This document shows, piece by piece, positions 1-64,000 of a stretch of DNA of 64,000 nt. The stretch lies in NCBI RefSeq assembly GCF_002968285.2, contig NZ_CP134400.1, positions 186,001-250,000 on the forward strand. Direction: 5' to 3'. The translations under genes were made by a program, and so were the position numbers. The notes beneath the pieces were generated by a model. It searched no databases and was not told the origin of the DNA. It saw nothing but the letters and a program-made list of their open reading frames with translations. Origin of the DNA: Mycobacterium sp. ITM-2016-00318. GTDB taxonomy: Bacteria > Actinomycetota > Actinomycetes > Mycobacteriales > Mycobacteriaceae. Every line of letters begins with the position of its first letter. The first letter of the stretch is position 1.

Positions 1-35
1 GCGGGGCCACCGAAACAAGCGCTCGCGGAGGGGCC

Positions 36-1067
36 GTGGAGATGCCACCATTTGCGGTGGGGGGCAGAAACGTGCGCGAGAAGGCGATAAGGGAAGGCCA
101 CGAGATTTTCACCAACGAGCTGACGCGGTTCGCGCGACGCGCAGGTGACGTGCGGATAACGGCGCTCATCGCGCAGCTCCGCGGGCCACTGCGGGTCGCG
201 GTCCTCGGCCGCGACGGGGTGGGGCGTGCAACGGTGGCTGCCGCGCTCGCCGACGCTGGGCTGATCGTCTCCGACGACAACGCCGAGGTGTCGGTCGTGG
301 TGGTGGCCGAGACGCTGAAACCGGAGGACCGGGCGATGCTGGGCGCGGTTCCGTCGCTGCTTGTGCTCAACAAGGCCGACCTCGCAGGCTTCGGCGCGGG
401 CGGCCCGATCGCGGTCGCCGACCGGCGGGCGGCCGAGCTCCAGGCGATGACCGGGGTGCCCACGGTCTCGATGGTGGGCCTGCTGGCCGCCGCCACAGTC
501 GACGAGGAACTGGTCGCGGCACTTCGCGTGCTGACCGTCGAGCCCGTCGATCTGATGTCGGTTGACGGCTTTCTGGCGGCCAACCACAGCCTGGCCCGCG
601 ACGTGCGCGAGCGACTGCTGGACACCCTCGACCTGTTCGGCATCGCCCACGGTGTCCTCGCGCTGCGACAGGGCGCCGAAGCCGCGGCGCTGCCCGCCGT
701 GCTTCGTCGGCTCAGCCAGGTCGATCGGGTGATGGCGCGGCTGGCGGCGGTCGGCGCGGAGGCGAGGTACCGGCGGCTGCACGCGGCCCTGGTGACGCTG
801 CGCACGATGGCGGTGGACGGCGCGCCCGGCATGGCCGAGTTCCTGTCCGGCGACGACGCCGTCATTGCGACGATGGCAGCCGCCGTCGACGTGGTGGAGG
901 CAGCGGGCCTGACCGTCGACGACGGCGACGACCCGTCGGCCCATCTGCGGCGCGCTCTGCATTGGCACCGCTACAGCCGGGGACCTGTCAGCCACCTCCA
1001 CGGGCGTTGCGCAGCGGACATCTGCCGCGGCTCGCTGAGGCTGCTGCAACGGGCGGAAGCGCGGTGA
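36..1067 (+). CDS. Degenerate dynamin-like GTPase, first of pair (Rv0209-like)
   Basis: The protein (about 343 aa) looks like the small partner of a bacterial dynamin-like GTPase pair. A P-loop-like segment near residues 57-66 reads GRDGVGRAT, so the usual GK[ST] is GRA, and NKAD near residue 110 is a good G4 motif. No membrane segment is obvious. The frame is open to the left edge of the window, so the true start could lie upstream. Within the window GTG at 36 or ATG at 42 are possible; GGAGGGG at 27-33 is better spaced for ATG 42. It overlaps the next gene by 4 bp (GTGA), indicating translational coupling. Length and position match M. tuberculosis Rv0209. The GTPase family call is mine from motifs; function is unknown. 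Confidence 0.7.
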   Translation: MEMPPFAVGGRNVREKAIREGHEIFTNELTRFARRAGDVRITALIAQLRGPLRVAVLGRDGVGRATVAAALADAGLIVSDDNAEVSVVVVAETLKPEDRAMLGAVPSLLVLNKADLAGFGAGGPIAVADRRAAELQAMTGVPTVSMVGLLAAATVDEELVAALRVLTVEPVDLMSVDGFLAANHSLARDVRERLLDTLDLFGIAHGVLALRQGAEAAALPAVLRRLSQVDRVMARLAAVGAEARYRRLHAALVTLRTMAVDGAPGMAEFLSGDDAVIATMAAAVDVVEAAGLTVDDGDDPSAHLRRALHWHRYSRGPVSHLHGRCAADICRGSLRLLQRAEAR

Positions 1068-2515
1068 CCGACGTCGACCACGCGAGCGACCCGATCGGTG
1101 CGGTCGACGCACTTGTCGCGGAGGTCGATCCCGGACTGAGCTCACCGGGTGTGGAGAATCGCGACGTCGTGCTCGTCACCGGGCCGTGGCTGGCCGGTGC
1201 GACCGGTGTGATCGCCGCGCTTCGCGACCGGCTGCCCGAGCACCAGTTCGTCGAGGCCGAGGACGTCAGGGCGGCCGACGCGCCGGCAGCGGTGGTTTTT
1301 GTGGTGTCGGCGGTGGCACCGATCGCCGAATCCGACTGTGCGCTGGTCGATCTCGCGGCCCAGCACACCGACCTGGTGATCGGCGTGGTGTCGAAGATCG
1401 ACGTCCATCGAAACTGGCGCGATGTGCTCGCCGAGGACCGGGCGCGGCTCGCCGCACACGCCGAGCGCTACCGCGACGTGCCATGGGTCGGGGTGGCCGC
1501 GGTGCCCGATCTCGGTGACCCGAACATCGACGACCTCGTCGACCAGTTGCTGTCGCGTCTCGACGATCCCGATGTCAAGCGGCGAAACAGACTGCGGGCC
1601 TGGGAATCTCGGCTGCAAGCGGTGATCTCCCGATACGACAAGGACGGCGCGGGCGCGGACCGTCAGGCGCGGGTGACGGCACTGCGGACGCGACGGGAAA
1701 CCGTCCTTCGGGAGCGCCGGGTGTCGAAGTCCGAGCGCACCATCGCGCTGCGCAGCCAGCTCCAGCAGGCTCGCGTTCAGCTGTCGTACTTCGCCCGCAA
1801 CCGCTGCACCTCGGTGCGGACCGAACTGCAGGAGGACGCGTCGTCGATGACGAGGCGCAGGTTGCGCGGCTTCGAAAGCTACGTCGGAACCCGCATCGAC
1901 GAGGTGGTCGACGAAGTCGAGGCGGGAATCACGCAGCACCTCTCCGACATGGCGACAGAACTCGGCCTCACTCCGCCCGAGCCGCCTGCCTCGTTCTCCC
2001 CGCCCGCGTTCGCTCCGCCGCCGCTGGAATCCCGTCGCCTCGAAACCCGGCTGATGATGGTGTTGGGGGCGGGCTTCGGGCTCGGGGTTGCGCTCGGCGT
2101 CAGCCGGTTGTTCGCCGGCCTCGCGCCGGAGTTCGCGATCGCCGGGCTGGTCGCGGGCGGCCTGATCGGGCTGTTGCTCACCGCCTGGGTGGTCAGCATG
2201 CGCGGTTTGCTGAGTGACCGCACGATGTTGGATCGTTGGGTCGGGGTGGTGATGGGGTTGCTGCAGGGCTCCCTGGAAGGACGTGTCGCCACTCGCATCG
2301 TCGCCGCAGAAGCGGAGCTGACCTCCGAGGCGGCCCGGCGCGACGAGGCCGACGTCGAGGTCGCGACGGCCGACGTCGGCGAGATCGACGCCGAACTCCG
2401 TGAGCACGCTGTCGCGACAGCACGGGCCGCGGCCCTGCGGGACAGGCGACTGCCGCCCCTGCAGAAGGCGCTTGACACCGTTCGGGCCGAGTTGGGCGAC
2501 GGCCAACCGCAGTGA
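1064..2515 (+). CDS. Membrane-anchored degenerate dynamin-like GTPase, second of pair (Rv0210-like)
   Basis: A 483-aa protein starting at GTG 1064, inside the stop codon of the upstream gene. The N-terminal segment has a Rossmann-like strand followed by GPWLAGATG where a P-loop would be, without the catalytic Lys, and SKID where NKxD is expected. A long Arg/Glu/Gln-rich helical region follows, then a hairpin of two hydrophobic segments (about residues 330-385) and a C-terminal Ala/Glu-rich helix. Helical stalk, membrane hairpin and helix is the arrangement of bacterial dynamin-like proteins. Loss of the GTP-binding Lys in both partners suggests weak or no nucleotide hydrolysis. It is the Rv0210 position. 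Function is unknown. Confidence 0.7.
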   Translation: MTDVDHASDPIGAVDALVAEVDPGLSSPGVENRDVVLVTGPWLAGATGVIAALRDRLPEHQFVEAEDVRAADAPAAVVFVVSAVAPIAESDCALVDLAAQHTDLVIGVVSKIDVHRNWRDVLAEDRARLAAHAERYRDVPWVGVAAVPDLGDPNIDDLVDQLLSRLDDPDVKRRNRLRAWESRLQAVISRYDKDGAGADRQARVTALRTRRETVLRERRVSKSERTIALRSQLQQARVQLSYFARNRCTSVRTELQEDASSMTRRRLRGFESYVGTRIDEVVDEVEAGITQHLSDMATELGLTPPEPPASFSPPAFAPPPLESRRLETRLMMVLGAGFGLGVALGVSRLFAGLAPEFAIAGLVAGGLIGLLLTAWVVSMRGLLSDRTMLDRWVGVVMGLLQGSLEGRVATRIVAAEAELTSEAARRDEADVEVATADVGEIDAELREHAVATARAAALRDRRLPPLQKALDTVRAELGDGQPQ

Positions 2516-2586
2516 TCAGGTCTTTCTGAATCGTTCCTGTGAGTGATCGGACATAGATCCGGATGTCGCAGGGTATGTCACCCGCG

Positions 2587-2599
2587 TTAACCTTGTTAA
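2587..2599. promoter_or_regulatory. Inverted repeat upstream of pckG
   Basis: TTAAC-CTT-GTTAA, two 5-bp arms with a 3-nt spacer, 66 bp before the pckG ATG, in the only sizeable gap of this region (2516-2664). It may be an operator for the gluconeogenic gene. The arms are short, so chance cannot be excluded. Confidence 0.3.
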
Positions 2600-2664
2600 G
2601 AAGGCGATAAGTACCAGTGACGCCAATACTCGCGTCCCGGTGACCACCTACGCAGGAGATTTTC

Positions 2665-4494
2665 ATGACGTCAGCGACCATCCCCGGTCTGGACACCGCA
2701 CCCACGAAACACGCAGGCCTGCTCGCCTGGGTCCAGGAGGTCGCGGAGCTCACCCAGCCCGATCGGGTGGCGTTCGCCGACGGCTCCGACGAGGAGAACG
2801 CGCGGCTTTGCGCGCAGCTCGTCGAGGCAGGCACCTTCCGCAAGCTCGACGAGAGGAAGAAGCCGAACTCCTACCTCGCGCTGTCCGATCCGTCGGACGT
2901 CGCCCGCGTGGAATCGCGCACCTACATCTGTACCGAGCGGGAAATCGACGCAGGACCCACCAACAACTGGATGGACCCGGCCGAGATGCGCGAGACCATG
3001 ACTGAGCTCTACCGCGGCTGCATGCGCGGTCGCACCATGTGGGTGGTGCCGTTCTGTATGGGCCCGCTGGGCGCCGAGGATCCCAAGCTCGGCGTCGAGA
3101 TCACCGACTCGGAGTACGTCGTGGTGTCGATGCGCACGATGACCCGGATGGGCCAGGCGGCGCTGGACAAGATGGGCACCGACAGCTTCTTCGTCAAGGC
3201 GCTGCATTCGATCGGCGCCCCGCTGGAGCCCGGCCAGAAGGACGTGCCGTGGCCCTGCAACGACACCAAGTACATCAGCCATTTCCCCGAGACCCGCGAG
3301 ATCTGGAGCTACGGCTCGGGCTACGGCGGCAACGCGCTGCTCGGCAAGAAGTGCTACTCGCTGCGCATCGCCTCGGCGATGGCGCACGACGAGGGCTGGC
3401 TCGCCGAGCACATGCTGATCCTCAAGCTGATCTCGCCGGAGAACAAGTCCTACTTCGTCGCCGCGGCGTTCCCGTCGGCGTGCGGTAAGACCAACCTCGC
3501 GATGCTGCAGCCGACCATCCCCGGCTGGCGCGCCGAGACCGTCGGCGACGACATCGCCTGGATGCGGTTCGGCAAGGACGGCCGCCTCTACGCCGTCAAC
3601 CCGGAGTTCGGCTTCTTCGGCGTCGCGCCCGGCACCAACTGGAAGTCCAACCCGAACGCGATGAAGACAATCGAAGCGGGCAACACCGTCTTCACCAACG
3701 TCGCGCTGACCGACGACAACGACGTGTGGTGGGAGGGCCTGGAAGGCGAACCCGACCATCTGATCGACTGGAAGGGCAACGACTGGCTTCTTCGCGAGAC
3801 GGAAAGCAAGGCCGCACACCCGAACTCGCGGTACTGCACCCCGATGTCGCAGTGTCCGACGCTGGCCTCGGAGTGGGACGACCCGCAGGGTGTGCCGATC
3901 TCGGCGATTCTGTTCGGCGCCCGCCGCAAGACGACGGTGCCGCTGGTGACCGAGGCCCGCGACTGGCAGCACGGTGTCTTCATCGGCGCCACCATGGGTT
4001 CGGAGCAGACCGCCGCCGCAGAGGGCAAGGTCGGCACCGTGCGCCGCGACCCGATGGCGATGCTGCCGTTCCTCGGCTACAACGTCGGCGACTACTTCGC
4101 CCACTGGATCGAGATCGGTAAGAAGTCCGACGAGTCCAAGATGCCGAAGATCTTCTTCGTCAACTGGTTCCGTCGCGGCGACGACGGGCGCTTCCTGTGG
4201 CCAGGCTTCGGTGAGAACAGCCGGGTCATGAAGTGGATCATCGACCGGATCGAGCACAAGGCGGGCGGCCGCACCACACCGATCGGTACCGTGCCGACCG
4301 CCGAGGATCTGGATCTCGAGGGCCTCGATGTCGACGCAGCCGACGTGGACGCCGCGTTGGCCGTGAACCCCGAGGAGTGGCGCAAAGAGCTACCCGATAT
4401 CGAGGAGTGGTTCGAGTTCGTCGGTGAGAAGTTGCCGACCGGCATCAAGGACGAGTTCGACGCGCTGAAGCACCGGCTGGCAGAAGCCGACTAG
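2665..4494 (+). CDS. pckG: Phosphoenolpyruvate carboxykinase (GTP)
   Basis: A 609-aa cytosolic enzyme that converts oxaloacetate and GTP to PEP, CO2 and GDP, the gateway from the TCA cycle to gluconeogenesis on lipids. The nucleotide-binding kinase-1a motif is intact ([12 protein letters not shown], about residues 270-281), as is the kinase-2-like GDDIAWMRF. The GTP-type C-terminal segments [21 protein letters not shown] region are also present. Length is typical of the GTP-dependent family. ATG 2665 is preceded by AGGAGA at 2653-2658. It lies downstream of the GTPase pair with its own 149-bp leader and ends at a strong hairpin. It is equivalent to M. tuberculosis Rv0211 and fits the many fatty-acid genes that follow. 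Confidence 0.97.
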
Positions 4495-4507
4495 TACTGC
4501 GCTGGAA

Positions 4508-4540
4508 CGCAAAGCCCTCGGGAGACCGGGGGCTTTTGCG
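4508..4540. terminator. Bidirectional terminator hairpin between pckG and the convergent gene
   Basis: An imperfect inverted repeat, CGCAAAGCCC..CGG, loop GAGA, then CCG..GGGCTTTTGCG. It sits 14 bp after the pckG stop and just before the stop of the convergent DUF3592 gene. The T-rich (and on the other strand A-rich) edges make it usable in both directions. Confidence 0.75.
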
Positions 4541-4543
4541 TGC

Positions 4544-4933
4544 TTATGCCGTGGCGACGAAGAAGACGCCGAGGGCGACGATCAGCAGCCCGATCCCGAC
4601 GCCGACGACGAGGAGAGCGCGCCCACCCGGCTCGTCCACGGTCACCTGGGTCGGGTCGGCGGGGTCGTACCAGACGTCGACGAGATTTCGGTGCACCGGC
4701 TTGGAGTGGCCCTGGATCGAAACATGCTCCAGCCATTGGCCATTGGGGCCGGGAAAGCGGACCTTGGTGTGATAGAAGCGTGAGCCTTTCGCGCCGACCT
4801 CGACCTCTTGGCCGATCACCGTCGCGGTGACTCTCACCCCGGTGTGCTTGGCGTTCTTGACGCTGCGGTCGCCGAAGATGACCAGCGCCACCATCGCGAG
4901 CCCGAAGGCGATGCAGAACAGGCCGCCGAACAT
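4544..4933 (-). CDS. DUF3592-type small membrane protein
   Basis: A 129-aa protein with one hydrophobic helix at each end (about residues 2-22 and 106-127) around a soluble beta-rich segment of about 80 residues. That core includes VWYDPADPTQV, the pattern I associate with DUF3592. The layout suggests a membrane-anchored extracytoplasmic or cytoplasmic domain of unknown function. The ATG start at 4933 opens directly into the first membrane helix. It stands alone, convergent with pckG. No catalytic motif is visible. Confidence 0.7.
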   Translation of the reverse strand: MFGGLFCIAFGLAMVALVIFGDRSVKNAKHTGVRVTATVIGQEVEVGAKGSRFYHTKVRFPGPNGQWLEHVSIQGHSKPVHRNLVDVWYDPADPTQVTVDEPGGRALLVVGVGIGLLIVALGVFFVATA

Positions 4934-5065
4934 CTGCGACAGCCTACTCGGCGCCGACCGAAGGCGATCGGCTCGTGAGAAGACGGAAAAGTACCTGAGA
5001 TCCTTGCGCTTCGGGCACTTTTGCGTCTGCTGGGCGGCTCAAGCGATCTACCGTTTTCCGCCCTC

Positions 5066-5079
5066 TTGACACCCGTCAA
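5066..5079 (+). promoter_or_regulatory. 14-bp motif upstream of fadD4 (shared with the fused fadE)
   Basis: TTGACACCCGTCAA, with 5-bp inverted arms TTGAC/GTCAA, 25 bp before the fadD4 ATG. Read toward its own gene, the element at 9838-9851 in front of the fused acyl-CoA dehydrogenase is identical at 12 of 14 positions. TTGACA also resembles a -35 hexamer, so it may be an operator, a promoter element or both. Confidence 0.45.
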
Positions 5080-5104
5080 ATTCGCGCATCGTAAAGTGCT
5101 GAGC

Positions 5105-6625
5105 ATGCAGATCCGCGAGCATGCGCAAGCGCATGCCGACAAGCCCGCAGTCATCATGTATCCGTCGGGTACGACGGTCACCTTCGGCCAGCTCGAGGCG
5201 CGCGCCAACCAGCTCGCGCACGTCTTCCGACGCAACGGGCTGCGGGAAGGTGACGCCGTCGCGATCCTGATGGAGAACAACGAGCACTACCACGCCGTGA
5301 TGTGGGCGGCGCGCCGCAGCGGGCTCTACTACGTGCCCATCAACACCCACCTGACCGCCGCGGAAGCGGCCTACATCATCGACAACAGCAGCGCCAAGGC
5401 GATCATCGGCTCGGCTGCGCTCCGTAAGGTCCTCGAAGGGCTGGCGGCCGAGCTGCCGAACGGTCTTCCCGACGTCTTGATCGCCGCCGACGACGATCTC
5501 GACGGATGGCGGCGCTACCCGGAATGCGTTGCAGATGAACCGGATACGCTGATCGACGACGAAATCGAAGGCGACCTGTTGCAGTATTCCTCCGGCACAA
5601 CCGGACGCCCGAAGGGCATCAAGCGCGACCTGCCGCACGTGCCTCCGTCAGAAGCGCCGGGCATGATGTCGGCGCTGGTGAGCTTCTGGCTGGATCCCGA
5701 GGCCATCTACCTGAGCCCGGCACCGCTGTACCACACCGCGCCCTCGGTGTGGTCGATGACGATCCAGTCCGGCGGCATCACGACGGTGGTGATGGACAAG
5801 TTCGACGCAGAAGGCTGCCTCGATGCGATCCAGCGCAACAGGGTGACGCATGGCCAGTTCGTCCCCGTGATGTTCACGCGCATGCTGAAACTACCGCAGT
5901 CCGTGCGTGATTCGTACGACGTGTCGAGCCTCAAGCGGGTCATGCACGCCGCCGCCCCGTGCCCGGTCGAGATCAAGAAGCAGATGATCGACTGGTGGGG
6001 GCCGATCGTCGACGAGTACTACGCCTCCTCCGAGGCCCACGGATCGACGCTGATCACCGCCGACGAATGGCTGACCCATCCCGGATCGGTGGGCCGGCCG
6101 ATGGGAGGCGCGCTGCACATCCTCGACGAGGACGGCAACGAGTTGCCGCCGGGCCAGGCGGGGGAGATCTACTTCGAGGGTGGCTTCGACTTCGAGTACC
6201 TCAACGACCCGGAGAAGACGGCGAAGTCACGCGACAAGCACGGCTGGAAGACCGTCGGCGACATCGGCTACCTCGACGACGACGGCTATCTCTACCTGAC
6301 CGACCGCCGCCACCACATGATCATCTCGGGCGGGGTGAACATCTATCCGCAAGAGGCCGAGAACATGTTGGTCACCCATCCGAAGGTGATGGACGCCGCG
6401 GTGTTCGGGATCCCCGACGACGACATGGGCCAGAGCGTGAAGGGCGTGGTGCAGACCGTCGATGCGGCCGACGCCACCGACGAGTTCGCCGACGAGCTGC
6501 TCGGTTGGCTACGCGACCGGTTGGCCCACTACAAATGCCCGCGCTCGATCTCGTTCGAGGCACAGCTGCCGCGCACCGACACCGGGAAGCTCTACAAGCA
6601 GGAACTCATCGCGAAGTACTCGTAG
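5105..6625 (+). CDS. fadD4: Fatty-acyl-CoA/acyl-AMP ligase (FadD4-like)
   Basis: A 506-aa member of the ANL (adenylate-forming) superfamily. It activates a carboxylic acid, presumably a fatty acid, to the acyl-CoA through an acyl-adenylate. The A3 motif YSSGTTGRPKG is near residues 160-170, the A5-like YYASSEAHG near 310, the A8 hinge GDIGYLDDDGYLYLTDR near 385-400, and the catalytic A10 Lys in TDTGKLYKQ near 492. ATG 5105 was chosen because the protein then starts MQIREHAQAHADKPA, as in the family; upstream in-frame sequence is intergenic. The dehydratase gene follows after 8 bp, as in the M. tuberculosis Rv0214-Rv0216 region. Confidence 0.9.
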   Translation: MQIREHAQAHADKPAVIMYPSGTTVTFGQLEARANQLAHVFRRNGLREGDAVAILMENNEHYHAVMWAARRSGLYYVPINTHLTAAEAAYIIDNSSAKAIIGSAALRKVLEGLAAELPNGLPDVLIAADDDLDGWRRYPECVADEPDTLIDDEIEGDLLQYSSGTTGRPKGIKRDLPHVPPSEAPGMMSALVSFWLDPEAIYLSPAPLYHTAPSVWSMTIQSGGITTVVMDKFDAEGCLDAIQRNRVTHGQFVPVMFTRMLKLPQSVRDSYDVSSLKRVMHAAAPCPVEIKKQMIDWWGPIVDEYYASSEAHGSTLITADEWLTHPGSVGRPMGGALHILDEDGNELPPGQAGEIYFEGGFDFEYLNDPEKTAKSRDKHGWKTVGDIGYLDDDGYLYLTDRRHHMIISGGVNIYPQEAENMLVTHPKVMDAAVFGIPDDDMGQSVKGVVQTVDAADATDEFADELLGWLRDRLAHYKCPRSISFEAQLPRTDTGKLYKQELIAKYS

Positions 6626-6633
6626 GGCAAGCT

Positions 6634-7635
6634 GTGACGATGCGCGGCGACGAACCCGGCGGACCCTTCTTCGACGACCTGGAGGTCGGGCAGGTCTTCG
6701 ACTGGGCGCCGTCGATGACGCTGACGGCGGGCGCGGCCGCCGTGCACCAGTCGATCGTCGGTGACCGGCTGCGGCTGGCGCTGGACGCCGACCTCGCGAT
6801 CGCGGTCACCGGCGCGACCGCGGCGCTCGCGCATCCGCAGCTGGTCTGCGACGTCGCCATCGGACAGACCACGCTGGCCACCCAGCGGGTGAAGGCCAAC
6901 CTATTCTATCGCGGGCTGGCGTTTCACCGGTTCCCTGTCATCGGCGACACGCTGTTCACCCGCACCCAGGTCGTCGCCCTCAAGCAGAACGCGGCCAGGC
7001 CGGGCCGGGCGCCCACGGGCCTCGCCGCGCTGCGGATGACGACGATCGATCAGATCGGCAGGCTGGTGCTCGACTTCCATCGCTGCGCCATGCTGCAGCT
7101 GCGCGACGCGGGCGCCGACACCGGCCACGCCGACGACATGTCCGCGATCGGCGTCGACGCGGCGCCCGCGCCCGACCCCACCGCGGGCTGGGACGCAGCC
7201 GCTTTCCGCGCCAGGGTGCCGGGGATCCACTTCGACTCCGGGATCGCAGGCATGGTGCTTCACAGTACGGCCGACGTCGTCAGCAGCGCGCCTGAGCTGG
7301 CCAGGCTGACGCTCAATATCGCTGCCACCCATCACGATTCCCGTGTAGGCGGGCATCGTCTGGTCTACGGCGGGCACACCATCGGGCTGGCTTTCGCACA
7401 GGCGACGCGACTCCTGCCGAACATCGCGACGGTGCTGGGCTGGGAATCGTGCGACCACACCCGCCCGGTATACGAGGGCGACACCGTTCACAGCGAGTTG
7501 CATGTCGACGGCGCCGTACCGCTGCCCGACAACCGCGGCGGCGTGCTGAAGTTGCGCTCGCTCGTCTACGCCGCAGGCGATGCCGCCGAGGACCGCCAGG
7601 TGCTCGATTGGCGGTTCACCGCACTGCAGTTCTGA
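6634..7635 (+). CDS. Double hot-dog MaoC-like protein (Rv0216-like)
   Basis: A protein of about 333 aa that matches M. tuberculosis Rv0216 in length, context and sequence (FFDDLEVGQVFDW near the start, VGDRLRLALDADLA, then a second hot-dog half with VYEGDTVHSEL). The family resembles (R)-specific enoyl-CoA hydratases, but the usual D-x(4)-H hydratase signature is not evident here. Catalysis should therefore not be assumed. GTG 6634 or ATG 6640 are possible starts; the open frame upstream of 6634 overlaps fadD4 and is not coding. It is co-transcribed with fadD4 (8-bp gap) and convergent with the fused dehydrogenase. Confidence 0.8.
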   Translation: MTMRGDEPGGPFFDDLEVGQVFDWAPSMTLTAGAAAVHQSIVGDRLRLALDADLAIAVTGATAALAHPQLVCDVAIGQTTLATQRVKANLFYRGLAFHRFPVIGDTLFTRTQVVALKQNAARPGRAPTGLAALRMTTIDQIGRLVLDFHRCAMLQLRDAGADTGHADDMSAIGVDAAPAPDPTAGWDAAAFRARVPGIHFDSGIAGMVLHSTADVVSSAPELARLTLNIAATHHDSRVGGHRLVYGGHTIGLAFAQATRLLPNIATVLGWESCDHTRPVYEGDTVHSELHVDGAVPLPDNRGGVLKLRSLVYAAGDAAEDRQVLDWRFTALQF

Positions 7636-7650
7636 CCGCTCGCGACAGAG

Positions 7651-9819
7651 CTACTTCAGCAGCGGATCGCGGGGCAGGCCGAGGATGCGCTCGGCGATGG
7701 TGTTGCGGGTGATCTCCGATGTGCCGCCCGCGATCGTCATCGCCCGGCCGCCCATGTAGGTGCGGATCAGCTTCTGGTTGCCGCCGACGACCGCAGCCGA
7801 GCCCGCCAGCTCGATGCCCAATTCGGTCAGGTGCTGGCCCGACTCCGCCACCAGCAGCTTGGTCACGTTGCCCTCGGGACCCGGTTCGGCGCCCGCAATC
7901 GCCCGGCTTGCGCGCCGCAGGTTGAGCAGCCGCAGCGTGTGCAGTTCGGCGATCACCTCGCCCGCGCGACGCACGTGCTGAGCGGCGACGTCGGACGGCG
8001 CGCTGTCCAGCAACTTGACGAGATCGTCTGCGTCGAAACCGATCTGGCCACCGGAGCCGCCGCCGATCGAGACACGCTCATTGCCGAGAGTGGCCCTGGC
8101 CACCAGCCAACCCTTGTTCACGTCGCCGACCACGTCCTCGTCCGGCACGAAGACATCGTCGAAGAAGACCTCGTTGAAGTGGGCGTCGCCGGTCAGCCCG
8201 CGCAGCGGATTCACCGTCACCCCGTCGGCTTTCATATCGATCGCCATCATCGTCACACCGGCGTGCTTGGGCGCGTCGGGATCGGTGCGCACCGTCGCGA
8301 GCCCCCACTGGCAATGCTGAGCGAGGCTCGTCCACACCTTCTGCCCGGTGACCCGCCAGCCGCCGTCCACCTTCTTGGCGGCCGTACGCACCGCCGCGGC
8401 ATCAGAGCCGGCGCCCGGTTCGGAGAACAACTGGCACCACATCACCTCGCCGCGCAGCACGGGCTCGACCCAGCGCTCACGCTGGTCATCGGTGCCGGCC
8501 TGCGCGATGGTGAGTGCGACCCAGCCCGTGATGCCCATGTCGGCGCGCTCGACGTCGGCGAACTCCTCTTCGATCACCAACTGCTCGAGCACATCTGCCG
8601 CCCGACCCCACGGCTTGGGCCAGTGCGGCGCCAGGTATCCGGAGTCGACGAGGAAGTCACGCTGCTTGTCCTCGGGCAGCGATCGCACCTGCGCGGCGGC
8701 CTCGGCGGCCTGACGGCGGTGCTCTTCTGCCGCCGCAGGAAGCATGAACGACGCACCGTGCGCCTGCCCGCTGCGCTTGCCGTCGACGACCTCCAACAGC
8801 GGGTCGACGCCGTCGCCGATCAGCGCTGCCAGCGTGCGCGCCCGGCGGAGATAGAGATGCGCATCGTGTTCCCAAGTGAAACCGATACCGCCGTGCAGCT
8901 GAATGTTGTTCTGCGCGTTGAAGACCTGCGCCCGGATCGCGTGCGATGCCGCCACCGCGGCGGGGAACCAGGCGCTGTCCAGGTCGTCGGCGCGGGCCGC
9001 GTCCCAGACCGCGGCCGTGGTCTGCTCCGCGTTGACGAGCATGTTGGCGGCGTGGTGCTTGACGGCCTGGAAGGTGCCGATGGTCCTGCCGAACTGCTCT
9101 CGCACCTTCGCGTAGTCCACCGCCATCTCGAGGGTGGCCCATGCGACACCGACGGCCTCAGCGGACGCCAGAATCCGGAACGCCGTGCGGGCCCGGCGCG
9201 CGGCGCCGCGCAACACCTTGTCCGCGTCGACCGTCACGCCGCGCAGCGCCACCGCCGCGATGCTGCGTGAGGTGTCGAGCGGTTCTAGTGCGGTGACCGT
9301 GACGCCTTCGGTGGCGGCGTCGACGACGACCACGTCGTCGCCCGCGATCAGAACGAGGATGTCGGCGTCCGACGCACCAAGCACCGCGGGGGCCTCGCCC
9401 GTGACATCGAGATCCGTGCCGACGACGATGCTGCCCGCCGTTCCGAGCGCGCCGACCGTCGACCCGTCCACCAGCCCGGGGAGCAGTTGAGCGCGAAGCG
9501 AGTCGGAGCCACACCTGTCGATCACCAGCGAAGCCGCCACGGTCGGCAGAAACGGGCCTGGGCTCAATTCACGGCCCTGGGCCTCGAGCACCACGGCCAG
9601 CTCAGCGGGCCCGAACCCCGACCCGCCGTGTTCCTCGGCGACAGCAAGGCCGAGCCAGCCCTGCTCGGCCGCCGCCTGCCACACGTTCTCAGGGTGCGAC
9701 GGGCCGCCCTCTAGCGTGGCGCGCGCCGCTGCTCTGGTCGACAATCGTGTCAATTGGCCGATCGCCGCATCCGCGAGGTCGGAGTGTTCGTCGATGATGG
9801 CCAGTGCTGACTTGCTCAC
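7651..9819 (-). CDS. Fused double acyl-CoA dehydrogenase (order: partner half, then catalytic half)
   Basis: A 722-aa protein made of two acyl-CoA dehydrogenase modules. The N-terminal half (about 1-340) resembles the non-catalytic partner subunit of mycobacterial heteromeric enzymes. It retains the FAD/dimer motif QLHGGIGFTWEH but has no catalytic Glu motif. The C-terminal half (about 350-722) has the FAD/substrate loop FSEPGAGSD, TGQKVWTS, and NERVSIGG, whose Glu fits the isovaleryl-CoA-dehydrogenase-type catalytic base, with Gly in the alternative place (AGGTSEITR). It should desaturate an acyl-CoA or sterol side-chain CoA. Start is GTG 9819 with AAAGGA upstream. M. tuberculosis FadE34 and FadE6 are fusions of similar size. 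Confidence 0.85.
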   Translation of the reverse strand: MSKSALAIIDEHSDLADAAIGQLTRLSTRAAARATLEGGPSHPENVWQAAAEQGWLGLAVAEEHGGSGFGPAELAVVLEAQGRELSPGPFLPTVAASLVIDRCGSDSLRAQLLPGLVDGSTVGALGTAGSIVVGTDLDVTGEAPAVLGASDADILVLIAGDDVVVVDAATEGVTVTALEPLDTSRSIAAVALRGVTVDADKVLRGAARRARTAFRILASAEAVGVAWATLEMAVDYAKVREQFGRTIGTFQAVKHHAANMLVNAEQTTAAVWDAARADDLDSAWFPAAVAASHAIRAQVFNAQNNIQLHGGIGFTWEHDAHLYLRRARTLAALIGDGVDPLLEVVDGKRSGQAHGASFMLPAAAEEHRRQAAEAAAQVRSLPEDKQRDFLVDSGYLAPHWPKPWGRAADVLEQLVIEEEFADVERADMGITGWVALTIAQAGTDDQRERWVEPVLRGEVMWCQLFSEPGAGSDAAAVRTAAKKVDGGWRVTGQKVWTSLAQHCQWGLATVRTDPDAPKHAGVTMMAIDMKADGVTVNPLRGLTGDAHFNEVFFDDVFVPDEDVVGDVNKGWLVARATLGNERVSIGGGSGGQIGFDADDLVKLLDSAPSDVAAQHVRRAGEVIAELHTLRLLNLRRASRAIAGAEPGPEGNVTKLLVAESGQHLTELGIELAGSAAVVGGNQKLIRTYMGGRAMTIAGGTSEITRNTIAERILGLPRDPLLK

Positions 9820-9837
9820 GTTGGAAGTCCTTTGCCG

Positions 9838-9851
9838 TTGACAGGTGTCAG
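9838..9851 (-). promoter_or_regulatory. 14-bp motif upstream of the fused fadE (shared with fadD4)
   Basis: On the minus strand this reads CTGACACCTGTCAA, with a perfect TGACA/TGTCA palindrome. It ends 18 bp before the GTG start of the dehydrogenase. It has the same orientation toward its gene and 12 of 14 bases in common with the element at 5066-5079. It is a candidate operator of a lipid regulator. Confidence 0.45.
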
Positions 9852-9982
9852 AAGTAAGTTAATCCGCATTCTGGCAGGCGCGATATTGTGATTCAGGTCA
9901 CATTTGTGCGCCTGACTTGGAGTTACTAGACAACCTCCGGATCTTCTCGTTTCAAAGTCGGCTACCGGGGTACGCTCGCGCC

Positions 9983-11206
9983 ATGACGGTCAGGCCGGAC
10001 ATTCGGCACCCCGCGCCCTCCTTGGCCAAGCGCGCACGCTGGTTTCTCCGCGCAGGCCCTTCTGATTACCTGATGGCGTTGAGCGTCGGTTCGGCTTCAC
10101 TGCCGTTCATCGGGAAACACCTTGAGCCACTTGGCACTGCGACCGTCATGGGCATCTGGGGCTACCGCCACATGCCGGACTTCTTCGCAAGCACTGCGCG
10201 CCCACGGCGCACGCCCGATCAGGCTGAGATCCGCAAGCAGGAGCGCGAATCCACCAACGCGGTGATCGACGCCGCGCTGCGCGGCATCGTGGCTCCGGCG
10301 AATCTCGCAATCGAATGGCCAGCCCCGGAGCGGCAGGCCCCGGTGTTGAAGATGCGCCAGCACCGTCGCAGCATGCACCGTGCCTCGGTGCGCTACGGCG
10401 ATCACCCGTCACAGTTGCTCGATGTGTGGCGGCCGAAGGATTTGCCCGTCGAACCGGCCCCGGTGATGATCTTCGTGCCCGGTGGCGCGTGGGTGCACGG
10501 TGGCAGGCAGCTGCAGGGCTACGCGTTGATGTCGCATCTGGCCCAGCAGGGCTGGGTCTGCCTGTCGGTGAACTACCGTGTCGCGCCGCACCATCGCTGG
10601 CCGCAGCACATCACCGACGTGAAGACGGCGATCGCCTGGGCCAGGGCCAACGTCGACCGATTCGGCGGCGACCGGAATTTCGTTGCGGTGGCGGGCTGCT
10701 CGGCAGGCGGCCACCTGTCCGCCCTGGCGGGCCTCACGCAGAACGATCCCGAGATGCAGTCCGACCTGCCGGAGGACTCGGACACGTCGGTCGACGCCGT
10801 CGTCGGCATCTACGGGCGCTACGACTGGGAGGACCGCTCGACCCCCGAACGGGAGCGGTTCGTCGACTTCCTCGAGCGCGTGGTGGTCAAGCGCAAGATC
10901 GACCGTCATCCCGAGATCTTCCGCAAGGCGTCACCGATGGCGCAGATCCACCCCGACGCCCCGCCGTTCCTCGTCATTCACGGATCCGGCGACTCCGTCA
11001 TTCCCGTCGCGCAGGCCCGCAGCTTCGTCGAGCGGCTCCGCTCGGTCTCCCGTTCGGTGGTCAGCTACGTCGAGTTGCCGGGTGCGGGTCACGGGTTCGA
11101 TATGACCGATGGGGCGCGCACGGGTTCGGTGTCGACGGCAATCGGCCTGTTCCTCAACCATATTCACCGAAACCGGTCACTGATGAAGGCCAAAGAGGTT
11201 ATATAG
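9983..11206 (+). CDS. lipC: Hormone-sensitive-lipase-type esterase (LipC-like)
   Basis: A 407-aa alpha/beta hydrolase. The nucleophile elbow is GCSAGG, the acid is probably the Asp in GSGDSVIP, and the His lies in GAGHGFDM. The oxyanion segment is PGGAWVHGG rather than the classic HGGG. The first 110 residues contain a hydrophobic stretch, suggesting membrane or cell-wall association. It is expected to hydrolyse acyl esters, possibly of short to medium chain length. ATG 9983 starts MTVRPDIRHP; upstream codons are intergenic. A TTG-started wax ester synthase follows after 23 bp, the order seen in M. tuberculosis lipC-Rv0221, hence the symbol. Confidence 0.75.
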   Translation: MTVRPDIRHPAPSLAKRARWFLRAGPSDYLMALSVGSASLPFIGKHLEPLGTATVMGIWGYRHMPDFFASTARPRRTPDQAEIRKQERESTNAVIDAALRGIVAPANLAIEWPAPERQAPVLKMRQHRRSMHRASVRYGDHPSQLLDVWRPKDLPVEPAPVMIFVPGGAWVHGGRQLQGYALMSHLAQQGWVCLSVNYRVAPHHRWPQHITDVKTAIAWARANVDRFGGDRNFVAVAGCSAGGHLSALAGLTQNDPEMQSDLPEDSDTSVDAVVGIYGRYDWEDRSTPERERFVDFLERVVVKRKIDRHPEIFRKASPMAQIHPDAPPFLVIHGSGDSVIPVAQARSFVERLRSVSRSVVSYVELPGAGHGFDMTDGARTGSVSTAIGLFLNHIHRNRSLMKAKEVI

Positions 11207-11229
11207 CCTCCTACTAGGGAGGTAAGTGT

Positions 11230-12648
11230 TTGAAGAGGCTCAGCGGCTGGGACGCGGTACTGCTCTACTCCGAGACGCCCACCGTGCACATGCACACGCT
11301 CAAGCTGGCGGTGATCGAGCTCGAAGACCTCAAGGGGCGCACGTTCGGCATCGATGAGTTCCGCGAGGTCATTCGCGGGCGGCTCCACAAACTCGACCCG
11401 TTCCGGTATCAACTCGTCGACATCCCGCTGAAGATGCACCACCCGATGTGGCGGGAGAACACCGAGGTCGATCTCACCTACCACGTCCGTCCCTACCGCA
11501 TCGAGCCTCCGGGCGGCCGGCGCGAATTGGACGAGGCCGTCGGTCGGATCGCGAGCACACCCCTTGACCGAACCAAGCCGCTGTGGGAGATGTACTTCAT
11601 CGAGGGCCTGGCGGGAGGCCGGATCGCGGTGCTCGGCAAGATCCACCACGCGCTGGCCGACGGGGTGGCGTCGGCGAACCTGCTGGCACAAGGTATGGAC
11701 CTGCAGTCGGGACCGCAGGCCGATCACGATTCGTATACAACCGATCCCGCGCTGAGCCGCGGTGAACTGGTCCGGACCGCGTTCGCCGACCACATGCGAC
11801 AGATCGGCCGGCTTCCCGGCGTCATGCGCTACACCGCGCAGGGGATCGGCAGGATTCGCAGGAGCGACAAGAAGCTGTCGCCCGAGCTGACGCGCCCGTT
11901 CACGCCGCCGCCGTCGTTCATGAATCACCGCGTCGATGCGCAGCGCAAGTTCGCCACCGCGACAGTGGCGCTCGCCGACGTCAAGGAGACCGCCAAGCAC
12001 CTCGACGTGACGATCAACGACATGGTGCTCGCGATCTCCGCGGGCGCGTTGCGTGAACTGTCACTGAAATACGACGGGCATGCCGATCATCCGCTGTTGG
12101 CTTCTGTGCCGGTGAGTTTCGACTTCTCCCGCGATCGCATCTCAGGCAACCGCTTCAGCGGGGTGATGATGGTGGTGCCGATCCAGCTCGCCGATCCGCT
12201 CGAGCGGGTGCAGGCCACCCACGACGCGGCAGTCGACGCCAAGGAGACCCACAACCTGATGGGTCCCGAGCTGGTCAGCCGATGGTCGGCGTACTTCCCG
12301 CCCGCGCCCGCCGAGCGGCTGTTCGGATGGCTTGCGGAGAAGGACGGCCAGAACAAGGTGCTCAACCTGCCGATCTCCAACGTGCCCGGCCCTCGCGAGC
12401 CGGGCCGCGTCGGCGGCGCGCTGGTGACCGAAATCTACTCGGTGGGCCCGCTGACGACCGGAAGCGGTCTGAACATCACGGTGTGGAGCTACGTCGACCA
12501 GCTGAACATCTCGGTGCTGTCCGACGGCGCCACGCTGGATGACCCCCATGAGCTGACCGACGCGATGATCGAGGCGTTCATCGAGATCCGTCGTGCCGCC
12601 GGGCTTTCCGAGGAGTTGACGATCATCGCCAGCGCGATGGCGCAGTAG
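11230..12648 (+). CDS. Wax ester synthase/diacylglycerol acyltransferase (Rv0221-like)
   Basis: A 472-aa WS/DGAT enzyme that transfers an acyl group from acyl-CoA to diacylglycerol or a fatty alcohol, producing storage lipid. The catalytic HHxxxDG is present as HHALADG near residues 141-147. Family motifs PLWEMYFIEGL, NDMVLAISAGALR and PISNVPGPREP are all intact. The start is TTG 11230 with AGGGAGGT just upstream; ATG options downstream would delete the conserved LSGWDAVLLYSE opening. It follows the lipC-like esterase closely. The gene ends 1 bp short of the stop of the convergent cyclase. Rv1425 is an alternative ortholog, given the lipO-fadD12-like neighbours. Confidence 0.9.
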   Translation: MKRLSGWDAVLLYSETPTVHMHTLKLAVIELEDLKGRTFGIDEFREVIRGRLHKLDPFRYQLVDIPLKMHHPMWRENTEVDLTYHVRPYRIEPPGGRRELDEAVGRIASTPLDRTKPLWEMYFIEGLAGGRIAVLGKIHHALADGVASANLLAQGMDLQSGPQADHDSYTTDPALSRGELVRTAFADHMRQIGRLPGVMRYTAQGIGRIRRSDKKLSPELTRPFTPPPSFMNHRVDAQRKFATATVALADVKETAKHLDVTINDMVLAISAGALRELSLKYDGHADHPLLASVPVSFDFSRDRISGNRFSGVMMVVPIQLADPLERVQATHDAAVDAKETHNLMGPELVSRWSAYFPPAPAERLFGWLAEKDGQNKVLNLPISNVPGPREPGRVGGALVTEIYSVGPLTTGSGLNITVWSYVDQLNISVLSDGATLDDPHELTDAMIEAFIEIRRAAGLSEELTIIASAMAQ

Positions 12649-12649
12649 C

Positions 12650-14113
12650 TCAACGCTTCCGACGGCTGCTCGTCCGGATGATCCGGTTGAACGCGCGCCC
12701 GACGGCCGGTGCACGTCGGCCAGTGCTGTACAGCGCTCGCTCCGCGAGCGATGAGCTTGCACGGTCATCGGCCAGCGGAAGCGGTACTGACGTACCTTCT
12801 ACGGCGAAGAGGTGCCATTCGCCGGGAACGCCTTTCAGGACGTGGTGACCACGATCTGCGAAGTCGATGCCCGAACCGAGCACCAAGTCGCGCACCGTTC
12901 CCGATACGAGGACTTCGTCGGGAGCGGCCAGAGCCCCGATCCGCGCCCCGATATGCACGGCGAGACCGGCGACGTCGTCGCCCCGCTGCTCGCATTCGCC
13001 GGTGTGCAGGCCGGCGCGGATGCTGATACCGAGTGAGGCCGCTTCCGACGCGATGTTGGTCGCAGAACGCACCGCGCGTGCGGGCCGGTCGAACATGGCA
13101 AGGAACCCATCGCCGAGATTCTTGATCTCGCGTCCTCCGTGCGCCGCGAGCTGTCTCCGTACGATCTCATCGTGCTCTTCGAGCACGGCGCGCCATGTAG
13201 CGTCACCAAGTGACGCGGCGCGCTCCGTCGAACCGACTATGTCGGTGAACAGGACAGTGGCAAGCAGTGTTTCGGATTCGGGCAGGCCGCGCACGCCCGT
13301 GACGAACTCCTCGACCTCGGCCACGATCGCATCCACATCGCCGACGAACGGCCAATGGTCGGATCCATGGAGTTCAACGATCCGCGCTCCCGGAATGTGA
13401 TCGGCGTAATACCGTCCGTGCTCGATCGGCACGGCTTCGCCACTCCGGTGCAGCACAAGTGTCGGCACAGAAATCGAGGACAGTATGGGACGGATGTCGA
13501 TCTCGAAGTTGGCCTTCATGTTCGCGCGCGCCATCGCCGGGCTCATGTAGAGGCGCTCCCACAGGCCCACTGCCCGTCGCATTGTCGGGGTGTCGATGCT
13601 CGGTGCTGCCCACGCGAGGTTCACGCCCTCTCCCCAGCGACCTTCGGCGTCTGCCCTGATCTCTCGCCAGCGATCGGCGTATCGCTCGACTCCGGGACCG
13701 TCAGCTCGGTCCAGGCTGCAAACGAACGAGCCGTAGATGATCAGTCTCTCGGTGCGTTCGGGATGCGTCGCCGCGAACAGCGCGCCGATAGGCCCGCCCT
13801 CGGAGATCCCGAAGATGGTTGTCCGTTCCGTCCCCGTGGCGTCGAGGACTGCGAGAACGTCATCCATGCGCTCGTCCAATGATGGCGCGGCAGGCACCGG
13901 ATCGGACATGCCAGTGCCACGTTTGTCGTAGTTGATTACGCGGGCGAAATCGGTCAATTCGCGCATCATCCGGTGGTAGCCGGGTTCGTTCCACAGCTGC
14001 TCGATATGCCACACATAGCCCGGCACGATGAGTAGGTCATGCGGCCCGTCGCCGAATACCTGGTATGCGATGCTCAGATCGCCACACCGCGCATAGCGCG
14101 TCGGAGGAGGCAC
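12650..14113 (-). CDS. Alpha/beta hydrolase fused to class III adenylate cyclase (LipJ/Rv1900c-like)
   Basis: A 487-aa two-domain protein. Residues about 1-275 form an alpha/beta hydrolase with nucleophile elbow FGISEGG and a His in GSDHWPF. Residues about 285-455 form a class III nucleotide cyclase with the metal Asp in LFTDIVGST, the base-contacting Lys in EIKNLGDGF and the second metal Asp in the same motif. The transition-state Asn-x3-Arg pair reads HIGAR, so Asn is replaced by His. It would make cAMP, perhaps under control of a ligand of the hydrolase domain. The architecture matches M. tuberculosis Rv1900c (LipJ), which lies elsewhere in that genome. The gene sits inside a lipase and ligase cluster. 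Confidence 0.85.
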   Translation of the reverse strand: MPPPTRYARCGDLSIAYQVFGDGPHDLLIVPGYVWHIEQLWNEPGYHRMMRELTDFARVINYDKRGTGMSDPVPAAPSLDERMDDVLAVLDATGTERTTIFGISEGGPIGALFAATHPERTERLIIYGSFVCSLDRADGPGVERYADRWREIRADAEGRWGEGVNLAWAAPSIDTPTMRRAVGLWERLYMSPAMARANMKANFEIDIRPILSSISVPTLVLHRSGEAVPIEHGRYYADHIPGARIVELHGSDHWPFVGDVDAIVAEVEEFVTGVRGLPESETLLATVLFTDIVGSTERAASLGDATWRAVLEEHDEIVRRQLAAHGGREIKNLGDGFLAMFDRPARAVRSATNIASEAASLGISIRAGLHTGECEQRGDDVAGLAVHIGARIGALAAPDEVLVSGTVRDLVLGSGIDFADRGHHVLKGVPGEWHLFAVEGTSVPLPLADDRASSSLAERALYSTGRRAPAVGRAFNRIIRTSSRRKR

Positions 14114-14168
14114 TTAGCGCTCCAGGTCAGCCGGTGGCCGCTTCATTCGCTGATGGTAGGCGCAGTAG

Positions 14169-15407
14169 CTATTTCTCGTCGCGGGTGGCGTGCACCCACG
14201 ACAGAAACTTCTCGACGCTATGCGCCGTGTAGTAGCCGCGCGGCGAACCGAAGAAGTCGAACGCGTGCTGTGCGTGCGGAATCTCGGAGTAGACGACGGC
14301 GTCCTTGGAGACGTCTTTGAGAGCGGCGACGAACTTGCGTGCCTCCGGCACGGGAATCAACGAGTCGTCGACGCCGTGCAGGATGTAGAACGGCGGTGCG
14401 TCGGGCCGTACCCGGGTGATCGGCGACGCGTCGCGGTAGACCTGTAGGTGCTTGGTCAAACGCTTCTTGACGACCATCCGCTGCAGCAGGATCAGCACGA
14501 ACTCCCAGCGGCCCGGCCCCTTAGTGGTGAACCAGTCGTAGCGGCCGTAGATCGGCACCGCTGCAACCACGGACGTGTCGGCGTCTTCGAATCCCGGCTG
14601 ATACTGCGGATCGTCGGGCGTCAGCGCGGCGAGCGCGCACAGATGCCCACCGGCCGAGCCGCCGGTGATCGCCACGAAGTCCGGGTCGCCGCCGTATTCG
14701 GCGATGTGCTCCTTGATCCACGCCAGCGCGCGCTTGACGTCGACGATGTGGTCGGGCCAGGTGTTTTTCGGACTCACTCGGTAGTCGATCGAGACGCACA
14801 CCCATCCCCGCTCGGCCATGTGGCTCATCAACGGATACCCCTGCGGCCGGCGCATGCCGATCGACCACCCGCCGCCCGGAACCTGAAGCAGCACAGGCGC
14901 CTTGCCGTCGCGTGGTAGGTCGCGTCGGCGCCAGATGTCGGCATGGTTCACCCGGGGGTGGGGCCCGTACTGGACGACGTTCGTCTTCTCGACATAACGA
15001 CGGCGCAAAAACTCGTTCGGAAGCACATGACTGAGGCGTCTGCGCTTCACCGGCTGCGACTGCGCGGCGACGGCCTCGTAGTCGTCGCCGAGGGTGTCCC
15101 GCAACGGTGTTTCGAAATACGGCTCCGACGCCACGTTGCGGCGATGGATGAGGTACAACAGAGCCCACGTGATCGCCTTGAGCAGCAGGGAGATTCGTCC
15201 CCCACGGGTTGCGTAGTCGCCTCGCAGCCAGCGCCACGCCGCACCGAGCATCGAGCCTGCCAGGTACAGCGGCGCCATCTCGGTGGTCGGCCAGCCTGCG
15301 AAGAACGCGGGGACGGTCGGGTAGCCGTCGCGCCCGAAGGGGCGTACGCCGTTCGCGGCGTTGGCGAGTTCGATGCTTGCGCGGAGCAGCGGCCTGTGTT
15401 TACCCAT
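14169..15407 (-). CDS. lipO: Esterase/lipase of the LipO/LipC type
   Basis: A 412-aa alpha/beta hydrolase of the hormone-sensitive lipase type. It has the nucleophile elbow GGSAGG, acid Asp in GVDDSLIP, His in HAQHAFD, and the oxyanion segment PGGGWSIG. An N-terminal hydrophobic region (about residues 40-90) suggests membrane association. It is clearly paralogous to the lipC-like gene in this window (shared DIWRRRDLP/DVWRPKDLP, QGYPLMSHM, IYGRYDW). It overlaps the upstream acyl-CoA ligase by 8 bp and forms a three-gene minus-strand operon with it and an acyltransferase. That is the order of M. tuberculosis Rv1426c-Rv1427c-Rv1428c, which is the basis for the symbol. Confidence 0.7.
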   Translation of the reverse strand: MGKHRPLLRASIELANAANGVRPFGRDGYPTVPAFFAGWPTTEMAPLYLAGSMLGAAWRWLRGDYATRGGRISLLLKAITWALLYLIHRRNVASEPYFETPLRDTLGDDYEAVAAQSQPVKRRRLSHVLPNEFLRRRYVEKTNVVQYGPHPRVNHADIWRRRDLPRDGKAPVLLQVPGGGWSIGMRRPQGYPLMSHMAERGWVCVSIDYRVSPKNTWPDHIVDVKRALAWIKEHIAEYGGDPDFVAITGGSAGGHLCALAALTPDDPQYQPGFEDADTSVVAAVPIYGRYDWFTTKGPGRWEFVLILLQRMVVKKRLTKHLQVYRDASPITRVRPDAPPFYILHGVDDSLIPVPEARKFVAALKDVSKDAVVYSEIPHAQHAFDFFGSPRGYYTAHSVEKFLSWVHATRDEK

Positions 15408-17034
15408 TGTCCACCAATACGTTGAGTTCCTTGCGGTCGATCTTGCCGGTGATGCTGCGCGGGAGTTCCTCGAGCACCGTGATCTGCCGAGGAACCTTGT
15501 AGTTCGCCAGGCTCTCGCGAACGTGCTCTTTGAGCGTCTCGGGCGTGGCGCTCGCGCCGTCGTTCAGCACGACGAACGCCGCCAGCCGCTGACCGTACTG
15601 CTCGTCGTCGACGCCGATGACCGCCGCCTCTGCGACATCGGCGTGTGACGCCAGGGTCTTTTCGACCTCGATCGGGTAGACGTTCTCGCCACCGGAGACG
15701 ATCATCTCGTCGTCGCGGCCGACGACGAACAGCCTGCCGTTCTCGTCGACGTAGCCCATATCTCCCGACGCCATGAAGCCCTCGTGGAAATCTTTGGTCT
15801 TGCCGGAGGTATAACCGCCGAACAATGTCCCGCTGCGGCAGAAGATCTGGCCGACCTCGCGGGTGGGGACCTCGTGAAAGTCCTTGTCGAGCACGCGGAT
15901 CTCGGTGCCCGGAGCAGGCTTGCCCGCCGTATCGGGCGCCGCCCGCAGGTCTTCTGGCGTGGCCGACGCGATCAAACCGGCCTCCGTGGCGTTGTAGTTG
16001 TTGTAGATGACGTCCCCGAACTGGTCCATGAAGGCCGTCACCACATCCGGCCGCATCCGCGACCCCGACGCGGCGGCGAACCGCAGGGTCCGTCCGCTGT
16101 AGCGGTTTCGTACCCCGTCGGGCAGCTCCATAATCCGGTCGAACATGACGGGTACGACGGCGAGCCCGGTCGCGCGGTGGCGGTCGACCAGTTCGAGCGT
16201 CGCCTCGGGGTCGAATTTGCGCCGGGTGACGATCGTGCACGCCATGGTGGCGGCGAAGATCATCTGCGAGAAGCCCCACGCGTGGAACATCGGCGCGGCG
16301 ACGACGACGGCCTCCTCGGTGTGCCACGGGGTGCGGTCAAGGATCGCCTTCAGCGCGCTGGCATTACCGCCCGTCATCGTGGCGCCCTTGGGGGTGCCGG
16401 TGGTGCCCGACGTCAGCAGAATCGTTCGGGGCTTCTGCTTGGCCCGCTGCGGCGTCTGACCCGCGTGCGCGGTGATCATGTTCTCGACAGTCGGTGAGTC
16501 GCCGAGCGCTGCGGGGTCGTCGGTCCACGCGACTATGCGGGTGACGTCGGGAACGCCGGTCAGCGCGCGGTCGACGATCTCGGTGAACTCCTCGTCGTAG
16601 ACGACGGCATCCGCGCCCTCCCTGGCGACCACCTCGGCCAGGGCGGGACCGGCGAACGACGTGTTCAACAGCAGGAGATCGGAACCGATGCGGTTGGCCG
16701 CGACGACGGCCTCGATGAAGCCCCTGTGGTTGCGGCACATGATTCCGATCACCCGCGGCGCCCCACCGGGCAGTGCCTGGAGGGCCGCGCCGAACGCGTC
16801 GCAGCCCTGGTCGATCTCACGCCAGGTCAGCGTGCCGATTTCGTCGACGAGGCCCGGCCGGTCCGGGCACCGCTGCGCGGCGGACGCGAAACCCGAAACG
16901 GCTGAGATGTTTTCGCGGCTCATCGCCGCGGCGATCCGCAGGTACTTGTCGGGCCGAAGCGGTGCGATGATTCCTGCCCGCCGCATGGTGGCGACCATGC
17001 CGACGGTGTCGGTCAATTTATCGAAGAGTGCCAT
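15400..17034 (-). CDS. fadD12: Acyl-CoA ligase (FadD12-like)
   Basis: A 544-aa ANL enzyme that converts a free fatty acid to acyl-CoA. The A3 motif LTSGTTGTPKGA is near residues 206-217, the A5 YNNYNATEAG near 328-337, the A8 SGDMGYVDENGRLFVVGR near 425-442, and the catalytic Lys in SITGKIDRKEL near 530. It overlaps the esterase start downstream by 8 bp and follows the acyltransferase by 4 bp. The three genes are therefore almost certainly one transcript: release a fatty acid, activate it, re-esterify it. The order equals M. tuberculosis lipO-fadD12-Rv1428c. Substrate chain length cannot be read from the sequence. Confidence 0.8.
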   Translation of the reverse strand: MALFDKLTDTVGMVATMRRAGIIAPLRPDKYLRIAAAMSRENISAVSGFASAAQRCPDRPGLVDEIGTLTWREIDQGCDAFGAALQALPGGAPRVIGIMCRNHRGFIEAVVAANRIGSDLLLLNTSFAGPALAEVVAREGADAVVYDEEFTEIVDRALTGVPDVTRIVAWTDDPAALGDSPTVENMITAHAGQTPQRAKQKPRTILLTSGTTGTPKGATMTGGNASALKAILDRTPWHTEEAVVVAAPMFHAWGFSQMIFAATMACTIVTRRKFDPEATLELVDRHRATGLAVVPVMFDRIMELPDGVRNRYSGRTLRFAAASGSRMRPDVVTAFMDQFGDVIYNNYNATEAGLIASATPEDLRAAPDTAGKPAPGTEIRVLDKDFHEVPTREVGQIFCRSGTLFGGYTSGKTKDFHEGFMASGDMGYVDENGRLFVVGRDDEMIVSGGENVYPIEVEKTLASHADVAEAAVIGVDDEQYGQRLAAFVVLNDGASATPETLKEHVRESLANYKVPRQITVLEELPRSITGKIDRKELNVLVDNG

Positions 17035-17038
17035 GTCT

Positions 17039-17848
17039 TCAGCCCAGGATCGGCAGGCGACGTTCGGCGGCCAGCTCGTCCAGCGCGCGCTGCATGACGT
17101 GCCGGACGTGGGCGTCGACCTCGTCGATGTCGGGGTCCTCGCCGAACTCGGCGACGATGTCGATGGGCGGCAACACCTCCATGACGATCTTTGCGGGCAG
17201 CGGAATGTTCAGCGGCACCACCAGGCTCAGGCCGAACGGGAAGCCGAACGAGATCGGCACGATCTTGGCGCGGGCCAGCCTCGCGATCGGTCCGAGGCGT
17301 TTGGCCAGCCACGTCCCCCTGGTGAGATACAGCTGGGTTTCCTGTCCGCCGATGCCGACCGTCGGCACGATCGGCACACCCGCGTTGAGTGCGGCCTTCA
17401 CATAGCCGGTGCGGCCGCCGAAATCGATCTTGTTCTCCGACAACGTGGGCCGGTACGAGTCGTAGTCACCGCCGGGAAACACCACGACGAGCCCACCCGA
17501 GCGCAGCGCCGCGTCGGCATTCTCGTGGTTGGCACTTATGTAGCCGATCTTCTTGAAGAAGTCGCCTGTGGGCCCGACCGACAGCATGTCGTGGCTCAGC
17601 GTGTACAGGGGTCGGTCGTAGCCGTGCTTCTCGTAGAAGTCGACCGACAGGATCGGCACGTCCATCGGAAGCATCCCGCCGGAGTGGTTACTCACCAGCA
17701 GCGCGCCGCCGGGTGGCATGTTCTCCAGCCCCCGAACCTCCGATCGGAAGTACCGCTTGAGGAACGGCCGCATCACCCCCATCACACGCTCGGTCAGACC
17801 CGGATCCCACTTTGTGAGCTCCGACGCCTCGATATCAGTGGTGGCCAT
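17039..17848 (-). CDS. Lysophospholipid/diacylglycerol acyltransferase family protein (Rv1428c-like)
   Basis: A 269-aa acyltransferase of the PlsC/DAGAT superfamily, predicted to move acyl groups from acyl-CoA to a glycerol-type acceptor at the membrane. The block I motif is atypical, SNHSGGMLPMD (His-x7-Asp rather than His-x4-Asp), as in the HSGG subgroup. The block III equivalent is VVFPGGDYDSYRP. The first gene of the acyltransferase-fadD12-lipO operon, it starts at ATG 17848. A perfect KstR-type palindrome lies 18 bp upstream, so the operon is a plausible target of sterol or lipid control. It is divergent from echA1. Confidence 0.8.
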   Translation of the reverse strand: MATTDIEASELTKWDPGLTERVMGVMRPFLKRYFRSEVRGLENMPPGGALLVSNHSGGMLPMDVPILSVDFYEKHGYDRPLYTLSHDMLSVGPTGDFFKKIGYISANHENADAALRSGGLVVVFPGGDYDSYRPTLSENKIDFGGRTGYVKAALNAGVPIVPTVGIGGQETQLYLTRGTWLAKRLGPIARLARAKIVPISFGFPFGLSLVVPLNIPLPAKIVMEVLPPIDIVAEFGEDPDIDEVDAHVRHVMQRALDELAAERRLPILG

Positions 17849-17866
17849 GGGGTCCCCTCGCTAAAT

Positions 17867-17880
17867 TAGAACGTGTTCTA
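17867..17880. promoter_or_regulatory. KstR-type operator
   Basis: TAGAACGTGTTCTA is a perfect 14-bp palindrome that fits the published KstR consensus TnnAACnnGTTnnA at every specified position. It lies in the 91-bp divergent gap, 18 bp from the acyltransferase start and 59 bp from echA1. It could control either or both directions. Confidence 0.7.
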
Positions 17881-17939
17881 GTTTTACATAGTACCCAGTC
17901 GGTGTAGCGTGCCAAATTCTCCTCGCTAGCATCACCGGA

Positions 17940-18719
17940 GTGAGCGAAGAAGCCAACAACGAAGAAGTTGTGCTGGTCGAACAGCGCGACCGTATCCTGA
18001 TCATCACCATCAACCGGCCCAATGCCAGGAACGCGGTGAATGCGGCGGTCAGCAGGGGCCTGGCCGACGCCATGGACCGACTCGACGGCGACGAAGGCCT
18101 TTCTGTCGGCATTTTGACCGGTGCGGGCGGCTCGTTCTCGGCTGGCATGGACCTCAAGGCCTTCGCGCGCGGCGAGAACGTCGTGGTCGAGGGCCGGGGC
18201 ATGGGCTTCACCGAACGTCCGCCCGCCAAGCCGCTCATCGCGGCCGTCGAGGGCTACTGCCTGGCGGGCGGATGCGAGCTGGCGCTCGCCACCGACCTGA
18301 TCGTGGCGTCGAAGGAGTCGGCGTTCGGCATCCCCGAGGTCAAGCGCGGGCTGGTGGCAGGCGGTGGCGGTCTGCTGCGGCTGCCCCAGCGCATCCCCTA
18401 TGCCGTCGCCATGGAGCTCGCGCTGACCGGGGAGAACCTCTCGGCGCAGCGAGCGCATGAGCTCGGGTTGGTGAACGAGCTGGCCGAGCCGGGACAGGCG
18501 CTCGATGCCGCGATCGGGCTGGCCGAGCGCATCAGCGGCAACGGCCCGCTCGCAGTGGCCGCCACCAAGCGCATCATCGTCGAAGCGCGCGGCTGGAGCC
18601 CTGAGGAGATGTGGAACAAGCAGACCCAGATCCTGGCGCCGGTCTTCATGTCGAACGACGCCAGGGAGGGTGCGGTGGCCTTCGCCGAGAAGCGGGCGCC
18701 GCAATGGACAGGCACCTGA
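17940..18719 (+). CDS. echA1: Enoyl-CoA hydratase/isomerase family protein (EchA1-like)
   Basis: A 259-aa crotonase-fold enzyme for the hydration step of beta-oxidation. The oxyanion hole segment is FSAGMDLKAF near residues 63-72. Both catalytic Glu positions are filled: GGCELA (first Glu) and IPEVKRGLVAGGGG (second Glu). It is therefore likely an active hydratase. Start is GTG 17940 (VSEEANNEEVV). The position next to the WS/DGAT-lipase cluster matches M. tuberculosis Rv0222. It may be under the KstR-type palindrome upstream. A small uncharacterised gene follows after 37 bp. Confidence 0.88.
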   Translation: MSEEANNEEVVLVEQRDRILIITINRPNARNAVNAAVSRGLADAMDRLDGDEGLSVGILTGAGGSFSAGMDLKAFARGENVVVEGRGMGFTERPPAKPLIAAVEGYCLAGGCELALATDLIVASKESAFGIPEVKRGLVAGGGGLLRLPQRIPYAVAMELALTGENLSAQRAHELGLVNELAEPGQALDAAIGLAERISGNGPLAVAATKRIIVEARGWSPEEMWNKQTQILAPVFMSNDAREGAVAFAEKRAPQWTGT

Positions 18720-18756
18720 TCGTTTTCGGTTCCCCACTGGTGGGCAACCGATAGGC

Positions 18757-19092
18757 ATGGCTCACAGCGACGAACTGCCGATCCCGGACTACGACCAGCT
18801 GGCCCTCCCCGACATCCGACACCGGATCCGGTCCTTGGCGGAGGAACCGCTGCGGCGGCTCTTCGACCACGAAACCGAGCACGGCAACCGGATCCCGGTG
18901 CTGGAAGTGCTGCACGCGCGGCTGAAGGAACTGCACGACGGTGCGGAGCCGTCCGGCGGCGACCAGTCCAACGCACCAGGGGCGGCGCACACGTCCGCCG
19001 GTTCGCCGGTGCAGGAGTCGACGGCCGCAGAGCCGAACACGCCGTTGCGCCACGGTGTCGCGGGCCAGACCCCCTCGCGCGGCAAGCCCTAG
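18757..19092 (+). CDS. Small acidic protein with a conserved N-terminal helical motif
   Basis: A 111-aa soluble protein. Residues 1-65 are well ordered in character (IPDYDQLALPDIRHRIRSL, then LRRLFDHETEHGNRIPVLEVLHARLKEL). The C-terminal 45 residues are low-complexity Ala/Ser/Gly/Pro. The N-terminal part resembles the conserved segment of mycobacterial proteins annotated as lipid-droplet-associated (DUF8129, Rv1109c-like). That is recalled similarity only. ATG 18757 is 37 bp after echA1, so it may be co-transcribed. Function is unknown. Confidence 0.6.
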   Translation: MAHSDELPIPDYDQLALPDIRHRIRSLAEEPLRRLFDHETEHGNRIPVLEVLHARLKELHDGAEPSGGDQSNAPGAAHTSAGSPVQESTAAEPNTPLRHGVAGQTPSRGKP

Positions 19093-19103
19093 AGCCGGTC
19101 AGC

Positions 19104-19154
19104 TGTTGCGTCTTTTGCGGTGCTCGCTCGCACTTCTCCGCAACAAACGCAACA
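19104..19154. promoter_or_regulatory. Long stem-loop directly upstream of nat
   Basis: Two 17-nt arms, 19104-19120 and 19138-19154, pair as TGTTGCGT with ACGCAACA and TTGCGG with CCGCAA, with a small mismatched step between and a 17-nt loop. It ends 9 bp before the nat ATG and starts 11 bp after the previous stop. It could act as a terminator or attenuator or sequester the nat ribosome binding region. Confidence 0.55.
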
Positions 19155-19163
19155 CTCGGTGAC

Positions 19164-20006
19164 ATGACCCCCCACGCCGCCGACATGGCCGACGACACCC
19201 TCGCCGAGTACTTCCGTCGCGTCTCCTACGACGGTTCTGCCGAGCCGACTGCAGACGTGCTGGCGGCCCTGGTCGCCGGGCACAACCGCTCGATCCCGTT
19301 CGAGAACCTCGACCCGCTGATGGGCATACCGGTGATCGACCTGAGCGCCGACGCACTCGTCGACAAGCTGGTGCGGCGCCACCGGGGCGGCTACTGCTTC
19401 GAGCAGAACGGTGTGATGGCACATGTGCTGTCGCGGTTGGGTTTCGGAGTCGACGTGCTCGGCGGGCGGGTGGTGTGGATGAGCGACGGCGGCGAGCTTC
19501 CCGCGCAGACGCACCAGGCGCTCGCGGTTTCGCCGCCAGGGGATGACGGCCGATATCTCGTCGACGTCGGCTTCGGCGGCCAGACCCTGACCTCGCCGAT
19601 CCGTCTCGAGCTCGACATCGTGCAGCAGACCCGCCACGAGCCTTACCGGATCCGCGAGCATGGCGACGGGCTGGTGCTGGAGAGCGAGATCCGTGACAAG
19701 TGGGAGCCGCTCTACCTGTTCAGCACGAGGCCGTTTCCGATGATCGACCGTCAGGTCGGAAGCTGGTATGTGTCAACGTATCCGAAGTCGGGCTTCGTCA
19801 CGGGGCTCTCCGTCGCGCTCATCACCGACGACGCGCGGTGGAACCTGCGCGGACGAAATCTCGCCATCCACGGCAAGGGCGGTAGCGAGCGGATCCGCTT
19901 CGACGCCGCATCCGACGTCGTCAATGCGCTGACCGAACGGTTCGGTATCGACCTCACCGGCCTCGGCGACGTCGAGGCACGTATCAACGAGGTGATGGAC
20001 AGCTGA
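19164..20006 (+). CDS. nat: Arylamine N-acetyltransferase
   Basis: A 280-aa NAT that transfers acetyl or propionyl from CoA to arylamines and hydrazines, including isoniazid. The Cys-His-Asp triad is visible: Cys in RGGYCFEQN (about residue 75), His in PAQTHQALAV (about 115) and Asp in YLVDVGFGG (about 132). Length is typical. In M. tuberculosis nat sits in the sterol-degradation region. Its placement here beside pckG-echA1 region genes is as I recall for M. smegmatis. The 3' end overlaps the convergent fused dehydrogenase by 23 bp. Confidence 0.95.
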   Translation: MTPHAADMADDTLAEYFRRVSYDGSAEPTADVLAALVAGHNRSIPFENLDPLMGIPVIDLSADALVDKLVRRHRGGYCFEQNGVMAHVLSRLGFGVDVLGGRVVWMSDGGELPAQTHQALAVSPPGDDGRYLVDVGFGGQTLTSPIRLELDIVQQTRHEPYRIREHGDGLVLESEIRDKWEPLYLFSTRPFPMIDRQVGSWYVSTYPKSGFVTGLSVALITDDARWNLRGRNLAIHGKGGSERIRFDAASDVVNALTERFGIDLTGLGDVEARINEVMDS

Positions 20007-22194
20007 CGACGACGTCCCACGGGTCGCCGGCTGCAAGCGTCACGCGGCCCAGCCGCCGCGCGTAATGCGCGGTCGTGCCGAAATCGTCGACCCAGCTTCG
20101 TGCCCGCATGGTGGCCAGCCACAACCGGTGCTCACGGGTGACACCGATCGCGCCGTGCAACTGGTGCGCGACAGTGGTGACCGGCTCGACGGCGCGCCCC
20201 ACCGCCACCTTCGCGACGGTCACCGCATAGTCGGTCTGCGGACTGCCGAAACCGTAATCGGCAGCCGCAGCGATCGCCAATGTCGTTGCTGCGCGGGCCC
20301 GTTCGCTCTCGCCCGCCATCGCCGCCAGCGAATGCTGGACGGCCTGGAAGGCGCTCAGCGGCCTGCCGAACTGCCTGCGCTCGCGGGTGTGGGAGACGGT
20401 GAGATCCGCCGCGGCGTCGAATGTGCCGAGGATCTGCACGCAGCGAGCCCATGCTGCGCGGCGGGCGAGCTCGTCGCCGGTCCTCGGGTCCGCCACGGCG
20501 GCGCTGTCCGGGTGGAAGTCGAACGTGAACGTTCCGCGCGGTTCACCCGCGAGATTGTGCCCGTCGACGATGGTCGGCTCGTCGATCGTCGCGACGTAAA
20601 GCCCGTCGGGGGTCCGCGCGGCCAACAGCACCAGGCCCGTGTGCGGCCACGGCACGTCTGCCGCGGTGCCGGTGATGCGGCCGTCGATGGTGTCGGCGTG
20701 GGCCATCGCGATCGTGAGCGGCCCGTCGGCGGGCACGTCGGTTCCCACCTCGGCGGCGAGCCAGGCGGCGAGCATGTCCGTTTCGGCGATCGGCACCGCG
20801 CCTGCGTGCCGGGCCAGACCGGACAACACGATCGCGGCCTCCTTCGGACCAGCCTCCCCGCTGCTGAGCAGCCGGCTCAGGCCGGTCTCCTCGAGATTGC
20901 GCCACAGCGCGTCGTCGAACTGCTCAGGACCGCCGCGACGGCCCAACCGGGCATCGAACGACCGGCGGCCGATCTCGTCGACGAGCTGCGCGAGTTCGTT
21001 CGCCGCGGACGCGCGGAGCTTGAGCGGTTCCAGCGCCCCCATGCCCTTGGCGACCACGCCGCGCAGCACCTCGTTGGTGCCGCCGCGCAACGTGAACAAC
21101 GGCGAATGCAGCCGCGCGGTGGCGAGCAGCCCCCGCAGCCGCTCGGTGTGCGGCGCCCGCGGGTCGAGGCCGTCGATCAGGTCGGCGACGCGCTCCACCG
21201 AGTCCTGCTCGAAGCGGGTGCCCAGGTCCTTCACCAGAGCGGCGCGGCCCCCGGCGTCCTCACCGTCGGACAGGGCGCGGGCCACCGATACCGATAGCTG
21301 CCGCAGTGAGATCATCCGGGCCATCAGATCGCCGAGCTCGGCGGCCGTCCGGTCGTCGACGTCTCCTTCGGCCATTGACAGCACCGCGGAGGATACCAGT
21401 GTCGCGGTGGACAGGATCCGTTCCGGCCCACTGCGTTCGAAGCTCAGCTCGGCGGTGACCTGGTGCCAGCCGTTGCCGATCTCCCCGAGCAGCCCACCCT
21501 CGGGGCCTTCGGCGACGAAGACGTCGTCGAAGGCCACCTCGTTGAAGTGGTGTTCGCCGTTCATCAGCTCGATCGGGCTGATGGTCATTCCGGCGGCGTC
21601 GGTTCCAACGATGAACTGGCTGAAGCCGGCATGGCGATGTTCGGGATCGAGCGGGCTGGTTCGGGCCAGCACGACGATCTGATGCGCGACGTGTGCACCA
21701 CTGGTCCACACCTTGGTGCCGGACAGCCGCCAGCCGCCGTCCGTCGCGACCGCGCGCATCGAGACCGCGGCGAGATCGGAGCCTGCACCGTGCTCGCTCA
21801 TCCCGATCGCCGAATACAGGGTGCCTGCGACGATGCGTGGCAGTAGGCGCCGCTTCTGTTCCTCGCTGCCGTAGGCGAGCAGGGCGGGAGCCACCTGTCG
21901 GTCGGCGATCCAGTGCGCGGCGACGGGTGCGCCGTTGGCCAGCAATTCCTCGGTGACCACGTAGCGGTGCAGGTAGCCGAGGCCATGGCCGCCGTACTCG
22001 GTCGGGATGGTCAGACCGACGAACCCAGCGTCGGCCAGCCGGACGGAGAAGTCCGGATCCCACTTGGCCAGCCAGCAGTCCACCGCTGGTGTCCATCCGT
22101 GCGTGGCGCGATCAGCGGCCAGGAAGCCCCGGATCGACGCACGCAGGGTGGCCAGTTCGCCGTCGTTGGCGCACAGGCCCTCGAATTCAGTCAC
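19984..22194 (-). CDS. Fused double acyl-CoA dehydrogenase (order: catalytic half, then partner half)
   Basis: A 736-aa fusion of two acyl-CoA dehydrogenase modules. The N-terminal half (about 1-390) carries MSEHGAGSD, SGTKVWTSG, the EHHFNEVAFDDV loop and LSFERSGPERI. The first Glu of that last motif fits the isovaleryl-type catalytic base; the alternative site reads RGGTNEV with Gly. The C-terminal half (about 400-736) is partner-like, with QFGRPLSAFQAVQH and QLHGAIGVTREH but no catalytic Glu motif. The halves are in the opposite order to the fusion at 7651-9819. ATG 22194 starts MTEFEGLCAND. It probably desaturates branched or sterol-derived acyl-CoAs. Confidence 0.85.
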   Translation of the reverse strand: MTEFEGLCANDGELATLRASIRGFLAADRATHGWTPAVDCWLAKWDPDFSVRLADAGFVGLTIPTEYGGHGLGYLHRYVVTEELLANGAPVAAHWIADRQVAPALLAYGSEEQKRRLLPRIVAGTLYSAIGMSEHGAGSDLAAVSMRAVATDGGWRLSGTKVWTSGAHVAHQIVVLARTSPLDPEHRHAGFSQFIVGTDAAGMTISPIELMNGEHHFNEVAFDDVFVAEGPEGGLLGEIGNGWHQVTAELSFERSGPERILSTATLVSSAVLSMAEGDVDDRTAAELGDLMARMISLRQLSVSVARALSDGEDAGGRAALVKDLGTRFEQDSVERVADLIDGLDPRAPHTERLRGLLATARLHSPLFTLRGGTNEVLRGVVAKGMGALEPLKLRASAANELAQLVDEIGRRSFDARLGRRGGPEQFDDALWRNLEETGLSRLLSSGEAGPKEAAIVLSGLARHAGAVPIAETDMLAAWLAAEVGTDVPADGPLTIAMAHADTIDGRITGTAADVPWPHTGLVLLAARTPDGLYVATIDEPTIVDGHNLAGEPRGTFTFDFHPDSAAVADPRTGDELARRAAWARCVQILGTFDAAADLTVSHTRERRQFGRPLSAFQAVQHSLAAMAGESERARAATTLAIAAAADYGFGSPQTDYAVTVAKVAVGRAVEPVTTVAHQLHGAIGVTREHRLWLATMRARSWVDDFGTTAHYARRLGRVTLAAGDPWDVVVSCPSPR

Positions 22195-22278
22195 CGAGTC
22201 GCGAGTCTATCCAGGCGCGGCGCAGCGGGATGCAGCAGAAATTGTCATGCCCAACACGGCAACGGCGGACCATACTCG

Positions 22279-23202
22279 GTGAGCGTGACAGACCCTGCCG
22301 GTCGCGACCGCCTTCGCGAACTGCTCGACGCGGTCGTCGACGCCGACAACAGCGCTGTCGGGGAGATGGCCCGCAGCAGCTTCGCGTCGGAATTCCACTT
22401 CTCGCGTGAGGTTCGCAGGCTGACCGGCGAGTCGCCCGCGGCCTTGCGGCGGCGCATCATGCTCGAGCGCGCGGCGTGGCGACTGCACGGCGGGGAGCGG
22501 GTGGCGAGGGTGGCCGCCGACGAAGGCTGGTCGTCGTCGGAGGTGTTCTCCAGGGCGTTTCGCCGCACGTACGGGGTGCCACCGTCGCGGGCCGCCGACA
22601 TCGAGTTCCGGCTGCCCGCACCCAACGGCCTGCACTTCCATCCACCCCAGTCGCTGTGGCTCGACAGTGACGGCGACACGAAGGAGCCCGACATCTCGCA
22701 GCTGATGGTGAGGCATGACATCGCCGACACGGCCTATCTGATCGCCAAGGCGTCTGAACTGACGAAAGATCAGTGGTTACAGGACATCTCGCCGGGCCAG
22801 GTCATCCTCGACTGGGACGGTCCGGAGCCGAGCGTCGGCGCGGTGCTCGGCGCCACGGTCTGGACGAAGGAGGTCTGGTTGGCCACCATCGAGGGCCGTG
22901 ACTTCCCGAGTCGGGAATCCACGCAACCGGATTCGACGACGGCGGCGCAACTGGCCGTCCATCATGAAGACCTCGGAACCCGTTGGGGCGCGATGGTATC
23001 CGAGTACACCGCCGAGGGCAGGCTCGGTGACACCATCATCGACGCGCTGTGTGATCCACCTGAGTCGTTTCAGCTCTACGGCATCGTCGCGCACGTGTTG
23101 ACGTATTCCGCGCACCGCAGACAACTGGCCCGCGCCATGCTCGCGCGGCACGGCGTGGAAACCCGAAACGGTGACCCGCTCGACTGGATGAGAGGCAACT
23201 GA
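22279..23202 (+). CDS. AraC-type regulator with DinB-like C-terminal domain
   Basis: A 307-aa protein. The AraC-type double helix-turn-helix is at the N-terminus (about residues 10-110; FASEFHFSREVRRLTGESPAALRRR region, then VARVAADEGWSSSEVFSRAFRR), the reverse of the usual order. The C-terminal part (about 150-307) looks like a DinB four-helix bundle, with conserved His in HHEDLGTRWG and VAHVLTYSAHRRQLA. DinB folds bind metal and thiols in some families, so this half may sense a ligand. Start is GTG 22279 (VSVTDPAG). The DHFR-like gene follows after 1 bp, an obvious operon partner. Confidence 0.8.
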   Translation: MSVTDPAGRDRLRELLDAVVDADNSAVGEMARSSFASEFHFSREVRRLTGESPAALRRRIMLERAAWRLHGGERVARVAADEGWSSSEVFSRAFRRTYGVPPSRAADIEFRLPAPNGLHFHPPQSLWLDSDGDTKEPDISQLMVRHDIADTAYLIAKASELTKDQWLQDISPGQVILDWDGPEPSVGAVLGATVWTKEVWLATIEGRDFPSRESTQPDSTTAAQLAVHHEDLGTRWGAMVSEYTAEGRLGDTIIDALCDPPESFQLYGIVAHVLTYSAHRRQLARAMLARHGVETRNGDPLDWMRGN

Positions 23203-23203
23203 C

Positions 23204-23722
23204 ATGGCGACGGTCTACTACACGGCATCGAGCATCGACGGCTACATCGTCGACGACCGAAACAGCTTGCACTGGTTGCTGTCCCGCAACATCGACGCCG
23301 ACGGCCCGTTCGGCTACCGTGCGTTCGAGGATTCGGTCGGCGCGGTGGTGATGGGTGCGACGACATACGAGTGGATTCTCGCCAACGACTCCGAATGGCA
23401 TTACAAGCAACCGACGTGGGTGCTGACGCACCGCTCGGACATCGTGCGGGCAGGTGATTCGGTCACGGCCTACCAGGGCGACGTGACCGCGTTGCACCCC
23501 TTGCTGGTGCAGGCGGCGGGCTACCAGGACGTCTGGGTGGTGGGTGGCGGAGAAACCACTGCGCAGTTCGCGAACGCCGGGTTGATCGACGAGATGATCG
23601 TCAGCTATGCGCCGTGCACGCTCGGCACGGGCGGGCGGCTGCTGCCGCTGCACACCGAATGGCAGCTGATCGAATCGGGCGTCAACGGCGATTTCGTCTG
23701 TGCCCGTTGGCGAAGGGGTTAG
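23204..23722 (+). CDS. Dihydrofolate reductase-family (RibD C-terminal-like) protein
   Basis: A 172-aa single-domain protein of the RibD_C/DHFR-like fold. It has SSIDGYIVDDR near the start, GAVVMGATTYEW (NADPH-binding strand-turn) near 45-57, WVVGGGETTAQFANAGLIDEM near 107-128, and a GTGGRLLP loop. Such proteins are NADPH-dependent reductases, mostly of unknown substrate. It is coupled to the AraC/DinB-like regulator (1-bp gap), which suggests regulated expression. The last 4 bp overlap the convergent TetR gene. Confidence 0.8.
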   Translation: MATVYYTASSIDGYIVDDRNSLHWLLSRNIDADGPFGYRAFEDSVGAVVMGATTYEWILANDSEWHYKQPTWVLTHRSDIVRAGDSVTAYQGDVTALHPLLVQAAGYQDVWVVGGGETTAQFANAGLIDEMIVSYAPCTLGTGGRLLPLHTEWQLIESGVNGDFVCARWRRG

Positions 23723-24342
23723 CGATCGACGGTCGGCAGGCCGTTGCGACGAACGAATTCCCGTGACTTGATCAGGAATTCCATCTGGCTCGCCACCTGA
23801 CGCAGCGGCTCGGCGTTGCGGATGGAGCGGCACAACACCACGGCGCCCTCCAGTGAGGCGATGCAGGTGACGGCGAGCGATTCGGCCTCGGCGGCATCGA
23901 AGTCGTCGGCGACGAAAGCACGGGTGAGCGCGTCGCGCCAGCGGCCGAAGATAGTGCTGGCGATGCGGGCCAACCCGGCCTCGTCGCTTGCGCAGCCGAT
24001 CGCCGCGGCGACGACGGGGCAGCCTGCGCCGAAATCACTCTCCTGCAGCGTGCGCTCCCAGAACGCGGTGAAGCCGCGGACGAGGGACAGCGCGCCTTTC
24101 TCGGCGGCGGCGTCGATGCTGTCGGCGATCGCGTCCCCGGCCCACACCAATGCCTCGGCAAGGATCTGGTTGCGGCCCTCGGGAAAGTGGTAGTACACGG
24201 AGCCGCGTGGTGCGCCGCTGCGCGCGAGCACTTCGTCGATGGTCACGCCCGCGGCGCCGCGCTCGCGCATCACCTCGGCGGCTGCGATCAGCATCTTGCT
24301 GCGCGTCGAACCCCGTTTGGTTCGAGATCTGGTGGCCTGCAC
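23719..24342 (-). CDS. TetR-family repressor (LmrA/YxaF-like)
   Basis: A 207-aa regulator. The N-terminal HTH spans about residues 12-60 (MLIAAAEVMRERGAAGVTIDEVL, then GAPRGSVYYHFPEGRNQIL). The PxGSVYYHFP pattern and Cys-containing C-terminal domain (FGAGCPVVAAA) are typical of the LmrA/YxaF branch. GTG 24342 follows a 46-residue ORF by 15 bp, so the two are probably co-transcribed. A palindrome at 24546-24559 is the likely operator. Divergent neighbours are echA-fadE-maoC, so it probably represses a lipid beta-oxidation cassette. That is inference from position. Confidence 0.85.
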   Translation of the reverse strand: MQATRSRTKRGSTRSKMLIAAAEVMRERGAAGVTIDEVLARSGAPRGSVYYHFPEGRNQILAEALVWAGDAIADSIDAAAEKGALSLVRGFTAFWERTLQESDFGAGCPVVAAAIGCASDEAGLARIASTIFGRWRDALTRAFVADDFDAAEAESLAVTCIASLEGAVVLCRSIRNAEPLRQVASQMEFLIKSREFVRRNGLPTVDR

Positions 24343-24357
24343 TGTCTGGTGGGCCCT

Positions 24358-24498
24358 CTACGCAGCCTGCTCGTTGCGCAGCTGCGCTGGACGCCATCCC
24401 GCAGTGCGGGTGGCCAGACGGTAGAGCGGTCGCCGGCGGTCGAACACACGATGGGTGAACCTGCGGCCGACGAAGTTGATCTCGATGACCCACATCAT
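24358..24498 (-). CDS. Small basic ORF (46 aa) upstream of the TetR gene
   Basis: A short ORF opening MMWVIEINFVGRRFTHR and ending LRNEQAA. It has about nine Arg residues and no Cys or signal peptide. GGAGGAGG on the minus strand lies 3 nt before the first ATG and 6 nt before the second (24495), so the second may be used. This is one of the strongest Shine-Dalgarno sequences in the window. Its stop is 15 bp before the TetR start, suggesting an operon. I do not recognise the product; it may be a leader peptide, a partner of the regulator or a small membrane-surface protein. Confidence 0.6.
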   Translation of the reverse strand: MMWVIEINFVGRRFTHRVFDRRRPLYRLATRTAGWRPAQLRNEQAA

Positions 24499-24545
24499 GT
24501 GCCTCCTCCTGGTGAGCGGCGCCGTTGCCGCCTCCCCGAATTATG

Positions 24546-24559
24546 TCTATGAGCATAGA
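24546..24559. promoter_or_regulatory. Candidate TetR operator
   Basis: TCTATG-AG-CATAGA, a perfect inverted repeat with 6-bp arms and a 2-nt spacer. It is 48 bp upstream of the small ORF-TetR transcript and in the divergent gap to the echA-like gene. Size and location fit autoregulation by the adjacent TetR protein. Confidence 0.55.
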
Positions 24560-24669
24560 AACGATCAGACACGTGTGCAATTCCCAAACCGCGATCGCAC
24601 CGCGGTGAACTGGGTAAACGCACGTTAAACAGCTGCTGAGTCGCAGGTCAGGGGTTCGAGGCGGACTGA

Positions 24670-24694
24670 GCAATATTATGGTGTATTGCATAAT
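24670..24694. promoter_or_regulatory. Two interleaved inverted repeats upstream of the echA-like gene
   Basis: GCAATA/TATTGC (24670-24689) and ATTATG/CATAAT (24675-24694), each with 6-bp arms and 8-nt spacers, overlap in one AT-rich patch 15 bp before the predicted start. The arrangement suggests a regulator site at the promoter of the beta-oxidation cassette. Confidence 0.45.
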
Positions 24695-24708
24695 CCTGCC
24701 GAAAGCGG

Positions 24709-25521
24709 TTGACTCCGGAGATGACTGCAACCGCCCTGATCCTCGACACGGTCACTGTGGAACGCGACGGCCACGTCCTGGCCATCGGCCTGAACCGCCC
24801 CGAGAAACGCAACTCCTTCAACCTGGCGATGCTCGCCGACCTCTCCCGCGCATACGGGCTGCTGGAGTCCGACGAGACGCTGCGCGCGGGCGTTCTGTTC
24901 GCCCACGGCGACCATTTCACGACCGGCCTCGACCTCGCCGACGTCGGCCCTAACATCGCCAGCGGCGAACTGCCGTTCCCCGACGACGGGCGCGATCCGT
25001 GGCGGTTGGACGGCGCGTGGACCAAACCCATCGTGGCCGCGGCGCACGGCTGGTGCATGACCCTTGGCATCGAACTGCTGCTCGCGGCCGACATCCGGGT
25101 GGCGGCCGCCGACACCCGATTCACGCAGATGGAGGTGCGTCGCGGGATCTACCCGTTGGGCGGGGCCACCATCCGACTGCCACAGCAGGCCGGCTGGGGC
25201 AACGCCATGCGATACCTGCTGACCGGCGACGAGTTCGACGCCGACGAGGCGATGCGCATCGGGCTCCTTCAGGAGGTCGCCGCCGACGCGGCGGAGGCGC
25301 AGGCCACCGCGCGCGCCATCGCGCACACCATCGCCGAGCGCGCCGCCCCGCTCGCTGTTGCCGCGGTGCTGTCGTCGGCGCACCTGGCCCGCGCCGACGG
25401 TGACGCGGCGGCGATCGATCGGCTGCGATCCGAGGTCACCCGCCTGTTCGGCACCGCGGACGCCGCTGAGGGCGTGCAGTCCTTCATCGAGCGTCGCGAA
25501 GCGCGGTTCGCAGGCTGCTAG
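24709..25521 (+). CDS. Enoyl-CoA hydratase/isomerase family protein
   Basis: A crotonase-fold protein of about 270 aa. The oxyanion segment is GDHFTTGLDLADV near residues 65-77. The Glu positions are kept in TLGIELLLAADI and FTQMEVRRGIYPLGG, compatible with hydratase activity. The start is uncertain: TTG 24709 or ATG 24721 (MTATALILDTV); neither has a well-spaced Shine-Dalgarno. It heads a plus-strand cassette with an acyl-CoA dehydrogenase (42 bp later) and a MaoC hydratase. The cassette is divergent from the TetR. Substrate is unknown; hydratase and dehydrogenase together point to acyl-CoA degradation. Confidence 0.8.
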   Translation: MTPEMTATALILDTVTVERDGHVLAIGLNRPEKRNSFNLAMLADLSRAYGLLESDETLRAGVLFAHGDHFTTGLDLADVGPNIASGELPFPDDGRDPWRLDGAWTKPIVAAAHGWCMTLGIELLLAADIRVAAADTRFTQMEVRRGIYPLGGATIRLPQQAGWGNAMRYLLTGDEFDADEAMRIGLLQEVAADAAEAQATARAIAHTIAERAAPLAVAAVLSSAHLARADGDAAAIDRLRSEVTRLFGTADAAEGVQSFIERREARFAGC

Positions 25522-25563
25522 GTCGGGTTACGCTCGGCGCAGTCGCGGCGAGAAGGGCTAGCC

Positions 25564-27399
25564 ATGGGCCACTACAAGAGCAATATGCGCGATCTCGAGT
25601 TCAACCTCTTCGAGGTGCTTGCCCTCGAGAAGGCGTTGGCGACGGGAGAGTTCGGCGATCTCGACGGCGAGTCGGTGCGCCAGATGCTCGCGGAGGCGTC
25701 GAAGCTGGCGGAAGGACCGATCGCGGAGTCGTTCGCGGCGTCCGATCGCAAGCCGCCGACCTTCGATCCGCAGACGCACACGGTGTCGTTGCCTGAGTCG
25801 TTCAAGAAGTCACTGAACGCCTGGCGTGAGGGCGAGTGGTTCCGGATCGGGCTCGACGAGGGGCTCGACGGCGTGCCCGCACCCGCCATGCTCGCGTGGG
25901 CGATCAACGAACTGCCGCTCGGCGCCAACCCGCCGGTCTTCCTGTATATGGCGGGACCGATCATGGCCGACATCCTCTATAACATCGGCAACGAGCAGCA
26001 GCGGCATCTGGCATCGCGTGCCGTAGAACGCAATTGGGCCGCGACGATGGTGCTCACCGAACCCGACGCGGGCTCGGACGTCGGCGCGGGCCGAACGAAG
26101 GCGGTCGAGCAACCCGACGGCACCTGGCACATCGACGGCGTCAAACGGTTCATCACCAACGGCGACACCGACGACGTGTTCGAGAACATCATGCACTTGG
26201 TGCTCGCCCGACCCGAAGGGGCAGGACCGGGAACGAAGGGGCTGAGCCTGTTTTTCGTTCCGAAGTTCCTGCCCGACCTCGAGAGCGGCGAACCGGGCGA
26301 ACGCAACGGCGTATTCGTCACCGGTCTCGAGCACAAGATGGGCCTGAAGGCGTCGGCGACCTGCGAGCTGACGTTCGGCCAGCACGGGGTGCCCGCTGTC
26401 GGATGGCTGGTCGGTGACAGCCACAACGGCATCGCCAAGATGTTCAAGATCATCGAGTACGCCCGAATGATGGTCGGCACCAAGGCGATCGCGACACTGT
26501 CGACCGGCTATCTGAATGCACTGGAGTATGCGAAGACCAGAATTCAGGGCGCCGATATGACGCAGATGACGGACAAGACGGCGCCGCGGGTCACCATCAT
26601 TCATCACCCCGATGTGCGGCGCGCGCTGATGACGCAGAAGGCCTATGCCGAGGGCCTGCGGGCGCTGTATCTGTACACCGCTGCGCACCAAGACGTCTCG
26701 GTGGCGCAGATCGTGTCGGGGGCGAACGCCGAGATGGCCGAGCGGGTCAACGATCTGCTGCTGCCGATCGTCAAGGGAGTCGGGTCCGAGCGGGCCTACC
26801 AGTGCCTCACCGAGTCGCTGCAGACGTTCGGTGGGTCAGGCTTCCTGCAGGACTACCCGATCGAGCAGTACATCCGCGACGCGAAGATCGACAGCCTCTA
26901 CGAGGGCACGACCGCGATTCAGGCGCAGGACTTCTTCTTCCGCAAGATCGCCCGCGATCAGGGTGTGGCGTTGGGCCACGTCGTCGCGCAGATCCAGAAA
27001 TTCCTCGACAAGGAGAACGGCAGACCGGAACTTGCCGACAGCCGCATGCTGCTGGCAAAGGCGCTCGCCGACGCGCAGGCGATGGCGGCCACACTGACCG
27101 GATATCTGATGGGCGCCCAGGACAACGCCCGCGAACTGTACCGGCTCGGCCTGCAGTCGGTGGCGTTCCTGCTTGCGGTCGGAGATCTGTTGATCGGCTG
27201 GCTGCTGCTCGAGCACGCGGAGATCGCGCTGACCGCATCTGACGGCGAGGTGTCGGAGCGCGACCGCCCGTTCTATCAGGGCAAGGTGGCGGCGGCGAAA
27301 TTCTTCGCGCGTAACGTGTTGCCGCGGTTGACCGCCGACCGCACGATCGTCGAGGGTGTGGATCTGACGGTCATGGATTTACGAGAGGAAGCATTCTGA
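25564..27399 (+). CDS. Acyl-CoA dehydrogenase, FadE5-type paralog
   Basis: A 611-aa long-form acyl-CoA dehydrogenase, the exact length I recall for M. tuberculosis FadE5, and it opens in the same way ([17 protein letters not shown]). FAD and substrate motifs include [13 protein letters not shown] and VKRFITNGD. The catalytic Glu is in [10 protein letters not shown]. The C-terminal extension of about 100 residues is typical of FadE5. It oxidises a broad range of acyl-CoAs to enoyl-CoAs. The true fadE5 normally follows fadA2, so this is probably an extra copy. Its TGA overlaps the ATG of the MaoC gene (ATGA), giving translational coupling. Confidence 0.88.
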
Positions 27400-27857
27400 T
27401 GAAGGTGATCACGTCGATCGACGATGCCGTCGCTTCGGTGGGCCAGGAACTCGGCGTCGGCGAATGGCAGGAGATCGACCAGGACCGCATCAACACGTTC
27501 GCCGATGCGACAGGCGATCACCAGTGGATCCACATCGACGCCGAACGCGCCAAGACCGAAAGCCCCTACGGGCAGACGATTGCGCACGGCTTCCTGACGC
27601 TGTCGATGATCCCGGCGCTCACCAAGGACAACTACCGCGTCGACAACGCCAAGATGGCGATCAACTACGGGTCGAACAAGGTGCGGTTCATCGCCGCGGT
27701 GCCGTCGGGCGGGCGGATCCGGGCGCGCTCCGAGCTCATCGACGCCGCCAAGGTCGACGACAACACCGTCAACCTGACAGTGAAGAACACCATCGAACTC
27801 GACGGGTCCAACAAGCCGGCCGCGGTGGCCGAGACCATCGTGCGGGTGCTGTTCTAG
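27399..27857 (+). CDS. MaoC-type (R)-specific enoyl-CoA hydratase (HtdZ/Rv0130-like)
   Basis: A 152-aa single hot-dog hydratase. The family catalytic Asp and His lie in FADATGDHQWIHID near residues 33-46, followed by IAHGFLTLSMIP and AINYGSNKVRF. Length and sequence resemble M. tuberculosis Rv0130, an (R)-hydratase for medium to long enoyl-CoAs. It is coupled to the FadE5-type dehydrogenase by a 1-bp ATGA overlap. The cassette thus contains both an (S)-type crotonase and an (R)-type hydratase. It ends before a hairpin and a convergent secreted-protein gene. Confidence 0.88.
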   Translation: MKVITSIDDAVASVGQELGVGEWQEIDQDRINTFADATGDHQWIHIDAERAKTESPYGQTIAHGFLTLSMIPALTKDNYRVDNAKMAINYGSNKVRFIAAVPSGGRIRARSELIDAAKVDDNTVNLTVKNTIELDGSNKPAAVAETIVRVLF

Positions 27858-27866
27858 CCCGTCGAC

Positions 27867-27915
27867 ACTGCGGTTCGTGACAAAAATTAGTCGAAAGTCC
27901 TCGAAAAACCGCAGT
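27867..27915. terminator. Hairpin between convergent genes
   Basis: Nine-bp perfect arms ACTGCGGTT (27867-27875) and AACCGCAGT (27907-27915) with a 31-nt A-rich loop. It lies between the MaoC stop (27857) and the stop of the convergent gene (27930). It is probably a bidirectional terminator, although the long loop is unusual. Confidence 0.5.
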
Positions 27916-27929
27916 CTCGAAATGTCGCC

Positions 27930-28256
27930 TCAGTACCCCGGATAAGGCGGCGGATACGGCGGCGGGCACGGATACCCCGGATAACACGGCGGCGGCGGGG
28001 GAGGCGGCGGCGGGATGAAATACCACCACGGCGGAATCCAGTTCCCGACGTTCACGTCGACCCAATCGACTCCACCACCCCAGTTCCGGCCACCGAGGTC
28101 CCAGTCGGGACCCCAATGCCCCTTTCCGGGTCCGGGTATCCCCGGGATTTTAGGCCCGTGTGGTTTGGCGTCGGCCACTCCCGCGCCCAGGCCGAGGCCG
28201 GCGAAACCGACCATCAATGAGGTCGCGGCTACGGCAACGATTTTCTTGAGATTCAT
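27930..28256 (-). CDS. Small secreted Gly/Trp/Pro-rich protein
   Basis: A 108-aa exported protein. A clear Sec signal peptide is followed by an Ala-x-Ala site (residues 1-30, MNLKKIVAVAATSLM..VADA). The mature part has a Gly/Trp/Asp-rich middle (HWGPDWDLGGRNWGGG) and a C-terminal third that is almost all Pro, Tyr and Gly with two Cys (CYPGYPCPPPYPPP). It is similar in character to other small proline-rich mycobacterial secreted proteins. No enzymatic motif is visible. A cell-wall structural or adhesive role is possible but unproven. It is a lone gene, convergent with the beta-oxidation cassette. Confidence 0.75.
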   Translation of the reverse strand: MNLKKIVAVAATSLMVGFAGLGLGAGVADAKPHGPKIPGIPGPGKGHWGPDWDLGGRNWGGGVDWVDVNVGNWIPPWWYFIPPPPPPPPPCYPGYPCPPPYPPPYPGY

Positions 28257-28357
28257 ACTGCACCCCCAGGTGCAATCAGTTACCTCACTGATGGTCCTCT
28301 CGGAGAAACCGCATTACAAGAGAATCGCGTCGACGATCGGAACATCGTTCGCGACGA

Positions 28358-29830
28358 CTACTCGGGCTTATAGCCAAACGGCAGCAGCACGCTCTTGGCC
28401 TGCGTGTACTGCTCGATACCCTCCGGTCCGTTCTCGCGGCCGATGCCCGAGTTCTTGTAGCCGCCGAACGGCGCGCCCGGATCGAACGCGTACATGTTCA
28501 CCGCGTAGGTGCCGGTGCGGATCTTCGACGCGATCTTCATCGCCTTGTCGTTGTCGGTGGTGTACACGCTGCCGGCCAGGCCGTAGACCGAGTCGTTGGC
28601 GATGCGCACCGCGTCGTCCTCGGTGTCATAGGGGATGACCGCGAGCACGGGGCCGAAGATCTCTTCCTGGGCGATGGTCATCGAGTTGTCGACATCGGCG
28701 AAAACCGTCGGCTGAACGAACCATCCGTCGTCGAGGCCCTCGGGCCGGCCGCCGCCGGTGACCAGCCGCGCACCCTCTTCGACACCCTTCTTGATGTAGC
28801 CCTCGACACGCTCGCGCTGCTTCTCGGAGATCAGCGGGCCGATCATCGCCCCGGCATCGTCGGGCAGACCGATCGGCATGGCCGCCACGGCGCCCGACAG
28901 CTTCTCGACGACCTCGTCGTAGCGCGACCGCGGCGCGAGGATGCGGGTCTGCCCCACGCATGCCTGCCCGCAGTTCATCAACCCGGAGAACACCAGCATC
29001 GGCAGCGTCGAGTCGAGATCGGCGTCCTCGAGGATGATCGCCGCTGACTTGCCGCCCAGCTCGAGCGAACACGGCTTCAGCTTCTCGGCCGCGATCTTGC
29101 CGATCTCCTTGCCCACCGCGCTGCTGCCGGTGAACGTGAACTTGTCGATCTCGGGATTGGCGGTCAGCGCGCGGCCGGTCTCCGGACCGCCTGGCACCAC
29201 CGACAGCACGCCCTCGGGGAGGCCCGCCTCGGCGAACATCTCGGCCATCGCGAACAGCGAAAGCGGCGTCTCGGCGGCCGGCTTGACCACGATCGTGCAG
29301 CCCGCGATCAGCGCTGGGCCCAGTTTGTTGGCAGCCAGGAAGAACGGCACGTTCCACGCGGTGACGGCGGCGACGACGCCGATCGGCTCGCGCAGCACCA
29401 TCGTCTCGCCGTAGACACCCTGGCGGAAGTCGCGCCAGGTGAACTTGTCAGCCGCGGCAGCGTAGTACTGGAACGCCGACATCGCCGCGCCGTACTGCAT
29501 CATGTCGACGATCGTCGGCGGCTGGCCCGTCTCGGCGGCGAGCAGGAACTTCAGCTCGTCGGCGCGCTCTTCCATGATCTTGACCGCCGCGGCGAGCACC
29601 GCCCCGCGCTCCTCCGGCGACATCTGCGGCCACGGGCCTTCGTCGAATGCCTTGCGTGCGGCCGCGCACGCGGCGTCGACATCGGCCGCGCTCGCCAGCG
29701 GAACCTTGCCGACGAGCTCACCGGTGGCAGGCGAATGCACCTCGATGACCTCGGCGGTCGCGGGCTCGGCCCACTTCCCGCCGATGAACAGCTTGTCCCA
29801 CTCGGTCTTGAAAGCCGTGCTTTGTGTCAT
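28358..29830 (-). CDS. NAD(P)-dependent aldehyde dehydrogenase (Rv0223c-like)
   Basis: A 490-aa ALDH superfamily enzyme that oxidises an aldehyde to the acid. The oxyanion Asn is in TAWNVPFF, the general-base Glu in LELGGKSA and the catalytic Cys in NCGQACVGQTR. The C-terminal PFGGYKNSGIGRENG is typical of class 1/2-like dehydrogenases. ATG 29830 (MTQSTAFKTEW) is preferred; an ATG at 29848 in the same frame is possible, and neither has a strong ribosome site. The position next to the Rv0224c-type methyltransferase matches M. tuberculosis Rv0223c. Substrate cannot be predicted. Confidence 0.9.
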   Translation of the reverse strand: MTQSTAFKTEWDKLFIGGKWAEPATAEVIEVHSPATGELVGKVPLASAADVDAACAAARKAFDEGPWPQMSPEERGAVLAAAVKIMEERADELKFLLAAETGQPPTIVDMMQYGAAMSAFQYYAAAADKFTWRDFRQGVYGETMVLREPIGVVAAVTAWNVPFFLAANKLGPALIAGCTIVVKPAAETPLSLFAMAEMFAEAGLPEGVLSVVPGGPETGRALTANPEIDKFTFTGSSAVGKEIGKIAAEKLKPCSLELGGKSAAIILEDADLDSTLPMLVFSGLMNCGQACVGQTRILAPRSRYDEVVEKLSGAVAAMPIGLPDDAGAMIGPLISEKQRERVEGYIKKGVEEGARLVTGGGRPEGLDDGWFVQPTVFADVDNSMTIAQEEIFGPVLAVIPYDTEDDAVRIANDSVYGLAGSVYTTDNDKAMKIASKIRTGTYAVNMYAFDPGAPFGGYKNSGIGRENGPEGIEQYTQAKSVLLPFGYKPE

Positions 29831-29885
29831 GGACGTCACATTACCCATCGAACGACGAAACGAGAACCTGTTGCAGTTCGGCCGG

Positions 29886-30656
29886 TCATCGCGGCCGCAG
29901 CACCAGCACCAGATTGCTCACCAGGAATTCCCGCAGAACCGGTACGCGGGTCATCCACCAGGCCCATCGCGGGTGGTAGCGCGGAAATGCGGCCACCAGC
30001 GCGCCGGTGCTTGAGCCGAAGTCGAGCCCGGCGGCGGCCGACACCGCGAACAACGACGAACCGTAGTCATTCTTGGCCCGGTGGCCGTGTTTGCGCGCGT
30101 AGCGCTCCGCCGCCCGTGCGCCGCCGAGATAGTGCGTCAGCCCCATCTCATGCCCGCCGAACGGGCCGAGCCACACCGTGTACGACAGCACGACCAGCCC
30201 GCCTGGCCTTGTGACCCGCAGCATCTCCCTGGCCAGCCGCCACGGCTCCCGAACATGCTCTGCGACATTGGACGACAGGCAGATGTCGACGCTGGCGTCG
30301 GCGAACGGCAGCGCCGTCCCTGAGGCGCGGACGTATCTGGCCGAGCCGGCGCCAGCAGGCCCGGCGTGCATCGCATGAATTTCTCTGGCGTCCGGTTCCA
30401 CACCGATGTAGGTGAACCCAGCGTCTTCGAAGGCCGCCGCGAAATAGCCTGGGCCGCCTCCGACGTCGAGCAGGGTCCGGCCGGTGCCAGCCTCGCCGCG
30501 GGTCGCCTGCCACAGATCGCCGACCATCGCCGCGGTGTCTCGAGCCAGTGCGCCGTAGAACCGGGCCGGGTCGGACTGCTCGAAGCGGAACTGCGACAGC
30601 AGCCGAACCGACCGCGACAGTGTCGCGCGCCTGGCGAAGACGTCGGTGGCGGTCAT
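29886..30656 (-). CDS. SAM-dependent methyltransferase (Rv0224c-like)
   Basis: A 256-aa class I methyltransferase. The SAM-binding glycine loop is LLDVGGGPGYFAAAFEDAG near residues 66-84, with an acidic IGVEPDARE strand 2 and ALPFADASVDICLSSNVAEHV motif IV. ATG 30656 (MTATDVFARR) was chosen because M. tuberculosis Rv0224c starts equivalently; the frame stays open to 30701. The C-terminal region (WAWWMTRVPVLREFLVSNLVLVL) is amphipathic to hydrophobic, suggesting membrane contact. It is divergent from the glycosyltransferase and is part of the conserved envelope gene block. Substrate is unknown. Confidence 0.88.
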   Translation of the reverse strand: MTATDVFARRATLSRSVRLLSQFRFEQSDPARFYGALARDTAAMVGDLWQATRGEAGTGRTLLDVGGGPGYFAAAFEDAGFTYIGVEPDAREIHAMHAGPAGAGSARYVRASGTALPFADASVDICLSSNVAEHVREPWRLAREMLRVTRPGGLVVLSYTVWLGPFGGHEMGLTHYLGGARAAERYARKHGHRAKNDYGSSLFAVSAAAGLDFGSSTGALVAAFPRYHPRWAWWMTRVPVLREFLVSNLVLVLRPR

Positions 30657-30724
30657 TTTCGACGGCCGCTTGCGTGAGGAGACGACATCAAGGCGAACCA
30701 TACGCAGCGGTTACGCTGGCACGG

Positions 30725-31897
30725 ATGTCCAACCGTGCCGTTCGCTCCGTGCTGCTGTTGTGCTGGCGCGATACCGGCCATCCGCAGGGCGGCGGCAGCG
30801 AGGCCTATCTGCAGCGCATCGGTGCGCAATTGGCCGCCTCCGGGATTGATGTGACGCTGCGGACGGCCCGCTATGCCGGTGCCCCGCGCAACGAAACCGT
30901 CGACGGGGTGAAGATCAACCGCGCAGGCGGCACCAACTCGATCTACATCTGGGCGGGACTGGCGATGGTGGCGGCCCGCATCGGTCTCGGCCCGCTGCGC
31001 AAGGCTCGCCCGGACGTGGTCATCGACACCCAGAACGGGCTGCCGTTCCTTGCCCGGCTCGCCTACGGCCGCCGCGTCGTCGTGCTGGTGCACCACTGCC
31101 ACCGCGAACTGTGGCCGGTGGCCGGCCGGCTGAAGGGTCGGTTCGGCTGGTTCGTCGAGTCACGGCTTTCGCCGTGGCTGCACCGGCGCAACCAGTACGT
31201 GACGGTGTCGCTGCCGTCGGCGCGGGACCTGACCGACCTCGGTGTGGACGCAGCGCGTATCGCGGTGGTGCGCAACGGGCTCGACGAGGCGCCTGCGGCG
31301 ACGCTCGAACTGCCCCGTGCAGATCATCCGCGTGTCGCCGTGCTGAGCAGGCTGGTGCCGCACAAGCAGATCGAGGACGCGCTGACCGCCGTCGCCGAGC
31401 TGCGGCCGCGGATCAGCGGCCTGCACCTCGACATCGTCGGTGGCGGCTGGTGGCGCGACCGGCTCGTCGACCACGCGCGGGCGCTCGGCGTTTCGGACGC
31501 GGTGACCTTTCATGGCCACGTCGACGACAACGCCAAACACGAAGTGCTGCAACGGTGCTGGCTGCACGTGTTGCCATCGCGCAAGGAGGGCTGGGGCCTC
31601 GCGGTCACCGAGGCCGCCCAGCACGGGGTGCCGACCGTCGGCTACCGGTACTCCGGCGGGTTGACCGACTCGGTCGTCGACGGCGTCACCGGTCTGCTCG
31701 TCGACGACCACGCCGAGATGGTCGCGGGCATCGAGCGGCTGCTGACCGACCCCGTCCTGCGCGACCAGCTGGGCGGCAAGGCGCAGGCCCGCAGCGCCGA
31801 GTTCTCGTGGCGCCAGAGCGCCGAGGCGATGCGAGACGTGCTGGAATCGATGCTGGCGGGCGACCGCGTCAGCGGCGTCGTCCCGGCATCCGCCTAA
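30725..31897 (+). CDS. GT4-type glycosyltransferase (Rv0225-like)
   Basis: A 390-aa cytoplasmic GT-B glycosyltransferase of family GT4. The N-terminal Rossmann has the GHPQGGGSEAYLQRI acceptor loop near residues 17-31. The C-terminal Rossmann has VAVLSRLVPHKQIEDAL, LHVLPSRKEGWGLAVTEAA (EGWGLAVTE being the EX7E nucleotide-sugar motif) and PTVGYRYSGGLTDSV. ATG 30725 follows a 68-bp divergent gap from the methyltransferase. It is conserved with Rv0224c and Rv0226c-Rv0228 in M. tuberculosis, a cluster tied to trehalose mycolate and lipoglycan biosynthesis. The acceptor is unknown. The 3' end overlaps the convergent DUF559 gene by 4 bp. Confidence 0.88.
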   Translation: MSNRAVRSVLLLCWRDTGHPQGGGSEAYLQRIGAQLAASGIDVTLRTARYAGAPRNETVDGVKINRAGGTNSIYIWAGLAMVAARIGLGPLRKARPDVVIDTQNGLPFLARLAYGRRVVVLVHHCHRELWPVAGRLKGRFGWFVESRLSPWLHRRNQYVTVSLPSARDLTDLGVDAARIAVVRNGLDEAPAATLELPRADHPRVAVLSRLVPHKQIEDALTAVAELRPRISGLHLDIVGGGWWRDRLVDHARALGVSDAVTFHGHVDDNAKHEVLQRCWLHVLPSRKEGWGLAVTEAAQHGVPTVGYRYSGGLTDSVVDGVTGLLVDDHAEMVAGIERLLTDPVLRDQLGGKAQARSAEFSWRQSAEAMRDVLESMLAGDRVSGVVPASA

Positions 31898-32817
31898 GCG
31901 GCATTCCCGTTGCGCCCAAACCAACGATCGGGCGGAAAAGTGCGAGTAAACGCCGCCATTTTGTCGATCTCAGCGCCGCCCCGGCGAAGCCAAGCCTCGT
32001 ACACGCGCGCGAGGATTTCGCTCGGACGGTCCTCGTTGAGCACCCGGATGACCTGCCAACCGAGCCGTTCGATCTTCGGAATACGCCTGGCATCCTTGAC
32101 GTACTGGGGGCGATCGGTCCGATGTTGCTCACCGTCGTACTCGACCGCCAGGTGAAGCTCATGCCATCCCATGTCGAGGAAAGCGAACGGTTCGGCGCCG
32201 TCGAACACCGGAATCTGGGTTTCGGGAATCGGAAAGCCGTTGTCGATCAACAGCAATCGCAGCCAACTCTCCTTCAGCGATGCGGCGCCGGGATCGACCA
32301 TCGAAAGAAGCTCGCGCAGCTGCCGGACCCCCCGAACCGGACCGTATCGCGACATGAGCATGGCCACGTCTTCCGCTGTGAAGGGTGCCGCGCGCATCAA
32401 CGCATCGAGCCGGCCGAGGGCCATCGACCGCTTCTGGTATCGGCCCATGTCGAAGGCGGTGCGCGCAGGAGTCGTCACCGGCAGCCCGGCAACAGTGACG
32501 ACCTCGTCGTCGGCGATGCGATCCATCCGCACGACGAGACCGGGTTGGCGGCGTCTCTCGTCGACCAGGATTTCGATCGGATGGTTGCCGTCGACCCAGT
32601 CGGCGCCGTGCAGGGCCGATGCGGCGACACCGGCGATGACGCCGTCCCGGTTCGATGTGAGCCACGCCCCTGTCGTCCTGTCGTGTAGCGACGGCGTCGA
32701 CCATATCGGACTGTGAACGCCCCGGAACATCGGCCGATACCAACGCCGCAAGTCGTGCCGGGACAGGCCGTCGGCCAGTGCTTCTCTACCAAGAAATACT
32801 TCCCCCATGGATCGCAT
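31894..32817 (-). CDS. DUF559-domain protein (endonuclease-like fold)
   Basis: A protein of about 307 aa. An N-terminal helical region (GREALADGLSRHDLRRWY, then a WTS-like DRTTGAW segment) resembles the AbiEi-like winged helix found with DUF559. The C-terminal third is DUF559, a Vsr/PD-(D/E)xK-like fold (LAVEYDGEQHRTDRPQYVKDARR, with acidic Glu/Asp and Lys/Arg residues where such nucleases bind metal). Start is ATG 32817 or 32808. The final 25 residues (AEIDKMAA..PPDRWFGR) recur as a decayed inverted copy at 32839-32906. It is not part of the conserved M. tuberculosis block, so it is an accessory gene. Nuclease activity is unproven. Confidence 0.7.
   Translation of the reverse strand: MRSMGEVFLGREALADGLSRHDLRRWYRPMFRGVHSPIWSTPSLHDRTTGAWLTSNRDGVIAGVAASALHGADWVDGNHPIEILVDERRRQPGLVVRMDRIADDEVVTVAGLPVTTPARTAFDMGRYQKRSMALGRLDALMRAAPFTAEDVAMLMSRYGPVRGVRQLRELLSMVDPGAASLKESWLRLLLIDNGFPIPETQIPVFDGAEPFAFLDMGWHELHLAVEYDGEQHRTDRPQYVKDARRIPKIERLGWQVIRVLNEDRPSEILARVYEAWLRRGGAEIDKMAAFTRTFPPDRWFGRNGNAA
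31909..31976 (-). repeat. Inverted repeat copy B: 3' end of the DUF559 gene
   Basis: These 68 bp encode the last residues of the DUF559 protein. They match 32839-32906 in inverted orientation at 58 of 68 positions (my hand alignment), including a 23-bp perfect run covering the PPDRWFG codons. The pair brackets the gene. Confidence 0.7.
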
Positions 32818-32838
32818 CGTGCTCCGGCGGTCCGACAC

Positions 32839-32906
32839 GCGCCGAGATCGACGAAATGGCGCGATCTTCTCGCACTTTGCCGCCCGATCGTTGGTTTGGG
32901 CGTAAA
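32839..32906 (+). pseudogene. Inverted repeat copy A: remnant of a second DUF559 gene
   Basis: On the plus strand this segment still reads AEIDEMAR..LPPDRWFGRKG, the C-terminal tail of a DUF559 protein. Nothing recognisable precedes it, and an unrelated P450 follows on the other strand. It is about 85% identical to the tail of the intact neighbouring gene. Best read as the leftover of a deleted paralog. Confidence 0.6.
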
Positions 32907-32909
32907 GGG

Positions 32910-34130
32910 TCAGGCGTCGAAGGCGATGGGAAGCGTTGCCGGGCCGCTGATTCCGACCATCGGCTTCCACTGCGCGATGCCGTCGCGACGCAGGTTGGGC
33001 ATGCGGCTTGCCATCGTCGACAACGCCGTGGCGATCTCACGCCGGGCGAGGTTCGCACCGAGGCAGTAGTGCGCGCCCGCGCCGAACGTCTGCATCGGCG
33101 GCGCGTCCTCGCGCGTGATGTCGAAACGCTCCGGCTCGACGAACACGTCGGCGTCGTGGTTGGCGGCTGCCGTGTTGCACATGACGAACGTGGCCGCAGG
33201 GATCGTCACGCCGCCGATCTCGACGTCCTCGGTCGTCATCCGCATCGCACCGAAAATCACCGGGCTGAAACGCATGACCTCTTCGACGGCCTTCATCGCC
33301 AGCTCCGGACGCTCGCCGAGCAGCGCCCACTGCTCGGGATAGTCGCAGAACACCTCCAGAGCGGCGGCCACCTGGTTGCGGGTGGTGTCCGTGCCTGCCA
33401 TCAGGATTCCGGCGGCCAGCATCCGCAGCTCGCCGATCGACAAGCGGTCGCCGTCGTCCTCGGCCCGGATCATCTCCGAAATCAGGTCCTCGGTGAGGGA
33501 TTCGCGCCTGTGCGCCACCATGTCGTCGATGTAGTCGTCGAGCTCTGCCCACGCGGTCAGGATGTCGTTCTCGTACTCGGCGACGTTCCAGCTGAACAGC
33601 TTGAAGAAGTCGTCGGCCCAGTCGGAGAACTGTCGCCAGTCTTCGCGCGGGGCACCCAGCAGCGCCGAGATGATCGGCACCGGATACGGCCGCGCGATCT
33701 CGGCGACCGCCTCGCACCGTCCGTCGGCGCCCAGTGAATCGATCAGCTCATTGATGACGTCGGCGATGATGCCGTCGAGCCGGTTGACCGACCGCGGCGT
33801 GAACGCCTTCGACACGAGCCTGCGCAACCGGGTGTGGTCGTCCCCGTTCATGGCCAGCAGCGACGTGCTCGCGCGGTGCCACAGCGGTCCCGACGTGATG
33901 CCCTGCGTCTCCAGCCCGAGGCCTCGCGGCACCTGGAACCGGGCGTCGCGCAGTGTCTCGCGCACGAGCTGGTAGCGCAGAATTTCGGGGCCGTGCGCCC
34001 CCATCGCTATCGGGCCCTGCTCGAGGGCCTTGCGGAGATTCCGGTGCGCCTCGTCGGGAGTCGTCGCTTCCTCGTACTCCACGGTCGGCAGGTCGGCTTC
34101 CAACACACTCGACGCAGTCATGGAAACCAT
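32910..34130 (-). CDS. Cytochrome P450
   Basis: A 406-aa soluble bacterial P450 monooxygenase. The I-helix oxygen-activation motif is AGTDTT near residues 243-248, the K-helix ExxR is EEVMR near 284, and the heme-thiolate loop is FGAGAHYCLG near 346-355 with Cys as the iron ligand. ATG 34130 has GAAGAAG upstream; ATG 34121 (MTASSVLE) is an alternative. No ferredoxin or reductase gene is adjacent, so electron partners must come from elsewhere. I cannot name the CYP family. It lies between the DUF559 remnant and the Rv0226c-like gene and is absent from the corresponding M. tuberculosis segment as I recall it. Confidence 0.92.
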   Translation of the reverse strand: MVSMTASSVLEADLPTVEYEEATTPDEAHRNLRKALEQGPIAMGAHGPEILRYQLVRETLRDARFQVPRGLGLETQGITSGPLWHRASTSLLAMNGDDHTRLRRLVSKAFTPRSVNRLDGIIADVINELIDSLGADGRCEAVAEIARPYPVPIISALLGAPREDWRQFSDWADDFFKLFSWNVAEYENDILTAWAELDDYIDDMVAHRRESLTEDLISEMIRAEDDGDRLSIGELRMLAAGILMAGTDTTRNQVAAALEVFCDYPEQWALLGERPELAMKAVEEVMRFSPVIFGAMRMTTEDVEIGGVTIPAATFVMCNTAAANHDADVFVEPERFDITREDAPPMQTFGAGAHYCLGANLARREIATALSTMASRMPNLRRDGIAQWKPMVGISGPATLPIAFDA

Positions 34131-34167
34131 GCTTCTTCGGTGTGAAGTGGGTCACTAGCGTAGTCCA

Positions 34168-35790
34168 CTACCCCAGTCGGCGACGGACCAGCGCGACGAG
34201 CGCACCGACGCCGCCGACAGCCAGCATCGTCAGCCATAAACCATGCATGACAAGCATCAACGCCCGGTGCGGCGCAGCCGGGTGATCGCCGCCGATCCGC
34301 GTCACCGTCAGCTCGCCTGCCGTCTCAGTGACCAGCCACCCCACGCCGGCGCGGGCCAACTCGTCGCGGTCGGCGCCCGTCGCCAGCAGCCGTTCGACCT
34401 CGCGTGCGCGCCCGCCCTCGCCGGGCACCACACGGCCCGAGATCGTCAGGTCGCCGGTCGTCAACACATCGGCGGTGACCCAGCGCGGAAGCGGATCGAG
34501 CACCGGCGCATCGCCTGCCCACGAGAAGATCCGCATGCTGCCCGGCGGCCGCACCGCCACGGGACGCGGATCGTCGTTGATCGTCGCCGCGGCCGTGGCC
34601 CAGCCGGCCGGGTACTGCACGGCGACCACCTTGCCGCCGACCCCCCACGCCAGATCGGGCAGCGTCGCGATCAGGGCCAGACTGCAGACGGCCGCCGCGG
34701 CGACGGCGGGCAGCCACCGCCGCAATGTCAGCACGGTCGCGGCAGCGGCCAGCGTGTAGCCCGGCACCGCCAACGCCACCCACTTCTGCGCATCGCGGAG
34801 CACACCGAGCCCCGGCAGCGCCCGCACCATCGACTCGACGGCAGCGAGTCCGGGCGTCGTCGCCATCAGCGCGGGAACCACGACGGCGGCCGCGGCCAGC
34901 GCCAGTAGCGGAACCGCGGCGGGTGTGCGGATGACGACCGGTAGACCCGCGGCCACCACACCCAGCAGCACGACCGCGGCGATGACTGCGAAAAGCGTTG
35001 TCCGCGAGGATGGTACAGCGTCGGAGTTCCAGATACCGCCCAGGCTGGCAAGGCTCCCCAGCGTGGCGAGGCCCGGTTCGGCCCGCGCCGCGAACGCGGA
35101 CACGCCCTCGGCCTGTGACGACGACAAGGACTCTGCGGCCAGCGCGGCCGTCAGCCACGGCAGGGCCGCCAGGATCGCCGCACCGAGCCCGACGCCCGCG
35201 CACAGAAGCCGTGACCGACCCGAACCCGGCGCGGATGCCGTCACCACCGCGACGGCCGCGGCCAGCATCAGCCCCGTCGGCGTCAGCCCGGCCAGCGCCG
35301 TCCAGAACGCCAGCGCGCAGATCTCGGCCCACAGCGCGCCTTTACCCGCGCGCATCGCCAGCACGGTCGCCGCCACCCACGGCAGACACCCGTACCCGAC
35401 CAGCAGGCTCCAGTGCCCCTGCAGAAGCCGTTCGCCGACATAGGGATTCCACACCGCGAGCGTCGCGGCGAGAAATTGACCCGGCACACCGGCATCGGGC
35501 AGAACACGAGCCGCCAACCGTGCGGCGCCCCAGCCCGCGAGGCACAGCCCGGCGACGAGCAGCATCTTCACCACGACACCGCCGTCGACGACGTGCGACG
35601 CCAACGCGACTGCGAAGTCCTGGGGAAGGGCCCGCGGGGCAGCGGCCGAAAGGCCAAGTGCCGCATCGGACAGATACGAACGCGGAGTGGAAACGGCGTC
35701 GCGTAACAGGAGATAGCCGGGCGCCAGCAACGGGCCGGTCACCACAAGAGCGAGCGCCAGCGCATAGGCCGGCGCCCAGAACCTCGTCAG
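34168..35790 (-). CDS. Polytopic membrane protein (Rv0226c-like)
   Basis: An integral membrane protein of about 540 aa with roughly ten or more hydrophobic segments, many Ala/Leu/Val. A C-terminal extracytoplasmic segment (about 420-500; RPPGSMRIFSWAGDAPV) precedes a last membrane helix. The overall shape is that of GT-C-like polyprenyl-sugar enzymes, though I see no certain catalytic motif. There is no ATG, GTG or TTG in frame where the start should be. CTG 35790, 8 nt after the pgfA stop, gives LTRFWAPAYALALAL and is my choice; GTG 35745 would cut into the first membrane helix. It is co-transcribed with pgfA in the conserved envelope cluster. Confidence 0.75.
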   Translation of the reverse strand: MTRFWAPAYALALALVVTGPLLAPGYLLLRDAVSTPRSYLSDAALGLSAAAPRALPQDFAVALASHVVDGGVVVKMLLVAGLCLAGWGAARLAARVLPDAGVPGQFLAATLAVWNPYVGERLLQGHWSLLVGYGCLPWVAATVLAMRAGKGALWAEICALAFWTALAGLTPTGLMLAAAVAVVTASAPGSGRSRLLCAGVGLGAAILAALPWLTAALAAESLSSSQAEGVSAFAARAEPGLATLGSLASLGGIWNSDAVPSSRTTLFAVIAAVVLLGVVAAGLPVVIRTPAAVPLLALAAAAVVVPALMATTPGLAAVESMVRALPGLGVLRDAQKWVALAVPGYTLAAAATVLTLRRWLPAVAAAAVCSLALIATLPDLAWGVGGKVVAVQYPAGWATAAATINDDPRPVAVRPPGSMRIFSWAGDAPVLDPLPRWVTADVLTTGDLTISGRVVPGEGGRAREVERLLATGADRDELARAGVGWLVTETAGELTVTRIGGDHPAAPHRALMLVMHGLWLTMLAVGGVGALVALVRRRLG

Positions 35791-35798
35791 GAAACGGC

Positions 35799-37052
35799 TT
35801 ATCGGTCCGGTGGCTGTCTGGGCCGCTGCGTCGGCAACTGCATCTTCTCGGTCTTCGCCTCCGCGCCGGGCACCTTGATGCCCTGGGTGTCGAAGAAACC
35901 GTGATCGGCCTCGTCGAGGCCGGGGTCGATCAGAGTGGACTCCGCACGCAGGCTGAACGATCCCAGCAGCGCGCCGCCGACCAGCGAGACCAGCCCGATG
36001 GCGGTGAACGTGATCGGCAGGATGCGACCCCACAGCGCGACCCGGTCCCGCTCGTCGCGTGCGGTGGCGACCTGCGACTCCACCGTCTGCTCGGTGGAGG
36101 TGACGGTGTAGTCGACGAACGTGACCTCGGGCCGCAGGGCCTCACGCGCGTAGTACTGGTTGGCCCGTTCCTTGGACCTGACGATGGTGCCCGACACCGG
36201 ATCGACCCAGAAGGTGCGCTGGGCGGCGTAGAAGCGGGTCATGGTGATCCGCTCTTCGGGATCGCCGGGCAGGCCCCACATGCCCGCGGTCGCGGACACC
36301 TGGCTGTCCTCGTCGTCGTCGTACAGCGACGCGTACTTGACCGGTTCGACGAGCTTGCCGTCGGCGTCGTAGCCGACGTTCTGCGTGAACCGGTAGGTCG
36401 TCAGCCCGTTGACGTCTTCCTCGCCGTCGTAGTTGGCATCGAAGGCTTTCTGGGCGATCGGGTCGAAGAAGGGGTACGTCTTCTTCTCCGTATCGAACGG
36501 GAAGCGGTAGGCAAGCCCCTCGTGCGGCAGTGCGATGTTGGTCGGCGGCTGGTCGTCCTCGATCGTGCGCGGCTTCTGCACTGCACCACCGGGATTGCTC
36601 TCACTGGAGACCGCCATCGCGGTCTTGCGGTCGACGGTGACGGTGTCGACGAGGGCCAGCAGAAGGCCGTTGTCCTGTTGTTTGTCGGTGCGACGCAGCG
36701 TCGTGCCGACCTGGAGGGTGACGACGTCGGCGTTGGACGGCGCCTCGACACTGACCTGCTGCTGCTGGCTCACCGGTCTGTTCTTGCCGATCTCGAACTT
36801 CGGGGCGGAAAGCGACGCGGGGTCGAAGGCCGTTCCGGTGCCGTCGCTGACCAGGGTGGCGTCCAGGTCCAACGGGATCTTCGTGATCTTGCTCTTGGTG
36901 TAGGTCGTGAGCAGCAGCGCGGCGATCAACAGGGCAGCACCGAGCCCCAAGATTCCGCACGCCGCGATCCGCAACGCCACTGCGCGGTTCAAACCGTTCC
37001 TCCCGTGCTCCATGTCGCCGGCGTCCGGCTCCGTCGGTTTGGGCTGCCCCAA
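35799..37052 (-). CDS. pgfA: DUF3068 membrane protein, PgfA/Rv0227c homolog
   Basis: A 417-aa protein with a membrane helix near residues 28-52 (ACGILGLGAALLIAALLL), a large periplasmic domain (about 55-340; LYDDDEDSQVSATAGMWG, TFWVDPVSGTIVRSKER) and a second helix near 345-370, then a cytoplasmic tail. It matches M. tuberculosis Rv0227c in size and neighbours. From established work on M. smegmatis MSMEG_0317, this family affects polar growth, lipoglycan maturation and trehalose monomycolate trafficking with MmpL3. Start 37052 or ATG 37013 (MEHGRNG) are both possible. It is 84 bp divergent from tmaT. Confidence 0.82.
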   Translation of the reverse strand: MGQPKPTEPDAGDMEHGRNGLNRAVALRIAACGILGLGAALLIAALLLTTYTKSKITKIPLDLDATLVSDGTGTAFDPASLSAPKFEIGKNRPVSQQQQVSVEAPSNADVVTLQVGTTLRRTDKQQDNGLLLALVDTVTVDRKTAMAVSSESNPGGAVQKPRTIEDDQPPTNIALPHEGLAYRFPFDTEKKTYPFFDPIAQKAFDANYDGEEDVNGLTTYRFTQNVGYDADGKLVEPVKYASLYDDDEDSQVSATAGMWGLPGDPEERITMTRFYAAQRTFWVDPVSGTIVRSKERANQYYAREALRPEVTFVDYTVTSTEQTVESQVATARDERDRVALWGRILPITFTAIGLVSLVGGALLGSFSLRAESTLIDPGLDEADHGFFDTQGIKVPGAEAKTEKMQLPTQRPRQPPDR

Positions 37053-37136
37053 TGGGAAGCGACCCTAACAGCACAAACTAAGGCCATCGTTTACCACGAC
37101 GGCTTACCGGCCCTGCCGTATTGCACACTGGTCGCT

Positions 37137-38318
37137 GTGTCCGGTTCCGAAGCGCGCTCCGAGGGCGTTGGCGGCACGCGCGGATTCCTGCCGCCCGTCG
37201 AGGGCATGCGTGCCTGCGCTGCCGTCGGGGTCGTCGTCACCCACGTGGCATTTCAGACCGGGCACACCGGCGGAGTGGTCGGGCGGCTGTTCGGCCGCTT
37301 CGACCTGGCGGTCGCGGTGTTCTTCGCGTTGTCTGGCTTCCTGCTGTGGCGCGGCCACGCCGCGGCGGCGCGCGGCCTTCGCCCCGTGCCCGCGACCGGG
37401 CACTATCTCCGCTCCCGCCTTGTCCGCATCATGCCCGCCTACCTGGTTGCGGTCGTGGTGATCCTGACGCTGCTGCCCGACGTGAAGGCCGATCTCACGG
37501 TCTGGCTGGCGAACCTGACGCTCACCCAGATCTACGTCCCCCTGACGCTGACGGCCGGATTGACGCAGATGTGGAGCCTGGCCGTCGAGGTGAGCTTCTA
37601 TGTCGCACTGCCCGTCATCGCGCTGCTGGTTCGCAGGGTGCCGGTGAAGGCCCGCATTCCCGCGCTGGCCGCTGCGGGGCTGCTGAGCCTCGGGTGGGCG
37701 CTCATTCCGTTCGCCACCCCGGTTGGGGTCAGCTCGGTGAACTGGCCGCCTGCGTTCTCGGCGTGGTTCGTCGCAGGCATGCTGCTGGCCGAGTTGACGG
37801 TGACACCGGTCTGTCTGGCGCACCGGTTGGCCAGGAAGCGGATCCTGATGGCGGCCGTCGCGCTGGTGGCCTTCTGCATCGCGGCGTCGCCGATCGCGGG
37901 CCCGGAGGGCCTCACACCGGGCACCGCGCAGCAGTTCATCGTCAAGGTCGCGATGGGCGCGGTGGTCGCCGGTGCGCTGCTCGCACCGCTCGTGCTCGAC
38001 GCGCCGGACACCCCGCACCGCATCCTCGGCAACGCGACGATGGTGACGTTGGGCCGATGGTCCTACGGGCTTTTCATCTGGCACCTGGCCGCGCTGTGGA
38101 TGGTGTTCCCGATCATCGGCGAGTTCGCATTCAACGGGCACATGCCGGTCGTACTCGTGCTGACGGTGGTGATCGGCTTCGCGATCGCGGCGGTCAGTTA
38201 CGCGCTGGTCGAGTCGCCGTGCCGGGTTGCGTTGCGGTGCTGGGAATACCGCCGCAGCAGCCCCGCAGCACCCGCTCCGCCGCTGGACAGCGCGGTCGCG
38301 GTCGAACGGGTCGGCTGA
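37137..38318 (+). CDS. tmaT: Acyltransferase-3 family protein, TmaT/Rv0228 homolog
   Basis: A 393-aa polytopic membrane acyltransferase (acyltransferase_3 family). The family opening is GFLPPVEGMRACAAVGVVVTHVAF with the conserved His, followed by FFALSGFLLWRGH and SRLVRIMPAYLVA with the conserved Arg, and about ten membrane helices. Corynebacterial and mycobacterial TmaT acetylates trehalose monomycolate so that it can be exported. That function is inferred here from family and position beside pgfA. GTG 37137 was chosen; the long open frame upstream is antisense to other genes. Confidence 0.82.
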   Translation: MSGSEARSEGVGGTRGFLPPVEGMRACAAVGVVVTHVAFQTGHTGGVVGRLFGRFDLAVAVFFALSGFLLWRGHAAAARGLRPVPATGHYLRSRLVRIMPAYLVAVVVILTLLPDVKADLTVWLANLTLTQIYVPLTLTAGLTQMWSLAVEVSFYVALPVIALLVRRVPVKARIPALAAAGLLSLGWALIPFATPVGVSSVNWPPAFSAWFVAGMLLAELTVTPVCLAHRLARKRILMAAVALVAFCIAASPIAGPEGLTPGTAQQFIVKVAMGAVVAGALLAPLVLDAPDTPHRILGNATMVTLGRWSYGLFIWHLAALWMVFPIIGEFAFNGHMPVVLVLTVVIGFAIAAVSYALVESPCRVALRCWEYRRSSPAAPAPPLDSAVAVERVG

Positions 38319-38443
38319 CCTCGACCCGCAACCCATGTGGACGGCTCTAATCTTTGCTGATTGTTAAGACGCGCCCGCCGTTGACCTGCAATGCTGCTCG
38401 TATCGCAGGAGAAGCGTGGTCGGGCAGCGGAGGGGAGAGCAAA

Positions 38444-38947
38444 ATTTTCAGAGCCCGTATCGCCACCGTGTGCGCGGCGGTCCTCACCGCAGCGGGTATC
38501 GCCGCCTGCAGCTCGGGAGGGACAGAAGAGGGCACCGCCCAGACGCCGGCTTCGCCGTCGGCATCAGCCGAGCCGTCCTCGGGCACCAAGGACGGCAATC
38601 TCGCGTTCACGCTCGACCGTGTCGAACGCGATTGGGTGGACCCCGACCACAGTCGCGCGCCTCAGGGAACCTGGGTGCGGATACCACTGACGGTCAGAAA
38701 TGAAGGCGACACCGCACAGACGTTCGCAGCCGATGACCAGAAGCTGAAGGAACCGGGAGGGCAGACGCTGTCGCCGGATACCGAGACGATGAACGCGGAG
38801 TTCCCCGGCCACACCTCGGTGGTGATACAGCCCGGTAGCCAGTCGCTTGTCTACCTGCTGTTCGACGTGCCGTTCGGTCTCATTGCGAACAAGATCGAAC
38901 TGCACGAGTCCGCGCAGTCACCCGGCGTCACGCTCGATCTGCCGTAG
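38444..38947 (+). CDS. Lipoprotein with a DUF4352-like domain, probable ATT start
   Basis: A lipoprotein of about 167 aa. A signal peptide (FRARIATVCAAVLTAAGIAAC) ends in a good lipobox, with Cys near residue 22. A Ser/Pro/Glu linker follows, then a beta-sandwich domain of about 120 residues (WVRIPLTVRNEGDTAQTFAADDQ) resembling DUF4352. GGAGGGGAG at 38429-38437 is ideally placed for an ATT codon at 38444, which would start the signal peptide exactly. The nearest ordinary in-frame start, TTG 38354, would add 30 non-signal residues. Convergent with the acyl-CoA synthetase (9-bp gap). Function is unknown. Confidence 0.7.
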   Translation: MFRARIATVCAAVLTAAGIAACSSGGTEEGTAQTPASPSASAEPSSGTKDGNLAFTLDRVERDWVDPDHSRAPQGTWVRIPLTVRNEGDTAQTFAADDQKLKEPGGQTLSPDTETMNAEFPGHTSVVIQPGSQSLVYLLFDVPFGLIANKIELHESAQSPGVTLDLP

Positions 38948-38956
38948 CCACTGCGG

Positions 38957-40423
38957 TCAGGAGTGCGCCCCGGCCAACCGAGCGAGGATCTCGTCGCGCA
39001 CCGCCGACCGCCGCGCCTTGCCCGCATCGTCGCGCAGCGGCGTGTCGGTGAACTCGACGGCGCGCGGCACCTTGTAGCCGGCGATGCGCTCGCGCAGGAA
39101 GTCGACGACGGCGGCCTCGTCGAGCCCGTCGGACTGGACGACCGCGTAGGGCACCTGGCCGAGATCCTCGTCGGGAACGCCGACGACCAAGCAGGTAAGC
39201 ACCCCGGGGTGTGCGCTCAGCGCGGACTCGATCTCGGCGGGGTAGACGTTGCGGCCGCCGACGGTGAACATGTCGACGCGGCGGTCGTTGAGGTAGAGGA
39301 AGCCCTCGGCGTCGAAGTAGCCGAGATCGCCGAGTGAATCCCAGCCGTCGCGGCTCTTGGCCTTCGATCCGATGTAGCGGTAGGTCGGCGGGCTGCCGGG
39401 CGCGGGCCGCATGTAGATCTCCCCCGTGACGCCGGGCGGGCATTCGTTGCCGTCATCGTCGAGGACTTTCATCTCACCGGCGACGACAACGCCCACCGAC
39501 CCGGGATGGGTCAGCCACTGATCGCCCGAGATGAACGTCAGCGCCTGAAGTTCGGTGCCGCCGTAGAGTTCCCACACGGCTTCTGGGCCCACGAGGTCGA
39601 TCCAGGCCTGCTTGATCGCGGGCGGGCACGGCGCGGCCAGATGCCAGAACCGCCGGATCGACGACAGGTCATAGGCATCGGGGTTGGCCCGGTAGACGGG
39701 GAGCAGACGCTGCATGATCGTCGGCACCGTCGCCAGAAAAGTGACCTTGTGTTCGGTGACGAGCGACAGGAACTCGTGCGGATCGAAACGCGGCATCAGC
39801 ACAAGGTGATGGCCCTGCACCAGTCCGATCCCAAAGGTGGAGAATCCGGTGTTGTGGCTCAGCGGCACCGAGATGAGGTTGACATCGTTGTCTTCAGCGC
39901 CCAGCGGGTACCCGGCTCCCGGGGGAAACCGGCTGTCGCCGCCCGCCTCGATCAACTTGGGCCTGCCGGTGCTGCCGCCCGACGCCATCGACTTCCACAC
40001 CGGTGACACCATTTCGGGAAGCGGGTCGTCGGACAGCGCCGGATCCGGCGTGAAACCGACGGGCACACTGGCGGTTCTACCGCGCGGGTCGTCGCGTCCG
40101 ACGATCAGCGCCTGCGACCGCAGGTCCAGCAGAGCTTCGAACTCCGCGTCGGGCAGCCGCGCCGACAGCGGCTGCGGCGTCGCGCCGAGTTTCCACGCGG
40201 CCAGCACCGACTGCGCCCACTGAATCGAGTTGGGCAGCACGATGGTCACGTAGTCGCCGACGCCCACCCCGCGTTCGGCGAACGCCCTCGCGAGCCGGTT
40301 CGTTGACAGGTCGAGCTCGCGGCGGGTCAGGGTCTGACCGGAGCAGGTGACCGCGGGCGCGTCGGGATCTTGGGTGGCCAGCGCGGCGACCTGCGTGCCG
40401 ATCGGCGCCGTGTCGTCGGGCAC
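38957..40423 (-). CDS. Acyl-CoA synthetase (ANL family)
   Basis: A 488-aa adenylate-forming ligase. The A3 loop is MASGGSTGRPKL near residues 146-157, a GGSTGRPK variant seen in bile-acid and other unusual acid-CoA ligases. The A5 motif is WELYGGTEL near 290, A8 is SLGDLGYFDAEGFLYLNDR near 373-391, and the catalytic A10 Lys is in DDAGKARRS near 468. GTG 40423 is 1 bp after the php stop, so it is the last gene of the minus-strand DUF2613-aftD-php operon. The close link to a lactonase-like phosphotriesterase suggests ring opening followed by CoA activation. Substrate is unknown. Confidence 0.85.
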   Translation of the reverse strand: MPDDTAPIGTQVAALATQDPDAPAVTCSGQTLTRRELDLSTNRLARAFAERGVGVGDYVTIVLPNSIQWAQSVLAAWKLGATPQPLSARLPDAEFEALLDLRSQALIVGRDDPRGRTASVPVGFTPDPALSDDPLPEMVSPVWKSMASGGSTGRPKLIEAGGDSRFPPGAGYPLGAEDNDVNLISVPLSHNTGFSTFGIGLVQGHHLVLMPRFDPHEFLSLVTEHKVTFLATVPTIMQRLLPVYRANPDAYDLSSIRRFWHLAAPCPPAIKQAWIDLVGPEAVWELYGGTELQALTFISGDQWLTHPGSVGVVVAGEMKVLDDDGNECPPGVTGEIYMRPAPGSPPTYRYIGSKAKSRDGWDSLGDLGYFDAEGFLYLNDRRVDMFTVGGRNVYPAEIESALSAHPGVLTCLVVGVPDEDLGQVPYAVVQSDGLDEAAVVDFLRERIAGYKVPRAVEFTDTPLRDDAGKARRSAVRDEILARLAGAHS

Positions 40424-40424
40424 G

Positions 40425-41402
40425 TCAGTAGCCGCCCTGGTTGGCGAAGATGTCGCGCGGGTTGTCCACCATCATCGTGTGGATCTGTTCGTCGGTCACG
40501 CCGCGTTCTCTCAGCGCGGGCAGCACATCGTCGGAGATGTGCAGGTAGTGCCAGTTCGGCATCGCGACCGGAACCAGTTCCTCAGGCAGCCAGTCCATGA
40601 AGCACGACGCGTCGTGCGAAAGCACCATCTTGTCGGAATGGCCGCGTTCGCACATCGTCGCCACCGTGTTCACCCGCTGCTCGCTGTCGAGGAAGGTGTC
40701 CAGCCCGAAGCGGTCCATGCCGATGTAGGAGCCGTTGCCGACGAGCTCTTCCAGGTAGTCGATGTCGGTGGTGTCGCCGCAGTGCCCGATCACGACGCGC
40801 GACAGGTCGACACCCGCTTCTTCGAAGATCCGCTGTTGCTCGAGCCCGCGGCGAGTGGCGGCGTGGGTGTGCGTCGAGATCGGCACACCGGTCTGGCGGT
40901 GCGCCTGCGCCACCGCCCGCAGCACCCGTTCGACACCGGGGGTGACGCCCGGTTCGTCGGTGGCGCACTTGAGGATCGCCGCCTTGACACCGGTGCCCGC
41001 GATGCCTTCGGTGATATCGCGGACGAACATGTCGGTCATCGTCTCGGGGCCGTCAAGCAGCGTGCCGGGGCCGGTGAAGTGGAAGTACATCGGCACGTCG
41101 TTGTAGGTGTACACCCCGGTGGCCACGACGATGTTGATGTCGGTCTGCGCGGCGATGCGCGCGATGCGCGGGATGTAGCGGCCGAGCCCGATCACCGTCA
41201 GGTCGACGATGCTCGTCACGCCGCGCGAGGCGAGTTCGTTGAGGCGGGCGACGGCATCGGCCTCACGCTTGGCCTCGTCGCCCCAGACCTCGGGATAGTT
41301 GTGGTGGATCTCAGGGGACAGCACGAAGACGTGTTCGTGCATCAATGTCACTCCGAGGTCTGCGGTGTCGATTTCGCCTCGCGCGGTATTGAGTTGCGGC
41401 AC
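40425..41402 (-). CDS. php: Phosphotriesterase-like lactonase
   Basis: A 325-aa TIM-barrel amidohydrolase of the phosphotriesterase-like lactonase family, similar to M. tuberculosis Rv0230c. Metal ligands are all present: HEH near residues 22-24, the bridging carboxylated Lys in AAILKCATDE, His in STHTHA and IGHCGDT, and Asp in LSHDASC. Such enzymes mainly hydrolyse lactones, with weak organophosphatase activity. GTG 41402 lies inside the 3' end of aftD (55-bp overlap). The overlap is credible because the family needs strand 1 before HEH; ATG 41342 would remove it. It is followed by an acyl-CoA synthetase after 1 bp. Confidence 0.9.
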   Translation of the reverse strand: MPQLNTARGEIDTADLGVTLMHEHVFVLSPEIHHNYPEVWGDEAKREADAVARLNELASRGVTSIVDLTVIGLGRYIPRIARIAAQTDINIVVATGVYTYNDVPMYFHFTGPGTLLDGPETMTDMFVRDITEGIAGTGVKAAILKCATDEPGVTPGVERVLRAVAQAHRQTGVPISTHTHAATRRGLEQQRIFEEAGVDLSRVVIGHCGDTTDIDYLEELVGNGSYIGMDRFGLDTFLDSEQRVNTVATMCERGHSDKMVLSHDASCFMDWLPEELVPVAMPNWHYLHISDDVLPALRERGVTDEQIHTMMVDNPRDIFANQGGY

Positions 41403-44400
41403 GACGCCGATGCTAGGGCGGCGACCGAGATCAGCGCCAGCAGTTGGACAACCCAGAAGTGTCCGGCGTACCCGTCAACCGAACGCCACGGGTTCTGCGA
41501 CAGCACCGATCCTGCCAGGATCAGCCCGCCCGCACTCGTGCCCACCGTTACGGCGTCGTACAGCGTCGGCCGATGGCGAAGGAGGTGACCGGCACCGAGG
41601 GCCGCGGCGAACACGACGACGCCCGCGAAACCGGCGATCACCCCGCCAGCGGCCAGCACCGCCAGGCCGCAGAGAACTGTGTTGGGTTGCCAGGGCCGGG
41701 CCGGCTCGGCCACTGGCGGTGGACGCCGCGCGGGTACCAAGGCCAGCAGCGTGAGGATCGGCAGCAGCGCCAGGCCGCCGATGATTCCTGCGCGGTAGAC
41801 GGCGTTGGAGCCGAACGTCAGAGTCACGGTCCCCGACGTGCCCTCTGGCACCACCCAGCCCTGCTGCCAGCCGTTGACGGTCACCGGGTGCAACGTCGTG
41901 CCTTCGGCGGTGCGCGCGGTCCACCCCGGGTTGATGCTCTCGGGCACCACGAGGACGCGGGATGTTCGCGACGCGGGGACCTTCACCTCGCGGTGGTCAG
42001 GTCTCCAGGCGCCTGTCTCCACCGGAACCGTTGGCGCGCTGCGCAATTGACGGCCCAACGGTCCGGTCAGTTGCACGCCGTCGGCAACGAAGGCCGCACC
42101 GGGGCTGACGATCAACTCCTGCTGACCCTCGGGCAAGGCTATCGGTCCGGCCCGGCACGGCGTTGCCGCGATGGGCTCGCCGTCGAGCAGCTGACCTACT
42201 GTCGTGTCGATCCTGGTCTGCACGAACTGTCCTGCGACGGCGATGACCGGGCCCGTGCCGCACGGCAGTGACACCGTCCGCGCTCTGTTGCGCGCGGCGT
42301 CGGCGGCGGCGATCGGACGGCCCTGCGCGTCGAGTGCGGTCACCTCGGCCAGCCCCGGCGGCTTGAGTTGGTCGAAGCCGAGAGCCGTCCGGTCGATGAC
42401 GTCGTCCCAGTCGAGGATGGACACCGTGACCGTGTCGGTGACCAGCGGTCGCAGCTTCACCGTCTGCGCGCCCGCATCGGCGGCCAACGGACGCACCTGC
42501 GGGCCGTCGCCGAGGTCGATCGCGACCAACCGGGGATGCGCAGGCAGCGTCGACGCGCTCGGTGTCACCCGCAGGGCGCTCACCTCTTGCGCGGCAGGCA
42601 GTTTCACCGTCAGGTTGGGCGGTGTGCGGTGCTGCACCACGCGCTGCGGCGCCGTCCACGCTGTGCGAGGGTCGCCGTCGGTCGCGGAGTAGACGGAGCC
42701 GAGTACGTCGATCGGGTCGGAGTCTCCGGTGGCCGTCGCGGTCTCCGGCTGCCGGATCAGGTCGGCGAGGCTGGGGCCCTGGCGCGGCCGCACCCACACC
42801 CTCGAGCTCACCGAGATCGGCTCCGGCACCATCAATGTCCGGCTCATGTTCACCGGCTCCTCGGGCGCCAACGCCATCGCCGCCGCACAGTGCACACCGT
42901 CGGGCCCGTCGGCGCAGCCGGAGCGGCCGAGCAACTCGGGACCAAGATCCCATTGCGCGGCAGCGGAGTCCGGTGGCGGACCGGGCACCGCGACCGTATG
43001 GCGCAGCTCGATCGGATGGGCGAAGCCAGACGCGTCGTACTGCGTGACCGTGAAGTCGGTGATGCCGAACTGGACGCCGGGCGACCCGTCGTCGGTGCCT
43101 GCGGCGGTGATGCGGACCCATGGGGTCTCGCCATAGGGCAGCGCCGCGGTGATCGGCTTGCCCGGCTCGTCGAAGCGCAGCGTACTGGTGCCGTTGACGG
43201 TGGAGATCTCCATACGGCGAATCTGGGCGCCGACGGCCGTCGCGCTCGGCGTGATGGTGAGGGTGGCGTTCGTGACCGGATGGTCGAAATCGATTTGCAT
43301 CCACTGCCCGACGGCGGACTGCAGCGCGTTGGACACCCAGCTCGTCGACGAGTCGCTGTCGATGGCCGCTGTCGGGGCGGTCGCGGGTGCGACGTTGGGC
43401 AGTGCGGTCGAGTCCGCCGCGGAGCTCGATACCGAGATACGGCCGCCGGTCCACTCGCCGTGCACCGTACGGGCATCACCCGCGGGATAGTCCGGCACGC
43501 GGTTGAACGTGTGCCGGGTGTCGCCCTCCGCGCGGATCGCCGACGAGTGGTCGTCGACGCGGCCGTAGTCGGTCTCGCGGGCGAGTGGGGTGTCGGTGAC
43601 GGTGACGACGGGGGTCGGCAGCCCGGCGCGCTGGGCGTCGGCGGTCAGCACCATCGGCCCGAGCGGCGGCTGCTTGCTCAGCCTGCGGCGCTCGTCGAGG
43701 CGCAGCAGCGCCTCGGAACCGCCGTCGACGCGGGCCATCGCGTCGGTGTCGGTGAGATACGGACCACCGAGCCGTACTGCATCGACACGAAAGATCTCGA
43801 CGGCCGGGTACTTGGGCCGCAGCCCGCTGTCGGTGATGAAGCCGGAGAGCGTGCCAGGGCCGACCGGTGCACCGAACTCGGCGACCTTCGTCAGCCCCTT
43901 CGAGTCCTCGATCGCGCGGTGCACCAGCACGGGCCGCGCCGACCGCGACGTCTCCGGGTCGAGGTCGTTTCGCACGACGACATACGAGATCCCCTGTCGG
44001 GCGAGGGTGTCCGCCAGTCCGGCCGACGGTCGGCCCGCTGCGAACAACCGCTGCACCGAGTCGAGCGCGCGGATGGTCTGCGGCGGTGTCAGCGGAATCG
44101 AGTCGCGCACACCCCACGGGCCGGCGCCAAGCACCTGCAGCGGTTCATCGTGGCTGGACCCCCACGTCTGCGTCGCGAACGGCGCACCCGGCGCCACCAG
44201 CACGCGACCCGGCGGCGACCCGGTGTTGTGCTCGTCGAGCCAGGCCGCCGTCTGGTGCCAGTAGGGCGGGATCGCGTCGAACGCGCCAGGTGGTGTCAGC
44301 CGTCCCGTCCACGCCAGTGAACTGCCCGCGGCCAGCGCGACGAGCACCACCATGCCGACCGCCACCCGCTTGTCGTTCTCCGGGTGCGCGAAGGCGTGCA

Positions 44401-45586
44401 GCCATTCGCGTCGCGGCACAGCTCCTGGCAGCGGGATGCGGCCGAGCAGGTGCGCAAGGCCGAGTACCAGTGGCAGCCGGATCAGCGGTTCGAGCTTGTG
44501 CACGTTGCGCAGCGGGGTGCCGTCGGCGTCGAGGAACGTCTGAACCGCATGTGCAAGAGGCGATCCGAGGCCGCCCGCATATCCGGCCGCCAGCAGCGTG
44601 ATGCCGATCAGCAGGATCGTCACCAACCGACCGCGGGCAGGCATCCCGCGCATCGCGAGCCCCGCCAGTCCCGCGGCGGCCACAAGCGTGGTGGCCAGTA
44701 CCGCGACGGTCCCGGTGACCAGCGTCGCCCCGGCGGTGGCGTTCGGCGCCACGAACGGCGTCCAGCTGTCGGTGCCGCGCAGCACCTCGGTCAGCGAGGT
44801 CCATTGCGTTGTGACACCGGAGGATTCGATGAAGTCGAGGAATGGCGGGCTGACCCGGCCGAGCATGACGAGTGCCACCACCCACCATGCGATGGCCAGT
44901 ACCGCACACAGCGCCCACCACGCGGTGAACCGCAGCCACAGCCGGTTCGGCCGGTGACAGGCCCACCAGATGAGCGCCGGCAGGCAGCCGGTCAGCGTCG
45001 CGACCGCGTTGACCGCACCCATGAGCGCGAGCGCCAACGCCGACCGCGCGGCGAGCACCCGTACGTCACCTGAACCGCGCAGCGCCAGCACCACCGGCAG
45101 CAGCACCCACGGCGCCAGCATCATCGGCAGCGTCTCCGACGAGATCGCGCCGATCGTCGTCAGCACGCGCGGCGACAGCGCGAAGGCGGTGGCCGCGATG
45201 ACACGCGAACCGGGCGATCCGATGCCGAGCGCTTCGGCCAGCCGCAGCAGTCCCCAGAACCCGATGGTGAGCAGCAACGCCCACCACAGCCGCTGGGTGA
45301 CCCAGCCGGGCAGGCCGAGCACGTCGCCGAGAAGGAAGAACGCGCCGTGCGGGAACAGGTAGCCGTAGGCCTGGTTCTGGGTCTGGCCGAACGGCAGCTC
45401 GCTGTTCCACAGGTTTAGCGCGCGGGCAAGGAACCGCAGCGGGTTGGCGGTCAGGTCGAGCTTAGTGTCTGGCGAGATCTTGCCCGGCGACTGGGCGAAC
45501 GTGAGGGCCAGCGAAATCGCCGCGACCAACCACAGCCAACGGCGAGGAACTGGCGTCAGGCTAGCTGCGGTCGCCGTACTCGACAC
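41348..45586 (-). CDS. aftD: Arabinofuranosyltransferase AftD
   Basis: A 1412-aa membrane glycosyltransferase of the GT-C type. It adds arabinofuranose from decaprenyl-phosphoryl-arabinose to arabinogalactan and lipoarabinomannan on the outer face of the membrane. The N-terminal 400 or so residues hold many membrane helices. The acidic loop SPDTKLDLTANP near residues 38-49 is in the usual catalytic position after helix 1. The large middle and C-terminal periplasmic region has carbohydrate-binding-like beta domains. Terminal helices follow near residue 1300. Length agrees with Rv0236c (about 1400). It overlaps the upstream DUF2613 gene by 26 bp and php by 55 bp, forming a tight operon. Confidence 0.95.
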   Translation of the reverse strand: MSSTATAASLTPVPRRWLWLVAAISLALTFAQSPGKISPDTKLDLTANPLRFLARALNLWNSELPFGQTQNQAYGYLFPHGAFFLLGDVLGLPGWVTQRLWWALLLTIGFWGLLRLAEALGIGSPGSRVIAATAFALSPRVLTTIGAISSETLPMMLAPWVLLPVVLALRGSGDVRVLAARSALALALMGAVNAVATLTGCLPALIWWACHRPNRLWLRFTAWWALCAVLAIAWWVVALVMLGRVSPPFLDFIESSGVTTQWTSLTEVLRGTDSWTPFVAPNATAGATLVTGTVAVLATTLVAAAGLAGLAMRGMPARGRLVTILLIGITLLAAGYAGGLGSPLAHAVQTFLDADGTPLRNVHKLEPLIRLPLVLGLAHLLGRIPLPGAVPRREWLHAFAHPENDKRVAVGMVVLVALAAGSSLAWTGRLTPPGAFDAIPPYWHQTAAWLDEHNTGSPPGRVLVAPGAPFATQTWGSSHDEPLQVLGAGPWGVRDSIPLTPPQTIRALDSVQRLFAAGRPSAGLADTLARQGISYVVVRNDLDPETSRSARPVLVHRAIEDSKGLTKVAEFGAPVGPGTLSGFITDSGLRPKYPAVEIFRVDAVRLGGPYLTDTDAMARVDGGSEALLRLDERRRLSKQPPLGPMVLTADAQRAGLPTPVVTVTDTPLARETDYGRVDDHSSAIRAEGDTRHTFNRVPDYPAGDARTVHGEWTGGRISVSSSAADSTALPNVAPATAPTAAIDSDSSTSWVSNALQSAVGQWMQIDFDHPVTNATLTITPSATAVGAQIRRMEISTVNGTSTLRFDEPGKPITAALPYGETPWVRITAAGTDDGSPGVQFGITDFTVTQYDASGFAHPIELRHTVAVPGPPPDSAAAQWDLGPELLGRSGCADGPDGVHCAAAMALAPEEPVNMSRTLMVPEPISVSSRVWVRPRQGPSLADLIRQPETATATGDSDPIDVLGSVYSATDGDPRTAWTAPQRVVQHRTPPNLTVKLPAAQEVSALRVTPSASTLPAHPRLVAIDLGDGPQVRPLAADAGAQTVKLRPLVTDTVTVSILDWDDVIDRTALGFDQLKPPGLAEVTALDAQGRPIAAADAARNRARTVSLPCGTGPVIAVAGQFVQTRIDTTVGQLLDGEPIAATPCRAGPIALPEGQQELIVSPGAAFVADGVQLTGPLGRQLRSAPTVPVETGAWRPDHREVKVPASRTSRVLVVPESINPGWTARTAEGTTLHPVTVNGWQQGWVVPEGTSGTVTLTFGSNAVYRAGIIGGLALLPILTLLALVPARRPPPVAEPARPWQPNTVLCGLAVLAAGGVIAGFAGVVVFAAALGAGHLLRHRPTLYDAVTVGTSAGGLILAGSVLSQNPWRSVDGYAGHFWVVQLLALISVAALASASCRNSIPREAKSTPQTSE

Positions 45587-45734
45587 GGTTCAGCACGGCT
45601 GACGCCGGATCGCCTGCCTGTACCGGCGGCTTGGTGTCCTGCTGCACCATCAGCGTGATGCCGAAGATGGCGGCCGCGCCCAGCAGAAGGCCGACAACGA
45701 TGCTTGCCGCAGCGGGCACCAGAAACCGGTCCAT
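45561..45734 (-). CDS. DUF2613 small membrane protein (Rv0236A-like)
   Basis: A 57-aa protein, MDRFLVPAAASIVVGLLLG then a short polar tail ending VLNRVEYGDRS. One membrane helix spans about residues 6-29. Length is identical to M. tuberculosis Rv0236A and it sits in the same place, overlapping the aftD start by 26 bp. ATG 45734 gives that length; the frame is open a little further upstream but without the family start. The strict association with aftD suggests an accessory or partner subunit. No activity is known. Confidence 0.85.
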   Translation of the reverse strand: MDRFLVPAAASIVVGLLLGAAAIFGITLMVQQDTKPPVQAGDPASAVLNRVEYGDRS

Positions 45735-45813
45735 GCTCGCCAAACTAACATGCTCGACGAGCCCGAGATCTCCCACGCGTCACCGTCCGGTAGCGCCATG
45801 ACAGCATGACCCC

Positions 45814-46962
45814 ATGGCCCTGCCCCGTGTAATCGGTGTTCTCGCGGCGACGACCGGCTTGCTGCTGGCGTGCTCGACCACCACCGAAAAGCCCGACGCG
45901 TCGCCCCAGTCCAACACCTCGCAGGACAGCCCGCTGCCCGCCGCGCCCGCACCACCGGCCTGCGGTGATGTGCTCGCTTCCATGTCGGTTCGCGACAAAC
46001 TGGCCCAGCTGCTGATGGTCGGCGTCACCGGCGCCGACGACGCGCGCGCCGTCGTCGACAACCACCACGTCGGCGGCATCATGATCGGCAGCTGGACCGA
46101 CCTGTCGATGATGGGTGCCCCGCTCGCCGGCATCGCCGACTCGGCGAACCCGCTGCCGCTGGCCGTCAGCGTCGACGAGGAGGGCGGCCGGGTGTCGCGC
46201 CTCGCCGGCCTGATCGGCCCCCAGCCGTCGCCGCGGGTGCTCGCACAGACCATGACGCCGGACCAGGTCCGCGGTATCGCGTTCCAGCGCGGCCAGGCCA
46301 TGCGCGGGCTCGGGGTGACGATCGACTTCGCCCCTGTCGTCGACGTCACGACCGAGACCGATGAAGAGGTGATCGGCGACCGCTCGTTCGGCTCGGATCC
46401 GCAGCAGGTGATCGAGTATGCGGGCGCCTACGCCCAGGGATTGCGCGACGCCGGTGTGCTGCCGGTGCTCAAGCACTTCCCCGGGCACGGCCACGCGTCG
46501 GGCGACTCGCACGAGGGCGGCGTCGTCACCCCGCCGCTCGATGAGCTCAAAACCGACGACCTGATCCCGTATGCGACGTTGACCACCCAGGCGCCGGTCG
46601 CCGTCATGGTCGGCCACATGCAGGTGCCCGGCCTGACCGGCACCGACCCCGCCACCCTCAGCCCGGCCGCGTACGGCCTGCTGCGATCCGGCGGCTACGG
46701 CGGACCCGGCTTCGGCGGCCTCGTCTACAGCGACGACCTGTCCAGCATGGGCGCGATCAACCAGCGCTACGGCGTCGCCGACGCGGTGCTGCGCGCACTG
46801 CAGGCGGGCGCCGACGTCGCGCTGTGGGTCACCACCGACGAGGTGCCCGCGGTGCTGGACCGGCTGGAGAAGGCGCTGTCGGCGGGCGAGCTGTCGCAGG
46901 CCCGCGTCGACGACTCGGTGCTCAAGGTGGCCACCCAGAAGGGGCCTAACCCGAAGTGCTGA
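45814..46962 (+). CDS. lpqI: Lipoprotein beta-N-acetylglucosaminidase, GH3 family
   Basis: A 382-aa exported lipoprotein. A signal peptide ends at lipobox LLLACS (Cys near residue 20), followed by a Ser/Pro linker and a GH3 TIM barrel. Active-site features are KHFPGHGHASGDSHEG (His/Asp acid-base loop, near residues 220-236) and the nucleophile Asp in VYSDDLSSMG near 307. It resembles NagZ-type enzymes that release GlcNAc from muropeptides, hence a cell-wall recycling role. It matches M. tuberculosis Rv0237. Divergent from the aftD operon by a 79-bp gap. Confidence 0.92.
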   Translation: MALPRVIGVLAATTGLLLACSTTTEKPDASPQSNTSQDSPLPAAPAPPACGDVLASMSVRDKLAQLLMVGVTGADDARAVVDNHHVGGIMIGSWTDLSMMGAPLAGIADSANPLPLAVSVDEEGGRVSRLAGLIGPQPSPRVLAQTMTPDQVRGIAFQRGQAMRGLGVTIDFAPVVDVTTETDEEVIGDRSFGSDPQQVIEYAGAYAQGLRDAGVLPVLKHFPGHGHASGDSHEGGVVTPPLDELKTDDLIPYATLTTQAPVAVMVGHMQVPGLTGTDPATLSPAAYGLLRSGGYGGPGFGGLVYSDDLSSMGAINQRYGVADAVLRALQAGADVALWVTTDEVPAVLDRLEKALSAGELSQARVDDSVLKVATQKGPNPKC

Positions 46963-46969
46963 TATCCCG

Positions 46970-48418
46970 TCACCGCACGGCCCGCACGACTCCCATCGTC
47001 GGATCCGATGCGCTGATCGGGTTGCCCGCATCGCGTAGCGCAGCGAGCAGCCCGATGACGTCGTCGTCCAACCGCTCGCCGGGCATAACCAGCGGAATGC
47101 CCGGGGGATAGGGCGTAATTGCTTCCGACGCAATGCGTTTCGAGGCCTGCCGCAGCGGGACCGCCTCGTCGGCGGCGAAGAACGCCTGCCGCGGCGTCAG
47201 CACCATCTCTGGACGAGCCGCGAGCACGTCGGCGGTCAGAGCGCGCGGTGCGCTGTGCCTAGCCGGCCCGACGTGCGCGGCGACTTCGGTGAAGCCGTCG
47301 ACCAACCGGTCCATGTCCTCGTCGGTGTTGCCGATCGTTACGATGCACAGCACATGTCCCGTGCCCGCGAGTTCCGGTTGCACGCCGTGGACCTCGTTGA
47401 GACGCCGGACGATGTCTCGTGCGTCGGCGGCCAGACCCGAAGTGCCGACCAGCAGTTTGGTCTCGTCGAGCTGGTGCAGTCCGGTGCCTGCGCCCGTGAG
47501 ATGCCGCGGTCGCAGCACAGTGAGACCGTCGACGGCCTCCACCCGCTCCGCGGTCCGCCTGGTCCGCGCCAGTGTCTCATCGAGGAGTGCCCGGCCCTCG
47601 AGCATCATCTGTCGACGGGCCAGGTCGATCGAGGCCATGATTGCGAAGTGCGGGCTGGTGGTCTGGATCAGCTGCAGGCCGCGCCGCACGGCGGCGGATT
47701 CGATGATCGCGGTGTCGACGTGCACGACGGCGGCCTGGCTGAGGCCCGACAAGATCTTGTGCACCGATTGCACCGTCGCCGCCGCACCCGCCCTCTCAGC
47801 GGGTGTGGGCAGGTCGGAGTGGAATGCGAAATGCGGCGAATGTGCGCCGTCGACAAGGAGCTTGGCGCCGTGACGGCGGCACAGCTCGGCGAGCGCGACG
47901 ATGTCGCCCGTGGTCCCGTAGTACGTCGGGTGCAGAGTCCACAGCGCTTCGGCGGCGGTCTCGGCGAAGGCGCGTTGCACGGTCGCCGTGTCGAGGCCGT
48001 GTGCCACCCCGAACTCGTCGTCCCAGCGCGGTGCCAGCCACACCGGTCTCGCACCGACAGCCACGAGGCCCGCAAGCACCGACTTGTGCGCGTTCCTGGC
48101 GACGAGCACCGGCTGGTCGGCCCGCAGCGCCGACAGCGCGACGGCGATGTTCCCGGACGTCGATCCCTGCACCAGGATGAAGCTTTCGGGCACACCCCAC
48201 GCGTCGGCGATCAGGCGTTCCGCTGCAAGGATCGGGCCCGCCGGGCAGTGCAGGGTGTCGGTGTCGGGCAGGTTGTTCAGGTCGATCGCGGCGATGTGCT
48301 CCCGAAACCACGCGTCGAGCGTCCGGCCGCCCTTGTGGCCCGGGCTGTAGAACGGCGCCTGGTCCCGCTCGACGAACCGTCTCAGCGCGTCGAAGAGCGG
48401 TGCGGCAGCGTGGGTCAT
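46970..48418 (-). CDS. Orn/Lys/Arg-type PLP decarboxylase
   Basis: A 482-aa fold-type I PLP enzyme of the short (SpeA/YaaO-like) branch without the N-terminal wing. The opening FYSPGHKGG is diagnostic. LLVDGAHSPHF carries the Asp that contacts the pyridine N. The PLP Lys is in SVHKILSGLSQ near residue 232. The C-terminal domain has EAITPYPPGIPLVMPGE. It would decarboxylate a basic amino acid to a di- or polyamine. ATG 48418 overlaps the amidohydrolase stop (ATGA), so it is the last gene of the GS-permease-aminotransferase-amidohydrolase operon. The exact substrate cannot be told from sequence. Confidence 0.88.
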   Translation of the reverse strand: MTHAAAPLFDALRRFVERDQAPFYSPGHKGGRTLDAWFREHIAAIDLNNLPDTDTLHCPAGPILAAERLIADAWGVPESFILVQGSTSGNIAVALSALRADQPVLVARNAHKSVLAGLVAVGARPVWLAPRWDDEFGVAHGLDTATVQRAFAETAAEALWTLHPTYYGTTGDIVALAELCRRHGAKLLVDGAHSPHFAFHSDLPTPAERAGAAATVQSVHKILSGLSQAAVVHVDTAIIESAAVRRGLQLIQTTSPHFAIMASIDLARRQMMLEGRALLDETLARTRRTAERVEAVDGLTVLRPRHLTGAGTGLHQLDETKLLVGTSGLAADARDIVRRLNEVHGVQPELAGTGHVLCIVTIGNTDEDMDRLVDGFTEVAAHVGPARHSAPRALTADVLAARPEMVLTPRQAFFAADEAVPLRQASKRIASEAITPYPPGIPLVMPGERLDDDVIGLLAALRDAGNPISASDPTMGVVRAVR

Positions 48419-49590
48419 AGCGAGTAGACGCGTTCGGCGTTGTGCACGCCGATCATGTCGACGATCGCGATCGCGTCCTGTTCGCCGCAGTCGCCGGTGC
48501 GGACCCACTCGCCGAGGACGAGCCCCATGGCCCGGCGCCACAGCACCGCGCCGAGCAGGTGTAGTTCCGGCGGTCCGAACGCGTCCGAGCTGTACAGCTG
48601 TTTGGCGAACGGTGCGGTGTCAAGAGCCTCGGCGACCAGTGAGGTCGATCGGCTGCCGAGATAGTTGATGGCAAGCCCCACATCGAAATTCACGTTGTCG
48701 AAGGCCTGGGCGAGGTAGCCGGCGTTGCGGTGGAACGGGTAGCAGTGCAGCAGCAGCACCGGCACCGGCGCCATGGTGCGCAGCAGCGGGAGCAGCAGCA
48801 GCGGGTCGGTCCGGTTCAGGTCCAGATCCCGGTCGCCGAATCCCACGTGCACCTGCAGCGGCAGCCCGTGTTCGGCGGCGGCGTGCACACCGAAGGCGAT
48901 CAGCACCGGGCTGTCGACCCGTAAATCGTTGCCCCGCGCGCGGATTGCGGTGGCGCTGTCGACGACCGTCATGTCGGTCGGGCGCGACCAGTCGATGTCG
49001 AAGCCGGTCCGGTAGGCCACGATCGTCTTGGTGCCTACGACGTCGGGCGAGTCGGCCGCCCGCTGCAGCGCCGACCGGAACGCGTCGGGGAAGTCGATGG
49101 GGTCGGTCCCGGCCTCCAGCAGGTCTTCGGTGAGCCGCTCGAGCCGGAGGATCGACGAGGCGGGCGTGCCGCTGCGCTCGGTCATCTGGTCCGGGGTGGT
49201 GAGCAGGTCGCCCTTGAATCCGGTGTCGACCACCCAGCGCGCGACACCAGCCTGCGTGAGCATCGCGGTGGTCAACTCGTCGGGCCCGAGCTCGCTGCGT
49301 CGCGCCCAGTAGTCGTCGGCGGACGCATGCGGGGGCAGCCCGAGAACAGGTGCACACCAACGCCGGATCGCCAACCCGAGCGGTGAATCGAACATCGTCA
49401 TGAAGTCGGGAACAGGGTCGGTGGACCCCTCGTTGATCGACGCTTCGAAGTCGGCCCTGTCGACGGGCTTGGAGAAGGCGCCATGCACGTGGTGATCGAC
49501 GAGTTGAATGCCGCGGATGTGGTCGGCGAGCGCTGCGGGCACCTGGTCTTCGACGCCGGAGAAGACGTCTGGCACCTCACCAACCTCCAT
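48415..49590 (-). CDS. FluG-like amidohydrolase
   Basis: A 391-aa TIM-barrel amidohydrolase of the amidohydrolase_2 type. The HxH metal motif is VDHHVHG near residues 30-36; further ligands are probably His in LPLQVHVGFGD and LLLHCYPF and Asp in YSSDAFGPPE. Related domains are fused N-terminally to glutamine synthetase in fungal FluG; here the GS is a separate gene of the same operon. ATG 49590 was chosen because GAGGAGG lies just upstream; it overlaps the aminotransferase end by 14 bp. It probably hydrolyses an amide or decarboxylates a ring or keto acid in the pathway. The reaction is unknown. Confidence 0.82.
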   Translation of the reverse strand: MEVGEVPDVFSGVEDQVPAALADHIRGIQLVDHHVHGAFSKPVDRADFEASINEGSTDPVPDFMTMFDSPLGLAIRRWCAPVLGLPPHASADDYWARRSELGPDELTTAMLTQAGVARWVVDTGFKGDLLTTPDQMTERSGTPASSILRLERLTEDLLEAGTDPIDFPDAFRSALQRAADSPDVVGTKTIVAYRTGFDIDWSRPTDMTVVDSATAIRARGNDLRVDSPVLIAFGVHAAAEHGLPLQVHVGFGDRDLDLNRTDPLLLLPLLRTMAPVPVLLLHCYPFHRNAGYLAQAFDNVNFDVGLAINYLGSRSTSLVAEALDTAPFAKQLYSSDAFGPPELHLLGAVLWRRAMGLVLGEWVRTGDCGEQDAIAIVDMIGVHNAERVYSL

Positions 49591-50884
49591 AACGTGCAAC
49601 CTCCTCGGCGTCGACCTTTCCCGCTGCGGCGTCGGCGATGGCATCGCCGAGGATGGCGGCCGCCCGGCCCGCCTCGTCCTCGGTCAACACCAGCGGCGGC
49701 GTGATCTCCAGGACGTTTCCGCCGACGTAGAAGACGACCGCTCCCAACTCCCACGCACGGTAGACGACCTGCGCCGCGAAACGCGGATCGCGGTCGCCGG
49801 TCTGCGGGTCGACGAGTTCGAGCCCGATCGCCAGGCCGCGTCCGCGCACTTCGCCGATGCGGTCAGTACCGGGCGACCCGGCCAGCCCGCGGAGGGCATC
49901 GGCAAGGGCCGCGCCGACTTTCGCGGCATGGTCGGCGAGCTTGTCGGCGACGATGGTGGCGAGCACCGCGCGTCCGGCCGCGGTGCACACCGGGTTGCCC
50001 GCGGTGGTCAGCAGCGCGGCGGCGGGCGGTTCGTCGAGTATCGCCGCCGGGCCGACGGCCGCTGACAGCGGAAGCCCGCCGCCGAGCACCTTGCCGAAGG
50101 TGACGATGTCGGGCACCACGCCGTCGTGTTCGAAGGCGTGCAGCGTGCCTGGGCGGCCGAGGCCCATCTTGACCTCGTCGCAGATCATCGGAACGCCGTT
50201 GGCGCGGCAGAGGTCGTGCAGTCGGGCCAGAAAGCCGTCGGGCGGCACCACGAGCCCGCCGTCGGACAGGATCGGCTCGACGATCAGGCAGGCGGCCGAT
50301 CCTGTCACCAGGTGTTTCTCGGCCAGATCGAGGCACTGGGCGACATCGGCGTCGATGCCGGCCCCCGACGGCCGAAACGGATTGGGATACGGCAGAAAGA
50401 CCGCGTCGGCGTCGGGCGGTGCTCCGGCGTCGACGTGCACGCCGGAGACGCCCATGGCCACGCCGACGCCGCCGTGGTAGCTGTGCTCGAACGCGAGCAC
50501 GGTGCGCTTGCCCGTTGCGTGCCTGCAGGCCCGAATGGCGACGTCGTTGGCGTCAGAACCGGCATGCCCCAGATAGACCCGGCGCTCTCCGCTTCCCGGC
50601 ACCAGCGCAAGCAGATCCTCGGCGAGCCCGACAGAATCCGGATGCACCGCCGAGAGTCCGCCTGCGCCTGGGGCCGTGCGCACCGCCCTGCTGACCGCTT
50701 CTGCGACGGCCGGGTGGCCGTGGCCAAGCCCGCTTGCCGTCCAGGTGGCCGACAGGTCGAGCAGTTCGCGGCCGTCCGGATCGACCAGGGTCGAGCCGTA
50801 CCCCGACACCACCTCGAGCGGGAAGAACCGCAGCTTCTCTATGCCTGCGATGGCGGCTTCGTCGCGCTCGTAGAGGGTGCTCAC
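49577..50884 (-). CDS. Class III aminotransferase
   Basis: A 435-aa PLP aminotransferase of the omega-amino-acid/diamine type (class III). Features are GHGHPAVAEAV near residue 55, the PLP-phosphate loop GHAGSDANDVA near 110-120, MICDEVKMGLGRPG with the pyridine Asp near 240, and the PLP Lys in TFGKVLGGGLP near 270. Such enzymes convert a terminal amine to an aldehyde. GTG 50884 overlaps the permease stop (GTGA), so the genes are translationally coupled. In the context of a GS-like ligase and a basic amino acid decarboxylase, a polyamine, gamma-glutamyl-amine or omega-amino acid is the most likely substrate. Confidence 0.88.
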   Translation of the reverse strand: MSTLYERDEAAIAGIEKLRFFPLEVVSGYGSTLVDPDGRELLDLSATWTASGLGHGHPAVAEAVSRAVRTAPGAGGLSAVHPDSVGLAEDLLALVPGSGERRVYLGHAGSDANDVAIRACRHATGKRTVLAFEHSYHGGVGVAMGVSGVHVDAGAPPDADAVFLPYPNPFRPSGAGIDADVAQCLDLAEKHLVTGSAACLIVEPILSDGGLVVPPDGFLARLHDLCRANGVPMICDEVKMGLGRPGTLHAFEHDGVVPDIVTFGKVLGGGLPLSAAVGPAAILDEPPAAALLTTAGNPVCTAAGRAVLATIVADKLADHAAKVGAALADALRGLAGSPGTDRIGEVRGRGLAIGLELVDPQTGDRDPRFAAQVVYRAWELGAVVFYVGGNVLEITPPLVLTEDEAGRAAAILGDAIADAAAGKVDAEEVARYGGW

Positions 50885-52374
50885 TGTGGCTTCAGGTTGA
50901 GCTCGGCCGACAGCGACTCGCCCACACGCTTGGCGATGCCGGAGGCGGCAACGGCGATGATCGCGCCGATGACACACCAGTACAGCCCGAGCAGCGGTGC
51001 CGAGGTGGCGGTTTCGGCGTCCTTGACGTTGAACCACAGCACGACGACGATCACCAGGGCACCGAGCAGCGGCAGCACGATGCCTGCGATCCTGCCTTTG
51101 CCTCCGTGCACGCCAACAAATTTCGGTGAGCCGACGAACCAGGTGGCAGCGAGCTCGACAAGCAAATAGCAGACCATCAGGCACACCGAACCGGCGACGG
51201 CGAACAGGAAATAGGTGTCGATCGCGTCGTTGCCGGTGCCCATGTCGGGCCAGCCGACCGCGCCGCAGATGAGGTTGACCACCACCGCGACGATGACGAC
51301 GAGCCAGGTGGCGCGGCGCGGGCCGCCGGTCGTTGCGTGGATGTGCGCCAGCGCCTTCGGGCCGAAGCCGTCGCGCGCGAACGCGTACAGCATGCGCCCT
51401 GAGGTCGCCGATGTGGCCAGGTGACACCCGAACGCCGACACGATCGCGGTGAAGATGACCACGAGGCCGAACCACTGGCCGACATAGGTTCCGCCGAGGT
51501 CGCCCAATGTGTTTCCCGAGTTCTGGAACGCGTCGAGCCCGGCCTGGTCGGTGCCGAAACCGTTGACCTGAGCGAACATCACGACGACGAACAGCACGCC
51601 GGTGAGCAGGAGTGTGCCCGCCAGCGCCCTCGGGATGTTGCGGCCGGGATTGTCGGTCTCCTCGCCCATCGACGCGCACGCTTCGAAGCCCGCCCAGGAC
51701 AGGAACGCCGCGACGACACCCGCGAGCACCGCCGACGGGGAGACGCCGCTACCGGAGAAGGAGAACACCGAGAAGTCGATACCCGTCGACGGTGCGCCGC
51801 CTTTCGCGAAGATCACCACGACGAGCGCGATCATCGCCAGGATGCCGAGGCCCTCGATGACGAGAAGGACCTTGGCGAGCAGCTTGACGTCGCGGCCCGC
51901 GAGCAGGAAGGAAATCACCGCGGCGATCACGACGACCACCAACCACGGCGGCTGGGAGGGGTTTTCGCTGTCGGGCCGCAGCTCGGTGATGAAGGCTCCT
52001 GTGAACGCCGCGGTCAAGGCGAGGGTGCCGATCGAGAACATCCAATACGCGCCGAGCATCGCGAAGCCGGCGAAGAACCCGGCCCTCGGCCCGATGGTGC
52101 CGCCGACCAGGCCGTAGGACGAGCCCGCGTGGTTGAGGTGCCGGGTCAGCCGCACGAAGCTGTAGCCGACGAGCGACACGCCGACGAGCCCGATCAGGAA
52201 CACCAGCGGGATGGATTTACCGACGGTGCCGATCAGGCCCTGGCCGTTGCCCGACATCGCCAGGGTCGGACCGACGAGCGCCACCGAGAGGGCCAGCGCC
52301 ACCCAGAAGGGCAGCTGCCTGTGCGGGATCTGGTCGACTTCGTCCGACGCCCCGGCGGGGGTCTCTGTGGTCAT
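50881..52374 (-). CDS. APC-family amino acid/polyamine permease
   Basis: A 497-aa inner-membrane transporter with about 12 hydrophobic segments. The APC substrate-binding helix 1 has the glycine turn (LAMSGNGQGLIG region near residues 38-50). Further family features are GGTIGPRAGFFAGF and a conserved FEACASMGEETDNPGRNIPRA near residues 240-260. It resembles actinobacterial permeases adjacent to GlnA-like genes. ATG 52374 lies 35 bp after the glutamine synthetase. It presumably imports the amine or amino acid used by the pathway. Confidence 0.9.
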   Translation of the reverse strand: MTTETPAGASDEVDQIPHRQLPFWVALALSVALVGPTLAMSGNGQGLIGTVGKSIPLVFLIGLVGVSLVGYSFVRLTRHLNHAGSSYGLVGGTIGPRAGFFAGFAMLGAYWMFSIGTLALTAAFTGAFITELRPDSENPSQPPWLVVVVIAAVISFLLAGRDVKLLAKVLLVIEGLGILAMIALVVVIFAKGGAPSTGIDFSVFSFSGSGVSPSAVLAGVVAAFLSWAGFEACASMGEETDNPGRNIPRALAGTLLLTGVLFVVVMFAQVNGFGTDQAGLDAFQNSGNTLGDLGGTYVGQWFGLVVIFTAIVSAFGCHLATSATSGRMLYAFARDGFGPKALAHIHATTGGPRRATWLVVIVAVVVNLICGAVGWPDMGTGNDAIDTYFLFAVAGSVCLMVCYLLVELAATWFVGSPKFVGVHGGKGRIAGIVLPLLGALVIVVVLWFNVKDAETATSAPLLGLYWCVIGAIIAVAASGIAKRVGESLSAELNLKPQ

Positions 52375-52409
52375 CGCCGTCTCCTTCTACTCGAGAGTTT
52401 CACGTGTGG

Positions 52410-53729
52410 TCAGCAGCTCCAGGCCAGGCGCAGGGCCTGGGTCGTCTCGGCCAGGGGCCGGTCGCCGTAGGTGGTGATCTCATGCCGCCGGACCGCGACC
52501 AGTCCTTCGATCACCCACGGAGACAACAGCTGCGCGGCGACGGGGGAGTTCTCCAGCGCCTTGATGACGGTCTGCTGGTCGGTCCGCAGCATGGGTGGCG
52601 GCTGAGCCGCCTTGGCCGGATCCTTGGGCACTTCGGCAGGCAGCTCGAGGTGCTGGTCGATGCCGAGCAGCGCGCTGCCGAGGAACGACACCGCGGCGAG
52701 GTAGGGGTTGGCACTCGGATCGATCAGCTTGAGTTCGATGTTGGCGCCGTGCGGTGTGCCCGGTGTGGCTGCGATGAATCGCAGTGCGGCTTCGCGGTTC
52801 TCCAGGCCCCAGCACTGCGCCGCGCCTGCCCAGTTGCCGGGTTTCAGTCGCGCCGACGACAGCACCGAGCCCGCGTAGACCCCGAGCAGATCGGGAAGCG
52901 TCTGCAGTACACCGGCGATCGCGGCGCCGCCCGCCTGGCGGGTGCCGTGCGGGCCTTCGCCGCCGGAGAACAGCGGCCCGTCGCCGTCGGCGAGGGAGAG
53001 GTGCAGGTGGGCGCCGTTACCCGCCTCACCCTCGAACGGCACGGGGGAGAACGAGATGCGCAGACCGTGCCGTGCGGCCGCCCTCCCCATCACGATGCGC
53101 GTGGCCGCGACGGCGTCGACGGCGGCCACCGGGGTGGACGGGGCGAGCGATACCTCGAGCTGATCGTGGCCGTACTCGGTGTGGATCTGCTCGATCGGCA
53201 GGCCGGCGCGCTCCGCCGCTTCGGCGAGGTCGACGAGGAACGCCGAACGGTCCAGCGAGGTGCGCACCCCGTACGGTGACCACGGCTGCGCGGATGCGTG
53301 TCCCGCGTCGTCGGACAACATCGTGGCCTCGAGCTCAGCGCCGATCTTGGCGGTCAGACCCTTTGCGCTCAAAGCTTTTTCGACACGCTTGAGCAGGGAG
53401 CGCATGCACAGGTCCGCCGGGTTGCCCTGCTGATCAGTGAGGTCGCCTGGGGCCCACGCGATTCCGTCCTCGACCAGCCGAAGGTCGGCGGGGTCGATTC
53501 GGATGCGGAGGTCGCCGTCGACGCCGATGTTCGGCGTGAACGCGATGCCGCTGTCCACGCAGAACACGCTCCATGACGGGGAGACGCCCATCCCTGACCG
53601 CTGAAAGGCCTCGAGTCGACGCAGCGGCACGTACTTTGCGCGCGTCACGCCCGCCAGGTCGGTGATCGAACCCGCGACGAGCCCGACACCCTGTGCGCGC
53701 AGCTCCTCGACGTCTTTGGGCAACGGCAT
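52410..53729 (-). CDS. Non-canonical glutamine synthetase (gamma-glutamyl-amine ligase type)
   Basis: A 439-aa GS-fold ligase. Recognisable sites are GAELEATML (first metal Glu), EYGHDQLEVSLAP, NGAHLHLSL (ammonium and metal loop), ENREAALRF and DPSANPYLA. Several differ from assimilatory GlnA: IELKLIDP lacks the expected Arg, and no C-terminal adenylylation Tyr motif is visible. Such relatives (PuuA, GlnA3/GlnA4) join glutamate to putrescine, polyamines or ethanolamine. GAGGAGG precedes ATG 53729. It is the first gene of the amine operon and faces a regulator arm across an AT-rich gap with a palindrome. Confidence 0.88.
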   Translation of the reverse strand: MPLPKDVEELRAQGVGLVAGSITDLAGVTRAKYVPLRRLEAFQRSGMGVSPSWSVFCVDSGIAFTPNIGVDGDLRIRIDPADLRLVEDGIAWAPGDLTDQQGNPADLCMRSLLKRVEKALSAKGLTAKIGAELEATMLSDDAGHASAQPWSPYGVRTSLDRSAFLVDLAEAAERAGLPIEQIHTEYGHDQLEVSLAPSTPVAAVDAVAATRIVMGRAAARHGLRISFSPVPFEGEAGNGAHLHLSLADGDGPLFSGGEGPHGTRQAGGAAIAGVLQTLPDLLGVYAGSVLSSARLKPGNWAGAAQCWGLENREAALRFIAATPGTPHGANIELKLIDPSANPYLAAVSFLGSALLGIDQHLELPAEVPKDPAKAAQPPPMLRTDQQTVIKALENSPVAAQLLSPWVIEGLVAVRRHEITTYGDRPLAETTQALRLAWSC

Positions 53730-53763
53730 TGAACCTCCTCGGACGTCACGAGTGTGCGAGCCG

Positions 53764-53786
53764 TTTATGTCATAAATGTTTCATAA
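53764..53786. promoter_or_regulatory. Palindrome and direct repeats in the divergent promoter of the amine locus
   Basis: TTTATG-T-CATAAA (53764-53776) is a perfect palindrome. TCATAA recurs at 53770-53775 and 53781-53786, one helical turn apart (11 bp). The 124-bp gap is strikingly AT-rich for this genome. This is the likely operator of the RpiR regulator encoded downstream. Confidence 0.55.
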
Positions 53787-53853
53787 TCTCTAAGATCAGC
53801 GCTAGAGGATTGATATATAAAATTCTGACGCGTGCCGTTGAAGGGGTTCAGCC

Positions 53854-54660
53854 ATGTGCCGATTGCTGGGTGTCGTCTCCGCCACCCCGATTTCGGTGTC
53901 GCGCGCCGTCGGTGAGCAGGTGTTGGCGGACTTCGTGGCGTTGACGAAGATCCACGGCGACGGATGGGGAGTCGCACGCGTCCGATTACCCGGTCACGAC
54001 CCGAAGATCGAGGTGTCGGCGGGCAGTGCGGCAGATGATCCGCACTTCATCGCGGCCACCCACGATCAGCGGTCAGCGGCGAACCTCGTCCACCTGCGCT
54101 GGGCCACGACCGGCCTCGCGGTGCGGCCGGACAACTCACACCCGTTTCTCGCCGATCGAATTGCGATGGCGCACAACGGCTCCGTCAAGCCGATCGGTCA
54201 GCTCGATGACCTGTTGTCACCCGAGATCGCCGCGACGATGCGCGGGTCGACCGACAGCGAACGCTATTTCGGCCTGATCCGCCAGCAGCGCGCCTCGTCG
54301 CCGGATCTGGCTGAGGCGGTTCGCCGGGCGGTATCGCAGCTGCGCGAGGTCTTCCCGACCGCCAGTCTCAACGCGATCGTCATGGGCGAGGATCAGATGA
54401 TCGCGGTGCATGCGCACGCCCGCAGCCAACTGCCCGACCCGGACATCGCCGAGATCACCGCGGCGGGTCTGCCCGCCGAGCACCTCGAGGACTACTTCGG
54501 TATGAGGTGGACCCGCACCGATGCGGACAGGGTCGTGATCGCGTCGACAGGTTTCGGCGACCTCGACTGGCAGCCGCTGGAGTCGGAAAGCGTCACCGCG
54601 ATCTCGATGTACGACCTCTCCATGACGACGCTGCCGCTGATGACTCCTTCGACGCCATGA
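53854..54660 (+). CDS. Class II glutamine amidotransferase-like Ntn hydrolase (YafJ/EgtC type)
   Basis: A 268-aa Ntn-hydrolase. Cys2 (MCRLLG) would be the nucleophile after Met removal. Family positions are HGDGWGVA near residues 33-40, LRWATTG near 80 (Thr in place of His of the RWATHG type), NSHPF, MAHNGSV (oxyanion Asn-Gly) and GSTDSERYF (Asp for the glutamyl group). EgtC, a relative, removes glutamate from a gamma-glutamyl intermediate, so a gamma-glutamyl hydrolase role in the adjacent amine operon is plausible. The ribosome site GAAGGGG is well placed. It overlaps the RpiR gene by 4 bp (ATGA). Confidence 0.82.
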   Translation: MCRLLGVVSATPISVSRAVGEQVLADFVALTKIHGDGWGVARVRLPGHDPKIEVSAGSAADDPHFIAATHDQRSAANLVHLRWATTGLAVRPDNSHPFLADRIAMAHNGSVKPIGQLDDLLSPEIAATMRGSTDSERYFGLIRQQRASSPDLAEAVRRAVSQLREVFPTASLNAIVMGEDQMIAVHAHARSQLPDPDIAEITAAGLPAEHLEDYFGMRWTRTDADRVVIASTGFGDLDWQPLESESVTAISMYDLSMTTLPLMTPSTP

Positions 54661-55511
54661 CCGGCGAAACGGTGGCGGTGAAGGCGAATTCCGCGCTCTC
54701 GACGCTGAGCAAGGCCGAGCGCCGGGTGGGCCGTGCACTGCTCGCCGACTATCCGAGCGCCGGGCTGGCCAGCGCGGCCCGGCTGGCCGAACGCGCCGAA
54801 GTCAGTCCGCCGACCGTGCTGCGGTTCGCCCAGTCGCTGGGGTACGAGGGGTTCACCGATCTGCAGGTCGCGTTGCGCGCCGAGCTGTCGGCCCAGTCGA
54901 ACGGGCCGATCACCCGGCTGCCGGACGCTCCGCCCGCGGGCGGCCTACTCGACCGGCTCCTTCAGCAGGCCCGGGCCCAGAACGAACGGGCCGTCGAAAC
55001 GCTTGCCGCACTGCCGTCTCCGGCGCTCGAGGCGGCTGTCGCGCTGCTTTCGGACACCGGGCGGACGGTGCACCTGCACGGGGGACGGTTCTCCCATCTG
55101 CTGGCCGCGCACCTGGCCGCGCACCTGGAGCAGCTGCGTCCAGGGATTCGGGTACTCGCCGATCCCGACGGCACCGACATGGGCGTGATGCTCGAAATGT
55201 CGCGCACCGACGTCGTCGTTTTGTTCGACTACCACCGCTACCAGCGCAGCGTCGCCGAGCTCGCATTGCGCGTGCACCGGGCGGGGGCGACGGTTCTGCT
55301 CATCACCGACGACCTGGCCTGCCCGGTGGCGCCGGAAGCCGAGGTGGTGCTCGCCGCGTCGAGCACGGTCGGCACGGCCTACCAGAGCATGGCGGCCGGA
55401 TTTCTCCTCACCGAGCTGCTGGTTCCGCTCGTCATGGACACATTGGGGGAACCGGCGCGCACGCGGATGGCGCTGTGGGAGGAGCAGCGCAGAGCCGTAC
55501 TGCTGCCCTGA
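54657..55511 (+). CDS. RpiR/MurR-family regulator
   Basis: A 284-aa regulator. The N-terminal HTH_6 domain (about residues 8-80) includes LSKAERRVGRALLADYP and AEVSPPTVLRFAQSLGYEGFTDLQ. A SIS domain follows (about 125-265; GRTVHLHGGRFSHLLAAHLAAHL, then VVVLFDYHRYQRSVAELAL). SIS domains normally bind phosphosugars, but members linked to amine or amino acid genes occur. ATG 54657 overlaps the upstream stop (ATGA), so it is translated with the amidotransferase-like protein. It is divergent from the GS operon and is the obvious controller of both arms. Confidence 0.85.
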   Translation: MTGETVAVKANSALSTLSKAERRVGRALLADYPSAGLASAARLAERAEVSPPTVLRFAQSLGYEGFTDLQVALRAELSAQSNGPITRLPDAPPAGGLLDRLLQQARAQNERAVETLAALPSPALEAAVALLSDTGRTVHLHGGRFSHLLAAHLAAHLEQLRPGIRVLADPDGTDMGVMLEMSRTDVVVLFDYHRYQRSVAELALRVHRAGATVLLITDDLACPVAPEAEVVLAASSTVGTAYQSMAAGFLLTELLVPLVMDTLGEPARTRMALWEEQRRAVLLP

Positions 55512-55539
55512 ACCGTTACCCTGGAGCTACCCTGGTCCG

Positions 55540-56169
55540 ATGGCTGGTGGTACCAAACGGCTCCCGCGTGCCGTCCGAGAGCAGCAAATGCTCGACGCCG
55601 CGGTGCAGATGTTCTCGATCAACGGCTATCACGAGACGTCGATGGATGCGATCGCCGCACAGGCCGAGATCTCCAAGCCGATGCTGTATCTCTACTACGG
55701 CTCCAAGGAAGAACTGTTCGGGGCGTGCCTGGATCGCGAGCTCGCCCGCTTCGTCGAGACGGTGCGCGCCGAGATCGACTTCAGTCAGAGCGCGAAGGAT
55801 CTGCTGCGCAACGCGGTGCTGTCGTTTCTCAACTACATCGACACCAACCGCGCGTCCTGGATCGTGCTCTATACGCAGGCGACCAGTTCGCAGGCGTTCG
55901 CGCACACGGTGCGCGAGGGCCGCGAGCGGATCATCGACCTCGTCGCCCGGCTGCTGCAGTCCGGCACCCGAAACCCCGAGCCGGACGCCGATTTCGACAT
56001 GATGGCAGTAGCGCTGGTGGGCGCGGGCGAGGCGGTGGCCAACCGCGTCAGCGCCGGCGACGCCGACGTCGACGAGGCCGCCGAGCTGATGATCAACCTG
56101 TTCTGGCGCGGACTGAAGGGCACGCCGTCAGAAAAGGAAGCCTCTGCGGCAACGACCACCGGCGGCTAG
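55540..56169 (+). CDS. TetR-family regulator (Rv0238-like)
   Basis: A 209-aa regulator. The HTH covers about residues 14-62 (REQQMLDAAVQMFSINGY, then AEISKPMLYLYYGSKEELF). The ligand domain contains LNYIDTNRASWIVLYTQ. It matches the M. tuberculosis Rv0238 position after lpqI, but here the amine locus lies in between. It starts at ATG 55540, 28 bp after the RpiR stop, so read-through transcription is possible. The 3' end overlaps the convergent methyltransferase by 4 bp. Target genes are unknown. Confidence 0.87.
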   Translation: MAGGTKRLPRAVREQQMLDAAVQMFSINGYHETSMDAIAAQAEISKPMLYLYYGSKEELFGACLDRELARFVETVRAEIDFSQSAKDLLRNAVLSFLNYIDTNRASWIVLYTQATSSQAFAHTVREGRERIIDLVARLLQSGTRNPEPDADFDMMAVALVGAGEAVANRVSAGDADVDEAAELMINLFWRGLKGTPSEKEASAATTTGG

Positions 56170-57254
56170 ACGGCTCTGCCTTCCACGAGGCTGATCGGGC
56201 CTGCGGTTGGCACGACTCGGGTCATCTGAAAACTGGCCTGCTCGTGTAGGTTTCGATACTCGTCGGCGGTTCGTTCCCTGGCGGCCACCTGCACCAGCAT
56301 CTCCATGTCGGCCCACTTGCCGATGAACCCCCTGTCGTGGTCGGGGATCACGAATTCGACCAGCAGCAGCGTGCTGCCCGGTTTCGCCGCCTTGCGGACG
56401 TTCTTCAAAATCGTCAGCGCCTCGGCGTCGGGCCAGTCGTGGATCACGTTCTTCATCACATAGGCGTCGCCGCCGCAAGGGGCGGCGTCGAAGAACGAGC
56501 CTCCGATGACCTGGACTCGTTCGGCGACTCCGTATTTCGTCAGAAACGCCGGTGCGCCCTCGACCACCGCAGGGAGGTCGTAGAGCACACCGCGAGCGCC
56601 GGGAGTCGCGGCGACGATCGCCGACAGCAAGCGGCCGTGCCCGCCGCCGACGTCGACGATGGTGGAGAACGGTGAGAAGTCATAGGCGGCAACGACAGGC
56701 GCGACAGCGAAGTCCGAAACACTCGTCATCGCATCGTTGAAGACCGCGGCGAACTCGGGTTGCGTCTCGAGCCACTCCCACGACCCCATGCCGCGCAGTT
56801 TCGGTGGGTACGCTTCGCCGGTCCTGGCCGCGTCGACCAAGCCGCTCCAGTGCTCGCGATAAGAAGGATGGCCCACCATCCTGGCCATCCCGGCCATCGA
56901 CATCGGGGCGTCGGATCGCAGTGTTTCACCCAGTGCGTTGAGCGCGAACCGACCGTCGCGGCGGCGTTTGAAGATGCCTTCGCTGATCAGCGCACGCATC
57001 AGCCGCGCAAGCGCATCCGGGTCGGCACCAACGCGACGAGCAAGGTCGTCGGCGGTCAGCGGACCGTCGGACAGCGCATCGGCGACCTTCAGTTCGGCGG
57101 CAACGGAGATGCCCTGCACGCGCCACGCCCAGAGGATCATCTCCATCATGGCGCCCGCGGGCGGCGCACTTCGCTGATGCGCCATGCCGAGAACGTGGCG
57201 GACGCGTTCGATCACGCGGACGAGCTTGGCCGGAGGAATCCTCGAGGCGTTCAC
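56166..57254 (-). CDS. SAM-dependent O-methyltransferase (COMT-like)
   Basis: A 362-aa methyltransferase of the plant-COMT/hydroxyneurosporene type. The N-terminal winged-helix dimerisation domain is at about residues 35-115 (AAELKVADALSDGPLTADDLARRVGAD). The C-terminal Rossmann domain has the SAM loop IVDVGGGHGRLLSAIVA near 190-205 and the catalytic-region motif VMKNVIHDWPDAEALTIL near 275-290, with the general-base His in IHDW. GTG 57254 (VNASRIPPAKL) was chosen; further upstream in-frame sequence runs into the divergent gene. It is divergent from an ABC exporter (46 bp), suggesting a small-molecule modify-and-export pair. Confidence 0.85.
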   Translation of the reverse strand: MNASRIPPAKLVRVIERVRHVLGMAHQRSAPPAGAMMEMILWAWRVQGISVAAELKVADALSDGPLTADDLARRVGADPDALARLMRALISEGIFKRRRDGRFALNALGETLRSDAPMSMAGMARMVGHPSYREHWSGLVDAARTGEAYPPKLRGMGSWEWLETQPEFAAVFNDAMTSVSDFAVAPVVAAYDFSPFSTIVDVGGGHGRLLSAIVAATPGARGVLYDLPAVVEGAPAFLTKYGVAERVQVIGGSFFDAAPCGGDAYVMKNVIHDWPDAEALTILKNVRKAAKPGSTLLLVEFVIPDHDRGFIGKWADMEMLVQVAARERTADEYRNLHEQASFQMTRVVPTAGPISLVEGRAV

Positions 57255-57300
57255 GGCTCGACTGTAGGACAGTTCGCCGCCCGTACCCCATGCTTTACAC

Positions 57301-59121
57301 ATGGCGTCGACCGGACTCGTGTGGCGCAGCCTCGGCATGCTGCGGGCGGTGCGCGGCCTCATCATGGTCTCGCTGGTCCTCGGCGTCGTCGCCGCGGCGC
57401 TGCCCTACGTTGCGGCGGCGGCCTTCGGGCCGATGGTGCAGGTGATTGCCGACGCGGGTGAAAGTGGAAACCTCAGCGGGGTATGGGAGCTGCGGGGCCC
57501 GCTCGTCGCGCGGGAGGACGGACTGCTGCGCTCGGTGGCGGGCTCTGTTCCGTTCGCGGTGCTGCTGGCGACGTGGATCATCGCGCTGCTGCTGACGCAG
57601 TTGATGTACTTCGTCAACGCGTGGGTCGGGGCGAATGTCGACAGGATGATCCTCGTCGACATCAGGCAGCGGGTTCACGACCACATGCAGACGCTGTCGC
57701 TGGACTTCTTCACGAGATCGCGAACCGGCGAGCTGATACAGCGGGTGACTGTCGAACCCGCAGGCGTGCAACGTCTTCTGACCGACTGCCTGCTCCCGCC
57801 CCTCATCGACATCGTCGTGCTGATCGTCGCGATCGGCTACTTGCTGGCGATCTCGTGGCAGATGACGGTCGCCGCGTTGGTGCTAACGCCGCTGGCCCTG
57901 ATCGCGCTGAGAATCGCAGGCCGCGGCGTTCAGTCGGCGATGCGCCGGGTGATGACCGCAGACCGCGCGATGGTCGCCGAACTCGAGCAGACGGTGAGCG
58001 GGATCTCCGAAATCCAGACGTTCAATGCCGAGCCGCTGCGCAGCAGGCGGTTTCGCGAGGTCTCCGAGAACTCGGCGAAGAGCACCGCGACGTCGGTGGT
58101 CTGGATGCAGGCGACCGCGAACGGGTCGCAGGTGTTCATCGCCCTCAGCACCGTGGTGGTGCTGCTCGTCGGGATCGCGTTCAGCGCAGACTTCGGGCTG
58201 ACGTTCGCGGGCCTCATCGTGTTCACCGGAATGGTCCCGACGATGTTCACTGCGGCGCAGCGGGTGTTGGGCGCCTACACCACGTACCAGTCGGTGGCAC
58301 CGAACGCCACGTCGACCTACGAGCTTCTCGACACCAAGCCGTCGGTCGCGGAGCTTCCTGACGCCGTCGCGCTCGGCGATGTGCACGGCAACCTGGTGTT
58401 CGAGGAGGTGACTTTCGGTTATGCGCCCGGCCGGAATGTGCTTGACGGGTTGTCGTTGTCGATCGCGGAAGGCGAGACCGTTGCGGTGGTAGGCGGTATC
58501 GGATCCGGTAAATCGACGGTGTTGAACCTGTTACTGCGGTTCCTCGATCCGCAGCGCGGACGAATACTCCTGGACGGCAACGACATCACGACCGTCACCA
58601 TCGCCTCACTGCGCGATCAGGTGTCCAAGCTCGCACAGTTTCCGTTCTTCATCAAGGACACCATCCGCGAGAACGTTCGGCTGGCGCGTCCGGACGCCGA
58701 CGACGCCGATGTCGAAGAAGCCTGCAAGCAGGCCCACGTGCACACCGTCATCGTCGACAAGGGGAAGATGGCCGACGGCTACGACACGGTGATGGACGTT
58801 CAGGTGCCGTCGGGCGGTCAGAAGCGTCTGATCGCGCTGGCCCGCTGTCTGTTGCGCAGACCGGAGGTGCTCCTGCTCGACGAGCCGACGGAGAACCTGG
58901 ACGCCGACCAGCGGGCCAGGCTGACCGGCGTGATCCGCGACTATGCGCGCGACCGAACCTGTGTGGTCATCAGCCACGACATGGATTTCGTTGCGGCGGT
59001 GGCGGACCGCATCCTCGTGCTGGAGAACGGCCGCATCGCACAGGTGGGCGGCCATCGGGCGCTGATCGCCGAGGGCGGTCTCTACAAGCGGCTGTACGAA
59101 GCGCAGAACGCCACCGCCTAG
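57301..59121 (+). CDS. ABC exporter, fused membrane and ATPase domains
   Basis: A 606-aa half-transporter of the type I exporter fold. Six membrane helices span about residues 15-320, then a nucleotide-binding domain. Walker A is GGIGSGKST near 398-406, the signature is VPSGGQKRL near 500 (Pro for the usual Leu), Walker B is LLLLDEPTEN near 522, and the H-loop His is in ISHDMDF. It should function as a homodimer or with a partner encoded elsewhere. ATG 57301 is 46 bp from the divergent O-methyltransferase. It overlaps the convergent htdX by 4 bp. Substrate is unknown. Confidence 0.9.
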   Translation: MASTGLVWRSLGMLRAVRGLIMVSLVLGVVAAALPYVAAAAFGPMVQVIADAGESGNLSGVWELRGPLVAREDGLLRSVAGSVPFAVLLATWIIALLLTQLMYFVNAWVGANVDRMILVDIRQRVHDHMQTLSLDFFTRSRTGELIQRVTVEPAGVQRLLTDCLLPPLIDIVVLIVAIGYLLAISWQMTVAALVLTPLALIALRIAGRGVQSAMRRVMTADRAMVAELEQTVSGISEIQTFNAEPLRSRRFREVSENSAKSTATSVVWMQATANGSQVFIALSTVVVLLVGIAFSADFGLTFAGLIVFTGMVPTMFTAAQRVLGAYTTYQSVAPNATSTYELLDTKPSVAELPDAVALGDVHGNLVFEEVTFGYAPGRNVLDGLSLSIAEGETVAVVGGIGSGKSTVLNLLLRFLDPQRGRILLDGNDITTVTIASLRDQVSKLAQFPFFIKDTIRENVRLARPDADDADVEEACKQAHVHTVIVDKGKMADGYDTVMDVQVPSGGQKRLIALARCLLRRPEVLLLDEPTENLDADQRARLTGVIRDYARDRTCVVISHDMDFVAAVADRILVLENGRIAQVGGHRALIAEGGLYKRLYEAQNATA

Positions 59122-59960
59122 AGCGCGGTGACGGTGCCCTTCAGGTGCGGCTCGCCCTTCTTGACGTCGCGCAGGTTCAGCTCCCAGCCGCCGTCGATCC
59201 GCTCGACGTACAGCCCGGCGTTGGCCGGGAGCACCACCGGCTTGGCGAACCGCACCGAGTACTTCACCGCACCCGGCAGCTGACCCTCGATGTTCGCGAG
59301 CACCGCTGCGGCGCTGAACATTCCGTGGGCGATGACGGTCGGAAACCCGAACAGCTTCGCGGCGATCGGGTTGGTGTGGATCGGGTTGTGATCCCCGCCG
59401 ATCGACGCGTAGTGGCGGATCTGGCCCGGCGTGATACGCAGCACGGCGTTCGGCGGCCCGAGCCTGGGTTGCTTCTCCTGCGGCGGCTTGGGCTCATCCG
59501 ACAGGCTGGTCCGCTGCTGGTGTAAAAACGTCGTCACCTGATGCCATGCGGTCTCGTTGCCGACCTTCACATCGGTGACGATATCGACCAGCAGTCCCTT
59601 GCGGTGCTCGCGCAGGTTCTCCGCATGCACCGCGACGCCGACGGTGTCGGTGACCGCGATCGGGCGGTGCTGTGTGATGTGGTTCTCGATGTGCACCGAA
59701 CCCATTGCGGCGAACGGGAAGTCGAAACCGGTCACCAACGCCATCACGGTCGGGAAGGCCAGCGCGAACGGGTAGGTGAGCGGCACCGTTGCGCCGAACC
59801 GCAACCCGGTGACGTTGGCGTAGGCGGCGACGTTGGCGGGGTCGATGGCGAGGTCGTCGACGGTCAGCGTGCGGTCGGGCAGCGAATCGCCACGGGGGAC
59901 GAACGGCAGTGCCCCGGCGGCCGCACGCAGCAGGTTCTTCAGCCCAGACGGTTGAGTCAC
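59118..59960 (-). CDS. htdX: (R)-3-hydroxyacyl-thioester dehydratase HtdX
   Basis: A 280-aa double hot-dog dehydratase acting on 3-hydroxyacyl thioesters. The MaoC signature is in the C-terminal half, IGGDHNPIHTNPIAAKLFGF near residues 185-205, with the catalytic Asp and His, followed by IAHGMFSAAAVL. GTG 59960 (VTQPSGLKNLL) gives exactly the length of M. tuberculosis Rv0241c. Two upstream in-frame options, GTG 59978 and TTG 59981, would overlap the fabG4 stop. It is transcribed with fabG4 (11-bp gap). Confidence 0.92.
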   Translation of the reverse strand: MTQPSGLKNLLRAAAGALPFVPRGDSLPDRTLTVDDLAIDPANVAAYANVTGLRFGATVPLTYPFALAFPTVMALVTGFDFPFAAMGSVHIENHITQHRPIAVTDTVGVAVHAENLREHRKGLLVDIVTDVKVGNETAWHQVTTFLHQQRTSLSDEPKPPQEKQPRLGPPNAVLRITPGQIRHYASIGGDHNPIHTNPIAAKLFGFPTVIAHGMFSAAAVLANIEGQLPGAVKYSVRFAKPVVLPANAGLYVERIDGGWELNLRDVKKGEPHLKGTVTAL

Positions 59961-59970
59961 GGTGATCAGC

Positions 59971-61323
59971 CTAGGCACCAAGCCAGGCCTGGCCGCAGAC
60001 CCGGATCGTGTTACCGGTCACGGCATTGCTGGCCGGGCTGGCGAAGTAGGCGATTGTCTCCGCGACGTCGACGGGCTTGCCGCCCTGATACAGCGAATTC
60101 AGTCGCCGCCCAACTTCGCGGGTGGCCAGCGGGATCGCCTCGGTCATCTTCGTCTCGATGAAGCCGGGAGCCACTGCGTTGATCGTGATGCCCTTCTCGC
60201 CGAGCTTCGGGGCCAGCGCATCGGTGAGGCCGATCATGCCCGCCTTGGTTGCGGCGTAGTTGGTCTGGCCGCGGTTGCCTGCTATGCCTGCCATCGACGA
60301 GAGCCCGATCACCCGGCCGTCCTCGGCCAGGGTGCCGTTGTCGGCGAGCCCCTCGGTGAGTTGCAGTGGCGCAAGGAGATTGACGGCGAGGACGGAGTCC
60401 CACCGCGACTCGTCCATGTTGGCCATCAGCTTGTCGCGGGTGATGCCCGCGTTGTTGACCAGGATGTCGAGCCGGCCGCCGTGGTGCTCGCGGATGTGTT
60501 CGGTGATCCGATCGACGGCGTCGGCGGCGGTCACGTCGAGGGTCAGTGCGGTGCCGCCCACCTTGGTCGCGGTGATGCCAAGCGGTTCGTGCGCTCCTTC
60601 GACATCGACGCAGACCACCTTCGCGCCGTCGCGTGCGAACACCTCGGCGATGGTGGCGCCGATCCCGCGCGCGGCGCCGGTCACGACGGCGACCTTGCCG
60701 TCGAGCGGCTTGTCCCAGTCAGCGGGCGGTGAGGCATCGGCCGGGCCGACGCGGAACACCTGCCCGTCGACGTAGGCCGACTTGCCCGACAGGATGAAGC
60801 GCAGGGTTGACTCGAGACCGGTCGCCGCGGGCTTGGCGTCGGGGGAGAGGTACACCAACGACACCGTGGCGCCGCGGCGCATCTCCTTGGCCAACGACCG
60901 GGTGAAGCCTTCGAGCGCCCGCTGCGCGATCTGCTCGTGCGGGCTGGCCGTTTCGTCGGGCGTCGTCCCGATGACTACGACGCGCCCCGACGGCCCGATG
61001 TTGCGCAACACCGGCGTGAAGAACTCGTACAGGCCCTTCAGTCCGGCCGGCTCGGTGATGCCGGTGGCATCGAACACCAGGCCGCCGAACGAGTCGGCCC
61101 AGCGGCCGCCGATGTTGTTGGACACCACGTCGTAGTCCTCGGCAAGCGCAAGCCGCATGGGCTCGACGACGCGGCCCTCCCCGCCGATCAGAAGGGAACC
61201 CGCCAGCGGCGGCTCCCCGGCACGGTAGCGGCGCAGCGTTTCGGGCTGCGGGATGCCGAGCTGTTTGGCGAGGAAGTTTCCGGGCGCCGAGTGAACGAGT
61301 TGTGAGTACAGGTCGGTAGCCAT
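59971..61323 (-). CDS. fabG4: High-molecular-weight 3-oxoacyl-thioester reductase FabG4
   Basis: A 450-aa two-domain SDR. The N-terminal half (about 1-200) is a flavodoxin-like Rossmann remnant. The C-terminal half (about 205-450) is the catalytic SDR, with [10 protein letters not shown] cofactor loop, [12 protein letters not shown], the Ser in [11 protein letters not shown], and the YAATK Tyr-Lys pair. Length agrees with M. tuberculosis Rv0242c (454 aa). It reduces 3-oxoacyl thioesters with NADH. It is the first gene of the fabG4-htdX operon and is divergent from fadA2 across a 46-bp gap with a perfect palindrome. Confidence 0.94.
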
Positions 61324-61332
61324 GGGGACGAA

Positions 61333-61348
61333 CTTACTCCAGAGTAAG
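61333..61348. promoter_or_regulatory. Palindromic operator between fabG4 and fadA2
   Basis: CTTACTC-CA-GAGTAAG, perfect 7-bp arms with a 2-nt spacer, is centred in the 46-bp divergent gap (10 bp from the fabG4 start, 21 bp from fadA2). It is well placed to control both genes. The size suits a TetR-type dimer. Confidence 0.65.
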
Positions 61349-61369
61349 AAGGGTGGGTACTATGGGTGC

Positions 61370-62668
61370 ATGGCTAGTGATACCCACCGACGGGTCGCAA
61401 TCCTCGGCGGCAACCGAATCCCATTCGCACGTTCTGACGGCGCCTACGCGAACGCCTCCAACCAGGACATGTTCACCGCCGCGCTCGGCGGACTGATCGA
61501 CCGCTTCGACCTGGCAGGCGAAAGGCTCGGCGCGGTCATCGGCGGCGCGGTGCTCAAGCACAGCCGCGACTTCAACCTGATGCGCGAATGCGTGCTCGGC
61601 GGCGCGCTGTCGTCGTACACGCCCGCCTTCGACATCCAGCAGGCGTGCGGCACCGGCCTGCAGGCCACCATCGCCGCGGCCGACGGCATCGCCGCAGGCA
61701 GATACGACGCGGCCGCTGCGGGCGGGGTCGACACCGCATCCGACGCCCCGATCGCTTTCGGCGACGACCTGCGCCGGGTGCTGCTCGGCCTGCGCCGGTC
61801 CAAGTCCAACGTCGATCGACTCAAGCTGGTCGGCAAGCTGCCCGCGGCGCTGGGTGTCGAGATCCCGGTGAACAGCGAACCGCGTACCGGAATGTCGATG
61901 GGCGAGCACGCGGCCGTCACCGCCAAGGAGATGGGCATCAAGCGGACCGACCAGGACGAACTGGCCGCGGCGAGCCACAACAACATGGCGGCCGCCTACG
62001 ACCGCGGCTTCTTCGACGACCTGGTCACCCCGTTCCTCGGGCTGTACCGGGACAACAACCTGCGTGCCGACTCGTCGGCGGAGAAGCTGGCCAAGCTCAA
62101 GCCCGTTTTCGGGGTGCGTTCCGGTGACGCGACGATGACGGCAGGCAACTCCACGCCGCTGACCGACGGTGCGTCGGTGTCGTTGCTGGCCACCGAAGAA
62201 TGGGCCGAGGCGCACGGGCATCCGGTGCTGGCGTACTACGTCGACGCCGAGACCGCGGCCGTTGACTACGTCAACGGGCGCGACGGCCTGCTGATGGCGC
62301 CGACGTACGCAGTGCCCCGGCTGCTGGCCCGAAACAACCTGAGCCTGCAGGACTTCGACTTCTACGAGATCCACGAGGCGTTCGCGTCGGTCGTGCTGGC
62401 GCACCTGCAGGCCTTCGAGTCAGAGGAGTACTGCAAGGAGCGTCTCGGCCTCGACGCGGCGCTCGGCTCGATCGACCGGTCCAAGCTCAACGTGAACGGC
62501 TCGTCGCTGGCGGCGGGTCACCCGTTCGCCGCGACGGGCGGCCGCATCGTGGCCCAACTGGCCAAGCAGCTCGCCGAGAAGAAAGCCGAGACCGGTAGGC
62601 CGGTGCGAGGCCTGATCTCGATCTGCGCCGCAGGCGGCCAGGGCGTCGCGGCGATCCTCGAGGCATGA
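61370..62668 (+). CDS. fadA2: Acetyl-CoA acyltransferase (thiolase) FadA2
   Basis: A 432-aa thiolase for the last step of beta-oxidation. The nucleophilic Cys is in QQACGTGLQA near residue 91, the His in YEIHEAFASV near 345, and the second Cys in SICAAGGQG near 420. The YEIHEAFA form is typical of the FadA2/FadI branch. ATG 61370 (MASDTHRRVAIL) was chosen; the in-frame sequence upstream is the operator region. It matches M. tuberculosis Rv0243 and forms a divergent pair with fabG4. A strong hairpin follows. Confidence 0.94.
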   Translation: MASDTHRRVAILGGNRIPFARSDGAYANASNQDMFTAALGGLIDRFDLAGERLGAVIGGAVLKHSRDFNLMRECVLGGALSSYTPAFDIQQACGTGLQATIAAADGIAAGRYDAAAAGGVDTASDAPIAFGDDLRRVLLGLRRSKSNVDRLKLVGKLPAALGVEIPVNSEPRTGMSMGEHAAVTAKEMGIKRTDQDELAAASHNNMAAAYDRGFFDDLVTPFLGLYRDNNLRADSSAEKLAKLKPVFGVRSGDATMTAGNSTPLTDGASVSLLATEEWAEAHGHPVLAYYVDAETAAVDYVNGRDGLLMAPTYAVPRLLARNNLSLQDFDFYEIHEAFASVVLAHLQAFESEEYCKERLGLDAALGSIDRSKLNVNGSSLAAGHPFAATGGRIVAQLAKQLAEKKAETGRPVRGLISICAAGGQGVAAILEA

Positions 62669-62727
62669 GAAAAATTCTGACGCGGCTGTAACGGCCCCGT
62701 TCAACGGATCGATACATGGGATAGCTC

Positions 62728-62767
62728 CGTGTTGTCGTCTGACCCCCCGACCCGACGGCAACACGGG
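62728..62767. terminator. Strong hairpin terminator between convergent genes
   Basis: Thirteen-nt arms CCGTGTTGTCGTC and GACGGCAACACGG pair with a single mismatch or G-U position around a 14-nt loop. It lies 59 bp after the fadA2 stop and just before the stop of the convergent transporter. There is no clear U-run, as is common in mycobacterial terminators. Confidence 0.7.
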
Positions 62768-62771
62768 GCGA

Positions 62772-63887
62772 CTACTTCGGCGGATCTTTCACCGCCTTGA
62801 TCGGCCCCGCCGTCGGCGGCGGGGCGAACAGGTTCCCGCGCACGCTGCCGCGGGCGGTCTGCACCGCCACCAGCCCCCACGTCCCGAGCAGTGCGACGTA
62901 GGCGACGGCGGCGGCGATCCGGAACGCGGGCAGCCCGGTGTGGATGGCCAGCTGCGTGGTGCCGGTGACGAAGGTCCCCACCGGAAACGTCAGGCTCCAC
63001 CAGGTCAGCGCGAACGGCATTCCGCGCCGCAGCGTGCGCACGGTCAACTGGGTGGCCAGCGTGATCCACAGCAGGGCGAAGCCCCACACCGGAACGCCGA
63101 ACAGCACCGCGAAGACGCTCATCCCGCTGGCAATGTCGGGGGCCACCGCCAGCGCGGCGTTCGAGCCGAGCAGGCCCGCCGCCGTGATGCCCTGGCCGAG
63201 CGGGCCGAGCACGATCCACAGCGTCGGGACCCGCGTTGTCCCCGACGTCCCGTACAGCGCGAGCCTGCTCCAGATCATCGTGATGATGATCACCGCCGCG
63301 ACCAGTGACAGTCCGAACATGGCGTAGCAGCCGTAGAGCATCGTCGTGCGGCCGCTACCCGGGGCCATGTGCGGGATCAGCAGGGCGCCCGTCGCCGCCG
63401 ACACCATCGGTGGCACCACGGGCATCAGCCACCCGCCGAACGCCGCATCCGGTTCGACGTTGAGCTGGGTGAACATCAGGTAGGGAATCGTCGCGGCGGT
63501 GAACAGTCCGCCGAGGGTGCCCGCTGACCACAACATCCAGGAGAGATCGACGGCCATCCGCTCGCCGATCAGGTCCTTGCCGGTCAGCAGCGCGCCCGCA
63601 CCGACTGTCATCAGCGCCATCGGCGCGGCGCCGTAGAAGTGGCTCATCTGCGGGTTGCGCGCATGGCTGCGCGCCACGGTGGGATGGCGCGCCCATTGCG
63701 CGGTCACCGCGATCACGAGCACCACAAGCAGTGCGGCGGCGACCACCCACACGATGTGCGAGAACCCCCGCAGCCCTGGCACGTGCACCGGCAGCGTGAC
63801 GCCTGCGGTGGCCACGATCCCGGTGCCCATCACCGAGGCGAACCAATTCGGTCCGAAGTTCTGCAGCCGGGCCAATTCGGTGGTCAT
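62772..63887 (-). CDS. TDT/SLAC1-family transporter (TehA-like)
   Basis: A 371-aa membrane protein with about ten hydrophobic helices and the family opening FGPNWFASVMGTGIVATAG near residues 11-29. The FGPNWF..GTG pattern is typical of C4-dicarboxylate/malic acid, sulfite or tellurite-resistance exporters of the TDT family. ATG 63887 (MTTELARLQ) was chosen over an in-frame start at 63905. I cannot assign the anion. It is convergent with fadA2 and divergent from a gene truncated by the window edge. It is not part of the Rv0243-Rv0244c order I know, so probably a lineage-specific insertion. Confidence 0.85.
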   Translation of the reverse strand: MTTELARLQNFGPNWFASVMGTGIVATAGVTLPVHVPGLRGFSHIVWVVAAALLVVLVIAVTAQWARHPTVARSHARNPQMSHFYGAAPMALMTVGAGALLTGKDLIGERMAVDLSWMLWSAGTLGGLFTAATIPYLMFTQLNVEPDAAFGGWLMPVVPPMVSAATGALLIPHMAPGSGRTTMLYGCYAMFGLSLVAAVIIITMIWSRLALYGTSGTTRVPTLWIVLGPLGQGITAAGLLGSNAALAVAPDIASGMSVFAVLFGVPVWGFALLWITLATQLTVRTLRRGMPFALTWWSLTFPVGTFVTGTTQLAIHTGLPAFRIAAAVAYVALLGTWGLVAVQTARGSVRGNLFAPPPTAGPIKAVKDPPK

Positions 63888-63926
63888 GGGGCAACATCGT
63901 GTCACGCACGTGCTTCGATGGGTCGC

Positions 63927-64000
63927 ATGCGAATGAGCCTCAACCTCGTCAGCGCCATCGGCGGCTCGCCAATCGATTCTCTGGTGGCGGCCCTCGCCAC
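63927..64000 (+). CDS. Truncated gene at the window edge
   Basis: An open frame begins at ATG 63927 or ATG 63933 (MRMSLNLVSAIGGSP) and runs off the end after about 24 codons. It is divergent from the TDT transporter with a 39-bp gap. Too little is present to identify the product. Confidence 0.4.
   Translation, partial: MRMSLNLVSAIGGSPIDSLVAALA

Follow-up and report, generated by a model that had tools for sequence, protein, structure and literature searches.

We identified a conserved seven-gene locus that may encode an RpiR-controlled, horizontally mobile catabolic cassette acting on an alpha-amino amide or lactam via gamma-glutamyl intermediates; we put the probability of this reading at about 0.5. 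The locus lies within the window, a 64,000-nucleotide stretch of the Mycobacterium sp. ITM-2016-00318 chromosome. We computed directly the family assignments, the completeness of the active sites, the disappearance of ammonium residues, synteny, occurrence at different chromosomal sites and a conserved intergenic element, while the substrate, each reaction and the reaction order are what we infer.

Gene order and conservation of the locus

ORF and Pfam analysis of the window verified all seven genes at 46970..55511, in two divergent arms whose coordinates and strands agree with those of an earlier note on this DNA. The minus-strand arm comprises a GS-fold ligase (52410..53729; PF00120, 214 bits), an APC-family permease (50881..52374; PF13520, 128 bits), a class III PLP enzyme with a GTG start (49577..50884), an Amidohydro_2 metal hydrolase (48415..49590) and an Orn/Lys/Arg-type PLP decarboxylase of fold type I (46970..48418), both the major (PF01276, 193 bits) and C-terminal (PF03711, 51 bits) domains of which scored above the Pfam cut-off. 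On the plus strand, an EgtC-like Ntn hydrolase of class II amidotransferase fold, presumed to be a gamma-glutamyl hydrolase (53854..54660), precedes an RpiR/MurR-family regulator with HTH_6 (PF01418) and SIS (PF01380) domains above cut-off (54657..55511). Overlaps of GTGA between permease and PLP enzyme (50881-50884), 14 bp between PLP enzyme and amidohydrolase (49577-49590) and ATGA (4 bp) between amidohydrolase and decarboxylase (48415-48418) were all present as earlier described, and the Ntn hydrolase and RpiR genes also overlap by ATGA (54657-54660).

Co-conservation outside this genome, proposed in the earlier note as a check, was borne out: all seven genes were present in 30 of 37 full-flank mycobacterial loci, picked by Ntn match. 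Because so many loci were complete, and because the cassette occupied several different chromosomal neighbourhoods (25 mycobacterial loci compared), the gene set is not a chance grouping. Permease and RpiR were each kept in 36/37 loci. The racemase-type PLP enzyme (described below) is not obligatory to the module; it was missing from mycobacterial loci L077 and L073, and from a Microbacteriaceae locus (L088) with ligase, amidohydrolase, permease, Ntn hydrolase and RpiR genes. Mycobacterial locus L069 retained only ligase and Ntn hydrolase.

Core genes were also found in Geodermatophilaceae and Jatrophihabitans, together with a racemase-permease-ligase-Ntn set on a Marmoricola fragment and an Ntn-ligase-racemase set in Nanopelagicales and other actinobacterial MAGs. 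The Ntn hydrolase is not tied to the module, standing without any partner in 19 of 32 non-mycobacterial loci. Among 296 genomes of the phylum, racemase relatives reaching E <= 1e-70 occurred in at least 3, of which one is our own and the others show just 36% and 43% identity. Ntn matches reaching E <= 1e-10 occurred in at least 12, again with our own among them and with 26-38% identity in the remaining eleven. These are lower bounds because the first pass scored at most five racemase and eight Ntn candidates per genome. The module looks rare outside mycobacteria.

Two possible extensions of the module were rejected. A link to the neighbouring lpqI and peptidoglycan recycling was set aside because lpqI and tetR accompanied the cassette in only 17/37 full-flank loci. 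One mycobacterial group carried a DAO oxidase, PucR, an aldehyde dehydrogenase and a class III aminotransferase downstream in varied combinations, and this dehydrogenase set was not counted as part of the module because other mycobacterial groups do not have it.

Beyond actinobacteria, all eight proteobacterial plasmid loci that we opened (from 85 records with a match) combined a racemase relative, RpiR and a GS-type ligase with FGase-family and isochorismatase-type hydrolases. When 4.2 kb of the Klebsiella set, spanning ligase, permease and racemase genes, was searched at near identity against an E. coli collection of 5,426 genomes, nothing matched.

Between the two arms lies a 28-bp element (53766..53793, unstranded) that was present in 45 of 46 mycobacterial intergenic regions, compared with 0 of 920 shuffles; the single region without it belongs to a locus that also has no RpiR gene. 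Its 18-bp core had one genome-wide site at <= 3 mismatches, a perfect match, although a control pattern likewise had one match. We regard it as a candidate, and probable, operator through which RpiR would control both arms.

Ligase and amidohydrolase correspond to separate halves of FluG

The best PDB match of the ligase was 4hpp (E 5.3e-44). Where GS-I has its acidic ammonium residues, the protein carries S50 and W300, like S481 and W726 of FluG, and the remaining 10 of 12 listed ATP, glutamate and metal positions were identical to 4HPP. The protein lacks the ammonium-handling residues of a true glutamine synthetase and fits the pattern of a gamma-glutamyl ligase. It did not reach the PuuA equivalog model GGputSyn of NCBIfam (183.9 bits; cut-off 650).

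For the amidohydrolase, the sole PDB match at E <= 0.001 was 2qpx (E 1.2e-33), and H34, H36, K188, Y193, H248, H282 and D336 account for all seven residues listed for 2QPX/FluG in the excerpted text of PMC6478659. We assign these proteins as counterparts of the C-terminal (ligase) and N-terminal (amidohydrolase) halves of FluG, encoded by separate genes and with predicted active sites complete. The halves are not fused as they are in FluG; the racemase-type and permease genes lie between them.

The PLP enzyme groups with racemases

The PLP enzyme was 51% identical to PDB 5m49 and 49% to 6gio, whereas its closest class III paralogue in the genome reached 35%. These entries are deposited as a class-III aminotransferase (5m49, which we take to be an ACL racemase) and an amino acid amide racemase (6gio). 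Alignment with racemases revealed that the enzyme retains the aspartate of SDGG, the second catalytic lysine in DEVK, the PLP lysine, a Y and the pocket W and T. The DEVK lysine and SDGG aspartate are the positions that distinguish chains 5m4d and 5m4b from 5m46. The pocket W is absent from 6gio itself. None of eight class III paralogues compared (of ten found in the genome) has the DEVK/SDGG signature.

On a tree of 34 of 66 rows, from which most mycobacterial near-copies, stretches under 330 residues and a Sulfitobacter gene that reads as two pieces were omitted, the enzyme fell inside a 19-row ACL/amino-acid-amide racemase clade (support 100/99) with 6gio and 5m49. The group 'module or ACLR' took two changes on this tree because L125, pre-assigned to the other group, fell beside Haladaptatus_A. 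The enzyme scored 245 bits against the GABA-AT model TIGR00700 (cut-off 507), so a PuuE/GabT-type assignment fails. By sequence, we class it as a racemase-type member of the ACL/amino-acid-amide racemase clade, although it could also transaminate. The label 'class III aminotransferase' in the earlier note holds as a Pfam name (Aminotran_3, PF00202), but by clade the protein is a racemase relative.

The decarboxylase as a probable add-on, and alternative substrates

PDB relatives of the decarboxylase include LdcC, AdiA and 2x3l. The gene was found in 31/37 full-flank mycobacterial loci; searches of the other six returned nothing beyond chance matches, and no relative was found in any of ten plasmid-collection stretches compared. 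In Jatrophihabitans L110, an OKR decarboxylase 34% identical to ours stands in another position, after RpiR. The best reading is of an accessory gene added on to the pathway. With 6/37 loci and ten plasmid stretches lacking it, the decarboxylase is an unlikely source of the core amine, the part it had previously been given. The permease is presumed to be an importer.

These data bear on a Puu-like diamine route, in which the decarboxylase would make cadaverine or putrescine, the ligase would glutamylate it, the class III enzyme would transaminate its free end and the Ntn hydrolase would release glutamate. Pfam detected neither a PuuB-type oxidase nor a PuuC-type aldehyde dehydrogenase among the seven genes, nor a class I hydrolase of PuuD type. 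Together with the racemase-type rather than PuuE-like PLP enzyme, this removes the basis of the Puu analogy first drawn for the locus. The route gains from excerpts of PMC6478659 and PMC5403932, where GS-type ligases lacking the acidic ammonium residues glutamylate amines, and from the recurrence of the decarboxylase in most mycobacterial loci and in L110. However, the DEVK/SDGG signature, the loci that dispense with the decarboxylase and the missing dehydrogenase and oxidase make it unlikely.

A second alternative is detoxification or salvage of an alpha-amino (thio)lactone (homoserine lactone or homocysteine thiolactone, for example): the racemase would epimerize the compound, the ligase cap its reactive amine and the metal hydrolase open the ring. 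According to excerpts of PMC11391342, ACL racemases accept homocysteine thiolactone as well as amino lactams and amino-acid amides, and the Achromobacter obae enzyme exchanges the C-alpha proton of the thiolactone. Such a route would not require an Orn/Lys/Arg decarboxylase, however, and lactone chemistry by the amidohydrolase would be conjecture; we consider this route decidedly improbable.

The Ntn hydrolase is not the EgtC of this genome

EgtC was the top structural match of the Ntn hydrolase, and the two share the Ntn fold and an N-terminal Cys. This Cys2, directly after the start Met, was invariant in an alignment of the window protein with 11 others, taken from the 120 that were listed among 1,899. 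The predicted model of the protein was of middling confidence. It differs from EgtC in scoring 49.4 bits against the equivalog TIGR03442, below the cut-off of 218.65, and a separate, true EgtC (290.7 bits) adjoins EgtD elsewhere in the genome. An ergothioneine side function, with the protein working as EgtC among unrelated neighbours, is therefore rejected as extremely improbable despite the structural match, the more so as the Ntn gene accompanies a GS gene, mostly with racemase and amidohydrolase too, in mycobacteria and some other actinobacteria. The earlier note had placed the Ntn hydrolase in the stead of PuuD; a Peptidase_C26 (PuuD-type) gene adjoins another GS at C1:2170313 and, as the genome holds both this and a true EgtC, the Ntn hydrolase replaces nothing.

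Discussion

In the amide or lactam cassette, the permease would bring in the compound and the ACL-type racemase would interconvert its D and L enantiomers. Glutamate would next be joined through its gamma-carboxyl to the free amine by the FluG-type ligase, after which the FluG-type metal hydrolase would open an amide or ring and the EgtC-like Ntn hydrolase would remove glutamate last. The decarboxylase may provide an optional branch acting on a basic amino acid of lysine or ornithine type once it is freed, and both arms would be transcribed from the single intergenic region holding the 28-bp element. Attachment and release by a GS and EgtC-like pair, as the earlier note proposed, is consistent with the ligase pattern, the EgtC fold, Cys2 and the pair retained in L069, and we keep it as an inferred step. 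Several points count against the cassette: the racemase is dispensable in some loci, the Ntn hydrolase often stands without partners and falls short of the EgtC cut-off, its model is of middling confidence, and the PLP enzyme could still transaminate. The proposal also offers no rationale for glutamylation ahead of amide hydrolysis, and phosphosugars are often the ligands of SIS-domain RpiR proteins.

More broadly, the locus might exemplify the kind of pathway to which ACL/amino-acid-amide racemases natively belong, in which natural alpha-amino lactams or amides would be deracemized, gamma-glutamylated by the FluG-type ligase, ring-opened by the FluG-type amidohydrolase and freed by the Ntn hydrolase. 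Fungal FluG would then be what is left, in fused form, of this chemistry; we offer this as speculation and consider it rather unlikely. Example substrates under it would be cyclic hydroxy-ornithine or hydroxy-lysine siderophore ends and ornithine and lysine lactams.

We found no description of the operon in the literature searched, most subscription journals lying outside it, nor in excerpts of PMC6061476, PMC11841054, PMC8407117 and PMC10606097. With relatives of ACL racemases and of FluG together in one conserved, regulated operon, two open questions can be tested side by side in mycobacteria; proteobacteria offer a comparable setting with different hydrolases. The corrected annotation matters, too, as the label 'class III aminotransferase' would steer pathway prediction towards polyamine transamination.

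Among known systems, the Puu pathway of Escherichia coli (PuuA-E; excerpts of PMC9397018) shares a GS-type gamma-glutamyl-amine ligase, a permease and hydrolase-released glutamate; here, by contrast, a class II Ntn hydrolase stands against the class I PuuD, PuuB and PuuC are absent from the seven genes and the PLP enzyme is racemase-type, not a GABA aminotransferase. GlnA3-SCO6961-SCO6960 of Streptomyces coelicolor, which is induced by polyamines, likewise places an Amidohydro_2 gene after that of a GS-like ligase, but GlnA3 is a polyamine ligase, and the excerpts of PMC5403932 describe no adjoining racemase, Ntn hydrolase or RpiR gene. With ACL/amino-acid-amide racemases the PLP enzyme shares clade, about 50% identity and catalytic residues; the excerpted literature, including PMC11391342 and PMC6061476, presents these as biocatalysts and gives no physiological pathway, whereas ours is embedded in a conserved operon beside ligase and hydrolase genes. 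FluG of Aspergillus, an amidohydrolase fused to a gamma-glutamyl ligase, has a role in conidiation, and excerpts of PMC6478659 describe its pathway as yet to be identified. It shares the PDB relatives 2qpx and 4hpp, the catalytic residues and the S and W; here the halves are two genes, in an operon that also carries permease, racemase, Ntn hydrolase, decarboxylase and RpiR.

Layout of the cassette

Gene coordinates and Pfam families confirmed the positions of the seven genes proposed in the earlier note (46970–55511), which lie in two divergent arms separated by a 124-bp region. The minus arm runs from the ligase through an APC permease, a class III pyridoxal-phosphate (PLP) enzyme and an amidohydrolase to an Orn/Lys/Arg decarboxylase, with a 35-bp gap between the ligase and the next gene and, as the note had stated, overlaps of 4, 14 and 4 bp at successive junctions from the permease onward. 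The plus arm comprises an Ntn hydrolase and an RpiR regulator, overlapping by 4 bp. On the left lie a GH3 gene (45814–46962) and a very large gene (41348–45586), and on the right a TetR gene (55540–56169), which we take to be the counterparts of mycobacterial lpqI, aftD and Rv0238. The host genome is a single 5.46-Mb contig.

The class III enzyme is assigned to the racemases

The PLP enzyme had been read in the earlier note as an aminotransferase; its sequence, signature residues and tree position all place it instead with the α-amino-ε-caprolactam (ACL) and amide racemases, and it is accordingly predicted to be racemase-type. Its top seven matches among solved structures scored 392–406 bits: by deposited name, two ACL racemases, 6gio as an amino acid amide racemase, and four mutually near-identical entries called ‘Aminotransferase class-III’ (5m49 and others), which are a Rhizobium ACL racemase. 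Subsequent racemase structures in the same search reached at most 234 bits, and the first GABA aminotransferase 216 bits. Identity reached 51% with 5m49 and 49% with 6gio; it did not exceed 35% with any of the eight class III paralogues compared from the same genome, or with L126, a short actinobacterial stretch from another genome.

The enzyme retains the lysine of DEVK and the aspartate of SDGG, the positions distinguishing 5m4d and 5m4b from 5m46, as well as the PLP lysine and three pocket residues (W, Y and T). The same six residues occur throughout the relatives compared, which come from actinobacterial module loci, Klebsiella, Pantoea, Sinorhizobium, Maritalea (ADGG instead of SDGG, Asp retained) and Haladaptatus_A; 6gio itself lacks the pocket W. 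The DEVK lysine and the aspartate are both absent from all eight paralogues (0/8). In a 34-row tree, 5m49, 6gio and the enzyme fall in one clade of 19 rows (support 100/99), nested in a 21-row clade (98/95) whose extra rows are one haloarchaeal and one actinobacterial sequence.

Conservation and genomic sites in mycobacteria

Scanning a species-genome collection with an Ntn alignment gave 124 stretches with a relative; the best 80 of 124 were kept and represent 78 distinct loci. The seven-gene set is conserved beyond this genome, as the earlier proposal required, being complete in 30 of the 37 fully flanked mycobacterial loci (presence scored at ≥55% identity). The ligase was found in 37/37, the permease, amidohydrolase and RpiR each in 36/37, the racemase in 35/37 and the decarboxylase in 31/37; the Ntn count is not evidence, because loci were selected by Ntn. 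Within a genus sample, 18 of 118 genomes, this one included, carry the Ntn at ≥62% identity. The lpqI–tetR site houses the cassette in 17 of the 37 loci, and the remainder have it in several other neighbourhoods with gene order unchanged (neighbourhoods compared in 25 loci; genes in distant loci called by a simple codon-based script).

Eight mycobacterial loci (L052, L053, L056, L057, L061, L070, L072 and L080) have further genes 3′ of the cassette in varying combinations: a DAO oxidase (7/8), an aldehyde dehydrogenase (6/8), a PucR regulator (5/8) and, at the stretch end, a class III aminotransferase (3/8). These genes could provide oxidation steps in those mycobacteria.

A 28-bp element starting TATGTCATRAATGTTTCA matched in 45 of 46 mycobacterial intergenic regions, the window's included, and ends 49–80 bp (most commonly 51) 5′ of the Ntn start; conservation reaches 93% or more in 20 of the 28 columns, across rows that are related by descent and from which the pattern was itself read. 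It matched none of 920 shuffled sequences, and the four non-mycobacterial intergenic regions taken fell below the same match limit. Its 18-bp core has one genome match at up to three mismatches, a perfect one, and a control pattern likewise has one. The sole mycobacterial region without the element (L069) also lacks RpiR, which weakly supports a link between the two.

A racemase–ligase core with exchanged hydrolases

Other actinobacteria hold parts of the set: the core without the decarboxylase in Geodermatophilaceae (L087); amidohydrolase through Ntn (L106) and Ntn, RpiR, then decarboxylase (L110) on Jatrophihabitans contigs; racemase, permease, ligase and Ntn in Marmoricola (L090); Ntn–ligase–racemase in Nanopelagicales (L108, L115) and metagenome-assembled genomes (MAGs; L107, L112 with the amidohydrolase in addition, L113); and ligase, amidohydrolase, permease, Ntn and RpiR, without the racemase, in Microbacteriaceae (L088). 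No module partner was found beside the Ntn relative (31–41% identity) in 19 of 32 non-mycobacterial loci, some on short contigs, with Amnibacterium and Cryobacterium as examples; the Ntn family is therefore wider than the module, and these loci count against a fixed module.

By eye, the Ntn relatives on Amnibacterium-like contigs (L094:10001–10786; L096:1563–2351) adjoin PTS and DNA polymerase I-like genes, with no module partner alongside; L096, a MAG labelled Acidobacteria, looks like a misassigned Amnibacterium-type contig. In Nanopelagicales L108 (1–2241, 4076–9983), Ntn–ligase–racemase is preceded by Liv-type ABC transporter genes (identified by eye), by genes for a class V aminotransferase and an RpiR regulator, and by an APH–M23–class III aminotransferase fusion.

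Racemase relatives occur in 85 plasmid records at E ≤ 1e-60, at least 45 of the 85 from Klebsiella (among the 60 listed). We opened eight proteobacterial loci (Klebsiella, Pantoea, Sinorhizobium, Maritalea, Sulfitobacter, two Shinella and Rhizobium), and in 8/8 the racemase (read in two pieces in Sulfitobacter) is accompanied by RpiR, a GS-type ligase (known in Shinella HZN7 and Rhizobium from annotation at the stretch edge), an N-formylglutamate-amidohydrolase-family protein and an isochorismatase-type hydrolase. None has a relative of the Ntn or the window-type amidohydrolase (E ≤ 1e-4, flanks 8–9 kb), and the Klebsiella hydrolases have no relatives in the window or the 12 actinobacterial loci compared (E ≤ 1e-8), two of which, L125 and L126, are short stretches around a racemase match. 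In Haladaptatus, one stretch combines genes for a racemase-type enzyme, an amidohydrolase and a ligase with an Lrp-type regulator. The common core is thus racemase plus ligase, mostly with RpiR, and the hydrolases are exchanged by lineage.

The Sinorhizobium ligase gene (L140:5088–6399, minus strand) reads in two frames and is unannotated. On enterobacterial plasmids (L116:5045–10293; L117:5042–10293), RpiR, ligase and permease genes accompany a racemase that shares 61% identity with its mycobacterial counterpart and branches among the actinobacterial sequences in the tree; transfer between phyla is likely.

A proposed working order

The genes would probably fit one consistent order: import of a substrate, epimerization, gamma-glutamylation, hydrolysis of a ring or amide, and deglutamylation, with the decarboxylase draining a basic amino acid product. 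Described substrates of ACL racemases include amino lactams, amides and homocysteine thiolactone (PMC11391342; PMC7431475). A possible siderophore source of natural lactams has thin support, namely general siderophore chemistry and the TonB receptor genes that neighbour two of the eight opened proteobacterial loci. These siderophore receptor genes lie at L137:13236–15635 (Shinella) and L140:2769–4982 (Sinorhizobium).

Ligase and amidohydrolase resemble the two halves of FluG

Elsewhere in this genome (L136:9467–10771, plus strand; about 2983466–2984770 of C1) the ligase has an orphan paralogue at 45% identity, with no relatives of the other six cassette genes in the 19 kb fetched.

FluG has been modelled on 2QPX and 4HPP, with catalytic residues listed (PMC6478659). 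The sole solved-structure match of the window amidohydrolase at E ≤ 0.001 is 2qpx, and 7/7 listed 2QPX residues are present; the top match of the ligase is 4hpp, with 11 of 12 listed positions identical, including W in place of the GS-I flap glutamate. The twelfth, the GS-I ammonium-site aspartate, is S in the ligase, as it is in FluG. With W and S at these positions, the ligase is therefore unlikely to form glutamine from ammonium. Judged by these residues, the two proteins correspond to the two halves of FluG. The amidohydrolase half of FluG is described as resembling cyclic amidohydrolases (PMC6478659), which would suit a lactam substrate. In Streptomyces, too, an Amidohydro_2 gene comes after a GS-like gene, glnA3 (PMC5403932).
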